Assembly: GCF_000876655.1 (NCBI RefSeq)
Contig: NZ_JYCN01000022.1
Coordinates: 186,001 to 250,000 of the forward strand
Reading direction: 5' to 3'
DNA length: 64,000 nucleotides
DNA from: Arthrobacter sp. SPG23
GTDB taxonomy: Bacteria > Actinomycetota > Actinomycetes > Actinomycetales > Micrococcaceae
The position numbers were made by a program, and so were the translations under genes. The notes beneath the pieces are model-generated. The model saw nothing but the letters and a program-made list of their open reading frames with translations. It was not told where the DNA came from and searched no databases. Numbering within the stretch: position 1 is the stretch's first letter; the number at the start of each line of letters is the position of its first letter. Of the stretch, positions 1 to 64,000 are shown in pieces.

Positions 1-765
1 ACCCGGCTGATCGCAAACACCCCGGCCGAAGCCGCGGAACTCGTGTCGCACTACGACGCCGACTTCGACCACATCGACGTGGCTCCCCCGGGTGTGGACC
101 TGACGGTGTTCACGCCGGCGTTCCGGACCCGCTCGCGGGCACAGCTCGGAGTGCCCGCCGGCAAGTTCCACCTGCTGTTCGCCGGACGGATCCAACGGCT
201 CAAGGGCCCGCAGGTCCTCGTCAAAGCGGCTGCCCTGCTCCGCTCGCGCCGCCCGGACATCGACCTCCAGGTGACCATCCTGGGCGCCCTGAGCGGGGCC
301 AAGGACTTCGACCTGAAGTCGCTGATCAGCGCGGCCGGAATGGACGACGTCGTCACGCACCATCCGCCGGTGAACGCCCCGGCGCTGGCCGGCTGGTTCC
401 GCTCCGCCGACGTCGTGGTGATGCCGTCCTACAGCGAATCCTTCGGCCTGGTGGCGCTGGAAGCCCAGGCATGCGGCACACCCGTGGTGGCAACCAGGGT
501 GGGCGGACTGTCCCGGGCCATTTTCGAGGGCAGGACCGGGCTGCTGGTGGACGGCCACAAGGCCGCAGACTGGGCCGACGTCCTGGAGGCGCTCTACGAC
601 GACCCCGCCACCCGCGGGGACATGGGGAGGGCTGCGGCCCTGCACGCCCAGGGCTTCGGCTGGCAGCGGACCGCCGCGATCACGCTGGAAAGCTACCATG
701 CCGCCGTCGACCAGTACATTGACAGTCACAGAATTCCGGTGGGCCACACGCCTCAAGCCGGGTAG
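1..765 (+). CDS. mshA: MshA-like glycosyltransferase (GT4), 5'-truncated
   Basis: The reading frame is open from base 1, so the window cuts off the N-terminus; about 254 residues remain. They form the C-terminal Rossmann half of a GT-B fold glycosyltransferase. The 'PPGVD' stretch, 'FAGRIQRLKGP' and the EX7E donor-binding motif (ESFGLVALE) followed by 'ACGTPVVATRVGG' match the GT4 family, and the beginning 'RLIANTPAEAAEL' is typical of D-inositol-3-phosphate glycosyltransferase. That enzyme joins GlcNAc from UDP-GlcNAc to inositol-1-phosphate, the first committed step of mycothiol synthesis in the cytoplasm. An inositol-phosphate synthase (ino1) lies 3 kb away, which fits. Another GT4 transferase cannot be excluded because the acceptor domain is missing. 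Confidence 0.85.
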   Translation, partial: TRLIANTPAEAAELVSHYDADFDHIDVAPPGVDLTVFTPAFRTRSRAQLGVPAGKFHLLFAGRIQRLKGPQVLVKAAALLRSRRPDIDLQVTILGALSGAKDFDLKSLISAAGMDDVVTHHPPVNAPALAGWFRSADVVVMPSYSESFGLVALEAQACGTPVVATRVGGLSRAIFEGRTGLLVDGHKAADWADVLEALYDDPATRGDMGRAAALHAQGFGWQRTAAITLESYHAAVDQYIDSHRIPVGHTPQAG

Positions 766-820
766 CGCCGGGCGGGACCCCCGACCGGTTTTCCCTGAAG
801 CCACGAACTGAAGGACAACG

Positions 821-2518
821 ATGTCTGACAACAACGTCATGAGTGACCTGGAAATCGCCCAGCGCGCCACCATGCGGCCCATCGGCGACATCGCCGCCGC
901 GGCAGGCATCAACGCCGACGCCCTGGAACTCTATGGCCGGTACAAGGCCAAGATCGATCCGGCGAAGCTTGTGGCTGCGGAAGGGGCACCGGACCGCCCG
1001 CCGGGCAAGGTGGTGCTCGTCTCGGCGATGTCCCCCACTCCGGCGGGCGAGGGGAAGTCCACTACCACGGTGGGCCTGGCGGATTCCCTGGCCCGGGCGG
1101 GCCGGAAGGTGATGATTGCGCTGCGCGAGCCGTCCCTGGGCCCCGTCCTGGGCATGAAAGGCGGGGCCACCGGAGGGGGCTACTCCCAGGTGCTGCCCAT
1201 GGAGGAAATCAACCTGCACTTCACCGGCGACTTCCACGCCATCACCTCGGCGAACAACGCACTCATGGCCCTGGTGGACAACCATATTTTCCAGGGCAAC
1301 GAACTCAACATCGATCCCCGCAGGATGACGTTCAAGCGGGTCCTGGACATGAACGACCGCTCGCTCCGCGAAGTGGTGATCGGCCTCGGCGGACCTGCCC
1401 AGGGCGTCCCCCGGCAGGACGGCTTCGACATCACGGTGGCCTCGGAGATCATGGCCGTGTTCTGCCTGGCCACGGACATAGCCGATCTGCGCGCCCGGCT
1501 GGGCCGCATCACCTTCGGCTACACCTATGACCGCGAACCCGTCACGGTGGCGGACCTCGGCGTCCAGGGCGCACTGACCATGCTGCTCAGGGATGCGATC
1601 AAGCCCAACCTCGTGCAGACCATCGCCGGCACCCCAGCCCTGGTGCACGGCGGCCCGTTTGCCAACATCGCGCACGGCTGCAACTCGCTGATCGCCACCC
1701 AGACCGCCCGCCGGCTCGCGGACATCGTGGTCACCGAGGCCGGCTTCGGCGCCGATCTGGGGGCCGAAAAGTTCATGGACATCAAGGCGAGGGTGGCAGA
1801 CGTGGCGCCGTCCGCCGTCGTACTGGTGGCCACGGTGCGGGCGCTGAAGATGCACGGCGGCGTGGCCAAGGACCGGCTGAAGGAACCCAGCGTGGAGGCG
1901 CTGGCATCCGGAACCGCCAACCTCAGGCGGCACATCCTCAATGTGGAAAAGTTCGGGATCACTCCCGTGGTGGCGGTCAACAAATTCGCCACGGATACTC
2001 AGGAAGAGCTGGACTGGCTGCTGGAATGGTGCGCCGGCGAAGGGGTGCAGGCGGCCGTGGCCGACGTATGGGGCAGGGGCGGCGGCGGGGACGGGGGTGA
2101 CGATCTCGCGGCCAAAGTGCTCGCAGCGCTCGAGGCACCGCACCGCTTCCGGCACCTGTATCCGCTGGAGTTGTCTGTGGAGGACAAGATCCGCACCATC
2201 GTGCAGGAAATGTACGGGGCCGACGGCGTGGACTTCTCCGTTCCCGCGCTCAAGCGCCTTGCCGAAATCGAGAAGAACGGCTGGGCAGGCATGCCCGTGT
2301 GCATGGCCAAGACGCAGTATTCCTTCAGCGATGACGCCACCCGCCTGGGTGCGCCGAAAGGCTTCACGGTCCACGTACGGGACCTCATCCCCAAGACCGG
2401 CGCCGGCTTCATCGTGGCGCTGACCGGAGCGGTGATGACGATGCCGGGCCTGCCCAAGGTCCCGGCAGCCCTGCGGATGGACGTGGACGACACCGGCAAG
2501 CCAGTCGGCCTCTTCTAG
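821..2518 (+). CDS. fhs: Formate--tetrahydrofolate ligase
   Basis: Full-length protein of 565 residues. It joins formate to tetrahydrofolate with ATP to give 10-formyl-THF for purine synthesis and one-carbon flow in the cytosol. Visible family features are the N-terminal '[12 protein letters not shown]' region, the P-loop-like segment TPAGEGKST at about residues 73-81, the '[19 protein letters not shown]' block at about 99-117 and '[11 protein letters not shown]'. The length equals the usual 550-570 residues. The ATG follows an AAGGAC ribosome site by a few bases. It starts 55 bases after mshA on the same strand but looks functionally separate. Confidence 0.97.
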
Positions 2519-2636
2519 ACGCTCTCTTCCGTTGAGCTATCACTTGTGGCTGCCATTCCGGCCTGTTGGGGACTGAGAGTGAAAGCGAAACGGGAGGTGT
2601 GGATAACTTCTGCGGCCCCCGGGGATTCGGGCAACA

Positions 2637-3563
2637 ATGGGGCGCATGCGACCTCCCGCGCCACTCCCGGCCCACTTGTCCGCCGCCCCGTTCACGGTCC
2701 ACGAAGCGCGGGCCGCCAGCCTCAGCGCCGCCCGGCTCCGTTCATCCGACCTCGCAACGGCGGGGCGACTGCTCTACCTGCCAACCGGCTGGGAATTTGA
2801 ACTGCGCGGCCTGGCACGGGCGCTCTCGGCGGCGACTCCGGGCGCGTGGATATCCCATTTGACGGCCGCAACGCTGCTTGGACTATGGCTACCACCCTGG
2901 TACCGCGGCTGCCGCGAACTGCATTTGAGTAAACCGAAAGCGCTTCCGCCGGTGCGGCGCGCGGGCGTGGTCGGGCATACAGTCCTGGCTTTTGAGGACG
3001 AAGTGATGGTGATGGACGGCATCCGCATCTCAACTCCCGCACGAACCTGGCTTGACCTTGCCAGGCCGCTGCCCCTTGAAGACCTCGTGGCCGTGGGTGA
3101 TCAGCTGGTCAGACGGCCGCGCCCGGAGCTCGAGGGCCGAAGGGAGCCGTGGGCAACGCTTCCGCAATTGCACGCAATGATGGCGCGTCACCCGAAGCTC
3201 AAAGGCATCGTGAAGGCGCGCAAGGCTGCGGAACTGATTCGACCGGGGGCCGACTCCGCGCCTGAGACGCTTCTGCGACTGGCATTGACCGCCATCGGCC
3301 TGCCGGAGCCGGAGTTGCAGGTGCAGATAATCCCGCAGGATCCATATTCACCCGCCGCCGACCTCGGCTATCGCAAACAGCGGGTGGCAATTCAGTACGA
3401 CGGCGGCCACCACCTCTCGCGCGAACAGCAGACCCGCGACAATCGCCGAGACGAAGCGTTCAACTCGGCGGGCTGGCGGTATTTCAAGTTCAACGCGAAC
3501 GATCTCGCAGACGATTTCCGAAGGGCGGCGTGCAAGGTTCGGCTCGCGCTCCAGGGGCGTTGA
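2637..3563 (+). CDS. DUF559-type protein with AbiEi-like N-terminus
   Basis: Protein of about 308 residues; an ATG nine bases downstream (2646) is an equally good start. The N-terminal half ('FTVHEARAASLSAARLRSSDL' then 'ISHLTAATLLGLWLP') resembles the winged-helix/AbiEi antitoxin-like region found in many actinobacterial proteins. The C-terminal 100 residues carry a Vsr/DUF559 endonuclease-like fold signature: 'SAPETLLRLAL', then 'ADLGYRKQRVAIQYDGGHH' and a final 'GWRYFKFNANDL'. Such proteins are common in Arthrobacter genomes, and their role is not established. A nuclease activity is only inferred from the fold; the usual E in the 'VEVDG' position is Q here (IQYDG). It stands alone between fhs and the convergent ino1. 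Confidence 0.8.
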   Translation: MGRMRPPAPLPAHLSAAPFTVHEARAASLSAARLRSSDLATAGRLLYLPTGWEFELRGLARALSAATPGAWISHLTAATLLGLWLPPWYRGCRELHLSKPKALPPVRRAGVVGHTVLAFEDEVMVMDGIRISTPARTWLDLARPLPLEDLVAVGDQLVRRPRPELEGRREPWATLPQLHAMMARHPKLKGIVKARKAAELIRPGADSAPETLLRLALTAIGLPEPELQVQIIPQDPYSPAADLGYRKQRVAIQYDGGHHLSREQQTRDNRRDEAFNSAGWRYFKFNANDLADDFRRAACKVRLALQGR

Positions 3564-3566
3564 CCA

Positions 3567-3633
3567 CCGGTTGCCCTATCAGTTAGGGCGGTCAAAACAA
3601 GGGTTTGAGCACCGTAAGTGATAGGGCAACCGG
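3567..3633. repeat. 67-nt imperfect palindrome between convergent genes
   Basis: Perfect 15-base arms lie at 3567-3581 and 3619-3633 (ccggttgccctatca and its complement). The intervening 37 bases also pair partly, with a small inner stem tcaaa/tttga. It sits exactly between the stop of the DUF559 gene and the stop of convergent ino1. It may be a bidirectional terminator without a T-tract or a REP/MITE-like element. No second copy was found in this window. Confidence 0.7.
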
Positions 3634-3647
3634 GGTTAAGGAGTCGC

Positions 3648-4733
3648 TTAGCGCTCCAGGTCTCCGCGGATGAAGGCCTCAACCTTTTCACGGGCGAGGT
3701 CGTCGTTGAACTGCTCCGGCGGGGACTTCATGAAGTAGCTCGAGGCGGAGAGCAGCGGGCCGCCGATGCCGCGGTCCAGGCCGATCTTGGCGGCACGGAT
3801 GGCGTCGATGATCACGCCGGCGGAGTTGGGCGAGTCCCACACTTCGAGCTTGTACTCCAAAGAAACCGGGGCGTCGCCGAAGTTGCGTCCTTCGAGGCGG
3901 ACGAAGGCCCACTTGCGGTCGTCCAGCCACTGAACGTAGTCGGACGGGCCGATGTGCACGTCCTTGGCGGCCAGTTCGGCTTCGACGTTGGAGGTGACGG
4001 CCTGGGTCTTGGAGATCTTCTTGGATTCCAGGCGGTCGCGCTCCAGCATGTTCTTGAAGTCCATGTTGCCGCCGACGTTGAGCTGGTAGGTGCGGTCCAG
4101 CGTGACGCCGCGGTCTTCGAAGAGCTTGGCCATGACGCGGTGCGTGATGGTGGCACCGATCTGGCTCTTGATGTCGTCGCCCACGATCGGGACACCGGCG
4201 GCGGTGAACTTGTCCGCCCACTCCTTGGTCCCGGCGATGAACACCGGCAGGGCGTTGACGAACGCGACTCCGGCGTCGATTGCGGCCTGTGCGTAGAATT
4301 CGGCGGCTTCCTGCGAGCCAACGGGCAGGTAGCAGACCATGACGTCAACCTTGGCGTCCTTCAGGGCCTGGACAACATCGACCGGCTCTTCCGGGGACTG
4401 CTCGATGGTCTCGAGGTAGTACTTCCCGAGGCCGTCCAGGGTGGGGCCGCGCTGGACGGTCACACCGGTGGGCGGAACGTCGGAGATCTTGATGGTGTTG
4501 TTTTCGCTGGCCAGGATGGCGTCGGCCAGGTCAACGCCGACCTTCTTGCCGTCAACATCGAAGGCTGCAACGAAGTGAACATCGTTGACGTGGTACTTAC
4601 CGAACTCCACGTGCATCAGACCGGGGATCGTGGCCTTGGGGTTGGCATCCCGGTAGTAGTGGACACCCTGGACCAGGGAAGCGGCGCAGTTACCCACACC
4701 GACGATGGCGACACGAATCGGATTTGAAGACAC
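3648..4733 (-). CDS. ino1: Inositol-3-phosphate synthase
   Basis: Converts glucose 6-phosphate to 1D-myo-inositol 3-phosphate using NAD, feeding mycothiol and phosphatidylinositol. I chose the GTG at 4733 because it is preceded by AAAGGAG at the right spacing and gives the usual N-terminus '[19 protein letters not shown]', with the NAD-binding glycine motif at about residues 10-16. The product is 361 residues, the normal actinobacterial length; the longer open frame to 4838 is not needed. Other family segments seen are '[11 protein letters not shown]', '[13 protein letters not shown]' and '[20 protein letters not shown]'. With mshA at the window edge this gives two mycothiol-route enzymes within 5 kb. 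Confidence 0.97.
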
Positions 4734-4839
4734 GGAACTCCTTTGAGAACAAACTTCACTGCCCCGCGCGGCTGCACTCTGATGTGCGACGGCGGCTGAT
4801 GGGCACGGCGCCATTGGGCGCCCTTGCATTGTAGCCAAC

Positions 4840-4879
4840 GCCGCCGGGGCCGGAGTTGTTCCCGGTTGGCCCCGGCGGC
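4840..4879 (-). terminator. GC-rich hairpin between the aldo/keto reductase and ino1
   Basis: Perfect 12-base arms (gccgccggggcc at 4840-4851 and its complement at 4868-4879) lie downstream of the aldo/keto reductase stop (4925). There is no T-run, as is common for actinobacterial terminators. Immediately after it, on the minus strand, is TACAAT at 4828-4833, a plausible -10 element for ino1 giving a leader of about 90 bases. Confidence 0.55.
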
Positions 4880-4924
4880 TCTATTACGCCGCTCTGTTAC
4901 GCGGCGGCCACCTTTACGCGCAGG

Positions 4925-5962
<1,038 letters not shown>

Positions 5963-6012
5963 GCCTGCAATCCTGCCAGCTGTGATGCACACAACAGCCA
6001 ACAAATCCGGTG

Positions 6013-6049
6013 TTACGCCGCGGGCTGACACAAACAGCCCGCGGCGTAA
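6013..6049 (-). terminator. Hairpin downstream of treZ
   Basis: Perfect 15-base stem (ttacgccgcgggctg at 6013-6027, complement at 6035-6049) with a 7-base loop, 16 bases past the treZ stop. It has no T-tract. It probably ends the treXYZ transcript before the aldo/keto reductase gene. Confidence 0.65.
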
Positions 6050-6064
6050 GGACAGAGGCTGAAG

Positions 6065-7819
6065 TTAAGCCTTCAGAATGGCAGCACTCCAAGGAGCCAG
6101 CATCAGCGAACCGCCGTCGGGCACTGTGGCCTCGTCGGTGGAGAGCAGCAGCGTGCCGGCGGCGTCCTCGAGCTTGACCGCCTGTTCGGAGAAGTTCAGT
6201 GCCACGTGCACGTCTCCGCGCCGGAACCGCAGCCACCTGTCCTCTTCGCTGTATTCCACCGCAGTGTCCGTGAACCCGAGGCCGGCGAGTTCCGGGGTGG
6301 ATCGGCGGAGCGCCGTGAGGGCCCGGTAGAGGTCCAGGAGCCGCGCGTGGTTACCCTCGGCGGCTTCGGCCCAGTTCAGTTTCGAACGGCTGAAGGTCTC
6401 GGGGTCCTGGGGATCGGGCACGACGGCGGGATCCCACCCCATGCGCTCGAACTCCTTGATGCGCCCTTCCGCCGTCGCCTTGCCCAGCTCCGGCTCGGGG
6501 TGGGAGGTGAAGAACTGCCACGGCGTGGTGGCGCCGTATTCCTCCCCCATGAAGAGCATGGGCGTGAACGGGGACGTCAGCGTGAGGACAGCAGCCAGGG
6601 CCAGCTGCCCGTAGGCCAGCGACTGGGAGAGCCTGTCGCCGGTGGCCCGGTTGCCGATCTGGTCATGGTTCTGGCTGCACACCACCAGGGCGGCGGGGTG
6701 CACCAGCCCGGTGTTGATGGGCCGTCCATGGTGCCGGCCGCGGAAGCTGGAGTAGCTGCCGTCGTGGAAGAAGCCGTCGCGCAGGACCTTGGCCAGGGCG
6801 CCCAGCGAATCGAAGTCGCTGTAGTAGCCCTCCGTCTCGCCGCTGATGTTCACGTGGACGGCGTGGTGGAAGTCGTCGCTCCACTGGCCCTCCAGCCCGT
6901 ACCCGTTGACGTCGCGGGGGTACAGCAGGCGGGGGTTGTTGAGGTCCGACTCAGCGATCATCGTGATCGGCCGGCCTGTTTCCGCGGCCACGGTGTCGCC
7001 CAGGGCGCCGAACTCCTCCAGGAGATGGACCGCGCGCTCGTCCTTGAAGGCATGCACTGCGTCGATCCGCAGGCCGTCGACGTGGTAGTCCCGCAGCCAC
7101 ATGGTCGCGTTGTCCAGGATGTAGCGGCGGACCTCGTCGGATCCGTGCCCGTCCAGGTTGACCGAGTCGCCCCAGGTGTTCCCTTCGCCGGACTTCAGGT
7201 AGGGCCCAAACCGCGGCAGATAGTTCCCGCTGGGACCGAGGTGGTTGTACACCACGTCCTGGATGACGCCCAGGCCTGCGCCGTGGGCTGCGTCCACGAA
7301 GCGCTGGTAGGCTGCGGGGCCGCCGTAGCCCTCATGGACGGTGTACCAGAGCACTCCGTCGTAGCCCCAGTTGTGGGTGCCGTTGAAGCCGTTGACGGGC
7401 AGGAGTTCCACGAAGTCGACGCCGAGGTCCTTGAGGTAGCTCAGCTTTCCGGCGGCGGCTTCCAGGGTGCCCTCGGGAGTGAAGGTGCCGATGTGCAGTT
7501 CATAGATGACGGCGCCCTGCAGCTCCCTGCCCGCCCAGTTTCCGTCCGCCCACTCATGGGCGGAGGGATCAAAGGTGCGGGACAGGGAGTGGACCCCCTC
7601 CGGCTGGCGGCGGGACCGGGGATCCGGCAACGGGGTGGTGTCGCTGCCGGGCAGGTAGCCGTAGTAGACCTCCCCCTCCGCCGGGGCACCGGGCGCCGTC
7701 CACCAGCCCTCACCGCGTTGGCTCATGGGGTATTCAACGCCGTCTGCCAGCAAAGTGATGGCTGTGACGTCCGGAGCCCAGATGTCGAAGCGTCCGCTTC
7801 CGCGTGCGGCGGGCATCAT
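6065..7819 (-). CDS. treZ: Malto-oligosyltrehalose trehalohydrolase
   Basis: GH13 enzyme of 584 residues that cuts the internal bond next to the trehalosyl end of maltooligosyltrehalose and releases free trehalose in the cytoplasm. An N-terminal beta-sandwich ('[17 protein letters not shown]') is followed by the barrel. The catalytic nucleophile is D253 ([10 protein letters not shown]), the acid/base E290 (MIAESDLN), and the third carboxylate region is 'QNHDQIGN' at about 383-390. '[13 protein letters not shown]' is family-diagnostic. The start ATG overlaps the treY stop in an ATGA tetranucleotide, so it is translationally coupled. TreY/TreZ were first characterised from an Arthrobacter strain, which fits the host. 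Confidence 0.97.
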
Positions 7820-10164
7820 GCGTGGTTCTCCAATCCATTCGTGGGTACCAGCAGGGCAACGGGGTAGCTGGCCAGGATGTCCGCAACGGACACCGGCCCG
7901 GGCCCGAAGCTGCTACCGGTGAGCTCATCTGTCATGGCCGCCGGCAGCGCCACCGTGGTGTCCTGCCAGCCGCCGGACTGCTCCAGCCGGCGCGGCAGCC
8001 TGGTGGCCAGCGTGAGGGCTCCAGCAGACTCGCCGGCCCCCCTGCTGAACGCCACCAGGTGCGCCGCCGCCGGGCCCGTGGAAGGGATCACCGTGTAGCC
8101 GGTGAAGAGCTCGGGCCGGTCACGCCGGAGCCTGAGCGCCCGCGAGGTCACCAGCAGCTTGGCGGCGTCATCCTGGTACGACGCCGGACGCACGCCGGAG
8201 TCGAGTTCACCCAGCGCGTTCCGCCGCGCGGCAAAGTCCACAGCACGGCGGTTGTCCGGATCCGTCAGCGAACGGTCCCAGAACTCGGTGCCCTGGTACA
8301 CATCCGGAACGCCCGGCATGGTCAGCTGCACCAGTTTGGCGGACAGCGCGTTTGCCGCGCCGTACGGTTCCAGGAGCGCCACGAAGGCCTCCAGTTCCGC
8401 ACGGACCTCCGGGTCGTCGAACGCGGAGTCGACGGCGGCAGCCAGCTTCTGTTCGAACGCTTCGTTGGGGTCCAGCCAGTCGGTCGAATTTCCGGCCTCG
8501 CGGGCGGCCTTGGTGGCGTACTGCTGGAGCCGCTCCCGGGAGGCAGGCCATGCGCCGGCGATGGCCTGCCACAGAAGGCTTGCCAGCGGACCGTCGGGCA
8601 GCGGTGCAAGTTCCTGCAGTTTGGCCAGGACCTTGTCCCATTCCGCCACGAACTCCGAAATCACGGAGATCCGGGCGCGGGTGTCCTCGCTGCGCTTGGT
8701 GTCATGCGTGCTCAGCGTGGTCATGGACAACGGCAGGTTGGCTTCCCGCCGCGCCATCCGCCGGTGGAACTCGGCCGGGTCGAGGGCGAACTCGGTGGGA
8801 TCGGCGCCCACCTCCGTCAGGGTGCCCAGCCGGGTATAGCGGAAGAAAGCAGTGTCCTCCACGCCCTTGGCCATCACCATGCCGGAGGTCTGCTGGAACC
8901 GCTGTGCCAGCGCCGAGCCGGAATCCAGCAGCAGCGGCTGCAGCACTTCAATGGCCGCAGCGAGGTCCGGGCGGTTCCGGGCCGCGAGGCCGCAGGCTTC
9001 CTTGAGGACGTCCTCGCCATACGGGAGGTAGGTCCGGTACACGGGGAAGGAGGCAATGATCTCGGAGATCGCGTCAGCGGCGTGGCCGCCGTCCACCCCG
9101 GCCCCGTCGAGGTCCGTCCCGGCCGGAACAAGCCGCGCCAGCCTGAGGACCTCGGAGTGCAGGATGCCGTCGGTGATCCGGCGTTTGGTTCCGCGGATCA
9201 TTTCCTCATAGTCTGCGGGTTCTCCGCCGCGGAGCCTGCCGTCGAGCTGGTCCAGGGCTTTCTGCGCCGAGGCGTCGACGAAGAGGCGGTCCACGTCCGC
9301 CAGCGCGTCGTAGCCGGTGGTCCCTTCGCAATCGAAGGAAGCGGGCAGCTCCTCCCCCGGCTCCAGGATCTTCTCGATCAGCAGGTAGCTGCCGCCGGTC
9401 ACTTCGCGGAGCCGCCGGAGGTAGCCCTCCGGGTCGGCCAGCCCGTCCGGGTGGTCGATCCGGAGCCCGTCCGCCAGCCCCTCGCGGAACCAGCGGACCA
9501 CTTCGGCATGGGCTTCGTCGAACACCCGGGGGACTTCCACCCGGACGCCCGCCAGCGTATTCACGGCGAAGAAGCGGCGGTAGTTGAGGTCCGTGTCCGC
9601 GCGGCGCCAGCCCACCAGTTCGTAGTTCTGGCGGGCGTGGACGTCACGGGGGTCATCCCCCTCGGTGAAGCTTCCTTCGGCCAGCGGGAACCGGTGGTCG
9701 TAATAGCGGAGTTCGCCGTCGCGGATTTCCAGCTTGTCCAGGTCGTCGTCGCTCCCCAGCACGGGCAGCCGGACGCGTCCGCCGCCGAAGTCCCAGTCGA
9801 CGTCGAACGCTTCTGCGTAAGGGGACTTCCGGCCTTCCTTCAGCAACGACCACCACCAGGGATTCTGGTACGGCGACGCCACGCCGACATGGTTGGGCAC
9901 AATGTCCACGAGGACGCCCATGCCGGCGGCGCGGGCCGCGCGGGACACCGCTTCGAGGCCCTCGGGGCCGCCGCGGTCCGGGTCCACCGTGGAGGGGTCC
10001 GTGACATCGTAGCCGTGGTCCGACCCCTTTTCCGCCGTCAGGATCGGGGACAGGTAGATCCAGTCCACGCCCAGCGACTTCAGGTAGGGGACCTCGGCGG
10101 CGGCGTCCTGCAGCGTGAAGGACGGGCGGATCTGCAGACGGTACGTGGAGACCGGCGTCCTCAT
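7816..10164 (-). CDS. treY: Malto-oligosyltrehalose synthase
   Basis: GH13 intramolecular transglucosylase of 782 residues. It turns the reducing-end alpha-1,4 bond of maltodextrin into an alpha,alpha-1,1 bond. The N-terminus '[15 protein letters not shown]' and '[16 protein letters not shown]' are diagnostic for TreY. 'VDIVPNHVG' lies at about 86-94, the catalytic nucleophile is D237 ([10 protein letters not shown]) and the acid/base is E264 (LLIEKIL). Its start overlaps the treX stop by 4 bases and its stop overlaps the treZ start by 4 bases, so the three proteins are probably made in fixed proportion. Confidence 0.97.
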
Positions 10165-12416
10165 GAATCCGCCTTGCCCTTCGACCTTGCCCTCGTAGCC
10201 TGGGCGGGCTCGGCGATGGCCGGTGAGGTCAGCGCCGCCGTCTCGCTGGTGGCGGTCTGCGTCAGCGCCGCGAGGGATGCTGCCACCGAGTGGTCCGGCT
10301 CGGTCTCCGGAACACTGTGGGCGCGGAGCACCACGAGGGACTTGGCGTCGACGGCCAGGACACCGCCGGCTTCCACGGGTTCGGTGTCGGCGTTGTGCCC
10401 TGCGGTGTCGATGATGATGTCCCAGGCGGGAGCATACTCGTCGGACGGCAGGGTGAACTTCACTTCGTCGTCATGCGCGTTGAAGTAGAGCACAAAGTTG
10501 ACGTCGGTGATGCGGCGGCCGCGCTCGTCGCGGCCACGGATGCCGTCGCCGTTGAGGAACATGCCCACCGAGCGGCCGAAGCCGCTGTCCCAGTCTTCGG
10601 GCTTCATGGTGGAGCCGTCCACGTCCAGCCATTCGATGTCCGGAAGCCGTTCGCCTTCGCCGCGCAGGACCGGCCTGCCGTCAAAGAAGCGGCTCCGGCG
10701 GAACGTGGGGTGCTTGTGCCTGAGGGCGTTGACGGCCGCGGTGAATTCCACCAGGGGCTGGTCCACGTTGTCCCAGTTGATCCAGGTCAGCTCGGAATCC
10801 TGGCAGTAGCCGTTGTTGTTGCCCTGCTGCGTGCGGCCCATCTCGTCGCCGTGAAGCAGCATGGGCACGCCCTGCGAGAGCAGCAGCGAGGCGATGAAGT
10901 TGCGCTGCTGCCGGGCACGGAGGCCCAGGACCTTGGGGTCGTCGGTGGGGCCCTCAGCGCCGCAGTTCCACGAGCGGTTGTGGGATTCGCCGTCGTTGTT
11001 GTCCTCGCCGTTGGCCTCGTTGTGCTTCTCGTTGTAAGACACCAGGTCTGCCAGGGTGAAGCCGTCATGCGCGGTGACGAAGTTGATCGAGGCGACCGGA
11101 CGGCGGCCGGAGTGCTCGTAGAGGTCGGCGGAGCCGGTGATCCTGGAGGCGAATTCGCCCAGGGTGGCCGGTTCTCCGCGCCAGAAGTCGCGCACGGTGT
11201 CGCGGTATTTTCCGTTCCATTCCGTCCACTGCGGCGGGAAGTTGCCCACCTGGTAGCCGCCGGGGCCCACGTCCCACGGCTCGGCGATCAGCTTGACCTG
11301 GGACACTACCGGGTCCTGCTGGATGAGTTCGAAGAAGGTGGACAGCTTGTCCACGTCGTAGAATTCGCGGGCCAGGGTGGAGGCGAGGTCGAACCGGAAG
11401 CCGTCCACGTGCATCTCCGTCACCCAGTAGCGCAGCGAATCCATCAGGAGCTGCAGGGAGTGGGGGTGCCGGACGTTGAGCGAGTTGCCCGTGCCCGTGT
11501 AGTCCATGTAGTGCTTCTCGTCGCCGTCCATGAGCCGGTAGTAGGCGGGGTTGTCGATGCCCTTGAAGGACAGCGTGGGGCCCAGGTGGTTGCCTTCGGC
11601 GGTGTGGTTGTACACGACGTCGAGGATCACTTCGATGCCGGCCTGGTGCAGTGAACGGACCATGGCCTTGAAGTCCTGGACCTGCTGGCCGGTGTCACCG
11701 GTGGAGCTGTAGGTGTTGTGCGGGGCGAAAAAGCCGATGGTGTTGTAGCCCCAGTAGTTGTTGAGGCCCTTGTCTTCCAGGATGCCGTCGTTGACGAACT
11801 GGTGCACCGGCATCAGTTCGATGGCCGTGACGCCCAGCTTCTGCAGGTGGGAGATGACGGAGGGGTGAGCCACGCCGGCGTAGGTGCCGCGCTGGTCCTC
11901 CGGAACTTCGGGGTGCAGCTGGGTGAGGCCCTTGACGTGGGCCTCGTAGATCACGGACTTGTGGTACGGAATCCTGGGGTTGTGGTCGCCGTCCCAGTCG
12001 AAGAACGGGTTGATCACCACGCCCATCATCATGTGCGGGGCGGAATCCGCGTCATTACGGGAATCGGGATCGCCCATGTTGTAGGAGAACAGCGCGGGGT
12101 CCCAGTCGATCTGGCCGTGCACGGCTTTCGCGTAGGGGTCCAGCAGGAGCTTGTTCGCGTTGAACCGGTTTCCGGATGCGGGATCGTAGGGTCCGTGGAC
12201 CCGGTAGCCGTATTTCTGGCCGGGCTGGATGTGGGGCAGGTAGCAGTGCCACACGTAGCCGTCGACTTCGAGGAGCTCGATCCGGGTCTCCGCGCCCTTA
12301 TCGTCGAAGAGGCACAGTTCCACCTTTTCAGCCCTTTCGCTGAACAGCGCAAAGTTCGTGCCAGTTCCGTTAAAGGTGGCTCCCAGCGGGTATGCCGATC
12401 CGGGCCAGACTTCCAT
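10161..12416 (-). CDS. treX: Glycogen debranching enzyme TreX/GlgX
   Basis: GH13 isoamylase-type protein of 751 residues that hydrolyses alpha-1,6 branches of glycogen to supply linear dextrins to TreY. An N-terminal CBM48-like domain ('[21 protein letters not shown]') comes first. The barrel shows '[12 protein letters not shown]', nucleophile D343 (GFRFDLAS), acid/base E379 ([12 protein letters not shown]) and 'TAHDGFTL'. The C-terminal 50 residues are Ala/Thr-rich and look like a disordered tail. The ATG is preceded by GAGGAG. It is the first gene of the treX-treY-treZ operon. The glgX name is equally valid; treX is chosen from context. Confidence 0.96.
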
Positions 12417-12507
12417 GTGTACTCCTCGTGCGTTACGGATTAATCTCTAGACAGACTACTAGTAAGTAGGTTTAGTAATTGTTTTCCCCGCAGTTTGCGC
12501 GGAATGA

Positions 12508-14022
12508 TTACAAAGTGCGCATCACCTCGGGCAGGGACTGGGCGATAATACCGGCGGTCACAGGGCCGCCGCCCGAGGCCAGTGTGCCTGCACGGCCGTG
12601 CAGGCTTGCCGCCACGGCGCCGAGGGCTGCCCAGCGCTGGTCCGCGGAGATCCCGCAGGCGTCAAACCGTTCCTCGTCGTCAGCATGCTGGGCCAGCAGG
12701 GAGCCGAGCACTCCGGCCAGCACGTCGCCGCTGCCGGCGGTGGCCATCCAGGGCGTAGCTTCAGCCTGGCTGAAAACCGGGCCGTAGGGCGCGGCCACCA
12801 GGGTGGTGGCGCCCTTGAGCAGCACTGTGGCTCCGGTGCGTTCAGCGGCCTGGCGCACGGCGTCCAGCGTGGCGCCGTCCACGCCCTGCCGTCCGAGGTC
12901 GATTCCGTAGCGCTGCAGGATGCGCGCCAGTTCGCCGCCGTGCGGCGTCAGCACCACGTGCGGAGGCAGGGCGTCAGGGAGGGCGGGCAGCGCACCGGCG
13001 TCGGCGGCTACGGGCAGTCCCGACTCGACGGCGTCGCGCACCCGCTGCAGCTGCTCGTCGTCGCCATCGGCGATACCCGAACCGACCAGCCAGGCCTGGA
13101 CGTGCGCGTCAGCCACGTTGTCCGGTCCGCACACCACTTCCGGGCATGCCTGCCGGACCAGCCGGGTCGGTTCGGGCGGGCCAAGGTACCGGACCATTCC
13201 GGCTCCGGCCGCGAGGGCGCCGCGGCAGGCGAGGACGGCAGCCCCCGGGTACTGCTGCGAGCCCGCAACGACGCCCAGAACGCCGCGGGTGTATTTGTGG
13301 GAGCGGCGGCCCGGCGGGGGCAGCAGCCGGGAAAGGTCGGCGGATTCCAGGCGCCGCAGCACCGGCAACGGCAGTTCGGCCTCGATGCCGATGGGGATGA
13401 CCACCACCCGCCCGGCATAGTCGGCGCCGGGATCAGCGAGCAGTCCGGCCTTCGCTCCGCCGAACGTCACGGTGAGGTCGGCCGGAAGAACCGGGTCATA
13501 GGCCTCACCGGTGTCCGCGTTCACGCCGCTGGGGTTGTCGCAGGCCACCACGAACCCGTGTTCCCCGGTCCGCAGTTTCCCGATGAGGGAGGCCGCTGCG
13601 CCGCGGAGCCCGCCTTGGGCGCCGGTCCCCAGCACCGCGTCGATCACGACGTCGGCGCCGGCTGCCGCCGCTGCCAGGTCACCCGCGTTGTGGTCGGTGA
13701 GGATCAGGGCGCGGCCGCCAGCCCGCTCAAAGGCGGCCAAGCCGTCCGGGTGGGCCTCGCCTGCGGTGAGCACCGCCGTCGTACGCATTCCGCGGGCGGC
13801 CAGGAAGGCGGCGGCGAAGAGCCCGTCTCCCCCGTTGTTGCCCTTGCCGACCAGCACGGAAACGCTGGCACCGTAGGGGCGGAGCCCGCGCGCCGTGAGT
13901 TCCCGGACCACGGCGTTGGCCAGGCCGTAGGCTGCGCGCTGCATCAGAACAGCGCCCGCACCTGCACGGAGAAGGGGCTTTTCGGCCTCACGAATCTGGG
14001 TGCCGGTGTAGGCGCTGATCAT
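12508..14022 (-). CDS. nnr: Bifunctional NAD(P)H-hydrate epimerase/dehydratase
   Basis: Repairs damaged NAD(P)H hydrates. The 504-residue protein is a fusion. The N-terminal epimerase domain (about 1-220) contains 'GKGNNGGDGLFAA', which binds the nucleotide. The C-terminal ribokinase-like dehydratase (about 230-500) contains 'TPHGGELARIL', 'VLLKGATTLVA' and 'GSGDVLAG'. The ribokinase-like families more often show GTGDVLAG, so the Ser is a minor variation. It follows acpS by 57 bases in the glmS-acpS-nnr order commonly seen in Actinobacteria. About 90 bases separate its end from treX; I see no clear terminator there. Confidence 0.95.
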   Translation of the reverse strand: MISAYTGTQIREAEKPLLRAGAGAVLMQRAAYGLANAVVRELTARGLRPYGASVSVLVGKGNNGGDGLFAAAFLAARGMRTTAVLTAGEAHPDGLAAFERAGGRALILTDHNAGDLAAAAAGADVVIDAVLGTGAQGGLRGAAASLIGKLRTGEHGFVVACDNPSGVNADTGEAYDPVLPADLTVTFGGAKAGLLADPGADYAGRVVVIPIGIEAELPLPVLRRLESADLSRLLPPPGRRSHKYTRGVLGVVAGSQQYPGAAVLACRGALAAGAGMVRYLGPPEPTRLVRQACPEVVCGPDNVADAHVQAWLVGSGIADGDDEQLQRVRDAVESGLPVAADAGALPALPDALPPHVVLTPHGGELARILQRYGIDLGRQGVDGATLDAVRQAAERTGATVLLKGATTLVAAPYGPVFSQAEATPWMATAGSGDVLAGVLGSLLAQHADDEERFDACGISADQRWAALGAVAASLHGRAGTLASGGGPVTAGIIAQSLPEVMRTL

Positions 14023-14079
14023 AGGTTCAGTCCAATCGGTGCTGGGTCCGCTGCGGGCCGTCAGGTGGAGATTGCGCGC

Positions 14080-14427
14080 TTACCCTTCCGCGAGGACGGT
14101 CGCCGTGGCGATGCCGCCGTCGTGGCTCATGGACAGGTGCCAGCGCTTGACGCCCTTGGACTCGGCGACGGCCAGCACGGTGCCCTTCACCTGGACGGTG
14201 GGGCCGTTCTGGTCCAGGCCGATCCAGCAGTCCTGCCAGTTCATGCCGGCCGGGGCGCCCAGAACTTTGGCCACGGCTTCCTTGGCCGCAAAGCGCGCGG
14301 CCAGGGAGCGGGTGTTCAGTTCGCGCTCGGCAGGGACAAACAGCCTGTCCCGGAGGCCAGGGGTCCGTTCCAGCTGCCGGCCGAACCGTTCAATGTCTAC
14401 GACGTCTACGCCAATGCCAACAATCAT
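14080..14427 (-). CDS. acpS: Holo-[acyl-carrier-protein] synthase
   Basis: Protein of 115 residues that transfers 4'-phosphopantetheine from CoA to the conserved serine of acyl carrier protein. Family motifs are '[14 protein letters not shown]' at the N-terminus, with the Mg-binding Asp, and '[17 protein letters not shown]' in the middle, with the catalytic/Mg-binding Glu. The C-terminal '[18 protein letters not shown]' is typical. It starts 5 bases after the glmS stop, so both are on one transcript. The CoA precursor enzyme coaA is divergently encoded 2 kb upstream, giving a small CoA-related neighbourhood. Confidence 0.97.
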
Positions 14428-14432
14428 GCGGC

Positions 14433-16325
14433 TTATTCTACGGTCACGCTCTTGGCCAGGTTGCGTGGCTGGTCCACGTCGTATCCCTTGGCCGTGGCAA
14501 GTTCGAGGGCGAAGATCTGCAGCGGTACGGTGGCCAGCAGGGGCGCCAGCAGCGTGGGCGTCTCGGGGATGTAGAAGACGTGCTCGGCGTAGGCCTTGAC
14601 GGCCTCGTCACCCTCTTCCGCGATCACGATGGTCTTCGCGCCGCGGGCGCGGACTTCCTGGATGTTGGAGACCACCTTGGCGTGCAGCGAGTTCCGGCCG
14701 CGCGGGGAAGGCACCACCACGAACACGGGCTGGCCTTCCTCGATCAGCGCGATCGGGCCGTGCTTCAGCTCGCCGGCGGCGAAGCCTTCGGCGTGGATGT
14801 AGGCGAGCTCCTTGAGCTTGAGTGCGCCTTCCATGGCCACCGGGAAGCCGACGTGGCGGCCCAGGAACAGCACGGACTTGGCGCCGGCCATGGAGCGGGC
14901 CAGATCCTTGATTTCCCCTTCGTGGTCCAGGATTTCCTGGATCTTCGCCGGGATCTTGCCGAGGTCGGCCAGGATGTCCTTGATCTCGCCCTGGAACTTG
15001 TTGCCGCGCAGCTGTGCCAAATACAGGCCCAGCAGGTACGCGGCGGCGATCTGCGCCAGGAACGCCTTGGTGGAGGCGACGGCGATCTCCGGACCGGCGT
15101 GCGTGTAGAGCACGGCGTCGGATTCGCGCGGGATGGTGGAGCCGTTGGTGTTGCAGATGGAGAGGGTCTTGGCGCCCTGTTCCTTGGCATACCGGACGGC
15201 CATCAGGGTGTCCATGGTCTCGCCGGACTGGGAGATGGACACCACCAGGGTGTTCTCGTCCACGATCGGGTCGCGGTAGCGGAACTCGTGGGAGAGCTCC
15301 ACCTCCGTGGCGATCCGGCACCAGTGCTCAATGGCGTACTTGGCCACCTGGCCGGCGTACGCGGACGTGCCGCACGCCAGCACGATGATCTTGGTGATGC
15401 CCTTCAGGTGCTCCGGGTCAATACGCATCTCGTTGAGGGTGAGCTTGCCGTCCAGGTCGTAGCGGCCCAGGAGGGTCTTGGCCACGGCGTCAGGCTGGTC
15501 GTGGATTTCCTTCTCCATGAAGGACGGGAAGCCGCCCTTTTCAGCCGACGACGGGTCCCAGTCCACGTGGTATTCCTTGCCGTGGGCCGGGGCGCCGAAG
15601 AAGTCCGTGATGTCCACCGTGTCAGCGGTGATGGTCACGATCTGGTCCTGGCCCAGTTCCACGGCCCGGCGGGTGTAGTCGATGAAGCCGGAGACGTCCG
15701 AGCCGAGGAAGTTCTCCCCGTCACCCAGGCCCACCACGAGCGGCGAGTTGCGCCGGGCGGCCACGACGACGTCGGGCTGGTCCGCGTGCACGGCCAGCAG
15801 CGTGAAGGCGCCTTCGAGCCGCTGGCAGGCAAGCTGCATGGCTTTCGTCAGCCCGCCGTTGGCGGCGTTGCCGTTCAGCTGGTTGCGGAAGATGTCGCCG
15901 ATCAGCGCGGCGGCCACCTCCGTGTCCGTCTCGGACGCAAACACAGCGCCCTTTTCGAGCAGCTCCAGCTTGAGTTCGGCGAAGTTTTCGATGATGCCGT
16001 TGTGGATCAGGGCCAGCTTGCCGCCGTCGGACAGGTGCGGGTGCGCGTTCTGGTCCGTCGGCCCGCCGTGCGTGGCCCAGCGGGTGTGGCCGATTCCGGT
16101 GACGGAATCCGGCAGCGGCTTCTCATCCAGTTCCGCGATCAGGTTGCTCAGCTTCCCTGACTTCTTGCGGGACGAGATGACTCCGTCCGAGACCACGGCA
16201 ACGCCAGCCGAGTCATAACCCCGGTACTCCAGGCGGCGAAGCCCCTCAAGGACAACGTTCAACGCGTTGTGCCCACCATTTACCCGGCCCGATGAATGGC
16301 CTACGTATCCTACGATTCCACACAT
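14433..16325 (-). CDS. glmS: Glutamine--fructose-6-phosphate aminotransferase (isomerizing)
   Basis: First enzyme of UDP-GlcNAc synthesis: fructose 6-phosphate plus glutamine gives glucosamine 6-phosphate. It has 630 residues. The class II glutaminase nucleophile is Cys directly after the initiator Met (MCGIVGYVG). The glutaminase domain shows '[11 protein letters not shown]' and 'HNGIIENF'. Two SIS domains follow, with 'ACGTSAYAG', '[12 protein letters not shown]', 'STKAFLAQ' and a C-terminal '..[12 protein letters not shown]'. No Shine-Dalgarno sequence precedes the ATG; instead a -10-like TAAGCT ends 7 bases before it, suggesting a leaderless mRNA. GlmM, the next enzyme, is encoded in the same window. 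Confidence 0.98.
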
Positions 16326-16332
16326 AGAGCCA

Positions 16333-16355
16333 AGCTTATATGGACTCGGAGTCCA
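16333..16355 (-). promoter_or_regulatory. Candidate leaderless glmS promoter with palindromic operator
   Basis: On the minus strand TAAGCT (16333-16338, within taagcttg) lies 7 bases upstream of the glmS ATG, where a TANNNT -10 box of a leaderless actinobacterial promoter is expected. Directly upstream, at 16341-16355, is the perfect palindrome tggactc-g-gagtcca, filling the spacer between -10 and -35. A repressor bound there would block the promoter. The regulator is unknown; it resembles but does not match the GntR/DasR-type half-site TGGTCT. Confidence 0.5.
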
Positions 16356-16458
16356 GTGACGTCCGTTGCAGCCGCGGCGGGGCAGGCGCCGGGCCCGTTA
16401 CAGCGGATGCGACGTGCTCCATTTCGCTCTCAGCGTCGCGGAGGGCAGAATCTCTAAC

Positions 16459-17424
16459 GTGACTTTGCAACGCAATGAAGCGAATGGAGAGGGTGTCTCC
16501 CCGTTCGTGGAGCTGGACAGGCAGACCTGGTCCCGGCTCGCAGCCCAGATGGAACAGCCTCTGAATGAAGAGGACGTGGTCCGTCTCAGAGGGCTCGGTG
16601 ATCCGCTGGACATGAAGGAAGTCCGCGAAGTCTATTTGCCGCTCTCACGGCTGCTTCACCTGTATGTGGAGGCCGCGGGCCAGCTGCACTCCGCCACCAC
16701 TACGTTCCTCGGCGAACAGACGCAGCGCACACCCTTCGTGATCGGCGTAGCCGGTTCCGTGGCCGTGGGCAAGTCCACCATCGCCCGTGTGCTCCGCGAG
16801 ATGCTCCGCCGCTGGCCGGGTACGCCCAACGTGGAGCTCATCACCACCGACGGTTTCCTGTATCCCCTGGCCGAGCTGAAGCGCCGGCACCTCCTGGAGC
16901 GCAAGGGTTTTCCGGAGTCGTATGACCGCCGCGCGCTCCTTCGCTTTGTGAGTGAGATCAAGGGCGGCGCGGAAGAGGTCCGGGCTCCCTGGTACTCCCA
17001 CGTCACGTATGACATTGTGCCCGGCAAGGAAGTGGTGGTCCGCCGGCCGGACGTGCTGATCGTGGAGGGCCTGAACGTCCTGGCCCCCGCCCGTCCCCGC
17101 CACGACGGCAAGCAGGGGCTGGCCCTGAGTGATTTCTTCGACTTCTCCATTTACGTCGACGCCAAGACCTCCTACATCGAGGAATGGTACGTGGACCGGT
17201 TCCGCAAGCTGCGGACCACGGCCTTTGCCCAGCCAGAGTCCTACTTTCACCGCTACGCCACGCTGTCCGATGAGGAAGCCGAAAGCACCGCCCGCGATAT
17301 CTGGAAGCGCATCAACGAGCCCAACCTGGAGGAGAACGTCCTCCCCACCCGGGGCCGGGCCCAGCTGGTGCTCACCAAGGAAGCGGACCATTCCATCCGC
17401 CGCATGCTGCTGCGGAAGGTCTAG
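16459..17424 (+). CDS. coaA: Type I pantothenate kinase
   Basis: Phosphorylates pantothenate, the first step of CoA synthesis. With the GTG start at 16459 the protein is 321 residues, close to the 310-320 usual for CoaA, and begins just before the conserved '[15 protein letters not shown]'. The upstream open frame to 16366 is rejected because it extends beyond the family N-terminus. The Walker A loop [11 protein letters not shown] lies at about 96-106. '[16 protein letters not shown]', '[15 protein letters not shown]', '[11 protein letters not shown]', 'IVEGLNVL' and 'FDFSIYVDA' are diagnostic. The ribosome site is weak, so the start is less certain than the identity. It is divergent from glmS. 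Confidence 0.94.
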
Positions 17425-17429
17425 CACAC

Positions 17430-18344
17430 GTGTGCCACAACTGTTCCGCTGCCGCTGCCGCTGCCGCTGCTGCCGCGCCGGCGCCGAGCAGGCGGTCTGT
17501 CGCCAGGCTCCTGGCCGCCGGTGCCGGACTGACTGCCCTGGCGGCCTGTACGCCCGACGCCGGAACCCGGCCGCCGTCGTCGTCCTCCCCTTCTGCAATG
17601 TCAGCATCGACCTCGCAGACTGCAACGCCATCCACCGCAGCGCCAGCGACGTCCACCGCTGCCACTGAACCGGGTGCGGCGGCGACGCCGACTCCCACTT
17701 CCGCACCGACGCCCGCCTCGCCCGCGGCCGGGCTGCCCCAACAGCATTCACTGACGGATCCGGCCAGCCCGTGGCTGGTGGTCAACAAGCACCGTCCGCT
17801 CTCCCCCGCCGACTACGTCCCGGCAGACCTCGTGCAGCCTAGCGTCGCCCTGGCAGTTTCGGGCGAAGCCGCCCAGCTGAACAGCACGACGGCGGCCGCC
17901 GCGGAGCAGATGTTCGCCGCGGCAGCGCAGGACGGCGTCACCATGACCCTGGCGAGCGGTTACCGCTCCTACGGCACACAGGTGGCGACGTACAACGGCT
18001 ACGTAGCGGCCCGCGGGCAGGCCGAAGCGGACACCGCCTCGGCCAGGCCTGGCTTCTCGGAGCACCAGACCGGCTGGGCTTTCGACATTGGCGACGGCGG
18101 TGGAGCATGCGGCTTCCAGCCCTGTTTCGCCGAACAGCCGGCGGCGGTGTGGGCCAAGGCCAACGGCCACCGGTTCGGTTTCGTGGTGCGCTATCCGTGG
18201 ATGCTCCACGAGATCACGGGGTACTACTACGAGTCCTGGCACCTGCGGTTCATCGGGGTGGAGGCGGCAACGGACATGTCAGCCAAGGGCATTGCGACGC
18301 TGGAGGAGTACTTCGGACTGGAAGCGGCACCGGGCTATTTGTAG
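17430..18344 (+). CDS. M15B D-alanyl-D-alanine carboxypeptidase (VanY-like), exported lipoprotein
   Basis: Protein of 304 residues starting at GTG 5 bases after coaA. The N-terminus starts with an Ala run encoded by gcc/gct repeats (about residues 7-16). A twin-arginine-like 'RRSVARLLAAGAGLTALAAC' follows, ending in a lipobox (LAAC), so it is probably exported and lipid-anchored. A Pro/Ser/Thr-rich linker to about residue 110 follows. The peptidase domain shows 'SGYRSYGTQVATYNGYVA', the zinc motif SEHQTGWAFDIGD and the third ligand in 'ESWHLRFIG'. It trims D-Ala from peptidoglycan stem peptides. The start is chosen because later Met codons would lose the signal peptide. Confidence 0.9.
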   Translation: MCHNCSAAAAAAAAAAPAPSRRSVARLLAAGAGLTALAACTPDAGTRPPSSSSPSAMSASTSQTATPSTAAPATSTAATEPGAAATPTPTSAPTPASPAAGLPQQHSLTDPASPWLVVNKHRPLSPADYVPADLVQPSVALAVSGEAAQLNSTTAAAAEQMFAAAAQDGVTMTLASGYRSYGTQVATYNGYVAARGQAEADTASARPGFSEHQTGWAFDIGDGGGACGFQPCFAEQPAAVWAKANGHRFGFVVRYPWMLHEITGYYYESWHLRFIGVEAATDMSAKGIATLEEYFGLEAAPGYL

Positions 18345-18463
18345 GGCTTCGCCGGATTCGGCATGGCTGGGGGCCCGGCGGCGCATCCCAGGAGAGCTCA
18401 CGGGCAACGCATCGCCAGAAATCCTGGAAGCGACCAAGGGCTCCTACTTACCCGGCTCGTCCT

Positions 18464-19369
18464 TTAGGGCAGTCCGTCTACCGTGCCGAGGCCGCACCGG
18501 GCGACGACGTATCCCCAGAACAACAGTGCGTGTGGACGGGTTCCGCGCCAGCTCAAGGGGACGGAAGCGCCACTCTGCTCGACGACGGTAGCTGTCCACC
18601 GGCGCCGCACGAGCCCGGGCCGGCGCAGCCGGAGTTTGCTGAGGGAGGAGTAGGGGATCCATCTCCCTGCATGGCGCCGTGCCAGGCCGGCCGCACGGGC
18701 TGGCGTAACGGTGGCGCGCTGAAAGTGCGGGTTCTCGCTCTGGTCCAGCGGGCCGTGCGGGATGGTACCGGCGGGCAGGATGAGGATGCCGTTCCGGTTG
18801 ACCCATATTTGAACTTTCCGCCCCTCACTGCTGGCATCCCCGGCGACCAGCCGGCACAGGTCGTCGTCTTCGGGAGGTTCCACTGTCGGTGCCCGCTGTG
18901 TTGTCTGAGCCGTGGGCGCTGTGTCGGGCCAGGCGACGCCGTCTCCGGCTGGGGTGCCCGGCCGGCGCCCCGCACGCGTATCGTGGGCCCTCCTGTTGGC
19001 AGCAGCGACGGCCTGCGTAACGGCTGCCCGCAGTCCATCGGCACACAACCGGGGCGCGTCAACGGCGAACACTTCGCGATCGAGCTGGATGACCGAACGG
19101 ACACCGGCCTGCTCACCCAACAGGTCCGCCAGGTCGTCGTGATCGGGGCGGACGAGCAGACCGACGGCGTCGTCCAGTTCCACCAGCCAGCGGTGCTCGG
19201 CGATCTCGGGTTCGTCGTCGACCTCGACGGAGATCCAGGCCACCAACTCGGCCGGCCGAACCGGCCTGTCTTCCTCCTCCGGGATTGATGGCACGAGGAG
19301 TCCCAGACGCTCGACAACATCAGTGGTGTGAAGAGTACAATCATGCTTCTTCAGTCGGTGTTGCACCAT
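18464..19369 (-). CDS. Hypothetical protein, Micrococcaceae-type
   Basis: Open frame giving 301 residues from ATG 19369. The N-terminal 130 residues are acidic and look folded: 'VERLGLLVPSIPEEE', then 'ELVAWISVEVDDEPEIAEH' and 'DDAVGLLVRPDHDDLADLL'. A Pro/Thr-rich linker follows at about residues 145-175. The C-terminal part is basic ('YSSLSKLRLRRPGLVRRRW') and ends with a hydrophobic 'ALLFWGYVVARCGLG'. Composition and codon pattern favour this strand over the overlapping plus-strand frames. I do not recognise a family. It is convergent with the VanY gene and divergent from mscL. No membrane segment or signal peptide is clear. Confidence 0.65.
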   Translation of the reverse strand: MVQHRLKKHDCTLHTTDVVERLGLLVPSIPEEEDRPVRPAELVAWISVEVDDEPEIAEHRWLVELDDAVGLLVRPDHDDLADLLGEQAGVRSVIQLDREVFAVDAPRLCADGLRAAVTQAVAAANRRAHDTRAGRRPGTPAGDGVAWPDTAPTAQTTQRAPTVEPPEDDDLCRLVAGDASSEGRKVQIWVNRNGILILPAGTIPHGPLDQSENPHFQRATVTPARAAGLARRHAGRWIPYSSLSKLRLRRPGLVRRRWTATVVEQSGASVPLSWRGTRPHALLFWGYVVARCGLGTVDGLP

Positions 19370-19505
19370 TCCCGTCCCGTCCCCACACGAGCATGCACCG
19401 TCCTTCGGCAGACGCGAGTCTACGGCACCTGGCGTCCGGGGCGACACGCCGGAAAATTACCTTGTCTCCACGCCGTGTTCACAAGCCGGCGCTAGTCTGG
19501 GTCCC

Positions 19506-19901
19506 ATGTTGACCGGATTCAAGAATTTCATTATGAAGGGCAACGTCGTAGACCTTGCCGTCGCCGTGGTCATGGGTGCGGCGTTCGGCGCCGTCGTCAC
19601 CTCAATCGTTGAAGGCTTGCTGACTCCGCTGATCGGCCGCCTGTTTAATGCCAAGGGCATTGAAGAGATGCAGTGGGAGGGATTCATGTATGGCTCCGTC
19701 ATCTCCTCCGTCATTTCGTTCCTGCTGGTGGGCGCCTCCATCTACTTCGTGGTGGTCCTGCCGATGAACCACATGATCGAACGCCGCAACCGCCGGCTCG
19801 GCATTGGTACCGAGGTCAAGGAAGAGGCCGCCGAGGACCCGCAGATCGCGCTCCTTACCGAAATCCGCGACTCACTCCGGAGCGGCAGCCCCCGGGCGTA
19901 G
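19506..19901 (+). CDS. mscL: Large-conductance mechanosensitive channel
   Basis: Protein of 131 residues, the usual MscL size. It opens under membrane tension to release solutes during hypo-osmotic shock. The N-terminal 'MLTGFKNFIMKGNVVDLAVAV' begins with the amphipathic helix and continues into TM1, with the glycine-rich pore 'AVVMGAAFGAVV'. A periplasmic loop 'FNAKGIEEMQWEGFMYGS' and TM2 (about residues 62-84) follow. The cytoplasmic C-terminal helix ends 'IALLTEIRDSL', the pentameric bundle. It is probably monocistronic, being followed by a strong terminator. Function fits with trehalose osmoprotection elsewhere in the window. Confidence 0.97.
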   Translation: MLTGFKNFIMKGNVVDLAVAVVMGAAFGAVVTSIVEGLLTPLIGRLFNAKGIEEMQWEGFMYGSVISSVISFLLVGASIYFVVVLPMNHMIERRNRRLGIGTEVKEEAAEDPQIALLTEIRDSLRSGSPRA

Positions 19902-19916
19902 TTCCTGAGCACAACG

Positions 19917-19956
19917 AAAAAGTGGTCCGCCTCCGAATGGGGCGGACCACTTTTTT
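19917..19956 (+). terminator. Rho-independent terminator after mscL
   Basis: An A-rich start (aaaaagtggtccgcc, 19917-19931) pairs with ggcggaccactttttt (19941-19956) across a 9-base loop. The 3' side ends in six T, and the 5' side has five A, so it can work in both directions, for mscL and for the convergent membrane-protein gene ending at 19998. Confidence 0.9.
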
Positions 19957-19997
19957 GCATGCCGGGGCGTGGGTGGAGACTCCTACCTCGGTATTGG

Positions 19998-21935
19998 CTA
20001 CCGGCCAATCTTCCAGAGGGTCACGGCGGCCTCGGAGCCACCCGTGTCGTAGACGGTTTCGGCAACCTTTGTTCCGTTTACCTGCCGCTGCCAATCTGCC
20101 TCGCAGCTGCTGTCGATCATCACGTAGTCGACTCCTGCCTGCCCAGCCAGCCGCTGGTCCAATGACCCTTTTTCACGGTCTTCGAGTAGACCCCTGAATG
20201 ACGGTTCGTTGGCTGGCCAAGCCAACCCCAAGTTGTAATAAGCCGTCGGCAGGCCAGTCACCGCCTTCAGTCGGAACGGGTCAATGCAAGGGTCTGTCAG
20301 GATAATGCCCCCGTCACCGTCCGGCATGGACTGAGCGACCGTCGAAATTGCGCCCGCCTGGGCGTCTTCGAAAGTGGCGGTGCCCTGGTTGTGAACGAAG
20401 AAGGCGAACCCGATGTAGTCAAGGAAGCTGCAGGCCAGCACGCCACACACGAGGATTCCACCCGCCCTCGCAAGCAACCGCGACCTGGCAAGACGAATGG
20501 ACGGGCGCGGCTTCGCGGCGTCCTCCCCCGCGACTATGGACGGCATTTGTCCGTCTGCCGTGATTGCCGTCTCTGCTAGCCGGGCCGATTTTGCGCTGCT
20601 GGCATCGGTCACGAGTACCTGGGCCAAAACCGGAAACGAAAGCGCCGTCGCCAAGATGAAGCTGTCCAGCCAAAACCTGTACGGCTCTTGGTTTGCACCC
20701 CACAGATCGTTGGTGGCAACCACCGGCCAGGCGACGGCGATGCCGATCGCTAGTGAGAGCCAAGCCTTGTTGTTGTGTTTGATCCCGGCCCAAAATATCC
20801 TCCCTAGGAACAGGGCAGGCACGGCAGCGCCAACGATACCTATTGGAAATGGAACCCCTAGATTCTCTGAGGAGAGCTCCCTGTATTCGAGGAAGTCGTC
20901 GTGCTGAGCAATGCCGGACAACGTGGCGACAATCGTAGGTGCTGCCGCCCCCGCCATCCCCACAGCCGACGCCCACACCAAGGCGGGATACCTCCTCATG
21001 AGAAGAAGAATCCCAGGTACCGCTCCAGCCAGTCCGGCGACAAGGGCGGCCAACGGTCCCACGGCTCCGGAGATAAACGTCCCGCCAAGCAGCACGGCAA
21101 ACAGTATGGCCGCGCTGCTAATGGCATGCCAGCGGTTTCCGAATTTCGTTAGTCCAAAGGTGGCCGCTATATAAGAGACAAAATAGACAGCAGTGAGGAA
21201 CGAGTAGGTTTGAACGTTGGCCAACATCCCGATCGCGACAGCAGCCGCGACCACAATGACAGCATGGGAGTATTGCCGTACATCAGTGCCGCCCCCGGAC
21301 CGGGGAAATGTGAAGCCCACGAGCAGGCAAGCGGCCATGACGGCTATCGCCATACCGGCCGCCTCACCGTTCAAAGTGAACATCGTTCCGAATGTTCCCC
21401 ACAGCACTCCGTGGTTATCCAGCGGATGGAACCACCGACCACTGATCAGAGCAGCGAGGACACCAACCACGCTGGGGACGAAGCCAAAGATCCCCAGTGC
21501 CGCCCTGCTTGTCAGACGGATAAAAAGCCAGCTAATGGTCATCACCATGGCCAGTTGGAAAGCTACGCCGACGACCTGCCACGTTGCAATGATGTCAGCG
21601 TTGAATGCTCGGACAGTTAGTCCCAAGATGACGTAATAAAGTCGGGGGTAATGGCTGGTCCCGGTCTCTGTGAACGGTTCTACATTGTCCAGGTTCCCTC
21701 TGCTGACATTGACCGCAATGGCCAAATAGGAATACTGGTCATGGTCGAAATAGTTTCGGAAGTTGGCCCAGCCGAAGTTCCTGCTGGTGCTCAAGGGAAG
21801 GACTAGGAAACACCAGTAGCCAACTGCCGAAGCAACGATGGATGCCACGGAGCCAAGGATAAACCGAGTGTTGCCCTTGTCTTGTTTCTTGTATGTATGT
21901 TGCGCCTTTTGCGTATCGGTCCCCTGCGATATCAA
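19998..21935 (-). CDS. Polytopic membrane protein, possible GT-C glycosyltransferase
   Basis: About 645 residues with roughly a dozen hydrophobic segments between residues 25 and 500 and a soluble extracytoplasmic end. The first external loop contains 'NYFDHDQYSYLAIAV', resembling the acidic DD/DE-type motif of GT-C lipid-phosphate-sugar transferases. The C-terminal domain ends 'VAETVYDTGGSEAAVTLWKIGR'. I do not recognise a named family, so the GT-C call is inference. The start is TTG at 21935, supported by GGGGAG 8 bases upstream. It lies 15 bases after the glmM stop, so it is probably cotranscribed with glmM. Its DNA is visibly A+T-richer and uses more non-GC third positions than its neighbours, hinting at transfer. 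Confidence 0.75.
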   Translation of the reverse strand: MISQGTDTQKAQHTYKKQDKGNTRFILGSVASIVASAVGYWCFLVLPLSTSRNFGWANFRNYFDHDQYSYLAIAVNVSRGNLDNVEPFTETGTSHYPRLYYVILGLTVRAFNADIIATWQVVGVAFQLAMVMTISWLFIRLTSRAALGIFGFVPSVVGVLAALISGRWFHPLDNHGVLWGTFGTMFTLNGEAAGMAIAVMAACLLVGFTFPRSGGGTDVRQYSHAVIVVAAAVAIGMLANVQTYSFLTAVYFVSYIAATFGLTKFGNRWHAISSAAILFAVLLGGTFISGAVGPLAALVAGLAGAVPGILLLMRRYPALVWASAVGMAGAAAPTIVATLSGIAQHDDFLEYRELSSENLGVPFPIGIVGAAVPALFLGRIFWAGIKHNNKAWLSLAIGIAVAWPVVATNDLWGANQEPYRFWLDSFILATALSFPVLAQVLVTDASSAKSARLAETAITADGQMPSIVAGEDAAKPRPSIRLARSRLLARAGGILVCGVLACSFLDYIGFAFFVHNQGTATFEDAQAGAISTVAQSMPDGDGGIILTDPCIDPFRLKAVTGLPTAYYNLGLAWPANEPSFRGLLEDREKGSLDQRLAGQAGVDYVMIDSSCEADWQRQVNGTKVAETVYDTGGSEAAVTLWKIGR

Positions 21936-21950
21936 GTGGCTTCTCCCCTG

Positions 21951-23312
21951 TCAGGCTTCGGGCGTCGGTTTGGAAAGTCGATTCTCCACCACTGCGGCTA
22001 GGTGCTTGCAGATACGTTCAGCGGTGGGCATGTCGGCTGCCTCCACCATCACGCGGACCAAGGCCTCGGTTCCGGACGGCCGCAAGAGCACCCGGCCGGT
22101 CTCGCCGAGTTCCGCGGAAGCTTCAGCCACGGCGGCCAGGACACCCTCATCGGTGCCGGCTCGGGCCTTGTCCACGTTCTTGACGTTGATCATGAGCTGC
22201 GGAAGCTTGGTCATCACCGTGGCGAGTTCTTTCAATGACTTGCCCGTGAGTGCCACCTGGGCGGCCAGCTGCAGGCCGGTCAGGAGGCCGTCGCCGGTGG
22301 TGGCGTGGTCAGCGAAGATTACGTGTCCGGACTGTTCGCCGCCGAGGTTGTACCCGCCGTCGCGCATTTCCTCAAGAACGTAGCGGTCCCCCACCGCAGT
22401 CTCGCGTATGGTGATGCCGGCGTTCCGGAGGGCGATCTTCAGGCCGAGGTTGCTCATGACGGTGGCCACCAGGACGTTGTCCTTGAGCTTGCCGGATTTC
22501 TTCAGCGCCAGGGCGAGGATGGCCATGATCTGGTCACCGTCCACCTCGTTGCCTTCGTGGTCAATGGCAAGGCACCGGTCGGCGTCGCCGTCGTGGGCGA
22601 TGCCAAGGTCGGCGCCGTGCTCCACTACGGCCTTCTGGAGGGCGCCGAGGTGGGTTGAGCCCACGCCGTCGTTGATGTTCAGGCCATCGGGCTCAGCGCC
22701 GATGACCACGATCTCGGCACCGGCGTCGTTGAACAGCTGCGGTGAACAGCCGCTGGCGGCACCGTGGGCGCAGTCCAGGACGACCTTCAGCCCGTCCAGG
22801 CGGTGCGGCAGGGTCCCCAGCAGGTGGACGATGTAGCGGTCCTCGGCATCGGAGAAGGTCTGGATCCGGCCTACGTCGCTACCTGTGGGCCTGACAGGAT
22901 GTTTGCCCATCTGCGCCTCGATGGCATCTTCCACCTCGTCAGGGAGCTTCTGGCCGCCCCTGGCGAAGAATTTGATGCCGTTGTCCGGGGCCGGGTTGTG
23001 GGAGGCGGAGATCATGACGCCGAAGTCGGCGTTGAGATCGGCCACCAGGTAGGCAGCGGCAGGAGTGGGGAGGACGCCGGCATCGTAGACGTCGATGCCT
23101 GAACTGGACAGTCCCGCCGAGACCGCCGCCGAGATGAACTCGCCGCTGGCGCGCGGGTCGCGGGCAACCACGGCGCGCGGCCGCGTGCCGTCCGTGCTGC
23201 GTTCGTGGCCGAGGACGACGGCGGCCGCTTGCGCCAGCTGCATCGCCAGCTCTGCTGTGAGCAGGCCGTTAGCCAGGCCCCGGACACCATCTGTTCCAAA
23301 TAATCTAGACAT
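21951..23312 (-). CDS. glmM: Phosphoglucosamine mutase
   Basis: Isomerises glucosamine 6-phosphate to glucosamine 1-phosphate for UDP-GlcNAc and peptidoglycan. The start at 23312 gives '[16 protein letters not shown]', the universal GlmM beginning, and 453 residues. The phosphoserine loop is '[16 protein letters not shown]' at about 100-115. The Mg-binding loop '[13 protein letters not shown]', the sugar loop '[10 protein letters not shown]' and the phosphate loop '[16 protein letters not shown]' are present. The longer frame to 23579 overlaps the divergent gene and is not used. There is no Shine-Dalgarno; the upstream TAAGCTTG matches that of glmS. The downstream membrane protein probably shares its transcript. 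Confidence 0.98.
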
Positions 23313-23317
23313 CGGGT

Positions 23318-23325
23318 CAAGCTTA
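23318..23325 (-). promoter_or_regulatory. Candidate leaderless glmM -10 element
   Basis: The 8-mer taagcttg (minus strand) begins 13 bases and ends 6 bases upstream of the glmM ATG. The same 8-mer stands at exactly the same distance upstream of glmS. TAAGCT fits the TANNNT -10 consensus and would start the transcript at or next to the ATG. Confidence 0.45.
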
Positions 23326-23422
23326 GACGATGGACCTGCCGACGCCGTCGGGGTCGCTGCTGTATGTTCACCTTGAGAAGACAAAGCAGGCGCGAGTCGC
23401 CGACACAGAAGGTGGGGGCCGT

Positions 23423-25249
23423 GTGAGTCGTCGTGAAACCGCGTGGTTTTCCATTTTGCTCTTGGTAGCTGCCGCACTATACGTCTGGAATCTACCGCTG
23501 AACGGTTGGGGCAATGGCTATTATGCTGCCGCCGCACAGGCCGGGGCGTCCAACTGGACGGCGTTTTTCTTTGGTTCATCGGATGGCGGTAATGGAATCA
23601 CTGTGGACAAGCTCCCAGGGAGCATCTGGGTGGCGTCTCTGTCAGTCAGGCTCTTTGGTTTGTCGTCGTGGAGTCTGCTCGTACCGCAGGCCCTTATGGG
23701 CGTAGGAACGGTGGCGCTGACCTACTTGATTGTAAGGCGTCATTTCAAAGCCAGCACCGCACTTCTTTCTGGAGTTGTCCTCCTCCTGACACCGGCAGCG
23801 GCAATCATGTTCCGCTACAACAATCCGGATGCCCTGCTGACCTTCCTATTGACGTTGGCTGTCTACCTAGTACTTCGGGCAACTGAAGACGGACGGTGGC
23901 GGTGGATTCTCCTAGCGGCAGTCGCTGTCGGGGCCGGTTTCCTGACCAAATCAGCCCAGGCTCTCCTCATTTTGCCTGCGCTTGGTCTTGTATATCTCTA
24001 CGCGGGCACCGGCCGTCTGTCGAAACGCTCACTCCAGCTTGCAGGCGCGCTCACGGTGGTGCTTGTTGTCGCCGGTTCGTGGGTTACTGCCGCTGAAACC
24101 ACCAGAGCAGCTGATAGGCCATATGCCGGTGGATCCTTTGGCAACAGTTTCGTGGAGGTCCTCCTACGCCAGAACGGACTTGGACGGCTCCTTGGCGCGG
24201 AGGCGGGGGGCACTGCAGGGCAAGAACTCCTGAAGCCTGGCACGCTCCGGCTTATGGTCTATCCGTCTTTTGGATCGCAGGGGTCATGGCTGATGCCCAT
24301 TGCCATCACCGCCATGCTTTGCTCCTTACTCATAGTCCGACGTACTGTCCGCTCGGACCCGCGACGGGGGCTCATTCTCTTGGCGGGCGGCTGGTTCCTG
24401 ACCTATGCCGTCACGTTTAGTTTCATGAACGGCGTCATTCACCCCTACTATCTCGTCACCATAGCTCCGCCTGTGGCCATACTTGTGGCCACAGGATGGC
24501 AACTCGTTTGGCCAGCCCGCAAATGGTTACCTTTCCGCATTGCCATGACCTTGTCAGTGCTGGCCACAGCCGTCATAGCATTTGGATACTTGAACAATGC
24601 AGGCGGAATCGGACCAGCTCTGGGGATACTTGCGTTAGTAATCTGCCTGATCGCATGCGAACTACTAGTGTTGTGCAGTCGCAAGCGGGCGGTAAGTAGG
24701 TTTACTGCAATTGCTGTAGCCACCGCATGTCTCATTGGTCCATCAGCCTTCACCGTTTCAGCCGTGAACTCCCAGCACTCAGGTGTCTTGCCATCCGCCG
24801 CGGTGCCCGGGAGTCCTAGGGTTCTAGATTCCCCCGATCCCAGCCGATGGCCGGAGGCAAGCAGCCAGGAGCTGCGAGGTTCCGCACTGGGCCACGCGGC
24901 AGAGCCTGCAGTTGTTGCCGAGCTGAAACTACATGCAAGCCGAAGCAGGTGGGCAGCTGCCGCTCCCGGAGCGCTGAATGCGGCGAACTATCAGCTGGCG
25001 GCCGAGTTGCCAGTCCTTCCGGTCGGAGGATTCAACGGGGGGACACCGTTTCCTACATTGGAACAGTTCCAGGAGTACATCTCGTCAGGCCAGCTGAGGT
25101 ACTTCATCTCGCGCCGAGACGGCGCAGATATATCAGCAGAGGCTGGATTCGCTGGCGAAGTCACAGCCTGGGTGCGCGAACACTTCAACGCTCAACGATT
25201 CGGGGACACGGACCTGTTTGATCTCTCCCGTCCGCTTGCCATCTCCTGA
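23423..25249 (+). CDS. GT39/ArnT-like membrane glycosyltransferase
   Basis: About 608 residues from GTG 23423, preceded by a GGTGGGGG stretch; the longer frame to 23330 runs toward glmM and is unlikely. The first loop contains '[19 protein letters not shown]' and then '[18 protein letters not shown]', characteristic of the PMT/ArnT-like family (YkcB type) that transfers sugars from polyprenyl phosphate to proteins or envelope polymers outside the membrane. About 10-12 membrane segments occupy residues 8-440. The extracytoplasmic C-terminal domain includes '[19 protein letters not shown]', typical of this subgroup. It lies between rpsI and glmM, divergent from glmM, and is A+T-richer than the ribosomal genes. 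The acceptor is unknown. Confidence 0.87.
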
Positions 25250-25252
25250 AAC

Positions 25253-25294
25253 ATCGGAAGCCCGCCCCGCCGAGTGGCGGGACGGGCTTCCGAT
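25253..25294. terminator. Bidirectional hairpin between GT39 gene and rpsI
   Basis: Arms atcggaagcccg (25253-25264) and its complement (25283-25294) enclose a second inner stem (cccgcc/ggcggg). It lies between the convergent stops of the membrane glycosyltransferase and rpsI and has no T-tract. Confidence 0.75.
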
Positions 25295-25321
25295 AAGCGC
25301 CAGAGGCGCCTGCAAGCGGAT

Positions 25322-25828
25322 CTAGCGCTTGGAGTACTGCTGAGCCTTGCGGGCCTTCTTGAGACCGGCCTTCTTACGCTCGATGACGCGTGCGTCACGG
25401 GTGAGGTAGCCGGCCTTCTTCAGGGTGGCGCGGTTGTTCTCGACGTCGATCTCATTCAGTGAACGGGCGATGCCGAGACGCAGTGCACCGGCCTGGCCGG
25501 AAGGGCCACCGCCGTGGATGCGGGCAATGACGTCGTAAGCGCCGTCAAGATCGAGGATCTTGAAGGGCTCGTTGACGTCCTGCTGGTGCAGCTTGTTCGG
25601 GAAGTAGTTCGCCAGCTCGCGGCCGTTGATGATCCACTTGCCGGAGCCCGGCACAACGCGAACGCGTGCAACGGCTTCCTTGCGGCGGCCAACAGCTGCG
25701 CCGGCAACGGTCAGTGCCGGGCGCTCCTTCTTCGGCGCAGCAGCTTCAGCAGCTCCGCTTTCCGAGGTGTAGCTGGTCAGGGTTTCCTCTGCCTCAACGG
25801 CTTCGGTGGTCTCTTCGTTCTGAGCCAC
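25322..25828 (-). CDS. rpsI: 30S ribosomal protein S9
   Basis: Protein of 168 residues with GTG start behind AAGGAG. The S9 core is clear: '[26 protein letters not shown]', with '[22 protein letters not shown]' and the C-terminal '[25 protein letters not shown]', whose final basic tail reaches the P-site tRNA. The N-terminal 40 residues are a Glu/Thr-rich extension typical of Actinobacteria. It is cotranscribed with rplM, 38 bases upstream. Confidence 0.98.
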
Positions 25829-25866
25829 GGTTCTCCTTGTATAGATAAGTTGTTTGGTGGCCAGGA

Positions 25867-26310
25867 CTACTGGGCGACCTGGGAAATTTCGAAAGTCTTG
25901 GGCTGCTGGGCGGCGTGCGGGTGCTCTGCACCGCGGTAAACCTTCAGCTTGCCCAGCTGCTGTGCAGCGAGGGAGTTCTTAGGGAGCATGCCCTTGATGG
26001 CCTTCTCCACGGCGCGGACCGGGTTGGATTCCAGCAGCTCCGCGTAGTTGACGGAGGTCAGGCCGCCCGGGTAGCCGGAGTGGCGGTAAGCGCGCTTCTG
26101 TTCGAGCTTGGCGCCGGTCAGGGCAACCTTCTCGGCGTTGATGATGATGACGAAGTCGCCCATGTCCATGTGGGGAGCAAAGGTGGCCTTGTGCTTGCCG
26201 CGCAGCAGGATTGCGGTCTGGCTGGCGAGACGACCAAGGACAACGTCGGTGGCGTCAATGACGTGCCACTGGCGGTTGATATCGCCGGGCTTCGGGGTGT
26301 ACGTACGCAC
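25867..26310 (-). CDS. rplM: 50S ribosomal protein L13
   Basis: Protein of 147 residues from GTG 26310, giving the standard start '[20 protein letters not shown]'. The longer frame to 26355 adds a Lys/Gln-rich piece not seen in the family. L13 is an early 23S rRNA assembly protein; '[18 protein letters not shown]' and '[22 protein letters not shown]' carry the fold. It heads the rplM-rpsI operon. The 325 bases up to the divergent prepilin peptidase gene hold its promoter, but I could not assign a convincing -35/-10 pair. Confidence 0.97.
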
Positions 26311-26355
26311 GGTGTTTGCCTCGTTCTTGTTCTGGCGTTCTTGTTTAGGTGTCAC

Positions 26356-26634
26356 GTAAGCGTGTGCACCTACTATCTATGCGCTACCGGAACAGAGGTG
26401 AGGGCTCTATGAATCCAGTGGTCCAGAAGTCTCGAATATGCCCGAGGAGTAGTTATCCTGCAACCGGATTCTCAGCGGGCACGCATCATCGAGAAAGGAC
26501 ACGCACAACGACTATCAAGAATAGCGGGTACAGAGGCCGCTGGTCAAAATAGGCTCTAGGTAGCCAGCCTGCGCCGGTGATGCTGCCAGGTCCGGCCACT
26601 TTGACCGCGAACAACTCCGAGCTTAGGTGCCCCG
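26356..26634. other. Divergent intergenic region rplM / prepilin peptidase
   Basis: About 280 bases without a supportable gene. It must contain the rplM promoter (minus) and probably a promoter for the Tad region (plus). Only short open frames with poor codon use occur, and no clear hairpin or operator is seen. Confidence 0.5.
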
Positions 26635-27327
26635 TTGACTGAAATGCCCCCGGTTGCTTTGTTGGTCACTGCCTGCGCCCTTTTGGGCCTCGCCGCAGCA
26701 CCCACCACCCTTGCAGCCACGCGGCGGTTGCTGCCCGGCATCGAACTCGGCAACGTCCGCTGGCGTACTGTTACCGGCTCTGTCACCACGGCAGCGCTGT
26801 TTGGGGCGATGGCCTGGCGGTTCGGCTGGTCCTGGGTGCTGCCGGCGTTCCTATTTCTCTGTGCAGCTGGTCTTGTGCTCTCCCGGGTTGACCTCGAGCA
26901 CAAGTTATTGCCCAACAAGATGGTGGTTCCCACGCTCGGAATCGGACTTCTGCTGCTTCTCTTGGACGCCGGCACGAACCAGCGGTGTGGCAACCTGCTC
27001 GTAGCAGCCATCGGATGCGTCGTAACTTTCGTGATTTACCTGATTTTGGCCCTAATTTCTCCCCGCGGAATGGGGATGGGGGACGTGAAGCTCTCGGCAC
27101 CACTTGGTTTGTACCTGGGGTACCTCTCAGTGGGGCACTTGGTACTGGGTATCGCTCTTGGTTTCATTGTGGGCGCTGTGACCAGTGTGCTCCTTGTTAC
27201 AAGCGGATTTGCGGGAAGGAATACGGCTATACCGTTCGGCCCTTCCATGTTCGTAGGGTGCCTGCTGGCGGTACTTTGGGGCACTGAGATCGGGCGGGTT
27301 CTCCTCCCCGCCGCCTTCTCCCGATAA
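26635..27327 (+). CDS. tadV: Prepilin peptidase (A24 family, CpaA/TadV type)
   Basis: Polytopic protein of about 230 residues; the true start may be TTG 26635 or ATG 26641. It cleaves and may methylate Flp prepilins at the cytoplasmic membrane face. The two catalytic aspartates are in 'RVDLEHKLLPNKMV' (D then the LLPN turn, about residue 84) and in 'GMGMGDVKLSAPLG' (GxGDxK, about residue 145). There are about six membrane segments. It lacks the long N-terminal methylase domain of PilD proteins, as expected for the Tad system. It is the only prepilin peptidase in the window and lies ahead of both Tad loci, so it probably serves both. Confidence 0.93.
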   Translation: MTEMPPVALLVTACALLGLAAAPTTLAATRRLLPGIELGNVRWRTVTGSVTTAALFGAMAWRFGWSWVLPAFLFLCAAGLVLSRVDLEHKLLPNKMVVPTLGIGLLLLLLDAGTNQRCGNLLVAAIGCVVTFVIYLILALISPRGMGMGDVKLSAPLGLYLGYLSVGHLVLGIALGFIVGAVTSVLLVTSGFAGRNTAIPFGPSMFVGCLLAVLWGTEIGRVLLPAAFSR

Positions 27328-27343
27328 CCATTTCCGAGTACAC

Positions 27344-27361
27344 CAAGTAGTCGCGTACTTG
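27344..27361. promoter_or_regulatory. Small inverted repeat upstream of flp1
   Basis: Arms caagta (27344-27349) and tacttg (27356-27361) separated by 6 bases lie about 200 bases before the flp1 start, in the 225-base gap after the prepilin peptidase. A further caagtag occurs about 30 bases downstream. This could be an operator, but the evidence is only symmetry. Confidence 0.25.
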
Positions 27362-27552
27362 AGTGGCCGGGATAAAGCGGTGTAACAGCAAGTAGGCAGA
27401 AGATTTGGATGTCTAAAAGACGAGTACATCCACTCATTGTGTGGCTATTTGTGACTCCTGTATTCCTTAGTGCATCGAAGTTCCAGCAACACCTTGTTGG
27501 GGGGAGCGGGGAACTCGAAACCAATTCAACACTCACAAAAGGAACACGAAAA

Positions 27553-27747
27553 ATGAACTCAGTAATGGTCTCCCTCGTCGCTTTTGTCGCCGGCGTCAAG
27601 AACCGCCTCGCAGGTGAAGAGAAGGGCGCAACGATGGTGGAGTACGGCCTCATGGTTGCGCTCATCGCCATCATCGTCGCAGTCGGCGCCGGGCTTCTGG
27701 GCATCGGCATCGACACTCTGTTCGATAACACCACCGCCAAGCTCTAA
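27553..27747 (+). CDS. flp: Flp-family type IVb prepilin (locus 1)
   Basis: Short prepilin of 64 residues. The first 25 residues form a basic leader ending in Gly; cleavage at KG|ATMVEYGLM would leave the conserved Glu at +5 (E30) and the adjacent Tyr, the Flp signature. A single hydrophobic helix (about 33-52) follows, then a short polar tail. The ATG at 27553 follows AAGGAAC. It is the structural subunit of the Tad pilus; tadV upstream is the matching peptidase. The upstream open frame to 27409 would give an overlong leader and is rejected. Confidence 0.93.
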   Translation: MNSVMVSLVAFVAGVKNRLAGEEKGATMVEYGLMVALIAIIVAVGAGLLGIGIDTLFDNTTAKL

Positions 27748-27873
27748 TTCGCACGTCTGGCTTTGGCTCTGGTGGCGGTCGATTGACCGGCACCAGAGCC
27801 AATTCAGCTCTTATTGGAAGAACCCTCAGCGGAGCAGGATCCCGGTGGGGAAACGAAGTCCCGGGAGACGGTC

Positions 27874-28281
27874 TTGAAACCGAAACAGAAAGAGCGCGGC
27901 GCAGTAGCCGTTGAGATGGCAATAGTCCTCCCTCTACTGCTTTTGATTCTCGTTGGAACCATGGAATTTGGACGGGTGTTCAACGTCCAGAACTCCCTGA
28001 CCCAGGCTGCCCGCGAAGGCGCCCGGTATGCAGCCATCAAGTACAACAAGCCAGGGCTGAATGTAGCTGGCACGGCGTTGGCAGCCGCACCATCCCTCGA
28101 CGGGTTGGGTATGACCGTCACCGACAATGCCAGCAGTTGCGGCGCCGACAAGGATGTCAAGGTGACCACCAGCGTCACTTTGACATCCTTGTCCGGCTTC
28201 CTGGATGCCGGCTGGTTCGGCTCGCCTGGTCCCTTTCCCATGACACTGAAGGGCGTAGGTGTGATGAGATGCGGCGGCTAA
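27874..28281 (+). CDS. tadE: TadE-like pseudopilin (locus 1)
   Basis: About 135 residues from TTG 27874, which has GGGAGA at good spacing; an alternative TTG at 27814 would add 20 residues. The N-terminal 'KERGAVAVEMAIVLPLLLL' is a pseudopilin cleavage region with Glu at +5 after RG, then one membrane helix with 'GTMEFGRVFNVQNSLTQAAREGARYA', the TadE hallmark. The C-terminus is Cys-containing and ends 'GPFPMTLKGVGVMRCGG'. It is a minor pilin-like component of the Tad pilus. The stop overlaps the following tadG-like start. Confidence 0.88.
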   Translation: MKPKQKERGAVAVEMAIVLPLLLLILVGTMEFGRVFNVQNSLTQAAREGARYAAIKYNKPGLNVAGTALAAAPSLDGLGMTVTDNASSCGADKDVKVTTSVTLTSLSGFLDAGWFGSPGPFPMTLKGVGVMRCGG

Positions 28282-29327
28282 CAGGACGTTTGAGGGGCGG
28301 ATCTGCGATTACCCGAAAAAACGCTGAAGGCGAACGTGGTGCCGCCGCTGTCATCGTGGCATTCACGATGGTTGTGCTTCTCGGCTTTACAGCGTTGGCG
28401 GTCGATGTGGGAGCGGTGTATGCAGAGAAGGCACAACTTCAGAACGGTGCCGATGCCACGGCATTGGCCATCGCCAACGACTGCGCCAAGGGGCTCAATT
28501 GCCCAACTGCGATGGGAGCCGCAGGCAACCGATTGGCTGATGTCAACGCCAACGACTCTTCCAGCGGGGTGTTCTCGGTGACGCAGCCCAACGCCACGAC
28601 AGTCCGCGTTGAAACCAATGCCCAGGCTGCGGGATCCACGGATGACAGCTTTGGGTTGTTCTTCGCCAGGGTTCTCGGCAATGAATCCGCCGTCATCCAC
28701 GCTGTTGCCCAGGCGTCGTGGGGCGCTCCTTCCGAGGCGACCACTTTGCCGTGGACCATCAGCCAGTGCGTTTTCAAAAAGTACCTCACACCTAGCCAGC
28801 TGGCTGAGCTGAGTTCAACCGGCACTTTCACCGGCGACCCTATCCCGACCCATATTCTCCTCCGTTACGACGAAAACACCCCGGATTATCCAGGATGCGC
28901 CCCGCAAAACGGCTATGCCGAGGGTGGCTTCGGTTGGCTGGACAGGGATACCGGATGCTCGGCGGACATCAATATCGCCGAATCGGAGGTTGGCAACGAC
29001 CCCGGCAATGACTTCCCGAGCGAATGCACGGGGATCATCTCCAGCCTCATGAAAGACCCCGTCCTCATTCCGATCTTCAGCACAGCGACCGGTACTGGGC
29101 AACACGCTACCTATGGTTTGGTCGGATTCATCGCATTTCAGATCACAGGTTACAAATTTGGCGGCACCCCAGCACTCACGAACCTGGATCCCGCAGCCCC
29201 CTCGTGCACCGGCAACTGCCGCGGCATCCAGGGCTATTTCACCCGCTACGTTTCCCTCGCAGAGGGCCTGTCAACGAGCGGTGGAACCCCCAATTACGGA
29301 GCAACTTCAGTCTGGCTCTCCGATTAG
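28269..29327 (+). CDS. tadG: TadG-like secreted pilus-associated protein (locus 1)
   Basis: About 352 residues from ATG 28269, which overlaps the tadE stop by 13 bases. After a basic start ('RKNAEGERGAAAV') comes one membrane helix and then 'LAVDVGAVYAEKAQLQNGADATALA', the TadG/TadE-like N-terminal signature found in Flp loci. The rest is a large exported domain with several cysteines ('GCAPQNGYAEGGFGWLDRDTGC', 'CTGNCRGIQGYF'), probably disulfide-bonded. Unlike TadE it lacks the +5 Glu. Its role is pilus anchoring or surface display in related systems. A paralogue with the same cysteine layout is at 35801. Confidence 0.88.
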   Translation: MRRLTGRLRGGSAITRKNAEGERGAAAVIVAFTMVVLLGFTALAVDVGAVYAEKAQLQNGADATALAIANDCAKGLNCPTAMGAAGNRLADVNANDSSSGVFSVTQPNATTVRVETNAQAAGSTDDSFGLFFARVLGNESAVIHAVAQASWGAPSEATTLPWTISQCVFKKYLTPSQLAELSSTGTFTGDPIPTHILLRYDENTPDYPGCAPQNGYAEGGFGWLDRDTGCSADINIAESEVGNDPGNDFPSECTGIISSLMKDPVLIPIFSTATGTGQHATYGLVGFIAFQITGYKFGGTPALTNLDPAAPSCTGNCRGIQGYFTRYVSLAEGLSTSGGTPNYGATSVWLSD

Positions 29328-29384
29328 CCGCTGAGCACCGTATGCGAACCCGTCTCACCAAGAAATCGACAAGGAGCTAGTGAA

Positions 29385-30152
29385 GTGAAATCACGCCTAC
29401 TGGGAGGCATCGCAGCACTGCTGTTGGCAATCACCGGAACCGTACTACTGGTTGTATACGTTCAGGGAGCCGACGACAGGGCCGCGCAAGGTCTCGAACC
29501 CGTAAATGTATTGGTTGTCAAAGAGTCCATTCCCGCCGGCACCAAAGCGGAGGATTTGAACAATAAAGTCCAGCTGGAGGCAATCCCCCAGGCCGCCGTA
29601 CCGGACGGTGCCATCGAAAGCCTGAGCGATTACAAGGGGAAGATCACGTCAGTGGGTCTCGAGCCCGGTGAGCAGCTCCTCAAGGCCAGGCTCGTGGACC
29701 CTCGCGATCTACTGCCCGGTACGGTACCGGTACCTGACGGCCTGGAAGAAGTTACCATCCTCCTCGCACCCGAACGGATCCTTGGCGGTCGGGTCGAAGC
29801 GGGCGACAAGGTGACCGTCTACACCTCTTTCAAGTCCGAGGAAGAGATGCCGGCCGGCGCTAACGTTCCGGCTGAGGTCAAGGGGTGGAAGCAGTCCACC
29901 GGCCTGCTGTTCCACGACGTTCTGGTAACCGCCGTTCAGAAAGCTGCACCCCAGACGGAAAAGAACTCCGGTTCCACCGAGAAGGGCATCGAAATGCCCA
30001 ACGGATCTGCCTTTATCACCGTTGCCAGGAGCGACGCTGATGCTGCCAAGCTGGTCTATGGAGCCGAGTTCGGCACTATCTGGCTCGCCAAGCAGGCAGA
30101 CACGTCCACCAAGAGCGATCCGCCCGTGACAACTTTCGGAGGGCTGTACTGA
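29385..30152 (+). CDS. cpaB: CpaB/RcpC-like SAF-domain protein (locus 1)
   Basis: Protein of 255 residues from GTG 29385, preceded by AAGGAG. One N-terminal membrane helix (about 4-26) is followed by a SAF domain ('VNVLVVKESIPAGTKAEDL', 'GLEPGEQLLKARL') and an RcpC-type domain ('EEVTILLAPERILGGRVEAGDKVTVY'). CpaB acts at the envelope in pilus assembly and, through SAF folds, may bind peptidoglycan or glycan; its exact role in Gram-positive cells is unclear. Stop and next start overlap (tgatg), so it is coupled to cpaE. Confidence 0.9.
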   Translation: MKSRLLGGIAALLLAITGTVLLVVYVQGADDRAAQGLEPVNVLVVKESIPAGTKAEDLNNKVQLEAIPQAAVPDGAIESLSDYKGKITSVGLEPGEQLLKARLVDPRDLLPGTVPVPDGLEEVTILLAPERILGGRVEAGDKVTVYTSFKSEEEMPAGANVPAEVKGWKQSTGLLFHDVLVTAVQKAAPQTEKNSGSTEKGIEMPNGSAFITVARSDADAAKLVYGAEFGTIWLAKQADTSTKSDPPVTTFGGLY

Positions 30153-31351
30153 TGAGCCGGTTCGTCGCCATCACTGCGGTTCGCGACTTTGAGGGACGCG
30201 TCCGCCAGGCCATCACGGGCGCATTGCACGGCGAAATGCAGACCCTCTCGCCGGACGTCCTGTCCGGCGGCCCGGACGATGTGTTCAAGCAGCTCAACGG
30301 CGCACCTCCGGAAGTACTCATTCTCGGGCCGGGTGTGGCTCCGGATGATGCACTGAAGCTGGCTACAGTGTTCGATCTCCAATACCCCGAAGTCAGTCTG
30401 CTCATGATCGCTGAACCCACACCGGACCTGGTACTCAGGGCAATGCATTCCGGGATCCGAGACGTCGTCACGCCGGAAATCGTGGTCAACGATCTACGCG
30501 TACTCCTCGAACGCGCCTGCCTGGCCGCTGCCAGCCGACGACGGGGTATGGCGCCGGCGGCAGAACCAGGTCAGGAACGTGGCCGGGTGATAGCTGTCAT
30601 GTCGCCCAAGGGCGGGGTCGGCAAGACTACGGTCGCGACCAATTTGGCCATCGGCTTGGGGAAAGTAGCCCCCATGGGAGTGGTGATTGTCGATTTGGAC
30701 CTCCAATTCGGCGATGTGGCGTCAGGACTGCTGCTGGAGCCCGAGCACTGCATCACCGAGGCCGTTCACGGCGTGGCATCCCAGGATTCTATGGTCCTCA
30801 AGGCATTCCTCACAGTCCACCCCGCCGGTATCTACGCGCTGTGCGCACCGCGCACGCCGGCGGAATCTGACTACATCACCGCCGATCACGTTAGCCGACT
30901 GATTAACCAGCTCGCCAGCGAATTCAAATACGTAGTCGTCGACACTGCCCCGGGCTTGGGCGAGCACGTCCTCGCCACACTGGAACAGGCTACGGACGGC
31001 GTCTGGGTCTGCGGGATGGACGTTCCCAGCGTCCGCGGCCTGCGCAAGTGCTTCAGTGTCTTGAAGGAGCTGCAACTTTTGCCTCAAGGCAGGCATACCG
31101 TCCTCAACTTTGCGGATCGAAAGAGCGGGCTCTCCGTCCAGGACGTCGAGGCCACCATTGGTGTTCCTATTGACGCCGTAGTACCGCGTTCAAAGACACT
31201 TCCATTTTCCACAAACCGAGGAGTGCCTGTGCTGCAAAGCACCACGAGGGACTCGGCCTCGAAAGGCCTCACGAAGCTGGTGGACCGCTTCGATCCGCAA
31301 TGGGTGTCCTCCACCCACAACAAACTTCACCGAAGGGTGGTTGTATCGTGA
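30152..31351 (+). CDS. cpaE: CpaE/TadZ-like MinD-family ATPase (locus 1)
   Basis: Protein of 399 residues. Residues 1-120 form a receiver-like domain in which the phosphorylated Asp position ('EVLILGPGVAP', about residue 59) is Gly, so it is a pseudo-receiver. From about 145 a MinD/ParA-type ATPase follows, with the deviant Walker A loop SPKGGVGKTT at 151-160, 'VIVDLDLQFGDVASGL' and 'VVVDTAPGLGEHVLATLEQATDGVWVC'. TadZ/CpaE places the pilus machine at the cell pole in other bacteria. It overlaps both neighbours by 1-3 bases. Confidence 0.93.
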   Translation: MSRFVAITAVRDFEGRVRQAITGALHGEMQTLSPDVLSGGPDDVFKQLNGAPPEVLILGPGVAPDDALKLATVFDLQYPEVSLLMIAEPTPDLVLRAMHSGIRDVVTPEIVVNDLRVLLERACLAAASRRRGMAPAAEPGQERGRVIAVMSPKGGVGKTTVATNLAIGLGKVAPMGVVIVDLDLQFGDVASGLLLEPEHCITEAVHGVASQDSMVLKAFLTVHPAGIYALCAPRTPAESDYITADHVSRLINQLASEFKYVVVDTAPGLGEHVLATLEQATDGVWVCGMDVPSVRGLRKCFSVLKELQLLPQGRHTVLNFADRKSGLSVQDVEATIGVPIDAVVPRSKTLPFSTNRGVPVLQSTTRDSASKGLTKLVDRFDPQWVSSTHNKLHRRVVVS

Positions 31352-32835
31352 GACTGTCAGATCGCCTCTCCAGGTCACAGAACGACTTATCTTCCATCGC
31401 CTCGGAACCACCTGCCGGCGGCCCCGGGGGGACTCCTCCGATATCGCAGCCGCCAGCAGAATTTCCCACGGCTCCTGCACCTACACCCTCTGCATCACCG
31501 TTAGCCTCGCTGAACGTCCATGCGGCACCTCCCGTTGTGGATGCCTTGGCAGGACTCAAGCAGCGGGCGGCCTTAGCTCTCTTCGAGCGGATGGGAACAC
31601 GCTTTGGCGACTCGTCCTCGTCGTCCGAGGAGGAGCTCCGGGCTTCCGCTGTTGAGGAACTGTCAGCGGTCATCGACGAGGAACAAGTCCCGCTCTCGCC
31701 GGAGGAACGCAGACGCCTCATCCGCGAAATTGCGGATGAAGTGATGGGCTTAGGCCCACTTCAGCGGCTGCTCGAAGATCCATCAGTAACTGAGATCATG
31801 GTCAATCGCTTCGACCAGATCTACATCGAACGGAACGGACACCTCACGCTGACGGGTTCGCAATTCAGCTCCGACGACCACCTGAGGAAGGTCATCGAAC
31901 GGATCGTGTCCAAGGTAGGCCGCCGCATCGACGAATCGTCCCCGCTGGTGGATGCACGGTTAGAGGACGGTTCGCGTGTCAACGCGATCATTCCGCCCTT
32001 GGCTGTGAACGGACCATCGCTCACCATTCGGAAATTCAGCCACGTGCCGCTGACCGTTCGGAACCTCATTGAGTCGGGATCGATAACCGTCGAGATGGCG
32101 GAGCTACTGAGTGCCTGTGTCAGGGCACGATTGAACATCATCGTCTCCGGCGGAACTGGCACCGGAAAGACCACGCTGCTGAACGTTCTCTCCTCGTTCA
32201 TCCCTGAGGAAGACCGGATCGTAACCATCGAGGATGCTGTGGAACTGCAGCTCCAGCAGGAGCACGTAGTTCGTTTGGAGAGTCGGCCAGCCAACATCGA
32301 AGGTAAAGGCGCCGTCGGCATCCGTGAGCTTGTCCGAAATTCCCTTCGTATGCGCCCGGACCGGATCATAGTGGGGGAGGTTCGCAGCGGTGAATCATTG
32401 GACATGCTCCAGGCGATGAACACTGGCCATGATGGATCGTTGTCCACAGTGCATGCCAACTCTCCACGCGACGCTGTGGCCCGTCTGGAAACCCTGGTAC
32501 TGATGGCAGGCATGGATTTGCCCCTTCGTGCCATTCGCGAACAAGTCTCGTCCGCAGTCGATCTCATTATTCAGGTAACGAGGTTGCGTGATGGAAGTCG
32601 CCGGGTGACCCATGTGACGGAGGTGCAGGGAATGGAGGGCGACATCGTCACACTTCAGGACGTGTTCCTGTTCGACTACGCCGCGGGGATGGATTCGCAA
32701 GGACGCTTCCTCGGCAGGCCGGTGTCGACCGGGATACGCCCGCGGTTCCTGGATCGTTTTTCGGAACTCGGCATCACTGTATCACCGGCAGTCTTTGGGG
32801 CCACGATGATGCCGATGCCGGCGGGGAGGCGGTAA
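31348..32835 (+). CDS. cpaF: CpaF/TadA secretion ATPase (locus 1)
   Basis: Hexameric ATPase that powers Flp pilus assembly. From the GTG at 31348, which overlaps the cpaE stop (gtga), it has 495 residues. The N-terminal 60 residues are Pro/Ser-rich. The core shows Walker A GGTGTGKTT at about 268-276, the Asp box 'IVTIEDAVELQ', Walker B 'RPDRIIVGEVRSGESLDMLQ' and the His box 'GHDGSLSTVHANSP'. An alternative GTG or ATG farther upstream would run into cpaE. The paralogue at 38832 is highly similar through the core and differs mainly at the termini. Confidence 0.96.
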   Translation: MRLSDRLSRSQNDLSSIASEPPAGGPGGTPPISQPPAEFPTAPAPTPSASPLASLNVHAAPPVVDALAGLKQRAALALFERMGTRFGDSSSSSEEELRASAVEELSAVIDEEQVPLSPEERRRLIREIADEVMGLGPLQRLLEDPSVTEIMVNRFDQIYIERNGHLTLTGSQFSSDDHLRKVIERIVSKVGRRIDESSPLVDARLEDGSRVNAIIPPLAVNGPSLTIRKFSHVPLTVRNLIESGSITVEMAELLSACVRARLNIIVSGGTGTGKTTLLNVLSSFIPEEDRIVTIEDAVELQLQQEHVVRLESRPANIEGKGAVGIRELVRNSLRMRPDRIIVGEVRSGESLDMLQAMNTGHDGSLSTVHANSPRDAVARLETLVLMAGMDLPLRAIREQVSSAVDLIIQVTRLRDGSRRVTHVTEVQGMEGDIVTLQDVFLFDYAAGMDSQGRFLGRPVSTGIRPRFLDRFSELGITVSPAVFGATMMPMPAGRR

Positions 32836-32838
32836 GCC

Positions 32839-33780
32839 ATGGAGTCTCCAGCCATCTTCGTTGCGGCCATAGTCCTCTGCTTCGGCGCGATCCTCCTGTT
32901 GTTCTTTGTGGTTCTCAAACCCCGGTTCGGCGTCGTTCCGGCAGAACGACGGCGGCCTAATGCCAATCCTGAGCAGTCCTCATTCAGCAGGGTTTCACAG
33001 TCAATTGTTGACGGTATGGGCAGTGCCTTGGGAAAGTCCGGAGGTCCGTACAACCGGGAAGTCTTGTACAACGCAGGGGTCAAGATGACTCCAGCAGATT
33101 TCACCGTCGTGGTCACTGTCGCGGCCTTTCTAGCTGGTTTGGTGGGAACACTGTTTTCCAATCCAGTGGTCGGAATCCTTCTCGGTGCGGGGACACCGTT
33201 CCTCGTCCGCCTGGCCCTCGGGCTCCGCACGGACAAAAGACGCGGCAAGTTTGAGGCTCAGCTCATCGATACTATCCAGATGCTGATTGGGGGTCTGAGG
33301 GCCGGCCACAGCGTGATGCGGTCTATTGAGGCGGCCGGTCTCGAATCAGAGGCGCCGACGTCCGAAGAGTTGCGACGCATTGTCAACGAGACCCGCATCG
33401 GCAAGGATGCACGACTGGCCTTGGAAGAAACCGCCGACCGGATGGACAGCGAGGACTTCCGTTGGATTGCCCAGGCCATCCAGATTAACCGAGAGGTAGG
33501 CGGCGATCTGGCCGAGGTTCTCGAACAGGTGGCTGGCACCATTCGTGAGCGCAGCGAGATTAAGGGCCAGGTTCGTTCGCTGAGCGCAGAGGGCAAAATG
33601 TCGGCAATAATTCTGATGGCGATGCCGGTCGCGGTCGCGATCATGCTCACAGTCATCAACCCGGCATACATGCATGTCTTCGTCGAAGGACCGGTCGGCA
33701 TGGCAATGATGATCGCAAGCCTCGTCATGTTCATCATCGGCGGATTCTGGATGAGCCGCACCGTAAAGATTAAGTTCTAG
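32839..33780 (+). CDS. tadB: TadB-like type II secretion F-family inner-membrane protein (locus 1)
   Basis: Protein of 313 residues. One or two membrane helices at the N-terminus (about 5-27 and 90-125), a T2SSF cytoplasmic domain and two C-terminal helices. The conserved T2SSF stretch 'GGLRAGHSVMRSIEAAG' is followed by 'FRWIAQAIQINREVGGDLAEVLEQV' and 'IRERSEIKGQVRSLSAEGKMSA'. With TadC it forms the membrane platform on which CpaF acts. It starts 3 bases after the cpaF stop, with GGGAGG inside the cpaF end as ribosome site. Confidence 0.94.
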   Translation: MESPAIFVAAIVLCFGAILLLFFVVLKPRFGVVPAERRRPNANPEQSSFSRVSQSIVDGMGSALGKSGGPYNREVLYNAGVKMTPADFTVVVTVAAFLAGLVGTLFSNPVVGILLGAGTPFLVRLALGLRTDKRRGKFEAQLIDTIQMLIGGLRAGHSVMRSIEAAGLESEAPTSEELRRIVNETRIGKDARLALEETADRMDSEDFRWIAQAIQINREVGGDLAEVLEQVAGTIRERSEIKGQVRSLSAEGKMSAIILMAMPVAVAIMLTVINPAYMHVFVEGPVGMAMMIASLVMFIIGGFWMSRTVKIKF

Positions 33781-33791
33781 GGGGAATCGAA

Positions 33792-34670
33792 ATGACTCCA
33801 ATCGCGTGGCTAATCATTGCAGCGGTAGTGTTGCCGTTGGCTTACTTCACTTGGGTCCTCGTCACCTTGGACCGTCGAGGCGCGCTGGCCGTCCAGACCA
33901 ATCTTGGGCAGGGTTTTAGCCAAAGCGGATCCGTTTCTAACCAGCGTCCGCCAATGTTGCTGGGGATATCGAAGCGACTGACTCCGGGCAGCTATGAGGC
34001 GAAGCTGGACCGCTGGCTGGCCCTAGCTGGGCGCCCCGAATCGATGCCCTTGGACAAACTCATCATCGCGAAGCCCCTCCTGGCGCTGGTTGGGGCTGTC
34101 CTCGGTATCCTTGTCTTCCGGAATTCGCCAAGCCTTCAAAATGTCGGTATTGCGATCCTTATCACCGCCCTTGCCTACTTTGTTCCCGACCTTCTCGTCT
34201 ATAACAGGGGCGTCAAGCGTCAGGAAGCGATAGCGCTCGAACTTCCTAACACCCTCGACCAAATGTTGATCTCTGTTGAAGCGGGTCTTGGTTTCGAAGC
34301 CGCGATGGCAAGAGCCGCAGAATACGGTGAGGGACCTCTAGCCCAAGAACTCATGCGGACGCTTCAGGACATGCAGGTTGGGCGTCCCAGGCAGGAGGCG
34401 TACAAAGCAATGGCCGACAGGTCGTCAGTGCCCGATCTCCGGAGCTTCGTGCGTGCAGTAGTACAGGCCGACAAATACGGTATCGGCATCGCCAAAGTAC
34501 TTCGGACTCAAGCCAAACAAGCTCGAGTCAAGCGCCGGCAACGGGCCGAAGAGAAGGCGATGAAGCTGCCTGTCAAGGTCCTCTTTCCGCTAATGCTGTT
34601 CATCTTCCCAGTGTTATTCATTGTTCTGCTAGGCCCCGCTGCCATCAACATCATGGACTTGCTGGGCTGA
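33792..34670 (+). CDS. tadC: TadC-like type II secretion F-family inner-membrane protein (locus 1)
   Basis: Protein of 292 residues behind a GGGGGAA ribosome site, 11 bases after tadB. It has membrane helices at about 3-24, 90-108, 115-135 and 265-290. The T2SSF region contains 'LPNTLDQMLISVEAGLGFEAAMARAAEYGEGPLAQEL' split over residues 150-190, and 'VRAVVQADKYGIGIAKVLRTQA'. It pairs with TadB as platform protein and ends locus 1; a 400-base gap with hairpins follows. Confidence 0.93.
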   Translation: MTPIAWLIIAAVVLPLAYFTWVLVTLDRRGALAVQTNLGQGFSQSGSVSNQRPPMLLGISKRLTPGSYEAKLDRWLALAGRPESMPLDKLIIAKPLLALVGAVLGILVFRNSPSLQNVGIAILITALAYFVPDLLVYNRGVKRQEAIALELPNTLDQMLISVEAGLGFEAAMARAAEYGEGPLAQELMRTLQDMQVGRPRQEAYKAMADRSSVPDLRSFVRAVVQADKYGIGIAKVLRTQAKQARVKRRQRAEEKAMKLPVKVLFPLMLFIFPVLFIVLLGPAAINIMDLLG

Positions 34671-35070
34671 TCTGCCCACCATGATGAATAGACCCGGATT
34701 CCTCGGCACCCAGAACCGAGGAATCCGTTGCCACCCAGCACCGAGAAGCGGCATCTCGCGCCGGGGAGAAGGCCCTGGGCGCGTGTGAGTGCACGTTCAG
34801 GGCCTTCATGGAAAAACCACAAGTGACCGAAGATCGGGACTCCCCCAGCCACATGGCTGAGGGAGTCCTCTTGTGTGCCGTGACTCGCTACGATCACGTT
34901 GGCTGCGCATGAAAGGCGCTGGATTTCCCCAGGCAATAGGCGGGCAACGCGCATTTTAGGCAGGTTTGGCGCAGGATGCTCAAAGATCCGTTAGTGAGCG
35001 GGGAAGTCCTTGCTATTTTTTTGGCAGCGCTGGTGCAGGACCAGCCACCCGAACTCGCTCAGGAGTCCCC
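34671..35070. other. 400-base gap between the two Tad loci, with three inverted repeats
   Basis: No gene is supportable. Three inverted repeats follow one another: 34695-34706 with 34716-34727 (perfect 12-base stem), 34769-34777 with 34798-34806 (9 bases) and 34838-34845 with 34861-34868 (8 bases, with an inner agcc/ggct pair). None has a T-run. They probably end the locus-1 transcript; the remaining 200 bases should hold the promoter of locus 2. Confidence 0.6.
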
Positions 35071-35304
35071 ATGCTTTCTCTCTACACCAACCTCGCCATC
35101 CGCCTTCGCAACGAGGAGAAGGGGGCCACGGCCGTCGAATACGGCATCATGGTCGCCCTCATTGCCGTCGTCATCATCGTTGCTGTAGGCCTCTTGGGCG
35201 GAACGCTGAACGAGACGTTCAGCAACATTCAGTGCCAGGTGTCGGGCCAGGGCGCTTTCGTCCCGGGTGTCGACGGAGCAGACGGCGCTTGCGCCGCCCC
35301 GTAA
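35071..35304 (+). CDS. flp: Flp-family type IVb prepilin (locus 2)
   Basis: Prepilin of 77 residues with AGGAG upstream of its ATG. The leader is 18 residues and ends in Gly: KG|ATAVEYGIM, with Glu at +5 (E23). A hydrophobic helix (about 27-46) follows. The C-terminal tail is longer than in the first Flp, contains one Cys pair ('QCQ...GACAAP') and is Gly/Asp-rich, so the two pilins would present different surfaces. It opens Tad locus 2. Confidence 0.92.
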   Translation: MLSLYTNLAIRLRNEEKGATAVEYGIMVALIAVVIIVAVGLLGGTLNETFSNIQCQVSGQGAFVPGVDGADGACAAP

Positions 35305-35424
35305 CCCACCCGCTCAACCTCCGACGCACCCACGGCACGTCAACCCGAAGTGGCGGCGGCACCCAAGCCGCCGCCACTTTGGCTGTCACCACCACCCCAC
35401 CGGCCTGAACTGAAAGGCACCCCT

Positions 35425-35813
35425 ATGTCCAGGGCATCCGAGCGCGGAGCCGTTGCGGTCGAGTTTGCGATCCTGGCGCCTGTCCTCGTCATGCTGCTCC
35501 TGGGCATCATGGAATTCAGCCGGGCCTACAACACCCAGGCCTCCCTCTCCGCAGCCGCCCGCGAAGGCGTGCGCGTCATGGCCATCTCTAACAAGATCCC
35601 TGATGCCAACAAGGCGGCGAGAGATACCGCGGTATCCCTTCAGCCCGGCTGAAGGACACGAACATCGTCTTCAAGAACCTCGATACCGGCACCACCAGCT
35701 GCGCACCGGGTAACCGCATGACCATCACCATCAGCTACACCCTCTCCACCATGACCGGCATCGCCGGCCCGTTCCCCATGACCGGCAAGGGAGCCATGCT
35801 GTGCGGCGGCTGA
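35425..35813 (+). pseudogene. tadE: TadE-like pseudopilin (locus 2), interrupted by a frameshift
   Basis: From ATG 35425 the frame reads a normal TadE start: 'SERGAVAVEFAILAPVLVML', then 'GIMEFSRAYNTQASLSAAAREGVRVMA'. It meets TGA at 35650 after only 75 residues. The frame one base earlier continues 'LKDTNIVFKNLDTG' and 'MTITISYTLSTMTGIAGPFPMTGKGAMLCGG', homologous to the intact tadE1 end, and stops at 35811-35813, overlapping tadG2 as in locus 1. Loss of one base near 35649 (cccggctgaag, where cccggcctgaag would restore the frame) explains it. No slippery heptamer is visible, so real mutation or a sequencing error is more likely than programmed frameshifting. Confidence 0.85.
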
Positions 35814-36820
35814 CAAAGCACGACGGCGAACGCGGCGCCGTGAGCGTCCTGGTCGCCCTCTTGCTGGTGGTGCTCCTGGGCTTCGGAGCGATCGCTGTGG
35901 ACGTCGGAATGCTGTACGCCGAGCGGACCCAGCTGCGCAACGGAGCCGACGCAGCTGCCCTCGCCATAGCCCAGAAATGCGCGAAGAGCGCTAATGATCC
36001 CGACTGCTCCGACACGTCAACCCTGGCAGCCACCCTCACCAACAGCAACGCCAACGACGGCCGCAGCAACATCAAATCCACCTCGCTGGACAAGGCCGCC
36101 CGCACCGTCACCGTCACCGCCGGCGCACAGGAGAAGGGCAGGACTCCCAACGAAGTCTCGCTGTTCTTCGCCCGTGTGCTGGGCATGAACTCAGCCGAAG
36201 TCAACGCCCCTTCAACCGTGGTGTGGGGCAGCCCCGAAAAGGGGACCACTCCCTTTCCGATCACCGTGTCTATCTGCCAGGTCCGCAACAGCACGAACAT
36301 CATGCAGCTTCTCCAGTTGCATGGAAAAAACGCCAACGTCGACTGCAATTACGGGCCATCGGGTGCATTCGTGGAGGGCGGCTTCGGGGGCCTTAAGCAG
36401 GATCCCGGCCAGTGCGGCGCCTTCATCGACGTCGCAAAGAGCACCGCCGGCGGAGACACCGGCAACAATGCGCCGCCAAATTGCGAGGCCACGCTGAACG
36501 GCTGGGCGGCGGACATGAACGCCGGCAAGGACGTCTTCGTTTTGCTTCCGATCTTCAATTCAGTGACCGGAACCGGAACCAACGCTATCTACGGACTGAC
36601 CACGTTCGCCGCGTTCAAGGTGGCCGGGTGGAAGGTCGGCAGCTCGGGGCTTCCTTACACCTTCCGCAACCGGACTCCGGACGTCCCGGCCAGCCTTGAG
36701 TGCAAGGAACCTTGCCGCGGAATCATCGGAACCTTCGTTGAGTACGTGTCCTTGGCCAATGGCTACACGCTGGGCCCCATAAACCCGGACGGCGCAACCG
36801 TCGTTGCGCTCAGCAAGTAG
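35801..36820 (+). CDS. tadG: TadG-like secreted pilus-associated protein (locus 2)
   Basis: Protein of 339 residues from GTG 35801, overlapping the end of the tadE2 reading frame. It has a basic start ('RRLTKHDGERGAVSV'), one membrane helix and 'IAVDVGMLYAERTQLRNGADAAALAIAQ', then an exported cysteine-containing domain ('GAFVEGGFGGLKQDPGQCGAF', 'CKEPCRGIIGTFVEYVSLANG'). The layout copies that of the locus-1 protein at 28269, supporting duplication of the whole locus. The last residues 'DGATVVALSK' correspond to the 'ATSVWLSD' end of the first copy. Confidence 0.88.
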   Translation: MRRLTKHDGERGAVSVLVALLLVVLLGFGAIAVDVGMLYAERTQLRNGADAAALAIAQKCAKSANDPDCSDTSTLAATLTNSNANDGRSNIKSTSLDKAARTVTVTAGAQEKGRTPNEVSLFFARVLGMNSAEVNAPSTVVWGSPEKGTTPFPITVSICQVRNSTNIMQLLQLHGKNANVDCNYGPSGAFVEGGFGGLKQDPGQCGAFIDVAKSTAGGDTGNNAPPNCEATLNGWAADMNAGKDVFVLLPIFNSVTGTGTNAIYGLTTFAAFKVAGWKVGSSGLPYTFRNRTPDVPASLECKEPCRGIIGTFVEYVSLANGYTLGPINPDGATVVALSK

Positions 36821-36861
36821 CTCATGAACCCCCACAATTCCCGCAAGCACAGGAGCAGTCA

Positions 36862-37638
36862 GTGAAGTCACGTTTGTTGGCAGGGGTGGTGGCAGTCCTC
36901 CTGGCCATCGTCGGGGCGGTCCTCGTCGTCACGTACGCCCAGGGCGCGGACCAGCGCGCCGTCAAGGACCTGGACCCGGTGGGCGTACTCGTGGTCACCA
37001 AAGCCGTCCCCGCCGGTGCAACCGTAGACACCGTTAAGGCATCGGTGGCACTGGAACAGGTGCCGGGCACCGCCGTCGCAAAATCCGCGCTGGACACCCT
37101 CGACGAATCCGCCGGAAAAGTGGCCGCCGCAGACCTCGTCCCGGGCGAACAGTTGCTGGCGGAGAAGCTCGTCGCGCCGGAAGATCTCCAGACGTCGGGT
37201 TCGGTCAAGGTGCCGGCCGGCCTCCAGGAAGTATCCTTCCAGCTCGAGCCGCAGCGCGTGGTGGGCGGGCGCCTCCAGCCCGGCGACCACGTGGGCATCT
37301 TCATCACCATGCGGTCCGGCGGCATCGAGCCGAAGCCCGAGAACGAAACAACGCAGCTCTCCATCCACAAGGTCCTGGTAACCGCAGTGCAGCGTGCGCC
37401 CGAAACCGCTGCCAAGCCGGCCCCCTCGGCGAGCGCCGGTGCCGAACCCAATCCTCGCGACGTGAACCTTCCCACCGGCTCCCTGATGATCACCGTGGCG
37501 GTCAACGACATCAACGCAGCTAAGATCGTTTTCGCCTCGGAGATGACCGACTTCTCGTCCATCTGGCTCAGCCGGGAACCGCTCGATGCCGAGGACAACG
37601 GACCGCGCGTCATGATCCGGCCGGACGTCTACAAATGA
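36862..37638 (+). CDS. cpaB: CpaB/RcpC-like SAF-domain protein (locus 2)
   Basis: Protein of 258 residues from GTG 36862 behind AGGAG. An N-terminal helix, the SAF domain ('VGVLVVTKAVPAGATVDTV', 'LVPGEQLLAEKLV') and the RcpC domain ('EVSFQLEPQRVVGGRLQPGDHVG') match the locus-1 copy at 29385 over nearly the whole length. A Pro/Ala/Ser-rich insert ('AAKPAPSASAGAEPNPR') lies at about residues 186-205. Its stop overlaps the cpaE2 start (atga). Confidence 0.9.
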   Translation: MKSRLLAGVVAVLLAIVGAVLVVTYAQGADQRAVKDLDPVGVLVVTKAVPAGATVDTVKASVALEQVPGTAVAKSALDTLDESAGKVAAADLVPGEQLLAEKLVAPEDLQTSGSVKVPAGLQEVSFQLEPQRVVGGRLQPGDHVGIFITMRSGGIEPKPENETTQLSIHKVLVTAVQRAPETAAKPAPSASAGAEPNPRDVNLPTGSLMITVAVNDINAAKIVFASEMTDFSSIWLSREPLDAEDNGPRVMIRPDVYK

Positions 37639-38831
37639 GCCGCTTCGTCCTCATAACCCCCGACGTCGACTTTGACGGCCGCCTCCGCCAGGCCGTTGCC
37701 GGCGGCCTCCAAGGAGGCGTGCAGACCTTCTTCACCAGCCTGCTCCCCGCCGATCCCAACGACCTGTTCGCCCACCTGAACCAGGAACGTCCCGAGGTTC
37801 TTATCCTGGGGCCGGACGTTCCCGTGGAGGAATCGCTCAGGCTCGCCACGGTGATGAATGTCCGGTTCCCTGAGCTCAGTGTCATCCTCGCCAGCGAACC
37901 GGACCCGGACTTCATCCTGCAGGCCATGCGCGCGGGTATCCGGGACATCCTCTCCCCCGGATCCGATGCGGCGCAGATCCGGGTCCTCCTGGAACGCGCC
38001 AGCCAGCAGTTCGCCAACCGGCACCGCGTCCAGGCGCCCCCGCCGATGACGGAAACCAACAAGGGCCTGGTCATCGGCGTCTTCTCGCCCAAGGGCGGGG
38101 TGGGCAAGACCACCATCGCCACCAACATCGCCATCGGGCTGGGCAAGATCGCCCCGATGAGCGTGGTGATCGTGGACCTGGACCTGCAGTTCGGCGATGT
38201 CGCCTCCGGGCTCTACCTCGACCCGCAGCACACCGTGACGGACGCGGTGTCCCCTGCCGCGAGCCAGGACTCCCTGGTCCTCAAGGCCTTCCTGACCGTC
38301 CACCCTGGCAGCATCTACGCCCTGTGCGCTCCGCCAACGCCCGTTGATGCGGACGAGATCACTCCGGAACAGGTCAGCCGGCTGCTGGAACAGCTTTCCG
38401 AACAGTTCCAGTACGTGGTGGTGGACACCGCTCCCGGCCTTCCGGAAATCGGCCTCGCCGCCATGGAGCAGTGCACGGACGTGGTGTGGGTCAGCGGCAT
38501 GGACATCCCCAGCGTCCGCGGCCTGCGCTCCGGCCTGGACGTGCTGCGCCAGCTGGAAATCCTCCCGGAAACCCGGCACGTGGTGCTCAACATGGCCGAT
38601 TCAAAGCTGGGGCTCACCGTACAGGACCTCGAGTCGACCATCGGCGCGCCCGTGGACGTCAGCATTCCGCGGTCCCGCGCCGTGGCCCTGTCCACCAACC
38701 GCGGCATTCCCGTCCTTCAGGAGTCAGCCAAGGACCCGGCAACCAAGGGCCTGAACCAGCTCGTCAACCGGTTCAACCCGGCCTGGCGGGCCACATCGCA
38801 ACGCAAACTGCACCGAAGGGTCGTGGTCTAG
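37635..38831 (+). CDS. cpaE: CpaE/TadZ-like MinD-family ATPase (locus 2)
   Basis: Protein of 398 residues with the same two-domain plan as the copy at 30152. The N-terminal receiver-like domain has Gly at the phosphoacceptor position ('EVLILGPDVP'). The ATPase has Walker A SPKGGVGKTT at 151-160, 'VIVDLDLQFGDVASGLYLD' and 'VVVDTAPGLPEIGLAAMEQCTDVVWV'. Both copies end in 'KLHRRVVV'. The DNA of this copy is much richer in GC at third positions than the first copy, although the proteins are clearly paralogous. Confidence 0.93.
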   Translation: MSRFVLITPDVDFDGRLRQAVAGGLQGGVQTFFTSLLPADPNDLFAHLNQERPEVLILGPDVPVEESLRLATVMNVRFPELSVILASEPDPDFILQAMRAGIRDILSPGSDAAQIRVLLERASQQFANRHRVQAPPPMTETNKGLVIGVFSPKGGVGKTTIATNIAIGLGKIAPMSVVIVDLDLQFGDVASGLYLDPQHTVTDAVSPAASQDSLVLKAFLTVHPGSIYALCAPPTPVDADEITPEQVSRLLEQLSEQFQYVVVDTAPGLPEIGLAAMEQCTDVVWVSGMDIPSVRGLRSGLDVLRQLEILPETRHVVLNMADSKLGLTVQDLESTIGAPVDVSIPRSRAVALSTNRGIPVLQESAKDPATKGLNQLVNRFNPAWRATSQRKLHRRVVV

Positions 38832-40448
38832 ATGAAACTTTCAGAGCGCATTAGCGCAGTGCAGGCGAAATCGCAGCCACTGTCGCCTTCACGCACCCAA
38901 ACCGTTGCCGCGCCGTCGCCGGTTTCCCGGGCGGCTACAGCAACGCTCGAACTGGACCGCCCCGAGCTGCCCGTCCGGCAGCCCGAACCGTGGGCACCGT
39001 CAACCCCGGAAAAGCGGACGACGACGGCGGCACCGGCTGCCGCCGTCGTCGTACCGTCAGGGGGGAGCGACCACGCGGACGAGGCAAAACCGAAGGCCCA
39101 GCAGCCTGTTGACGCGTTCGCCGCCTTGAAGGAGCGGGCGGCCACGGCGTTGTTCGAACGCCTGGGTGCGCGCTTCAACGACTCGGCCATCACCGAACTG
39201 GAGCTCCGGACGTCCGCCCGGGAGGAACTCACCCGCATCATCGATGCCGAGCAGGTGCCGCTCTCATCGGAGGAACGCACGCGCCTGGTCCAGGACGTGG
39301 CCGACGACGTGCTGGGCTACGGACCGCTGCAGCGGCTGCTGGACGACCCCGCCGTCACCGAAATCATGGTCAACCGGATGGACCGGATCTATGTGGAGCG
39401 CAAGGGCCACCTGACGCTGGCGGATTCCCGGTTCAGCTCGGAAGAACACCTGCGGAAGGTGATCGAGCGCATTGTGTCCAAGGTGGGCCGCCGCATCGAC
39501 GAGTCCTCTCCCCTGGTGGACGCCCGGCTGGAGGACGGCTCCCGTGTCAACGCGGTGATCCCGCCGCTGGCTGTGGGCGGATCGTCGCTGACCATCCGGA
39601 AGTTCAGCAAGGTACCCCTCACTGTCCGCAACCTCATCGACTTTGGCACCCTGACGCCGGAAATGGCGGAGCTCCTGAACGCCTGCGTCAAAGCCAAGCT
39701 CAACATCATCGTCTCGGGCGGAACGGGAACCGGGAAGACCACGCTGCTGAATGTCCTCTCCTCCTTCCTGCCCTCTGACGAACGGATCGTCACCATCGAG
39801 GACGCCGTGGAGCTGCAGATCCAGCAGGAGCACGTGGTCCGGCTGGAGAGCCGTCCCCCCAACACCGAAGGCAAAGGCGAAGTGACCATCCGTGAACTGC
39901 TGCGCAACTCGCTGCGTATGCGCCCCGACCGCATCGTGGTGGGTGAGGTCCGCGGCGGCGAGTCACTGGACATGCTCCAGGCCATGAACACGGGCCATGA
40001 CGGATCCCTGTCCACCGTTCACTCCAACTCGCCGCGCGACGCCGTGGCACGGCTCGAAACCCTGGTGCTCATGGCCGGGATGGACCTACCGCTGCGGGCC
40101 ATCCGGGAACAGATAGCTTCGGCAGTAAACCTCATCGTCCAGATATCGCGGCTGCGGGACGGCAGCCGCCGCATCACCCACGTGACCGAGGTGCAGGGCA
40201 TGGAAGGCGACATCGTCACCCTGCAGGACGCGTTCGTCTTCGACTACTCCGCCGGCGTCGACGCCCAGGGCCGCTTCCTGGGACGTCCTGTGGCCACGGG
40301 GATCCGGCCGCGCTTCATCGACCGCTTCGAGGACCTGGGAATCCATGTCTCCCCCGCTGTCTTCGCCACGCCCGGCGGCCCGGCCGGCCATCCCGGTCCC
40401 GGCGGCCATCCCGGTCCCGCTGGCCCCGCCGGCCAGGGAATGGCGTAG
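38832..40448 (+). CDS. cpaF: CpaF/TadA secretion ATPase (locus 2)
   Basis: ATPase of 538 residues whose ATG follows the cpaE2 stop directly. A Pro/Ala-rich N-terminal region of about 95 residues precedes the core. Walker A GGTGTGKTT is at about 296-304, with 'IVTIEDAVELQIQQEHVVRL', Walker B 'RPDRIVVGEVRGGESLDMLQ' and His box 'GHDGSLSTVHSNSP'. The last 25 residues are a Pro/Gly/His repeat ('GHPGPGGHPGPAGPAGQG') absent from the locus-1 copy. The repetitive end overlaps no other gene. Confidence 0.95.
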   Translation: MKLSERISAVQAKSQPLSPSRTQTVAAPSPVSRAATATLELDRPELPVRQPEPWAPSTPEKRTTTAAPAAAVVVPSGGSDHADEAKPKAQQPVDAFAALKERAATALFERLGARFNDSAITELELRTSAREELTRIIDAEQVPLSSEERTRLVQDVADDVLGYGPLQRLLDDPAVTEIMVNRMDRIYVERKGHLTLADSRFSSEEHLRKVIERIVSKVGRRIDESSPLVDARLEDGSRVNAVIPPLAVGGSSLTIRKFSKVPLTVRNLIDFGTLTPEMAELLNACVKAKLNIIVSGGTGTGKTTLLNVLSSFLPSDERIVTIEDAVELQIQQEHVVRLESRPPNTEGKGEVTIRELLRNSLRMRPDRIVVGEVRGGESLDMLQAMNTGHDGSLSTVHSNSPRDAVARLETLVLMAGMDLPLRAIREQIASAVNLIVQISRLRDGSRRITHVTEVQGMEGDIVTLQDAFVFDYSAGVDAQGRFLGRPVATGIRPRFIDRFEDLGIHVSPAVFATPGGPAGHPGPGGHPGPAGPAGQGMA

Positions 40449-40458
40449 GGACGCCGGG

Positions 40459-41391
40459 ATGCTCATAATCGTCGGAGCCGCGCTCCTCTTCCTGGCACCG
40501 CTTCTTCTGGGTGTGGCAATGCTGATACCCGGTGCTCCGGAGATCGCCCTCAGCCGCCGTCGTCCCTATGACTCCGACCCGCCGTCACGGCTGACGCGCC
40601 TGGCAAACATCACTGTCGGAGCCCTGGACCGCTTCCTGGCAGCCAGGAACCTTCGCCTCTACAACCGGGAGTCCTTGGAAACTGCGGGCGTCCGGCTCAG
40701 CCAGGCCGAGTTCATCGTTTTGGTCATCGCCGGTGCCATCGTGGGCTCTCTGGTGGGCCTGGTGATCGGCTTGCCTGTGGTCTCGGTCCTCCTTGTCATC
40801 CTGGCGCCGTTCGTGGGGCACATGGTGCTGGGCTTCCTCGCCGGCAAGCGGCGTGCCAGGTTCGACCAGCAGCTCGGCGACACCCTCCAGCTCCTCGCCG
40901 GCGGCCTGCGGGCCGGGCACAGCATCCTCCGGGCCATCGATGCCGCCGCCGCCGAGTCCCAAAGCCCCACCGCCGAGGAGATGCGCCGGGTGATCACGGA
41001 GACCAGCCTGGGCCGCGACCTGCTGGCTTCACTAACGGACACCTCGGAGCGCATGAAGAACGACGACTTCGTCTGGATCGCGCAGGCCATCCAGATCAAC
41101 CGCGAGGTGGGCGGCAACCTGGCTGAGGTCCTGGACCAGGTCAATGAAACGATCCGTGAGCGGTCCGAAATCAAGGGCCACATCAAGGCGCTGGCGGCGG
41201 AGGGCAAATTCTCCGCCTACATCCTGATCGCCATGCCCATCGGCATCGTACTGATGCTCATGGCGGTGAACCCCGGCTACATGGACGCGATGTTCACGCA
41301 TCCGCTGGGGTGGGCCATGATCGCGGCGTCGGTGGTTTTCATGACCATCGGCAGCCTGTGGATGCGCAAAATCATCGATCTGAAGTTCTGA
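40459..41391 (+). CDS. tadB: TadB-like inner-membrane platform protein (locus 2)
   Basis: About 310 residues from ATG 40459, which has AGGGA upstream and begins with a membrane helix as in the locus-1 protein. The longer frame to 40345 overlaps the repetitive end of cpaF2 and is rejected. The T2SSF domain shows 'LAGGLRAGHSILRAIDAAA', 'FVWIAQAIQINREVGGNLAEVLDQV' and 'IRERSEIKGHIKALAAEGKFSA'. Two membrane helices end the protein. It forms the pilus platform together with TadC2. Confidence 0.93.
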   Translation: MLIIVGAALLFLAPLLLGVAMLIPGAPEIALSRRRPYDSDPPSRLTRLANITVGALDRFLAARNLRLYNRESLETAGVRLSQAEFIVLVIAGAIVGSLVGLVIGLPVVSVLLVILAPFVGHMVLGFLAGKRRARFDQQLGDTLQLLAGGLRAGHSILRAIDAAAAESQSPTAEEMRRVITETSLGRDLLASLTDTSERMKNDDFVWIAQAIQINREVGGNLAEVLDQVNETIRERSEIKGHIKALAAEGKFSAYILIAMPIGIVLMLMAVNPGYMDAMFTHPLGWAMIAASVVFMTIGSLWMRKIIDLKF

Positions 41392-41399
41392 GGCCCCCG

Positions 41400-42284
41400 A
41401 TGAATCCCGTGGTGCTGTCCTCGCTCCTCCTGGTAAGCCTCCCCATCGGCTACCTGGCATGGTCCGTCCTGTCCGTGGACCGCAAGGCCCGGACGGCAAC
41501 GGTGGCTATCCTGACCCGCGGCAGGAGGGCGTCGGAACTCCCTGAAAAGACACCGGGACGATTCCTCGGCAGGATCGGCTACGGCCTGACCCCCGCCGCT
41601 TACGTCCGGAAACTCGACCGGCTGCTCTCCCTGGCCGGCCGGCCTGCAGCGTGGCCGCTGGGTCGCATCCTCGCGGCCAAACCCGTCCTCGGGCTGGTGG
41701 GCGCGTCCCTTTTCATCCTCATCAGCATGAGCAGCCCCAAACCGATCATCAAGTTGGCCGGGCTGTTCCTGCTCTTCCTGGGCTACTTCATCCCCGATCT
41801 GCTCCTCTACAGCAAGGGCATGGAGCGGCAGAAAGCCATGCAGCTGGAACTCGCCAACACCCTGGACCAGATGCTCATTTCAGTGGAAGCGGGCCTCGGC
41901 TTCGAGGGTGCCATGGCCCGTGCCGGGGAAAACGGCAAAGGGCCGCTGGCCGAAGAAATCATCCGCACCCTGCAGGACATGCAGGTGGGACGCAGCCGCC
42001 GGGAGTCGTACGTGGCGCTTGCCGAACGCACCAACATCCCGGAGCTGCGCAGCTTCGTCCAGGCGATTGTCCAGGCTGACACCTACGGCATCGCCATCAG
42101 CCGGGTCCTCCGGATTCAGGCCAAAGTGATGCGGGTGAAGCGACGGCAGCGTGCTGAGGAAAAGGCCATGAAGCTGCCGGTGATGATCCTCTTCCCTCTC
42201 CTGTTCTTCATCTTTCCCGTGCTGTTCATCGCAATTCTCGGCCCGGCCGTCATCAACACGGTTGTCACATTCAGCGGCCAGTAA
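41400..42284 (+). CDS. tadC: TadC-like inner-membrane platform protein (locus 2)
   Basis: About 294 residues from ATG 41400, 8 bases after tadB2; the longer frame to 41310 lies inside tadB2. N-terminal helix 'VVLSSLLLVSLPIGYLAWSV', two central helices and a C-terminal helix frame the T2SSF domain 'LANTLDQMLISVEAGLGFEGAM'. 'VQAIVQADTYGIAISRVLRIQA' matches the locus-1 copy. It is the last gene of Tad locus 2. Confidence 0.93.
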   Translation: MNPVVLSSLLLVSLPIGYLAWSVLSVDRKARTATVAILTRGRRASELPEKTPGRFLGRIGYGLTPAAYVRKLDRLLSLAGRPAAWPLGRILAAKPVLGLVGASLFILISMSSPKPIIKLAGLFLLFLGYFIPDLLLYSKGMERQKAMQLELANTLDQMLISVEAGLGFEGAMARAGENGKGPLAEEIIRTLQDMQVGRSRRESYVALAERTNIPELRSFVQAIVQADTYGIAISRVLRIQAKVMRVKRRQRAEEKAMKLPVMILFPLLFFIFPVLFIAILGPAVINTVVTFSGQ

Positions 42285-42392
42285 GGTACGCAGGTGGCCC
42301 CTGTCACCCCCTGTAAACCCAAGAGACTCAAGGTTTCCACAAGATCTGCCGAAGTCCAGTGAATTGACAGAATCAGGAAGTAGCGTTGTCAT

Positions 42393-42851
42393 ATGTCCAG
42401 TTCAGGCAGTTACACCGAAGGCGAGGGTGCGGACCAAATCCCAGCCCTGCCCTCGGCCGCAGCTGCCCCGGGCACTGACGCCGGTGTGGCTTTTGAGGAA
42501 ATCCCGCTTGTGGACCTCCTGGTGCTGCAGGACCTCGAGAGCCAGCTGGCCCAGCCGGCCGTCGCAAGGAAGTTCGCCTTGGACTATATCGAGATCTGGG
42601 AACAGCGATTTCTCAACCTGACGAACGCGATCTCCGGCCAGGACCGCACCACTGCCCTGGACGCCGCCATCAGCCTGAAGATCGGCTCGGCGATGGTAGG
42701 CGGCCTGCGCCTCGCCCGCCTGGCGGAAGACATCGAGAGCATGATCCGTTCGGGCTGCTGGGACAAAGGCCAGTCAATGCTGGCATGCGTCTCCGACCTT
42801 GGCCACGAAACGGTTGCCCAGCTCCGCCTCAGCTACCTGCCGGCGGGCTAA
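42393..42851 (+). CDS. HPt-like protein lacking the phosphoacceptor histidine
   Basis: Protein of 152 residues with AGGAAG upstream of the ATG. After an acidic/Ala-rich start of about 35 residues it is predicted helical. The segment 'ALDAAISLKIGSAMVGGLRLARLAEDIE' (about 88-115, given in part) has the pattern of a histidine phosphotransfer domain (xxHxLKGxxxxxG), but the His position is Ile93. A degenerate HPt could act as a scaffold or anti-regulator instead of a phosphorelay. It lies 108 bases after tadC2 on the same strand and is convergent with a response regulator, so a link to pilus control is possible but unproven. Confidence 0.75.
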   Translation: MSSSGSYTEGEGADQIPALPSAAAAPGTDAGVAFEEIPLVDLLVLQDLESQLAQPAVARKFALDYIEIWEQRFLNLTNAISGQDRTTALDAAISLKIGSAMVGGLRLARLAEDIESMIRSGCWDKGQSMLACVSDLGHETVAQLRLSYLPAG

Positions 42852-42903
42852 GCCACCGGCGGCCCGCCCGGCGACGCCGCGTGCAACGCTGCGAGCGGTC
42901 CCC

Positions 42904-43674
42904 CTAGAGCTTGCCGGCACCGAGCCGGTACCCGACTCCCCGGACCGTCTGCAGCAACTGCGGTGAGTGCGTGTCCTCGTGCAGCTTCTTCCGGAGGTTC
43001 CCGATGTGCACTTCCACGGCACGCTCGTCAGCCTCGCTGATATACGTGTTGTCCTGGTAGTAGTCCCCCCGCACCACCTTCACCAGGTCCGCCCGGGTGC
43101 ACACTGCGCCGCCGGCCCGGAGGAGTTCCTCCAGCAGGACAAACTCGCTGCGGGTCAGCTCCAGTTCCTTGCCCGCCAGTTCGGCGGATCTGGTCCGCGG
43201 GCTGAGCCTCAGGTCCCTGTGCTCCAGAACGTCCCGGGATCCTGCTCCCGTGTCTGCAGGCGGTACAGGCTTCGCGGCCGGCGCCTGCCTCGGGGCGTCG
43301 CCGTGCCGGGGGCGCCGCATCATGGCCGCCACCCTGGCCCGGAGCTCCAGCGGACGGAACGGCTTGGTGATGTAATCGTCCGCGCCTGAGTGCAGTGCGG
43401 TCAGCATGTCGGGCTCCTCGGTCCGCCCGGTCAGCATCACCACGTAGGCATCGCTGAACTGCCTAATGCGTCGCAGCACCTCGTAACCGTCTATGTCCGG
43501 CAGACCAACATCCAAAGTGACAACATTCGCCCGCTGTTGCCGGACCAATTCCACGCCTTCGCGGCCGTCTGAGGCGCTATGCACCTCAAAACCCGCCTGA
43601 ATGAAGACCGATTCCAACAAGTTACGTATGTCCTTGTCATCCTCGACAACCACAGCTACTCCCAGATCGCTCAT
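42904..43674 (-). CDS. OmpR/PhoB-family response regulator
   Basis: Protein of 256 residues from ATG 43674; the longer frame to 43722 is unlikely. The receiver domain (1-118) has the acidic pair D12/D13, phosphoacceptor D55 (VVTLDVGLPD), T82 and K104 (TKPF), so it should be phosphorylatable. A Pro/Ala-rich linker (about 120-145) leads to a winged-helix DNA-binding domain with 'LELTRSEFVLLEELLRAGG', 'ADERAVEVHIGNLRKKL' and the end 'VRGVGYRLG'. No histidine kinase lies beside it. Its targets may be the adjacent Tad genes. It is convergent with the HPt-like gene. Confidence 0.93.
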   Translation of the reverse strand: MSDLGVAVVVEDDKDIRNLLESVFIQAGFEVHSASDGREGVELVRQQRANVVTLDVGLPDIDGYEVLRRIRQFSDAYVVMLTGRTEEPDMLTALHSGADDYITKPFRPLELRARVAAMMRRPRHGDAPRQAPAAKPVPPADTGAGSRDVLEHRDLRLSPRTRSAELAGKELELTRSEFVLLEELLRAGGAVCTRADLVKVVRGDYYQDNTYISEADERAVEVHIGNLRKKLHEDTHSPQLLQTVRGVGYRLGAGKL

Positions 43675-43885
43675 GGCCAAACCCCATACATCCCCAGAGA
43701 CCCCATGCAGGCATCTGCCCATCGCACATGCCTGTTACACCCCCCGAGGGACTACGCTACAAGAAATCTCGCTTTTAGTGGGCTGTTTTTGCGGGGTAAA
43801 TTCCTAAATGTCAATTGGCGTGACTTTCCCGTTAACTTTGTCTGCCAGGAATGGGCCGGGCGCTTTATGCGCAGCCCATTGGTAG

Positions 43886-44776
43886 CTATTTACGGAGCGC
43901 CCTGGTCAGTTCAGCCCGGGCCAGCAATTCGCTGTCCGAGGGGTACGCAACTTCCTCGAGCACCAACGGATGCGGAGCGGACAGCACCGATTTCGCGTCG
44001 CGCTTCTGCTGGAGCAGCCGCTCGTATAACCACCCGGGTTTCTCCGCCCCGGAACCGACATAAAGGGCAGAGCCCACCAGCGCCCGCACCATGTTGTGGC
44101 AGAACGCGTCAGCCTGCACGGTGGCGACTATGACCCCGTCGCTCCCCCGAGCGAACTCAAACCTTTGCAGCTCCCGGATGGTGGTGGAGCCTTCCCGGGG
44201 TTTGCAGTAGGAACGGAAGTTCTGCAGCCCCAGCAGCTTGGACGCGCCCTCGTTCAACAGCGACACATCGAGCTGCTCCTTGTGCCACAGCGTGGAATAC
44301 CTGCCCAACGGATCCCACAGCGCCGGACCGTCCGCGATGCGGTAGCTGTACCGGCGCCACAGTGCCGAGAACCGCGCGTCGAAACCCTCCGGAGCCACGG
44401 TGACGCTGTGCACTTCGATCGCGCCGGTGAGGTCGCCCAGCCCCCTGCTCAGCGCCCCGCGGAGGCGCCGCAGTAGCGCGACGGCGGGATCCAGTTCAGC
44501 GCCGCGGTTCAGTCCCTGCCACTCCTCTTCGGTGAGGTCCAGGTGGACCACCTGTCCGCGGGCGTGCACGCCGGCGTCGGTGCGGCCCGCGACAGTCACG
44601 CGCACTTTGCGGCGGATCAGGAGTGCAAGAGCGCTCTCCAGGACGCCCTGGACCGTCAGCATGCCGGGCTGAACTGCCCACCCGCTGAAGGGTCCGCCGT
44701 CGTACGCCAAATCCAAACGGATACGCAAAAACCCGCCGCCCCCCAAAACGGGGGCAGCGGGTTTCTGGTGGTTCAT
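43886..44776 (-). CDS. truA: tRNA pseudouridine(38-40) synthase
   Basis: Modifies U38-40 in the anticodon arm. From ATG 44776 the protein has 296 residues; the frame upstream to 44971 is only an out-of-frame reading of the rplQ tail, giving an artificial Leu/Arg/Lys/Pro repeat. The catalytic Asp lies in 'AGRTDAGVHARGQV'. 'LDLAYDGGPFSGWAVQPG', 'FDARFSALWRRYSYRI' and 'FCHNMVRALVGSALYVG' are family blocks. It lies 31 bases after rplQ in the standard alpha-operon order. A terminator-like hairpin covers codons 4-17. Confidence 0.96.
   Translation of the reverse strand: MNHQKPAAPVLGGGGFLRIRLDLAYDGGPFSGWAVQPGMLTVQGVLESALALLIRRKVRVTVAGRTDAGVHARGQVVHLDLTEEEWQGLNRGAELDPAVALLRRLRGALSRGLGDLTGAIEVHSVTVAPEGFDARFSALWRRYSYRIADGPALWDPLGRYSTLWHKEQLDVSLLNEGASKLLGLQNFRSYCKPREGSTTIRELQRFEFARGSDGVIVATVQADAFCHNMVRALVGSALYVGSGAEKPGWLYERLLQQKRDAKSVLSAPHPLVLEEVAYPSDSELLARAELTRALRK
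44726..44764 (-). terminator. Terminator-like hairpin inside the truA 5' coding region
   Basis: Read on the minus strand: aaacccgctgcccc, a short loop, gggggcggcgggttt and then TTTTTG. The stem is about 14 pairs with one wobble and carries a U-tract, so it qualifies as a rho-independent terminator. It begins 12 bases into truA and lies downstream of rplQ. It may cut transcription at the end of the alpha operon and attenuate truA. Confidence 0.75.
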
Positions 44777-44807
44777 AGACTTAAGTCTAAGCCAAGGATT
44801 TAGCGAA

Positions 44808-45413
44808 TTACTTCGCGTCCTTTTCCTCAGCAGCAGACTTTTCAGCAGCTTCCTCAGCGGCCGGGGCCTCTTCGGTTTCAGCAGCCTCGGCCTTGGGGGC
44901 CTCGGCAGCTTCGGCTTCCGGAGCAGCTTCGGTCTCAGCGACCTCAGCCTCGGCGGGAGCTTCTTCTGCAACAGGAGCAGCAGCGGCTTCCTTCTTGTCG
45001 GCGTCGCGCTTGGCAGCGGACGTAGCCTCGGCTACGACGGCCTGCTTGGCGGAAACCGGCTCGAGGACCAGTTCGATGACAGCCATGGGAGCGTTGTCGC
45101 CCTTGCGGTTGCCGATCTTGGTGATGCGGGTGTAGCCGCCATCGCGGTTCTCCACTGCCTGTGCAATGTCGGTGAACAGCTCGTGGACGACGCCCTTGTT
45201 GCTGATCAGGCCGAGTACACGACGGCGGGAAGCGAGGTCGCCGCGCTTGGCGAAGGTCACCAGACGCTCTGCGTACGGCTTCAGGCGCTTGGCCTTGGTC
45301 ACCGTGGTGGTGATCCGCTTGTGCTCGAACAGTGCTGCTGCCAGGTTCGCGAGCATAAGACGCTCGTGAGCCGGGCCGCCTCCGAGGCGCGGACCCTTAG
45401 TGGGGGTAGGCAT
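44808..45413 (-). CDS. rplQ: 50S ribosomal protein L17 with Ala/Glu-rich tail
   Basis: Protein of 201 residues; the L17 core occupies about residues 1-120 ('[30 protein letters not shown]' in part, then '[21 protein letters not shown]' and '[24 protein letters not shown]'). The last 75 residues are an Ala/Glu/Pro low-complexity extension ('[20 protein letters not shown]'), which is common in Micrococcaceae and probably disordered. It follows rpoA by 77 bases. Confidence 0.97.
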
Positions 45414-45490
45414 AATTGTTTCTCCTCATATGGAAGCCGGTGGGCTGCGCACAACGTGGTGCATCCAGCCAGCCGGCCAAGATCTGCTTG

Positions 45491-46501
45491 TTAGAGCTCG
45501 TCGTCGCTGAACGCGGCGTCGTCCTCTTCGATGGCTGCGGCGCGTGCTGCCAGGTCGAAACCGGGAGGCGAGTCCTTGAGGGACAGACCCAGTTCAACCA
45601 GCTTGGCCTTGACCTCGTCGATGGACTTCGCACCGAAGTTACGGATGTCCATCAGGTCGGCCTCGGAGCGGGCAACGAGTTCACCCACGGTGTGGATGCC
45701 CTCACGCTTGAGGCAGTTGTAGGAACGGACGGTGAGGTCCAGATCCTCGATCGGCAGGGCCATGTCAGCTGCCAGGGCAGCGTCAGTCGGCGACGGGCCA
45801 ATCTCGATACCTTCAGCTGCGGTGTTCAGCTCGCGGGCCAGACCGAACAGTTCCACCAGGGTGGTGCCTGCGGAAGCAACGGCATCGCGCGGGGCGATGG
45901 CCTGCTTGGTCTCGACGTCGACAATCAGCTTGTCGAAGTCAGTGCGCTGCTCAACACGGGTGGCTTCCACGCGGAAAGTAACCTTCAGCACCGGCGAGTA
46001 GATCGAGTCGACCGGGATACGGCCGATCTCGGAATCGCCGGACTTGTTCTGAGCTGCCGAAACGTAGCCGCGGCCGCGCTCGATGGTCAGTTCGAGTTCG
46101 AACTTGCCCTTCGAGTTCAGCGTGGCAATGTGCAGATCCGGGTTGTGGAATTCGACGCCGGCCGGCGGAGCGATGTCCGCGGCGGTGACGACTCCCGGGC
46201 CCTGCTTGCGCAGGTAAGCAACAACCGGCTCGTCGTGCTCGGAGGAAACCGACAGGTTCTTGATGTTCAGGATGATCTCGGTGACATCTTCCTTGACACC
46301 CGGAACCGTGGTGAACTCGTGCAGCACGCCATCGATCCGGATGCTGGTTACAGCAGCGCCCGGGATGGAGGAGAGCAGGGTACGGCGGAGGGAGTTTCCG
46401 AGAGTGTATCCAAAGCCCGGCTCCAGCGGTTCAATGATGAAACGGGAGCGGTTTTCGGAGACGACCTCTTCAGAGAGGGTGGGGCGCTGTGCAATGAGCA
46501 C
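45491..46501 (-). CDS. rpoA: DNA-directed RNA polymerase subunit alpha
   Basis: Protein of 336 residues from GTG 46501. The N-terminal assembly domain shows '[31 protein letters not shown]' (read in part, about 21-51), needed for beta/beta' binding. A flexible linker leads to the C-terminal domain '[23 protein letters not shown]' and '[16 protein letters not shown]', which contacts UP elements and activators. An acidic tail '[14 protein letters not shown]' ends the protein. It is flanked by rpsK and rplQ as usual. Confidence 0.98.
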
Positions 46502-46633
46502 TTAGGTTTCCTTTCGGCGAGCATCCGCTATATGACGCAACACAGGTGGTGGAAATTCGGTCTGAAGACTTAACGCGGCTGGGCCTGCCCGGACCCGTGA
46601 AGGTCCGGGCAAGCTGCAGCTGCTGGAAACGTC

Positions 46634-47035
46634 TTAGACGCGGCGGCGCTTCGGCGGGCGGCAGCCGTTGTGCGCGGCGGGGGTGACGTCCTGGATGGAG
46701 CCAACCTCCAGGCCGGCGGCCTGCAGCGAGCGGATTGCGGTTTCGCGGCCCGAACCCGGTCCCTTGACGAACACGTCAACCTTCTTCAGGCCGTGCTCCT
46801 GGGCGCGCTTTGCAGCAGCTTCGGCAGCCATCTGGGCAGCGAACGGGGTGGACTTACGTGAGCCCTTGAAGCCAACCTCACCGGCAGAAGCCCAGGAGAT
46901 GACAGCACCGTTCGGATCCGTGATGGAAACGATGGTGTTGTTAAAGGTGCTCTTGATGTGCGCCTGGCCCAGCGCGATATTCTTCTTGTCCTTCTTACGC
47001 GGCTTGCGAACCGCGCCACGAGTCTTCGGGGGCAT
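46634..47035 (-). CDS. rpsK: 30S ribosomal protein S11
   Basis: Protein of 133 residues from ATG 47035. Core blocks: '[54 protein letters not shown]' recognised piecewise, then '[27 protein letters not shown]' and the C-terminal '[18 protein letters not shown]'. S11 shapes the mRNA exit/platform region of the 30S subunit. It is 44 bases after rpsM. The 132 bases to rpoA hold no further gene. Confidence 0.97.
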
Positions 47036-47079
47036 TATTTCTCCTACAGAAAGTTATGGGGGAAAGCAGAACGCTGTGT

Positions 47080-47457
47080 TTAGCGTCCGGCCTTCTTCTT
47101 GCCGGCGACGGTACGCTTCGGGCCCTTGCGGGTACGAGCGTTGGTCTTCGTACGCTGACCGCGTACGGGCAGGCCCTTGCGGTGACGCAGGCCTTCGTAG
47201 CTGCCGATTTCAACCTTGCGGCGGATATCAGCGGCCACTTCGCGGCGAAGGTCACCCTCAACCTTGTAGTTGCCTTCAATGTAGTCACGCAGCTCAACCA
47301 GCTGTGCGTCAGTCAGGTCCTTGACCCGAACGTCAGCGCTGATGCCGGTAGCAGCCAGGGTTTCGTGTGCACGGGTCTTGCCCACGCCGTAGATGTAAGT
47401 AAGCGCAATTTCCAACCGCTTTTCGCGGGGAATGTCTACGCCAGCGAGACGAGCCAT
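47080..47457 (-). CDS. rpsM: 30S ribosomal protein S13
   Basis: Protein of 125 residues from ATG 47457, giving the standard '[21 protein letters not shown]'. The helix-two-turn-helix '[17 protein letters not shown]' and the basic C-terminal tail '[27 protein letters not shown]' (read in part) that reaches the P-site tRNA are present. The longer frame to 47508 is out of family. An AGGAG ribosome site lies upstream in the 181-base gap after rpmJ. Confidence 0.97.
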
Positions 47458-47502
47458 AGTGGCGGTACTCCTTGTATAAACCGGAGGTCGTAGGCAGTAC
47501 AC

Positions 47503-47519
47503 CCGCACTTTCAGTGCGG
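47503..47519. other. Small hairpin in the rpmJ-rpsM gap
   Basis: Arms ccgcact (47503-47509) and agtgcgg (47513-47519) with a 3-base loop lie about 45 bases upstream of the rpsM start. It could be part of a leader structure for ribosomal-protein feedback control, but the stem is short. Confidence 0.3.
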
Positions 47520-47638
47520 CCCCAGCCTCCGACCGGGGGTTAGCTGTCCGGGCTCTGTCGAGCTAATGTCCCAGTTCAGCTTGTGCTGCCTTTATTTACT
47601 TGCGTGGGTTAGCAACCCAGGGTTTCCCGTGAAGGAAA

Positions 47639-47752
47639 TTAGCCCTGGCGCTGCTTGTGGCGCGGGTTCTCGCAGATCACCATGACCCGGCCATTACGGC
47701 GGATCACTTTGCACTTTTCGCAGATCTGCTTGACGCTCGGCTTGACCTTCAT
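47639..47752 (-). CDS. rpmJ: 50S ribosomal protein L36
   Basis: Only 37 residues, read directly from the minus strand: it starts '[17 protein letters not shown]', continues '[20 protein letters not shown]' and stops. The four zinc ligands C11, C14, C27 and H32 (CxxC...C....H) are present, so it is the zinc-binding form. It lies between infA and rpsM as in most bacteria, 69 bases after infA. Confidence 0.96.
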
Positions 47753-47821
47753 GGCGTTCCTTTGCGTGTTGCAGTTGGTCTACTGGACCGGCCTTCGGCT
47801 AAAGCTCCGGCCGCCCAGCGT

Positions 47822-48043
47822 TTACTTGTAGCGGTAGACGATACGACCACGTGTGAGGTCGTACGGGCTCAGCTCCACCACTACCCGGTCCTCAGGGAGA
47901 ATCCTGATGTAGTGCTGGCGCATTTTTCCAGAGATGTGCGCCAGAACGATGTGCTTGTTGGTGAGCTCAACGCGAAACATCGCATTAGGCAGCGCCTCAG
48001 TCACAACGCCCTCGATCTCAATGACCCCGTCCTTCTTGGCCAT
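47822..48043 (-). CDS. infA: Translation initiation factor IF-1
   Basis: Protein of 73 residues with a GGAGGG ribosome site. It is a single OB-fold: '[25 protein letters not shown]', '[24 protein letters not shown]' and '[16 protein letters not shown]' (read in parts). IF-1 occupies the ribosomal A site during initiation. It heads the infA-rpmJ-rpsM-rpsK-rpoA-rplQ-truA run; the 150 bases upstream should hold the promoter, which I could not pin down. Confidence 0.98.
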
Positions 48044-48196
48044 ACCCTCCGCTAACTGTTGTTGTCACAGCCTCCCGGTTGGCACCGGACATGACTGCGA
48101 ACGTTTTTGATTGATTGGCTTCTGCCTTACGACCGCAAAAGGGCACAAACAGGGCAGACAACCAACAGACAACACTACGCCATCTCGGCAGGAATG

Positions 48197-49162
48197 TTAA
48201 ATCGGACCATGGTAGCGCACCACCGGCCCATATGCAGCAAATACCCCCGCCGGGGTTGAGACGCCTTCAGCCCGCGAAACGCCGTCCAGGATGGCTTCCG
48301 TCACGACGTCGGCGGCCGCGCTCTGCAGCGCAATGAGGCTGAACTGCCGGGGGACGTCGGTGCGGCTGTGAAGTTCGACGGCGCCGGTTGCCAGCGCGAA
48401 CACGGTGTCACCGTCCGCCAAAGTGTGGGACGGGTTTAGCGCCCGGGCCAGCCCGGCATGGCAGGCAGAGGCGGTCCGTTTGCACTCCACCTTGTTCAGG
48501 ACGGCGTTGGTGGCGACGACCACGAGGGTGGTGTTGAGGGGCGGCTGCTGGGCATCCCGGGTTTCGACGGGCTCAACTACCGACCGAACACCGACCGGCA
48601 GTCCCACTGCGTTGACGATCGCTAGTGCCCCTACAACCACGCCGTTGTCCAAGGTGATGGAGGCCGTGCCCACTCCCCCTTTATACGTCCCCCTGCCGAG
48701 GACGGCTCCGGTGCCGGCCCCCACGTTGCCGCGTTCGACGTCGCGCCCTTCCTCCTGGGCGGCAGCGGCGGCAGTTGCCGCGTAACCCATCTCCTCATCG
48801 GGGCGGGCGGAAAAGTCGCCGCCGCGGCCGAGGTCAAAGATGGCGGCAGCCGGGACGATCGGCACGATTCCGCCGGGCACGGCGAGTCCCCGGCCGTTGT
48901 CCTCGCACCAGCGCTGGGCCCCGCGCGCTGCGACGAGTCCATAGGCGCTGCCGCCGGTGAGCACCACGGCGTCCACCCGCTGCGAGAGCGTTGCCGGGTC
49001 CAGGGCATCCGTTTCGAAGGTGGCCGGGCCGCCGCCGCGGACATCAACGGAACCCACGGTTCCCGGCGGCGGCAGCACCACGGTCACCCCGGTGAGCCAG
49101 CCGCCGTCGGACTTCGCCAGGTGTCCCACCCGGATTCCGATGACATCGGTAATCGCTCCCAT
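48197..49162 (-). CDS. P1-family (DmpA/BapA-like) aminopeptidase
   Basis: About 321 residues from ATG 49162, preceded by GGAG; the frame to 49594 runs into the divergent transporter gene. The N-terminal 'ITDVIGIRVGHL' and 'GVTVVLPPPGTVGSVDVRGGGPATFETDALDP' (read in part) are typical of the P1 superfamily of self-processing hydrolases. 'VVLTGGSAYGLVAARG' is conserved. The self-cleavage site should be before the Thr in 'PPLNTTLVVVATNA' (about residue 234), generating the N-terminal nucleophile; Thr replaces the Ser of DmpA. Family members release N-terminal residues from small peptides or beta-peptides. The substrate is unknown. Confidence 0.9.
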   Translation of the reverse strand: MGAITDVIGIRVGHLAKSDGGWLTGVTVVLPPPGTVGSVDVRGGGPATFETDALDPATLSQRVDAVVLTGGSAYGLVAARGAQRWCEDNGRGLAVPGGIVPIVPAAAIFDLGRGGDFSARPDEEMGYAATAAAAAQEEGRDVERGNVGAGTGAVLGRGTYKGGVGTASITLDNGVVVGALAIVNAVGLPVGVRSVVEPVETRDAQQPPLNTTLVVVATNAVLNKVECKRTASACHAGLARALNPSHTLADGDTVFALATGAVELHSRTDVPRQFSLIALQSAAADVVTEAILDGVSRAEGVSTPAGVFAAYGPVVRYHGPI

Positions 49163-49275
49163 GGCTCCATTGTGCGCCCTCGCCAAACCGAGTGTCCGCT
49201 CCCACGAACTTAGCGACCCGCGGAACCAAGTCCTGCCGTGAAAACAAACGTCATGTAATACTGCAAGCAACACAG

Positions 49276-49298
49276 CGTTAACGGGCAAGGAAGCCTTG
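49276..49298. promoter_or_regulatory. Possible operators in the divergent peptidase/ABC-transporter region
   Basis: Two short symmetric sequences lie in the 256-base gap: cgttaacg (49276-49283) and caagg-aag-ccttg (49286-49298). Sugar ABC operons are commonly controlled by LacI- or GntR-type repressors, but no regulator gene is adjacent. Confidence 0.25.
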
Positions 49299-49418
49299 AC
49301 TAACAATCCTCTGACGAGGGCTTGTGCGGGATTCTGCCCACCAACCATGTGGTGAAGTGAAGCTACCCCCCACATCCATCGGCCTGCCATCCGCGGGCCC
49401 GGAACCGTTAGAGACCGA

Positions 49419-50369
49419 ATGACAAGACAACTGACCGACAGGCCGTCCGCCGTCGCGGAAGCCGGACCGGCCCTTCGGCGCCGGCCCAAATGGTCCGGAA
49501 GGACCCGCCGGGATTTCTTCGTATTTCTGGCCCTCGCACTGCCCAACCTGGTGCTGATCGGGGTCTTCACGTACCTCCCGCTCATCAACAACATCTACTA
49601 CTCCACCCTGGATTGGACGCTGGGATCGGCGTCCGCCACCGTGGTGGGGCTGGACAACTACGTCACGTTCTTCACCAGTTCCGATGCCGCCAAGGTGCTT
49701 GGCACCACGGCCATCTTCACGCTGGTCACCGTTGGCGGCTCCATGGTGCTGGGCCTGCTGATCGCACTCGCGCTGAACTCCAAAGTCCGGGGCACCACCT
49801 TTGCCCGGTCCGCGGTTTTCGCCCCCTACGTGCTCAGCGGCGTCGGAGTGGGCCTGGTCTGGTTGTTCATCTTCGATCCCGGCTACGGCGTCCTGGCCTG
49901 GGTCCTCCGCGGCCTGGGCCAGCAAAGCCCGCAATGGATCAACGATCCCCAGCTCTCGCTGGTCATGGTGATCATCGTCTACGTATGGAAAAACCTGGGC
50001 TACTGCGCGGTGGTGTACCTCGCGGGGCTGCAGTCGCTCCCGCAGGACGTCATGGAGGCCGCCTCACTGGACGGCGCCAACGGGTTCCGGCGCTTCCTGA
50101 GCATGTCCGTGCCGCTGCTCTCCCCCACCACGTTCTTCCTGCTCATCACCACCATGCTCAGCTCGCTGCAGGCGTTTGACCTGATCAGGATCATGACTCC
50201 CCTGGGCAACGGCACCAGCACGCTGATCTACGAGGCCTACCTCCAGGCATTCGGTGCCTTCAACCGGGCCGGCTACTCGGCGTCCATCTCGGTAGTGCTC
50301 TTTGCCATCCTGCTCATCATCACCGTGCTGCAGCTGCGGTTCGTCGAACGGAAGGTGCATTACTCATGA
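49419..50369 (+). CDS. Sugar ABC transporter permease, MalF/UgpA type
   Basis: Protein of 316 residues with six membrane segments starting at about residue 28. The EAA loop that contacts the ATPase reads 'EAASLDGANGFRRFLSMSVPLLSP' in the last third. 'FTYLPLINNIYYSTLDW' and 'FVGLDNYV'-like start ('VVGLDNYVTFF') are family-typical. The first 25 residues are a polar cytoplasmic leader. It overlaps the next permease gene by 4 bases (atga). Together with the binding protein downstream it imports a carbohydrate or glycerol-phosphate-like solute; the substrate cannot be told from sequence. Confidence 0.93.
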   Translation: MTRQLTDRPSAVAEAGPALRRRPKWSGRTRRDFFVFLALALPNLVLIGVFTYLPLINNIYYSTLDWTLGSASATVVGLDNYVTFFTSSDAAKVLGTTAIFTLVTVGGSMVLGLLIALALNSKVRGTTFARSAVFAPYVLSGVGVGLVWLFIFDPGYGVLAWVLRGLGQQSPQWINDPQLSLVMVIIVYVWKNLGYCAVVYLAGLQSLPQDVMEAASLDGANGFRRFLSMSVPLLSPTTFFLLITTMLSSLQAFDLIRIMTPLGNGTSTLIYEAYLQAFGAFNRAGYSASISVVLFAILLIITVLQLRFVERKVHYS

Positions 50370-51220
50370 GCACGCACCGGCCACTGTCCCGCGCCAACAT
50401 TGTCCAGACCATTGCCGGCGGCTACATCCCGCTGATCCTGGCCACCCTGGTGGTGTTCCTTCCGCTGCTCTGGATGATCCTGAGCTCCTTCAAGCAGCCC
50501 GGCGAGATCATCACCATGGACCTGAAGATCGTCCCGGAGAGCCTGACCCTGGAGAACTACAACATCGCCATGACCACGGTGCCGTTCGCGCAGTTCTTCC
50601 TGAACAGCACCATCGTCACGCTGGTGGGCGCAACGGTCAAAGTGCTGCTGGCCATCCTCACCGCCTACGCCCTGGTGTTCGTTCGCTTCCCGTTCAAGAA
50701 CGCCATCTTCGTGCTGATCCTCGTCGCCTTGATGGTTCCGCCGCAGGTGTCCATCCTGCCCAACTACATCCTGATCGCAGGGCTGGGCGGAAAGAACACC
50801 CTCTGGGGCATCATCCTGCCCGGCCTGGGAACCGCCTTCGGCACCTTCCTGCTGCGGCAGCACTTCATGACGCTGCCGGCCTCCATCCTCGAATCCGCAG
50901 AGATCGACGGCGCGGGCCACTGGCGCAGGCTCTGGCGGATCGTGGTCCCGGTGTCCGTCCCCTCGATCGCCACCGTTGCCCTGGTCACCGTGGTCAGCGA
51001 GTGGAACGACTACATCTGGCCGCTCATCATCACGGACCGCCCGGAAACCATGACCCTTCCGGTGGGCCTGACGCTGCTGCAGAACTCCGAAGGCAACGGG
51101 TCCGGCTGGGGCATCCTCATGGCCGGCGCCGTGCTGGTGATCGTCCCCATCCTGGTGGTGTTCGCGGCACTCCAGCGCTACATCGTGGCCGGCCTCACCC
51201 AAGGCAGCGTCACCGGCTAG
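50366..51220 (+). CDS. Sugar ABC transporter permease, MalG/UgpE type
   Basis: Protein of 284 residues and six membrane segments. 'PLLWMILSSFKQPGEIIT' at the N-terminus and the EAA loop 'ESAEIDGAGHWRRLWRIVVPVSVP' are diagnostic of the CUT1 family second permease. 'EWNDYIWPLIITDRPETMTLPVGL' follows. The start overlaps the first permease stop, so the two subunits are translationally coupled and form the heterodimeric channel. No ATP-binding subunit is encoded in the operon, so a shared MsmK-type ATPase elsewhere is likely. Confidence 0.94.
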   Translation: MSTHRPLSRANIVQTIAGGYIPLILATLVVFLPLLWMILSSFKQPGEIITMDLKIVPESLTLENYNIAMTTVPFAQFFLNSTIVTLVGATVKVLLAILTAYALVFVRFPFKNAIFVLILVALMVPPQVSILPNYILIAGLGGKNTLWGIILPGLGTAFGTFLLRQHFMTLPASILESAEIDGAGHWRRLWRIVVPVSVPSIATVALVTVVSEWNDYIWPLIITDRPETMTLPVGLTLLQNSEGNGSGWGILMAGAVLVIVPILVVFAALQRYIVAGLTQGSVTG

Positions 51221-51320
51221 GGGCCGCCTTGTCCGGCGCGCCAGTGCTTTCCCAGCACCACCCGTCATCCAATCCGTACAACGAGTCAGCATGAGCAAAC
51301 CACCTTTGAGAGGATCCACA

Positions 51321-52667
51321 ATGGGCATGAATCTTGACCGCAGGCATTTCCTGGGGCTTGCCGGCGCAGGAGCCGGCGCCGCTGCACTGGCAGCGTGCGG
51401 CGGCCCGTCCACCGGCGGCAACACCCCTGCCAGCGAAGCCGCCGAGATCGACTTCAGCGGCGTCAAGCCGGCCGCGTCCATCGACTTCTGGACCAACCAC
51501 CCGGGCAAATCCCAGGACGTGGAAAAATCCATCATCGCGAAGTTCCACGCCAAGTTCCCCGACATCAAGGTGAACCTGGTGACTGCGGGCGCCAACTACG
51601 AGGAAATCGCCCAGAAGTTCCAGACCTCGCAGGCGGCCAAGGAAGCCCTGCCGGGCGTTGTGGTGCTCTCCGACGTCTGGTGGTTCCGTTACTTCTCCAA
51701 CGGCAACATCATCCCGTTGGACGGCCTCGTCAAGCAGCTGGACATCAAGGTGGACGACTTCCAGAAGTCCCTTGTGGCGGACTACCGGTACGACGACAAG
51801 CAGTGGGCCCTCCCCTACGGCCGGTCCACGCCGCTGTTCTACTACAACAAGGACCACTTCAAGGCGGCCGGGCTCCCGGACCGGGCACCGAAAACCTGGC
51901 AGGAGTTCGCCGAGTGGGCACCGAAGCTGAAGGCCAGCTCGGGCGCGCAGTACGCCTACATCTACCCGGCGCTGGCGGGCTACGCGGGCTGGACCCTGCA
52001 GAACAACCTCTGGGGCTGGGGCGGCAGCTGGTCCAATGAGTGGACCATCAACTGCGACTCGGCCGAATCCGTCGAGGCACTCCAGTGGGCCCAGGACTCC
52101 ATCTACAAGGACGGCTGGGCCGGTGTTTCCTCGAAGGAAGCGGCTGACGACTTCGCGGCCGGGATCACCTCCTCCACCATCTCGTCCACCGGCTCACTGC
52201 TGGGTGTGCTGAAGTCCGCCAAGTTCAACGTGGGCGTGGGCTTCCTGCCGGGCGGCCCCAAGGTGGAAAGCGGCGTGTGCCCCACGGGCGGCGCCGGCCT
52301 GGGCATCCCCAGCGGCGTGAGCAAGGAGGTGCAGCTGGCCGCAGGCACGTTCCTGAAGTTCATGACCGAGCCGGAAAGCACCGCGGAATTCTCTGCGGCA
52401 ACGGGCTACATGCCTACCCGTGTTTCGGCCGACATGACTTCGGTGCTGGCCAAGACGCCGCAGATCAAGACAGCCATGGACCAGCTCTCGGTCACCCGGG
52501 TCCAGGACAACGCCCGCGTGTTCCTGCCGGGCGCAGACCAGGAAATGGCCAAGGCCGCGGCGAAGATCCTCACCCAGCAGGGCGACGTCAAGGCCACCAT
52601 GACCGCACTGAAGTCCACGCTGGAGGGCATCTACACGAAGGACGTCAAGCCCAAGCTCAAGAGCTGA
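51321..52667 (+). CDS. Extracellular solute-binding lipoprotein (CUT1/UgpB-like)
   Basis: About 448 residues from ATG 51321, which has GAGAGGA upstream; the frame to 51291 lacks a ribosome site. The N-terminus carries a twin-arginine-type signal 'DRRHFLGLAGAGAGAAALAAC' ending in a lipobox (LAAC), so it is anchored outside the membrane. The mature part is family 1 binding protein: 'SIDFWTNHPGKSQDVEKSII', 'GVVVLSDVWWFRYF', 'LPYGRSTPLFYYNKDHFKAAGL' (read in part) and 'TGYMPTRVSADMT'. The Trp-rich centre ('NNLWGWGGSW') may stack sugars. It follows the permeases by 100 bases and ends at a strong terminator. Confidence 0.93.
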   Translation: MGMNLDRRHFLGLAGAGAGAAALAACGGPSTGGNTPASEAAEIDFSGVKPAASIDFWTNHPGKSQDVEKSIIAKFHAKFPDIKVNLVTAGANYEEIAQKFQTSQAAKEALPGVVVLSDVWWFRYFSNGNIIPLDGLVKQLDIKVDDFQKSLVADYRYDDKQWALPYGRSTPLFYYNKDHFKAAGLPDRAPKTWQEFAEWAPKLKASSGAQYAYIYPALAGYAGWTLQNNLWGWGGSWSNEWTINCDSAESVEALQWAQDSIYKDGWAGVSSKEAADDFAAGITSSTISSTGSLLGVLKSAKFNVGVGFLPGGPKVESGVCPTGGAGLGIPSGVSKEVQLAAGTFLKFMTEPESTAEFSAATGYMPTRVSADMTSVLAKTPQIKTAMDQLSVTRVQDNARVFLPGADQEMAKAAAKILTQQGDVKATMTALKSTLEGIYTKDVKPKLKS

Positions 52668-52706
52668 CGCTGGCGTTCCGGACGCCCCTTCGGTCCCGCG
52701 ACGCAC

Positions 52707-52750
52707 AAAATCCCTGGGGACACCGGAATTCCGGTGTCGCCAGGGATTTT
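52707..52750. terminator. Strong hairpin after the ABC transporter operon
   Basis: aaaatccctgg (52707-52717) pairs with ccagggatttt (52740-52750), and an inner palindrome gacaccggaattccggtgtc extends the stem. Short T and A tracts flank it. It lies between the convergent stops of the binding-protein gene and map and can serve both. Confidence 0.85.
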
Positions 52751-52776
52751 CTGTGTCGCCAGCGTTATTCGCGAGC

Positions 52777-53604
52777 CTACGGGATCGGGACCGGGACCAC
52801 GCCCAGCGGCGCAAGCCGCGCCGCACCGCCGTCGGGCGCCGAGAGAACCCAGATGCCCTTTTCGTGGACGGCCACCGAGTGCTCCCACTGGCACGAGCGC
52901 TTGCCGTCCGTGGTGACCACGGTCCAGTCGTCCGCGAGAACGGCGGTCTCGATGCTGCCGCGGACCAGCATGGGTTCAATGGCCAGGCACAGTCCGGGGC
53001 GGATCTTGGGTCCGCGGTGGCTGGTCCGGTAGTTCAGCACGTCCGGCGCCATGTGCATTTCGGAGCCGATGCCGTGGCCCACGTAGTCTTCCAGGATGCC
53101 CAGCGGCTTGCCCGGGACGGAGGAGACGTAGTCGTCCACGGCGCAGCCGATGTCCCCCACGAACTTTCCGGTGGCCAGGGCCGCGATGCCGCGCCACATG
53201 GCTTCCTCGGTGACTTCGGACAACCGGACGTCCTCGGGATCGGGCGTCCCCACGATCACGGTGCGGGCGGAGTCGGAGTGCCAGCCGTCCACGATCGCGC
53301 CGCCGTCGATCGAGATGATGTCGCCGTCCTTCAGCACACGGCTACCCGGGATCCCGTGGACCACTTCCTCGTTGACGGAGGTGCAGATGGTGGCCGGGAA
53401 CCCGTGGTAGCCGCGGAAGTTGGACTTGGCGCCTGCCTCGTCCAGGACCGCAGCGAATACCGCGTCCAGCTGCGCCGTGGTGGCACCGGGAACGGCCGCC
53501 GCCGCCGCCGCGTCCAGGGCTCGGCTCAGGACCAGGCCGGCCTCGTGCATGATCCGCATTTGGGCGTTGGTCTTGTATTCGATCCGGGGCTGTCCGAATG
53601 CCAT
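52777..53604 (-). CDS. map: Methionine aminopeptidase, type I
   Basis: Removes N-terminal Met from new proteins. From ATG 53604 it has 275 residues and begins 'MAFGQPRIEYKTNAQMRIMHEAG'-like (read in part). Metal and active-site residues are visible: H83 (EEVVHGIPG), D100 (SIDGGAIVDG), D111 (WHSDSART), His in 'GHGIGSEMH', and Glu in 'AIEPMLV' and 'QWEHSVAV'. The longer frame to 53751 is rejected. It lies 37 bases after the oleD-like gene on the same strand. Normally map follows adk directly in this operon; here a 5.7 kb cluster lies between them. Confidence 0.95.
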   Translation of the reverse strand: MAFGQPRIEYKTNAQMRIMHEAGLVLSRALDAAAAAAVPGATTAQLDAVFAAVLDEAGAKSNFRGYHGFPATICTSVNEEVVHGIPGSRVLKDGDIISIDGGAIVDGWHSDSARTVIVGTPDPEDVRLSEVTEEAMWRGIAALATGKFVGDIGCAVDDYVSSVPGKPLGILEDYVGHGIGSEMHMAPDVLNYRTSHRGPKIRPGLCLAIEPMLVRGSIETAVLADDWTVVTTDGKRSCQWEHSVAVHEKGIWVLSAPDGGAARLAPLGVVPVPIP

Positions 53605-53641
53605 GTATACCTCAGTACTTCGTCTCGCGGGCGGGATGCGT

Positions 53642-54553
53642 TCATCCCAGGTCTCTGATCCATTCTCCCGCACCCGCGAAGCTGCTCGGGACAGGGACAA
53701 CGCCAAGCTCCTCCCGCAGGCGTCGCGTGGAGTAGGTGCGCTCGAAGCCAAGCTGGCTCACGGCGTAGCGCGTGAGCCTCGGCGGCTTGCGTGTCACGCC
53801 TGCCATCGCTTCGAGGGACGCCGCCAGCGTCATTGCCGCACGCATCGGGATGAAGCCGAGTTCGACGTCGGAACGGCCGGTGTTGTCCAGTACCTCCCGA
53901 AGGACCTGGCCGAGTGCCACCGGCCGGTGGTCGGCAACGTTGACGGGGCCGGTCGCCTCCGAGGTGCAGGCGGCGAGCGCCGCCCGGGCCAGGTTGCCTA
54001 CGGACGTCAGCTGGTGCCGTACATCCGGTCCCCCGACGCTCAGCAGCCGGTTATGGTTCACATTGCTGATGAGACGGGGCAGAAGCGTCCGGTCCCCCGG
54101 GCCGTACACCCCGTGCGGCCGGAGGATCAGCGCATTGCCGTGCCGCGCAGCCGCGGCCTCCGCCATGGCTTTCGACCCGGAGTAGGCGTTCAGGTACCGT
54201 CCCGCGACCGGGTCCTCCGGCCGGCCCACGCACGGCTGCCACCACGGGTAGACGCTGGAGCTTGAAATGTGGACCAGCCGCGCTTGCGGGAAGGTCGCCG
54301 CAACGGCCTCAGTCCCGTGCACGTTGACTCGGTGGAACAGCTGCGCCGGACCCCAGTCCGCCACGTGCGCGCCGGCATGCACGACGGCGTCGATCACCGG
54401 CGGCGATGACAGTTCCCCGGCGCCGAGGTCCCACACCCGCTGGCCCGGGAGCTGGCGCCGGCCGTACCGGATCACTTCCCAGCCGCGCTCCTCCGCAGCC
54501 GCAGCAACAGCTCCGCCGACGAAACCGCTGGCCCCGGTCACGGCGATCCTCAT
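53642..54553 (-). CDS. OleD-like NAD(P)-dependent 3-beta-HSD/epimerase-family reductase
   Basis: Extended short-chain dehydrogenase of 303 residues. The cofactor motif TGASGFVGG is at about 6-14. The catalytic Ser stretch is 'HISSSSVYPW' (97-100), with Y124 and K128 (YSGSKAMAE). 'HAGAHVADWGPAQLFHRVNVHGTEAV' (read in part) and 'LRPHGVYGPGDRTLLPRL' resemble OleD, which reduces the 2-alkyl-3-ketoacid made by OleA to a beta-hydroxy acid. The start overlaps the ligase stop by 4 bases (atga). OleD is favoured by the OleA- and OleC-like neighbours; a generic epimerase is the alternative. Confidence 0.85.
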   Translation of the reverse strand: MRIAVTGASGFVGGAVAAAAEERGWEVIRYGRRQLPGQRVWDLGAGELSSPPVIDAVVHAGAHVADWGPAQLFHRVNVHGTEAVAATFPQARLVHISSSSVYPWWQPCVGRPEDPVAGRYLNAYSGSKAMAEAAAARHGNALILRPHGVYGPGDRTLLPRLISNVNHNRLLSVGGPDVRHQLTSVGNLARAALAACTSEATGPVNVADHRPVALGQVLREVLDNTGRSDVELGFIPMRAAMTLAASLEAMAGVTRKPPRLTRYAVSQLGFERTYSTRRLREELGVVPVPSSFAGAGEWIRDLG

Positions 54554-56298
54554 GGCGTCCCTTCCGGCTGCCGGTCTTGTGACCGCAGGTCTTCGAAAAG
54601 AGCCCTCAGGGCAATGCGGTCGGGTTTGCGGTGCCGGCCGGAAACCGGCAGCCGGGGCAGGATTTCGATCCGGTCCGGGCGCGCCGATTCGTCGATGAGT
54701 TTCGGCAGCTGCCGGCGCAGCGCCTGCTGGAGCGCCTCATGGTTACGTCCGTGCTGCGGTTCGACGGCGAGCCACACCGCTTCGTCGCCGATCCCGTCCG
54801 GAACGCCGACCATCACGGCCTGGGCCACGCCGTCGATGCCGGCGATGACGGGCTCGAACAGGCCGGGGTAAATGTTGGTCTTGCCGCGGATGATCATGTC
54901 CTTCTTGCGCCCCAGCAGGACCAGCCGGCCGTTGTCCACCCTCGCGAGGTCTCCTGTGGCGTGCTCGTCCATGGCGTCCTCGCCAAGGTAGCCCAGGCAC
55001 ATGTTCGGCCCGGAGACCATCAGCTCGTGGTCGTCCGCCACCCGGATGCGGACGCCCGGCAGCGGTCCGCCGAGGTAATCGCCCTCGCCGGAGCCGTCCG
55101 GGGTCCGGAATTCCGCGGTGCGTCCGGAAGCGAAGTCCAGCTTCTCCTGCCCGTCCGCGATCGCGATGGGCAGCACTTCGGTCATCCCGTAGATGCAGTG
55201 GAAGCGCACTCCGGGCAGGAGCCGGGCAGCACGCTCCAGGAACGGGGCCAGCACGGGGGCGGCGCCCAGCATCACCGTGGTCAGGGTGCGCGGCCACAGC
55301 AGCTGTCCTGATTCCACGGCGTCAAGGATCGGCGCCAGCTGCGAGGGTACAAGGAACACGTGGGTTGCCGCCTGCTGCCGGGGCGAGGACCCCAGCTCGG
55401 CCGCGAACCGCAGCGGATCGATTGCAGCGGACAAGCCGTACGCCGGCATGGTCCAGTGTGCGCCGGCGATCAGGGCGGGCAGGCCCATCATCAGCTGCTC
55501 CGAGTGGATGCGATCGCCGGCGGCGAATGTGCAGCGTGCGCTCAACTGGCCAAAGCCGGCTGCCAGGGTCCCGCGGCTGTGCACCACGCCTTTGGGATGC
55601 CCGGTGGTGCCGGAGGTGAAGATGATGACCGCCTCCTGGTCCGGTGCTGCCTCGACGGCCGGCAACCCGTCCGGCCGGCCGCCGTCGTCCTCGGCGCCGC
55701 CGTCGTGGCCGCCGTCGTCCTCGATGCCACCGGGAGTAGCGCTGCGGAACAGGGCACGGATGTTGGTGGACTTCAGCGGGACCCCCGGAAGCCACGGACC
55801 GGAGTGGAAGTGCCGGACCTTCATGGCGCCATAGTCCGGAAGGAGCAGGCCGCGCCGCCGCGCAAGCGGCCGCAGCGGGCCGCGCGCGCTGAGCGCATAA
55901 AGCAGCGACTCGGAGGCCGCCCACCGCGGGGATGCCAACGCCCTCCTGTTCCGGAACAATGCGGGGCCCACCCCGGGATCGATGAACACGATGGCCCCGC
56001 CTGCCCGGACGGCAGCCAGTGCGAGCGTGAATGCCGCCGGCCCCGGCCGCACCGAAAACAACAGCCGCTCCCCTGGACCGAAGCCCTCACGCCGCAGGCC
56101 CGCAGCAGTGGATTCAATCCCGGCAGCGAGGTCCCGGTAGCTGATGGTTTTTCCCGGCTTGGCGCCGCGCCTGCCACCACGTCTGCCGGGTGCCGTGATG
56201 GCCGGATGGTCCGGGTATTTCGCGGCAGTCTCGTACACGGCGGCAATGAGGTCGTCCGGGAGCTTGGCGGGCAGGTCAGCGGGCAGGTCAGTCGGCAC
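54550..56298 (-). CDS. OleC-like AMP-forming ligase / beta-lactone synthetase family
   Basis: Adenylate-forming enzyme of 582 residues from GTG 56298. The P-loop FTSGTTGHPKG is at 227-237, YGMTE at 370-374 followed by 'VLPIAIADGQ', TGD at 448-450, GRKKD at 463-467, and a C-terminal Lys in 'GRHRKPDR' (about 558). The 'TEVLPIA' pattern after the A5 motif resembles OleC, which cyclises beta-hydroxy acids to beta-lactones. A Gly/Asp-rich insert at about 191-215, encoded by imperfect gccgccgtcgtc repeats, precedes the P-loop. The first 14 residues repeat DLPA. It overlaps the P450 gene by 11 bases and the OleD-like gene by 4. An ordinary acyl-CoA ligase role cannot be excluded. Confidence 0.85.
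   Translation of the reverse strand: MPTDLPADLPAKLPDDLIAAVYETAAKYPDHPAITAPGRRGGRRGAKPGKTISYRDLAAGIESTAAGLRREGFGPGERLLFSVRPGPAAFTLALAAVRAGGAIVFIDPGVGPALFRNRRALASPRWAASESLLYALSARGPLRPLARRRGLLLPDYGAMKVRHFHSGPWLPGVPLKSTNIRALFRSATPGGIEDDGGHDGGAEDDGGRPDGLPAVEAAPDQEAVIIFTSGTTGHPKGVVHSRGTLAAGFGQLSARCTFAAGDRIHSEQLMMGLPALIAGAHWTMPAYGLSAAIDPLRFAAELGSSPRQQAATHVFLVPSQLAPILDAVESGQLLWPRTLTTVMLGAAPVLAPFLERAARLLPGVRFHCIYGMTEVLPIAIADGQEKLDFASGRTAEFRTPDGSGEGDYLGGPLPGVRIRVADDHELMVSGPNMCLGYLGEDAMDEHATGDLARVDNGRLVLLGRKKDMIIRGKTNIYPGLFEPVIAGIDGVAQAVMVGVPDGIGDEAVWLAVEPQHGRNHEALQQALRRQLPKLIDESARPDRIEILPRLPVSGRHRKPDRIALRALFEDLRSQDRQPEGTP
55678..55723. repeat. Short direct repeats in the OleC-like gene
   Basis: The 16-mer gccgccgtcgtcctcg occurs at 55678-55693 and again at 55708-55723, with a third partial copy between. 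It encodes the EDDGG/HDGG/EDDGG insert before the P-loop. The pattern suggests slippage-driven expansion. Confidence 0.7.
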
Positions 56299-57490
56299 GG
56301 GTCAGCTCCAGTGACTTGTAGTGCGGGATGAGCACGTTCCGGCTGACGGCGCGGGAGCGGATGCGCCACGGGTCCCGGCTGTGCTCGTCCAGCAGCAAAG
56401 CGAGGGCGCAGTTGATTTCGGCCATCGCCAGCGGCATGCCGATGCAGAAGTGGGCGCCCGCCCCAAACCACAACTGCCGGGCCGCGGCCGGGATGGGCGT
56501 CCCCGGGTCAAAGCCGCCCAGGCTCTTGACCGCGTGCACGGTGGACAACAGGATGCGGTCCCCCGGCCCGATCCGCACGCCGCCGAGCCGGCCGGCCGTT
56601 GTCGCCTCGCGCAGCATCATCGGCGACGGCGCGGTGTACCGCAGGCCCTCGTTGACGGCGTCCGGTAGGCCACTGCGGTCAGCTGCCAGCGCGGGCAACA
56701 TGCCGCCGTCGAACAGCATCGCGGCGAGCCGCGGAACATAGGACACCAGGGTTTCGGTTCCGGCAATCACAAAGGCGCTGACAATCCCCACCGCTTCGTC
56801 CTCGCTGAGTCCCAGGACCCTCAGGCGGCCCGGAAAGGTGGACGGGTCGTCGCCGCGGTACGCGTTGCGGACGGGTCCGGCCAGGATTTCGACGGCGGCC
56901 TTCGCCTCTGAGATCTGCGGCAGCGTCAGGCGTGGCCGCCCCAACCTCACCAGGGAAGTGATGGAGGTGCCCAGGTTGAAGAGTTCGGTGTCCGGCAGGC
57001 GTCCGGGCGCATCGTCCGGGACGCCCAGCAGCCTGCTAACCACTCCCCCTGACAGCTCTTTCACGAGTCCGACGAACTCCACCGAGCCGCCGTTGTCCAG
57101 CCCCGCGGCCAGGCGTTCGCGCAGCCGATCGCCCGCCGGGGCCACGATCGCCTGAACGGCGCGCGGACTGAACAGGCCGTTGAGGCGGCGCCGCAAGTCC
57201 AAGTGCTCCTCCCCGTGCATGTTCAGCAGGGCACGCGGACCCACCACGGGAGTCCACAGTGCACCGGAAGCCCTGGCGCCGGACTTTGAATAACCGGCAT
57301 CCATCAGGACTTCCCGGACCAGCGAGGCCTCACTGACCAGCACCCCCAGGCCGGGCACCCGCACAACGGGCCGTAGCTTCCCCAGTCCGCGGATCAGCGG
57401 ATAGGCCACAGGATGGGCTGCGGTGTGCAGCCGCCGCTCCCACGCGGCCAGGTCTCCCCTGGCTGCCGCCTTGGCCGTGGTTGCGCTCAC
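56288..57490 (-). CDS. Cytochrome P450
   Basis: Protein of 400 residues, normal bacterial length. The I-helix motif AGTET is at 243-247, the K-helix ExxR is E281-R284 (EGLR), and the heme loop 'FGAGAHFCIGMPLA' places the axial thiolate at C349. 'HLDLRRRLNGLFSPRAV' is the usual C-helix region. P450s of this class hydroxylate lipids or polyketides using ferredoxin electrons; no ferredoxin or reductase gene is next to it. It overlaps the GT2 gene by 4 bases and the ligase gene by 11, so it belongs to the OleA-to-OleD cluster, where it probably oxidises the product. The subfamily cannot be assigned here. Confidence 0.93.
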   Translation of the reverse strand: MSATTAKAAARGDLAAWERRLHTAAHPVAYPLIRGLGKLRPVVRVPGLGVLVSEASLVREVLMDAGYSKSGARASGALWTPVVGPRALLNMHGEEHLDLRRRLNGLFSPRAVQAIVAPAGDRLRERLAAGLDNGGSVEFVGLVKELSGGVVSRLLGVPDDAPGRLPDTELFNLGTSITSLVRLGRPRLTLPQISEAKAAVEILAGPVRNAYRGDDPSTFPGRLRVLGLSEDEAVGIVSAFVIAGTETLVSYVPRLAAMLFDGGMLPALAADRSGLPDAVNEGLRYTAPSPMMLREATTAGRLGGVRIGPGDRILLSTVHAVKSLGGFDPGTPIPAAARQLWFGAGAHFCIGMPLAMAEINCALALLLDEHSRDPWRIRSRAVSRNVLIPHYKSLELTRAD

Positions 57491-58314
57491 CGGATGTCCA
57501 CGTGGTCGGGGCGGAACCGGTGGTCGGCGTACCAGGCGAGCGTGTTGGGCAGGCCCCAGGCCTTGACCCTGCGGGAGGATCCGAACACCACCACGTTGCG
57601 CCGGAGGGCGTACGACCGCGTCAGCTTGCGGACCTGGTTGGAGAGCGCACGGTCCTCATGCAGCTCCTCGATGCTGGTCCGGGGAAAACCGCCTGCCCGC
57701 AGGTACAGCTCCGCGGTGATGGCCATGTTGCAGCCGGGCAGCATCTGGTAGGGCCCCAGGTAGCCCTCCCCCCTGTTGCCGGGGCGGATGCGGCCAAAGA
57801 ACGACGCAACCTCCACGGCCAGCAGCATCAGCCAGCGGCTGCCCCGGCCCAGGCCTTCATCCAGCCGCGGATTTAGCTGCCCGGCGATCATTTCCAGGCC
57901 GTCGTCGAACGCTTCCATGATGCGCCGGGTCCAGTCCGCGGCCGGGAGGCAGTCCGCGTCAGTGCGGGCCAACCAGCGGGCACCGTTCAGCGCGCCGAAG
58001 CGCATGCCGGTATCGGCAGCGGCGCCGGTCCCCTTGTGGGCCTCGTGCACCAGCCGGATGTCCATTGCGGGGTGCATCCGGGCGTAATCCGCCACGATTG
58101 CCGTGGTGGCATCCGTGGACCCGTTGTCCACCACCACGAGCGTGAAGTCTTGGTGCAGCTGCCCAGCCAGGGCCTGCAGCGATTGGCGGATCAGCTTCTC
58201 CTCGTTGAGTGCCGGCATCGCGACACACAGCGCCCGCACCGGCGGTTCGGTACCGGGCACCGGCGGTTCGGTGCCGGGCACCGGCGGTTCGGTGCCAGAG
58301 GGCGGCCGCGTCAC
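57487..58314 (-). CDS. Glycosyltransferase family 2
   Basis: About 275 residues from GTG 58314, which overlaps the OleA-like stop (gtga). GT-A fold motifs are 'AMPALNEEKLI' (about 32-42), 'VVDNGSTDATT' (61-71), the metal-binding 'RTDADCLP' (117-124) and a later 'EELHEDRALS'. The first 26 residues are three copies of GTEPPV(P/R), encoded by a 21-base tandem repeat. There is no strong membrane segment, so it probably acts in the cytosol, using a nucleotide sugar. In this cluster it might glycosylate the lipid product or a polyprenyl carrier. The longer frame to 58389 is less likely. Confidence 0.88.
   Translation of the reverse strand: MTRPPSGTEPPVPGTEPPVPGTEPPVRALCVAMPALNEEKLIRQSLQALAGQLHQDFTLVVVDNGSTDATTAIVADYARMHPAMDIRLVHEAHKGTGAAADTGMRFGALNGARWLARTDADCLPAADWTRRIMEAFDDGLEMIAGQLNPRLDEGLGRGSRWLMLLAVEVASFFGRIRPGNRGEGYLGPYQMLPGCNMAITAELYLRAGGFPRTSIEELHEDRALSNQVRKLTRSYALRRNVVVFGSSRRVKAWGLPNTLAWYADHRFRPDHVDIR
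58239..58300. repeat. 21-base tandem repeat at the GT2 N-terminus
   Basis: Three near-identical units start at 58239, 58260 and 58281 (ccggcggttcggtnccgggca). They encode the GTEPPVP repeats of the glycosyltransferase. The number of units could vary between strains. Confidence 0.85.
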
Positions 58315-59345
58315 AGCCGCACCACGGCGATGCCCAGGCTGACGCCGCCGGCAAGCCCCACCAGCGCCACCAGGTCGCCGGGCCCGCACCGGCCCAAGTC
58401 CTGCGCCACCTTAAGCTGCAGCGGCAGGCTTACCGAGGCCATATTGCCGTAGTCCTCGACTGTCCTCACGAGCTTGTCCTCCGGCACTCCGGCTCCGCGC
58501 GCAAAGATGTCCCGGTACGGGGCACTGACCTGGTGGACGCAGACGACGGCGAAGTCCGCCCACGCCAGGCCAAGCCGCTGCAGGGTCTCATCCAGGATGC
58601 CCCTCCCCAGGTCCAGGAACGCGTCCTTGAGTTTTTCGCCGTCCATGCTGAAATACGTCGCCTCGGGATCCCGCGGGGCTACGGACCCGCCGGCGGCCAG
58701 TGTTCCCACGGCCCAGTGGCTGCTCTTGGCGGTAAAGCCCATTCCCAGCACCCGGGACCCTGCGTCATCGCGGGGGTCTGCCGGTTCCAGCAGCAAGGCA
58801 CATCCGGCGTCGCTCATGGTGTACCCCGGAAAGGACGCCGCGAAGGTTTCCTGGTCCGGAACGGACCACCGTACGGCGCGGGAAGGCGACTCCCCGCTGA
58901 CCAGGAGCACGCGCCGGTAGCGGCCGGCCCCGATCAGGGCGTCGGCCACCTCCAGGCCGTTAAGAATGCTGTTGCAGGCGTTCTTGATGTCCATCACCGG
59001 GCAGGCCATACCCAGTTTCGCGGCCACCATGTGGCCGGTGGCCGGCTCCACCATGTCCTGGCTCGCCGAAGCAAACAGTAGGAGGTCGACGTCGGCGGGC
59101 TGGAGTCCGCGGTCCGCCAGCAGTTTCGCGGCGGCTACAGCCGCAAGGTCCGAGGCCTGCTCGGTCCCGGCCATCACCGACCGCGTCCGGATTCCCGTCA
59201 GCCGGCCGATCAGGCCCCTCGGCACACGGAAACCGGGGCTGGCGGCAGCGAGCTGCTGCTCCATCTGCCCGGTGCCCAGCCGGCCCGGCGGCACATAGAC
59301 TTCGAGGCCGGCGATCCTCGCCGCCCCCGTCAGGGTCTGGTTCAT
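58311..59345 (-). CDS. OleA-like thiolase / KAS III-family condensing enzyme
   Basis: About 344 residues from ATG 59345 with GGGAGA upstream; the frame to 59537 adds an Arg-rich unlikely extension. The thiolase-fold catalytic set is C124 ('IKNACNSILNG'), H271 ('VCVHQVSAPYR') and N301 ('EDYGNMASVSLPLQ'), and an acidic E100 ('QDMVEPATG') lies where OleA carries its Glu. OleA joins two fatty acyl-CoAs head to head; FabH-type enzymes use acyl-CoA plus malonyl-ACP. Neighbouring OleC- and OleD-like genes favour the OleA role. It is the first gene of a coupled run ending at the OleD-like gene. Confidence 0.87.
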   Translation of the reverse strand: MNQTLTGAARIAGLEVYVPPGRLGTGQMEQQLAAASPGFRVPRGLIGRLTGIRTRSVMAGTEQASDLAAVAAAKLLADRGLQPADVDLLLFASASQDMVEPATGHMVAAKLGMACPVMDIKNACNSILNGLEVADALIGAGRYRRVLLVSGESPSRAVRWSVPDQETFAASFPGYTMSDAGCALLLEPADPRDDAGSRVLGMGFTAKSSHWAVGTLAAGGSVAPRDPEATYFSMDGEKLKDAFLDLGRGILDETLQRLGLAWADFAVVCVHQVSAPYRDIFARGAGVPEDKLVRTVEDYGNMASVSLPLQLKVAQDLGRCGPGDLVALVGLAGGVSLGIAVVRL

Positions 59346-59478
59346 GCAGTATCTCCCCACAGACAATGCGTCCGGTGATGCCCGGCTCCCGGTCCTCGTC
59401 GCTTGACCGCTCCGCCGGCGTCGCCGCCCGAAACGGCGCCTCCACCAACTACGCATCAAGCAACGACGCGCCACAACA

Positions 59479-59524
59479 GGAAGGGCGCGTCCCGTACTCG
59501 ATGGTACGGGACGCGCCCTTCCTG
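59479..59524. terminator. 20-bp perfect hairpin between adk and the ole-like cluster
   Basis: Arms 59479-59498 and 59505-59524 are perfectly complementary with a 6-base loop (aggaagggcgcg...cgcgcccttcct). It lies 50 bases past the adk stop and 134 bases before the OleA-like start, with no T-tract. It probably ends the spc-secY-adk transcript, so the ole-like cluster should have its own promoter in 59346-59478. Confidence 0.8.
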
Positions 59525-59574
59525 GCACTGAAGGCAAGCCGGGTTCGGCGGCCTCGGTGTGCGGTAGCCCTAAA

Positions 59575-60153
59575 TCAGGCTGCCTGCGCTGCCTTGATGG
59601 CCTGCATCACGCGGTCGGTGACCTCGTCGATGCCGCCGATGCCGTCAACCTGGGTCAGGATGCCGCGCTCGGCGTACTTGGCCACAACGGCCTCGGTCTG
59701 CTCGTGGTACAGGTCCAGCCGGTGGCGGATGACGGCTTCGTTGTCGTCGCTGCGGCCGGTTTCCTTGGCACGGCCCAAGAGGCGGTGCACCAGTTCCTCG
59801 TCATCGGCAGTCAGCTGCAGGACGACGTCCAGCTTCTGCTCACCGATGGCGAGGATCTCATCGAGGTAGTCCACCTGCGCGGTGGTGCGCGGGTAACCGT
59901 CCAGGAGGAAGCCGTTTTCGACGTCGTCCTCGCCCAGGCGGTCACGCACCATCTTGTTGGTGACGCTGTCCGGCACGAAATCGCCGGCATCCATGTACTT
60001 CTTGGCCTCGACGCCCAGCGGCGTCTCACCCTTGACGTTGGCGCGGAAGATATCGCCGGTGGAGATCGCAACGACGCCGAGGCGCTCGGAGATCCGATCC
60101 GCCTGCGTTCCCTTGCCTGAACCCGGAGGTCCGATAATCAGCATTCTCGTCAT
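59575..60153 (-). CDS. adk: Adenylate kinase (short form)
   Basis: Protein of 192 residues that interconverts ATP+AMP and 2 ADP. P-loop GPPGSGKGTQ at 8-17, 'AISTGDIFRANV' and 'GFLLDGYPRTTAQV' with the conserved Asp/Arg are visible. The LID between 'RLLGRAKETGR' and 'SDDNEAVIRHRL' is short, without the zinc-finger cysteines of longer forms, as is usual in Actinobacteria. The start overlaps the secY stop (atga). In related genomes map follows next; here it does not. Confidence 0.97.
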   Translation of the reverse strand: MTRMLIIGPPGSGKGTQADRISERLGVVAISTGDIFRANVKGETPLGVEAKKYMDAGDFVPDSVTNKMVRDRLGEDDVENGFLLDGYPRTTAQVDYLDEILAIGEQKLDVVLQLTADDEELVHRLLGRAKETGRSDDNEAVIRHRLDLYHEQTEAVVAKYAERGILTQVDGIGGIDEVTDRVMQAIKAAQAA

Positions 60154-61460
60154 CGCAAAAGCCCTTCGTAGTGACGTTGTTGTAGCTGCGCGTCAATCTG
60201 CTTGACCGTTTCCAGGCCCACGCCCACCATGATCAGGATCGAGGTGCCGCCAAACGGGAAGTTCTGGTTGGCGTTGATCAGGACCAGGGCGACCAGCGGG
60301 ATCAATGCCACGAAGCCCAGGTAGAGGGCGCCGGGCAGGGTGATCCTGGAAAGGACGTACTGCAGATAGTCCGCCGTCGGCTTGCCGGCCCGGATGCCCG
60401 GGATGAAGCCGCCGTACTTCTTCATGTTGTCGGAAACCTCTTCAGGATTGAAAGTGATTGCGACATAGAAGTAGGTAAAGAAAACGATCATGGCGAAATA
60501 AAGCGCCATGTAGATGGGGTGGTCACCCTTCGTGAGGTTGTTGTTGATCCACTCAACCCACCACTGCATCGGTTCGCCCTGCTTGGGCTGGTTGAACTGC
60601 GAGATCAGGCCCGGCAGGTACAGCATCGAGGATGCGAAGATGACGGGCACAACACCGGCCATGTTCACCTTGATGGGGATGTACGTGCTGGTGCCTCCCA
60701 CAGTCCGCCGGCCGATCATGCGCTTGGCGTACTGGACAGGGATCCTGCGCTGGGACTGCTCCACGAAGACCACGAGGGCCACAGTAAGCAGGCCGATGAC
60801 CAGGACCATAAAGAAGGTGCCAGGACCCTGGGCCTTCCAGATGGCACCCAGGGAGGTGGGGAAGCCGGCTGCGATCGAGGTGAAGATGAGCAGCGACATG
60901 CCGTTGCCCACGCCCTTCTCCGTCACGAGCTCACCCATCCACATGATCAGGCCGGTGCCGGCCGTCAGGGTGATGATGATGAGGATCGTGGTGATGACAC
61001 TCGAGTCGGGGATGATGTCCAGCTGGCAGTTGGGCAGCAACTGGCCGGAACGCGCCAGCGACACCAGCGTCGTGGCGTTCAGCAGGCCCAGGGCAATGGT
61101 CAGGTAACGCGTGTACTGCGTCAGCTTGGACTGCCCCGAGGCGCCTTCCTCGTAGAGCTGCTGGAACCGGGGAATGACCACCCGGAGCAACTGCACAATA
61201 ATGCTGGCCGTGATGTACGGCATGATGCCCAGCGCGAAGATGGACACCTGCAGCAATGCACCGCCGCTGAACAGGTTGACGAGCTGGTAGATCCCGCCCG
61301 AGGTCTGACCGTTCTGCAAGCATTGCTGGACATTCTGGTAGCTCACACCAGGCGAGGGGATAAAGGCACCCAAGCGGAAGATTGTGATGATTCCCAGCGT
61401 GAACAACAACTTGCGTCGCAGATCAGGCGTGCGAAAGGCCCGGCCAAATGCGCTAAGCAA
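60150..61460 (-). CDS. secY: Protein translocase subunit SecY
   Basis: Central channel of the Sec translocon, 436 residues with ten membrane helices. The N-terminal 'LLSAFGRAFRTPDLRRKLLFT'-like start (read in part), 'LGAFIPSPGV' and 'SGGALLQVSIFALGIMPYITASIIVQLL' (piecewise) around TM2, and the cytoplasmic loop 'YAKRMIGRRTVGGTSTYIPIKVNMAGVVPVIFASS' (piecewise) are diagnostic. The C-terminal 'LIMVGVGLETVKQIDAQL' is standard. It is 188 bases after rplO, with a terminator-like hairpin between, and overlaps adk by 4 bases. Confidence 0.98.
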   Translation of the reverse strand: MLSAFGRAFRTPDLRRKLLFTLGIITIFRLGAFIPSPGVSYQNVQQCLQNGQTSGGIYQLVNLFSGGALLQVSIFALGIMPYITASIIVQLLRVVIPRFQQLYEEGASGQSKLTQYTRYLTIALGLLNATTLVSLARSGQLLPNCQLDIIPDSSVITTILIIITLTAGTGLIMWMGELVTEKGVGNGMSLLIFTSIAAGFPTSLGAIWKAQGPGTFFMVLVIGLLTVALVVFVEQSQRRIPVQYAKRMIGRRTVGGTSTYIPIKVNMAGVVPVIFASSMLYLPGLISQFNQPKQGEPMQWWVEWINNNLTKGDHPIYMALYFAMIVFFTYFYVAITFNPEEVSDNMKKYGGFIPGIRAGKPTADYLQYVLSRITLPGALYLGFVALIPLVALVLINANQNFPFGGTSILIMVGVGLETVKQIDAQLQQRHYEGLLR

Positions 61461-61570
61461 GCGTCCTCCTGTTGTGTTAATAAAGTCGTGTGAGATAGGT
61501 CAATAAAACCCAACAACCGAGTCTAACGGGTTCATGCGCCCGGCGAACAATCGGAGAGGTCCCAAATGAT

Positions 61571-61617
61571 AAAAAACTCCCGGTATGCAGGGCCTGGGCC
61601 CCGCGTACCGGGAGTCT
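61571..61617 (-). terminator. Terminator-like hairpin between rplO and secY
   Basis: Minus strand: actcccggtacg pairs with cataccgggagt through a stem with one mismatch and an inner ggggcccaggccct stem, followed by six T. It lies 32 bases after the rplO stop. It may partly separate secY-adk from the ribosomal protein genes. Confidence 0.8.
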
Positions 61618-61648
61618 TCACAACGGGTGTCTGCCCCGCCGTCCTCTA

Positions 61649-62143
61649 TTAGAGGGCGGTGGTGCTGCCGCCTGCTGCTGCAATCTTTTCTGCGGCGCTG
61701 GCCGAGAATGCGTGGACGGTGACGTCAACCTTGACGGTGATGTCGCCGGTGCCCAGCACCTTGACGGGCTGGTTCTTGCGAACGGCACCCTTTTCGACCA
61801 GGTTCTCCACGGTGACTGCGCCACCTTCCGGGAACAGCTCGTTGAGCTTGTCCAGGTTGACAACCTGGTACTCAACCCGGAACGGGTTCTTGAAGCCGCG
61901 CAGCTTCGGCAGGCGCATGTGCAGCGGCAGCTGGCCGCCGGCAAAGCCAGCCTTGATCTGGTAGCGGGCCTTCGTACCCTTGGTACCGCGACCAGCGGTC
62001 TTACCCTTGGAACCTTCACCACGACCAACACGGGTCTTGGCGGTCTTGGCACCCGGGGCGGGACGCAGGTGGTGAACCTTCAGTGCGTTCTGCTTCTCAG
62101 CAGCGGCGCCCTGTGCCTTTTCGGCGGTGTTCTTCTCTGCCAT
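61649..62143 (-). CDS. rplO: 50S ribosomal protein L15
   Basis: Protein of 164 residues. A 20-residue Ala/Lys/Glu extension precedes the standard start '[22 protein letters not shown]'-like block (read in part). The glycine-rich '[17 protein letters not shown]' and '[20 protein letters not shown]' bind 23S rRNA. '[16 protein letters not shown]' ends the protein. The ATG adjoins the rpmD stop directly. Confidence 0.97.
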
Positions 62144-62350
62144 TTACTTCGCCTCCTCTACCTTTACCAGGTGCGGAACCGTGTTGAGCATACCCACGGT
62201 CACGGCGTCAGCGGTGCGGACAACGGTGTGTCCGATCCGCTTGAGGCCGAGGGACCGCAGCGTGTCGCGCTGGTTCTGCTTGCCGCCAATGGCGGACTTG
62301 ATCTGAGTGATCTCCAACTGAACGTCAGAGGGAATCAGGTTCTTAGCCAT
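62144..62350 (-). CDS. rpmD: 50S ribosomal protein L30
   Basis: Small protein of 68 residues: '[20 protein letters not shown]', '[17 protein letters not shown]' and '[15 protein letters not shown]' cover the whole L30 fold. It is 3 bases after rpsE and touches rplO, in the usual spc order. Confidence 0.97.
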
Positions 62351-62353
62351 GGC

Positions 62354-63061
62354 TCAGACACCCGCCTTCTGGTTCATGAGCGCCTTCACCATTGCGGCCG
62401 GAGCGATCTCATCGAGCGGGAGGCCGCGGCGTGCTGCCACTGCTGCCGGCTCTTCGAGGCGCTTCAGTGCATCAACGGTCGCGTGAACGATGTTGATGGC
62501 GTTGGAGGAACCGAGCGACTTGGAGAGGATGTCGTGGATGCCCACGCACTCCAGTACTGCACGGACCGGACCACCGGCGATAACACCGGTACCGGCGGAA
62601 GCCGGACGCAGCATGACGACGCCTGCGGCGGCCTCACCCTGAACACGGTGCGGGATGGTGCTGCCGATGCGGGGAACGCGGAAGAAGGACTTCTTGGCCT
62701 CTTCAACGCCCTTTGCGATTGCGGCAGGAACTTCCTTAGCCTTGCCGTAGCCAACGCCGACCATACCGTTGCCGTCACCGACAACGACGAGGGCGGTGAA
62801 GCTGAAGCGACGACCACCCTTGACGACCTTGGAAACGCGGTTGATGGTTACAACGCGCTCTACGAACTGGCTCTTTTCGGCTTCGCGGCCACCATCGCGG
62901 CCACCACGGCCACCACGGTCGCCACGGCCCTGGCCGCGGTCGCCACGCTCGCCACGACGAGCGCCACGGCGGTCGTCAGTGGTAGCAGGCGCAGCGGTCT
63001 CAGTTGCCGGAGCAGCTACAGCTTCAGTCACCTGAATGTCCTTTTCGTTATTTTCGGTCAC
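62354..63061 (-). CDS. rpsE: 30S ribosomal protein S5 with RGG-like N-terminal extension
   Basis: Protein of 235 residues from GTG 63061, overlapping the rplR stop (gtga). The S5 core starts at about residue 65 ('[25 protein letters not shown]' in part), with '[21 protein letters not shown]' and '[20 protein letters not shown]'. The first 65 residues comprise an acidic/Ala-Thr part and an Arg/Gly/Asp repeat ('[19 protein letters not shown]') that is encoded by repetitive DNA at about 62890-62975. The extension is longer than in most S5 proteins and may be disordered and RNA-binding. Confidence 0.96.
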
Positions 63062-63441
63062 AGTGACAGCCCACCTTCACGTGCGCCGTCAGCGACGGCG
63101 GCGATCCGGCCGTGGTACTTGTTACCACCGCGGTCGAAGACAACAGCTTCGATACCGGCAGCCTTGGCACGCTCGGCGACCAGTTCGCCAACGCGCTTGG
63201 CCTTGGCGGTCTTGTCACCGTCGAATGCACGAAGGTCGGCTTCCAGTGTGGACGCGCTCGCTACGGTCAGGCCCTTGGTGTCATCGACAACCTGGACGAA
63301 TACGTGGCGTGCGGAGCGGTTGACGACCAGGCGAGGGCGTACAGCCGTTCCGGAGATGCGCTTGCGGATACGAAGCTGGCGACGGCTGCGTGAAGCAGAC
63401 TTGCTCTTGTTCGTACGCTTCTTGTTAATTGCGATGGCCAT
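63058..63441 (-). CDS. rplR: 50S ribosomal protein L18
   Basis: Protein of 127 residues that binds 5S rRNA. '[22 protein letters not shown]' (in part), '[24 protein letters not shown]' and '[25 protein letters not shown]' span the fold. It is 2 bases after rplF and overlaps rpsE by 4 bases. Confidence 0.97.
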
Positions 63442-63443
63442 GG

Positions 63444-63980
63444 TTACTTACCAGCCTTTCCGACCTTGCGGCGGATGACTTCGCCGGCGTAGCGGATGCC
63501 CTTGCCCTTATAGGGGTCCGGCTTCCGCAGCTTGCGAATGTTGGCAGCAACCTCGCCGACCTGCTGCTTGGAGATACCTGAAACAGAGAGCTTGGTCGGG
63601 GTCTCTACTGCAAAGGTGATGCCGTTCGGTGCCGAGACGTTGACCGGGTGGCTGTAGCCCAGAGCGAACTCCAGGTCAGAACCCTTGGCCTGGACGCGGT
63701 AACCGGTACCGACAATCTCAAGCTTCTTCTCGTAGCCTGCGGTGACACCCTGGATCATGTTGGCGATCAGGGTGCGGGTCAGGCCGTGCAGCGAACGTGA
63801 GGCGCGCTCGTCGTTCGGGCGGGCGACAGTCAGGGTGCCATCTTCCAGGGTGACCTCGATCGGGCTGGCCACAGTGTGGCTCAGCTCGCCCTTGGAACCC
63901 TTGACGCTGACGACAGAGCCGTCAACCTTGACCTCAACGCCGGCAGGAACGGTGATGGGGAGACGTCCAATACGTGACAT
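63444..63980 (-). CDS. rplF: 50S ribosomal protein L6
   Basis: Protein of 178 residues with an AAGGAAGAG ribosome site. It starts '[19 protein letters not shown]' and contains the two duplicated L6 domains; '[20 protein letters not shown]' and the C-terminal rRNA-binding '[20 protein letters not shown]' are diagnostic. It is the first complete gene of the spc-operon part inside the window; rpsH would be expected just outside. Confidence 0.98.
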
Positions 63981-64000
63981 TATTCTCTTCCTTTCCCGTT

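Follow-up and report, generated by a model that had tools for sequence, protein, structure and literature searches.

The window, a 64,000-nucleotide stretch of the Arthrobacter sp. SPG23 genome, contains a cassette of five minus-strand genes (53642-59345) that fills the gap between adk and map. The genes encode an OleA-like condensing enzyme, a GT2 glycosyltransferase, a cytochrome P450, an AMP-forming ligase and an OleD-like reductase, all of which have intact motifs in the ORF and motif check. The following features can be observed at the locus:

59575-60153, minus strand: adk, the upstream flank of the insertion site
59478-59525, minus strand: perfect hairpin with a 21-bp stem and a 6-nt loop, between adk and the condensing-enzyme gene
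58311-59345, minus strand: OleA-like thiolase-fold condensing enzyme, 344 aa; ATG start with GGGGAG before it; C124/H271/N301 and Glu100-Pro101
57487-58314, minus strand: GT2 glycosyltransferase of 275 aa, counted from its start codon GTG at 58314; Glycos_transf_2, TDAD motif
56288-57490, minus strand: cytochrome P450, 400 aa; GTG start; heme Cys349, ExxR from residue 281, AGTET I-helix motif from residue 243
54550-56298, minus strand: AMP-forming ligase at the position of OleC, although its sequence does not diagnose it as OleC; GTG start
53642-54553, minus strand: OleD-like reductase of 303 aa, NAD(P)H-dependent, an extended-type SDR; ATG start; GASGFVGG and YxxxK
52777-53604, minus strand: map (methionine aminopeptidase), which flanks the insertion site downstream; start codon ATG at 53604

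The start of the GT2 gene overlaps the stop of the OleA-like gene by 4 bases. The overlap is likewise 4 bases between the P450 and GT2 genes and between the OleD-like and ligase genes, and 11 bases between the ligase and P450 genes. Re-checking the ORFs, starts and residues confirmed the five minus-strand genes, the overlaps of 4–11 bases and the motifs given in a preliminary description of this DNA, including C124, H271 and N301 of the condensing enzyme and C349 of the P450. The five broad families agree in Pfam and NCBIfam.

The hairpin probably serves the secY-adk operon as its terminator. Its sequence core is common to the carrier loci and to the empty site of a near relative (G220). A consensus promoter/terminator scan of the locus found no promoter, and the perfect hairpin after adk was also unlisted by the scan.

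The reductase was described as OleD-like, which is supported by its best NCBIfam match, the OleD model NF042422 (104.6 bits, cut-off 580); canonical Micrococcaceae OleD reaches 276 and is also under the cut-off. The solved-structure matches of the P450 and GT2 give no hint of a substrate, and GT2 has no close relative among solved structures.

Condensing enzyme and ligase

The Cys-His-Asn triad of the condensing enzyme (C124, H271 and N301) is kept throughout, and as it is common to FabH it is not diagnostic alone. A further feature, absent from the residues listed in the preliminary description, is the pair Glu100-Pro101, the equivalent of Glu117-Pro in OleA. In nearly all OleA proteins of a published study Glu117 is followed by proline, and the mechanism was called unique to OleA (Robinson et al. 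2020, mBio, PMC7064751). The triad and the Glu-Pro pair are invariant in an alignment of nine sequences. At the column of OleA residue 117, anchored by structure 5vxh, which has Asp at residue 117, glutamate is present in 17 of 17 cassette OleA proteins and 9 of 9 canonical OleA proteins, but in none of 10 FabH proteins. The occurrence of the Glu-Pro signature supports the head-to-head condensation predicted earlier for this enzyme.

In a tree, the cassette condensing enzymes make up a separate clade next to canonical OleA and FabH; the branching order of the three groups depends there on a sole outgroup with a very long branch. The refuting conditions named in the preliminary description give a mixed picture: the condensing enzyme groups with neither FabH nor canonical OleA, the ligase stays apart from OleC, and the genome has no oleB partner elsewhere. 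The SPG23 protein is 28% identical to X. campestris OleA and approximately 25–27% identical to the oleBC-linked OleA proteins of Micrococcaceae. The other two ACP_syn_III_C matches in the genome are FabH (C11) and a protein that appears type III PKS-like by sequence (C10). We read the condensing enzyme as OleA-type in its predicted mechanism and as a separate lineage.

The ligase gives a different result. It scores 112.5 bits to the OleC model NF045786 (cut-off 900), below the 135.6 bits to PRK06187, while the canonical OleBC proteins of Micrococcaceae score 300–316 bits to the OleC model versus 142–147 to the generic ligase model. For a Saccharopolyspora cassette ligase, the OleC model is not among its best 25 model matches. 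Cassette ligases score 61–105 bits to a canonical OleC profile and 79–155 to an acyl-CoA ligase profile, and the SPG23 ligase is approximately 25–29% identical to oleBC-linked ligases. Their A8 segment reads GRKKDM.IRG..N.YPGL.E or a close variant, as in CoA ligases. The canonical OleC sequences compared have an altered A8, GRL.HV....TPV..E, which is absent from the cassette ligases. The ligase and canonical OleC share YGMTExLP[VI] and a C-terminal KxDR motif; KxDR is found in NRPS adenylation domains too.

Thus neither the family model, nor the grouping, nor the A8 segment places the ligase in OleC. It does not group with OleC and scores no better to canonical OleC than to ordinary acyl-CoA ligases, which makes its earlier description as OleC-like doubtful. 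As the ligase is no closer to OleC than to acyl-CoA ligases, it is the gene context that carries a β-lactone assignment. The ligase could still close a lactone, though its sequence does not indicate this. The negative OleC result is a warning against naming β-lactone pathways from gene content alone.

Absence of oleB and distribution of the cassette

The preliminary description noted that oleB is missing from the locus, and this is borne out genome-wide. A search of the SPG23 genome with a full OleBC protein from a member of the genus, together with an OleC-model search, found no OleB or OleBC and no oleB partner elsewhere in the genome. The OleBC query gave weak matches only, with 26–40% identity and nearly all in the ligase half; for the hydrolase half there was a single match of 98 residues at 30% identity.

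Canonical OleC-model matches (E < 1e-60) are present in 110 of 198 members of the genus, and the cassette P450 in 33. Both systems occur together in 5 genomes, the cassette alone in 28, oleBC alone in 105 and neither in 60. The two systems are rarely found together (Fisher p = 4e-7, a value that ignores shared ancestry). The subclade of SPG23 lacks oleBC, and this includes two genomes that do not carry the cassette. As the value has no ancestry correction and oleBC is missing from the subclade even in non-carriers, the anti-association between the cassette and oleBC is suggestive only.

A scan of named genomes with the cassette OleA alignment gave 354 relatives. The best 80 of these all belong to Actinomycetota and represent many families, and in 76 of the 80 loci the genes lie on one strand in the order OleA, GT2, P450, ligase, OleD. 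With one strand and one order recurring to this extent, the five-gene arrangement is far beyond chance. The exceptions are two short records that break off within or close to the cassette (L052 and L091), a locus with OleA and only a reversed, distant P450 (L056), and one with the ligase match on the opposite strand (L083). Apart from a second P450, no further gene is equally conserved in 26 representative loci that were scanned. Cultured members of Arthrobacter, Paenarthrobacter, Actinomadura, Streptomyces and Catellatospora commonly carry the set, and in a phylum-wide draw of 397 genomes a close OleA was found in 3, SPG23 included.

In 30 adk loci that were examined, adk adjoins map in 27 and the cassette lies between the two in 3. 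In 24 more carriers, secY and adk are located upstream of the P450 at the expected distance. On a secY-adk tree of 84 genomes the cassette label needs nine changes, which indicates that the cassette has been gained or lost repeatedly. G220 has an empty adk-map site with the same hairpin sequence after adk; the persistence of this sequence suggests that the cassette was lost there.

A variant of the cassette was found in three genomes from another genus of the family (L020-L022). OleA, P450 and OleD are kept, while there is no GT2 and no match to the OleC-like ligase. Directly upstream of OleA-P450-OleD lie genes for a TIGR02304 F390-synthetase-related adenylating enzyme and an ATP-grasp/GNAT fusion. 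The gene layout was seen in all three loci, and the families were tested in L020 and partly in L021. The variant points to OleA, P450 and OleD as the core, with carboxylate activation as a replaceable part, and so makes an obligatory β-lactone harder to argue for.

Relation to known systems and proposed pathway

A cluster with OleA, glycosyltransferase, OleC, P450 and OleD, and with no oleB genome-wide, was reported in Actinoplanes atraurantiacus, and a hydroxylated, glycosylated β-lactone was proposed as its product (PMC7064751). The statement in the preliminary description that no pathway with this exact set had been described is therefore wrong: the same paper reports both the set and the same product hypothesis. 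In vivo, the A. atraurantiacus OleA acted on p-nitrophenyl hexanoate, while the purified Actinoplanes protein, of which little was to hand, did not react with any acyl-CoA tested (PMC7064751). Matched by description, the A. atraurantiacus cluster and the SPG23 cassette have the same five broad protein kinds and no oleB. Their OleA proteins are 29% and 28% identical, respectively, to X. campestris OleA. The published listing runs OleA, glycosyltransferase, OleC, P450, OleD, whereas the SPG23 order is OleA, GT2, P450, ligase, OleD. The cassette is present in Catellatospora and Hamadaea, two genera of the Actinoplanes family. From this presence, the gene content and the identity to X. campestris OleA we infer orthology with the A. 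atraurantiacus set. The SPG23 cassette is real, well conserved and coherent, but it adds one more member to a kind that is already in the literature together with a hypothesis on its product. Our analysis adds its distribution, the fixed adk-map site in Arthrobacter relatives, the rare co-occurrence with the olefin pathway and the failed OleC test.

Like the canonical oleA-oleBC-oleD of Micrococcaceae, the cassette has OleA/OleD-type first two steps and a condensing enzyme with Glu117-Pro. Unlike it, the cassette has no OleB, includes GT2 and P450 and occupies a different locus. By description, the nocardiolactone and lipstatin pathways also use OleA/C/D-type enzymes and no OleB (as stated in PMC7064751). 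No report of a product of the five-gene set was found in the searchable literature. To our knowledge, the nocardiolactone and lipstatin pathways do not combine their Ole-type enzymes with a P450 and a glycosyltransferase.

The cassette probably encodes an actinobacterial lipid-biosynthesis pathway of the A. atraurantiacus kind, with head-to-head condensation, reduction, oxidation, activation and glycosylation. By analogy with OleA, the condensing enzyme would link two fatty acyl-CoAs in a head-to-head manner and so give a 2-alkyl-3-ketoacid, with Cys124 in transacylation and Glu100 as the base, and the OleD-like reductase would convert this to a 2-alkyl-3-hydroxy acid. The P450 may oxidise one alkyl chain and GT2 may add a sugar; the site of oxidation and the kind of sugar are guesses, as is the order of steps. 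The ligase would adenylate the carboxylate, leading to a β-lactone or to acyl transfer to another acceptor, and the choice between a lactone and a thioester, ester or amide is likewise a guess. In a pathway without OleB, the product would not be decarboxylated to an olefin. The 2-alkyl-3-hydroxy acid core is well supported. With a ligase that cannot be diagnosed as OleC and with a sister variant in existence, a β-lactone is only one option. Because the genes are packed into a single compact operon, and its fixed site is empty in close relatives, comparative lipidomics and a clean deletion in an ordinary laboratory soil strain offer a way to the product; β-lactones of this type are unstable to heat.

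It is plausible, if tentative, that this pathway makes specifically a hydroxylated, glycosylated β-lactone and that the ligase is a true β-lactone synthetase, as the preliminary description and PMC7064751 propose. The absence of oleB fits this reading, as do the oleACD clusters without oleB in the β-lactone producers Streptomyces toxytricini and Nocardia brasiliensis (PMC7064751). The motifs shared between the ligase and canonical OleC also agree with it, but the ligase falls short of the family models for OleC and retains GRKKDM.IRG..N.YP as its A8 motif. The wider occurrence of KxDR also counts against this reading. Somewhat unlikely in our estimate is a mycolate-like 2-alkyl-3-hydroxy acid, oxidised, glycosylated and attached through its carboxylate as a thioester, ester or amide, with an ordinary acyl-CoA or acyl-AMP ligase. 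The CoA-ligase type of A8 motif points in this direction, and the F390-synthetase-related enzyme and ATP-grasp/GNAT fusion of the variant would fit conjugation of the carboxylate. However, the five-gene version encodes no enzyme for transfer to an acceptor, and where oleACD is known to occur without oleB, the precedent is a β-lactone.

A fatty-acid or polyketide-type route, with the condensing enzyme as a priming synthase of the FabH sort that uses malonyl-ACP, is very unlikely. The SPG23 protein does score slightly higher to the FabH profile than to canonical OleA (120.2 vs 115.7), its top solved-structure matches are FabH and the tree is compatible with such a reading. We did not adopt it because of the Glu-Pro signature, which never varies within the cassette clade and which FabH lacks; in addition, the cassette has no acyl carrier protein, and the condensing enzyme is linked to an OleD-like reductase. 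The A. atraurantiacus kind of pathway can also be extended to a route, widespread in actinobacteria, that makes no β-lactone. Its products would be mycolate-like 2-alkyl-3-hydroxy lipids in oxidised and glycosylated form, its carboxylate-activating module would be exchangeable, and it would replace the olefin pathway in many Arthrobacter. We consider this extended version unlikely. The activating module in it is an OleC-like ligase in most genera, and an F390-synthetase-like ligase with ATP-grasp/GNAT in one.

Variant cassettes and a neighbouring P450

Three genomes from another genus of the same family carry a variant of the cassette. In it the AMP-forming ligase in the OleC position and the GT2 glycosyltransferase give way to a ligase related to F390 synthetase (TIGR02304) and an ATP-grasp/GNAT fusion, which lie beside the OleA, P450 and OleD genes.

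L020:3688-10461, variant OleA-P450-OleD locus
L021:3977-10784, variant OleA-P450-OleD locus
L022, about 3372-10168, variant OleA-P450-OleD locus; its ATP-grasp and OleD genes look broken

Outside Micrococcaceae, many loci (L057, L061, L069 and L085 among them) have a second, divergent P450 adjoining the cassette, with about 33-36% identity to the cassette P450. It is located about 1.2-1.5 kb upstream of oleA, mostly in reverse orientation to the cassette; in Streptomyces it is on the same strand.

Flanks of the insertion site

The cassette is inserted between adk and map, and the following features were observed around these genes in the window:

59478-59525, hairpin with a perfect 21-bp stem, 3' of adk
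52698-52759, 31-bp inverted repeat between map and a convergent solute-binding-protein gene
48197-52667, ABC transporter genes (plus strand) and a P1-type peptidase, between map and rpsM

The hairpin core GTCCCGTAC of the window recurs in related genomes, one of which has an empty site (loci compared: L017, L018, L019, L142). An unrelated hairpin (CCTCCCGG) is found at two other empty sites. The inverted repeat is possibly a bidirectional terminator. The transporter genes, by their look permeases and a binding protein, break the ribosomal-protein gene order together with the peptidase. The binding-protein gene adjoins map in many relatives and is absent from that place in others.

Copies of adk

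The window's genome contains five homologs of the adenylate kinase gene adk, of 59-100% identity (C15:245578, C7:311457, C9:73006, C19:158436 and C36:25183, as contig:position). Several other members of the genus likewise have three to five.
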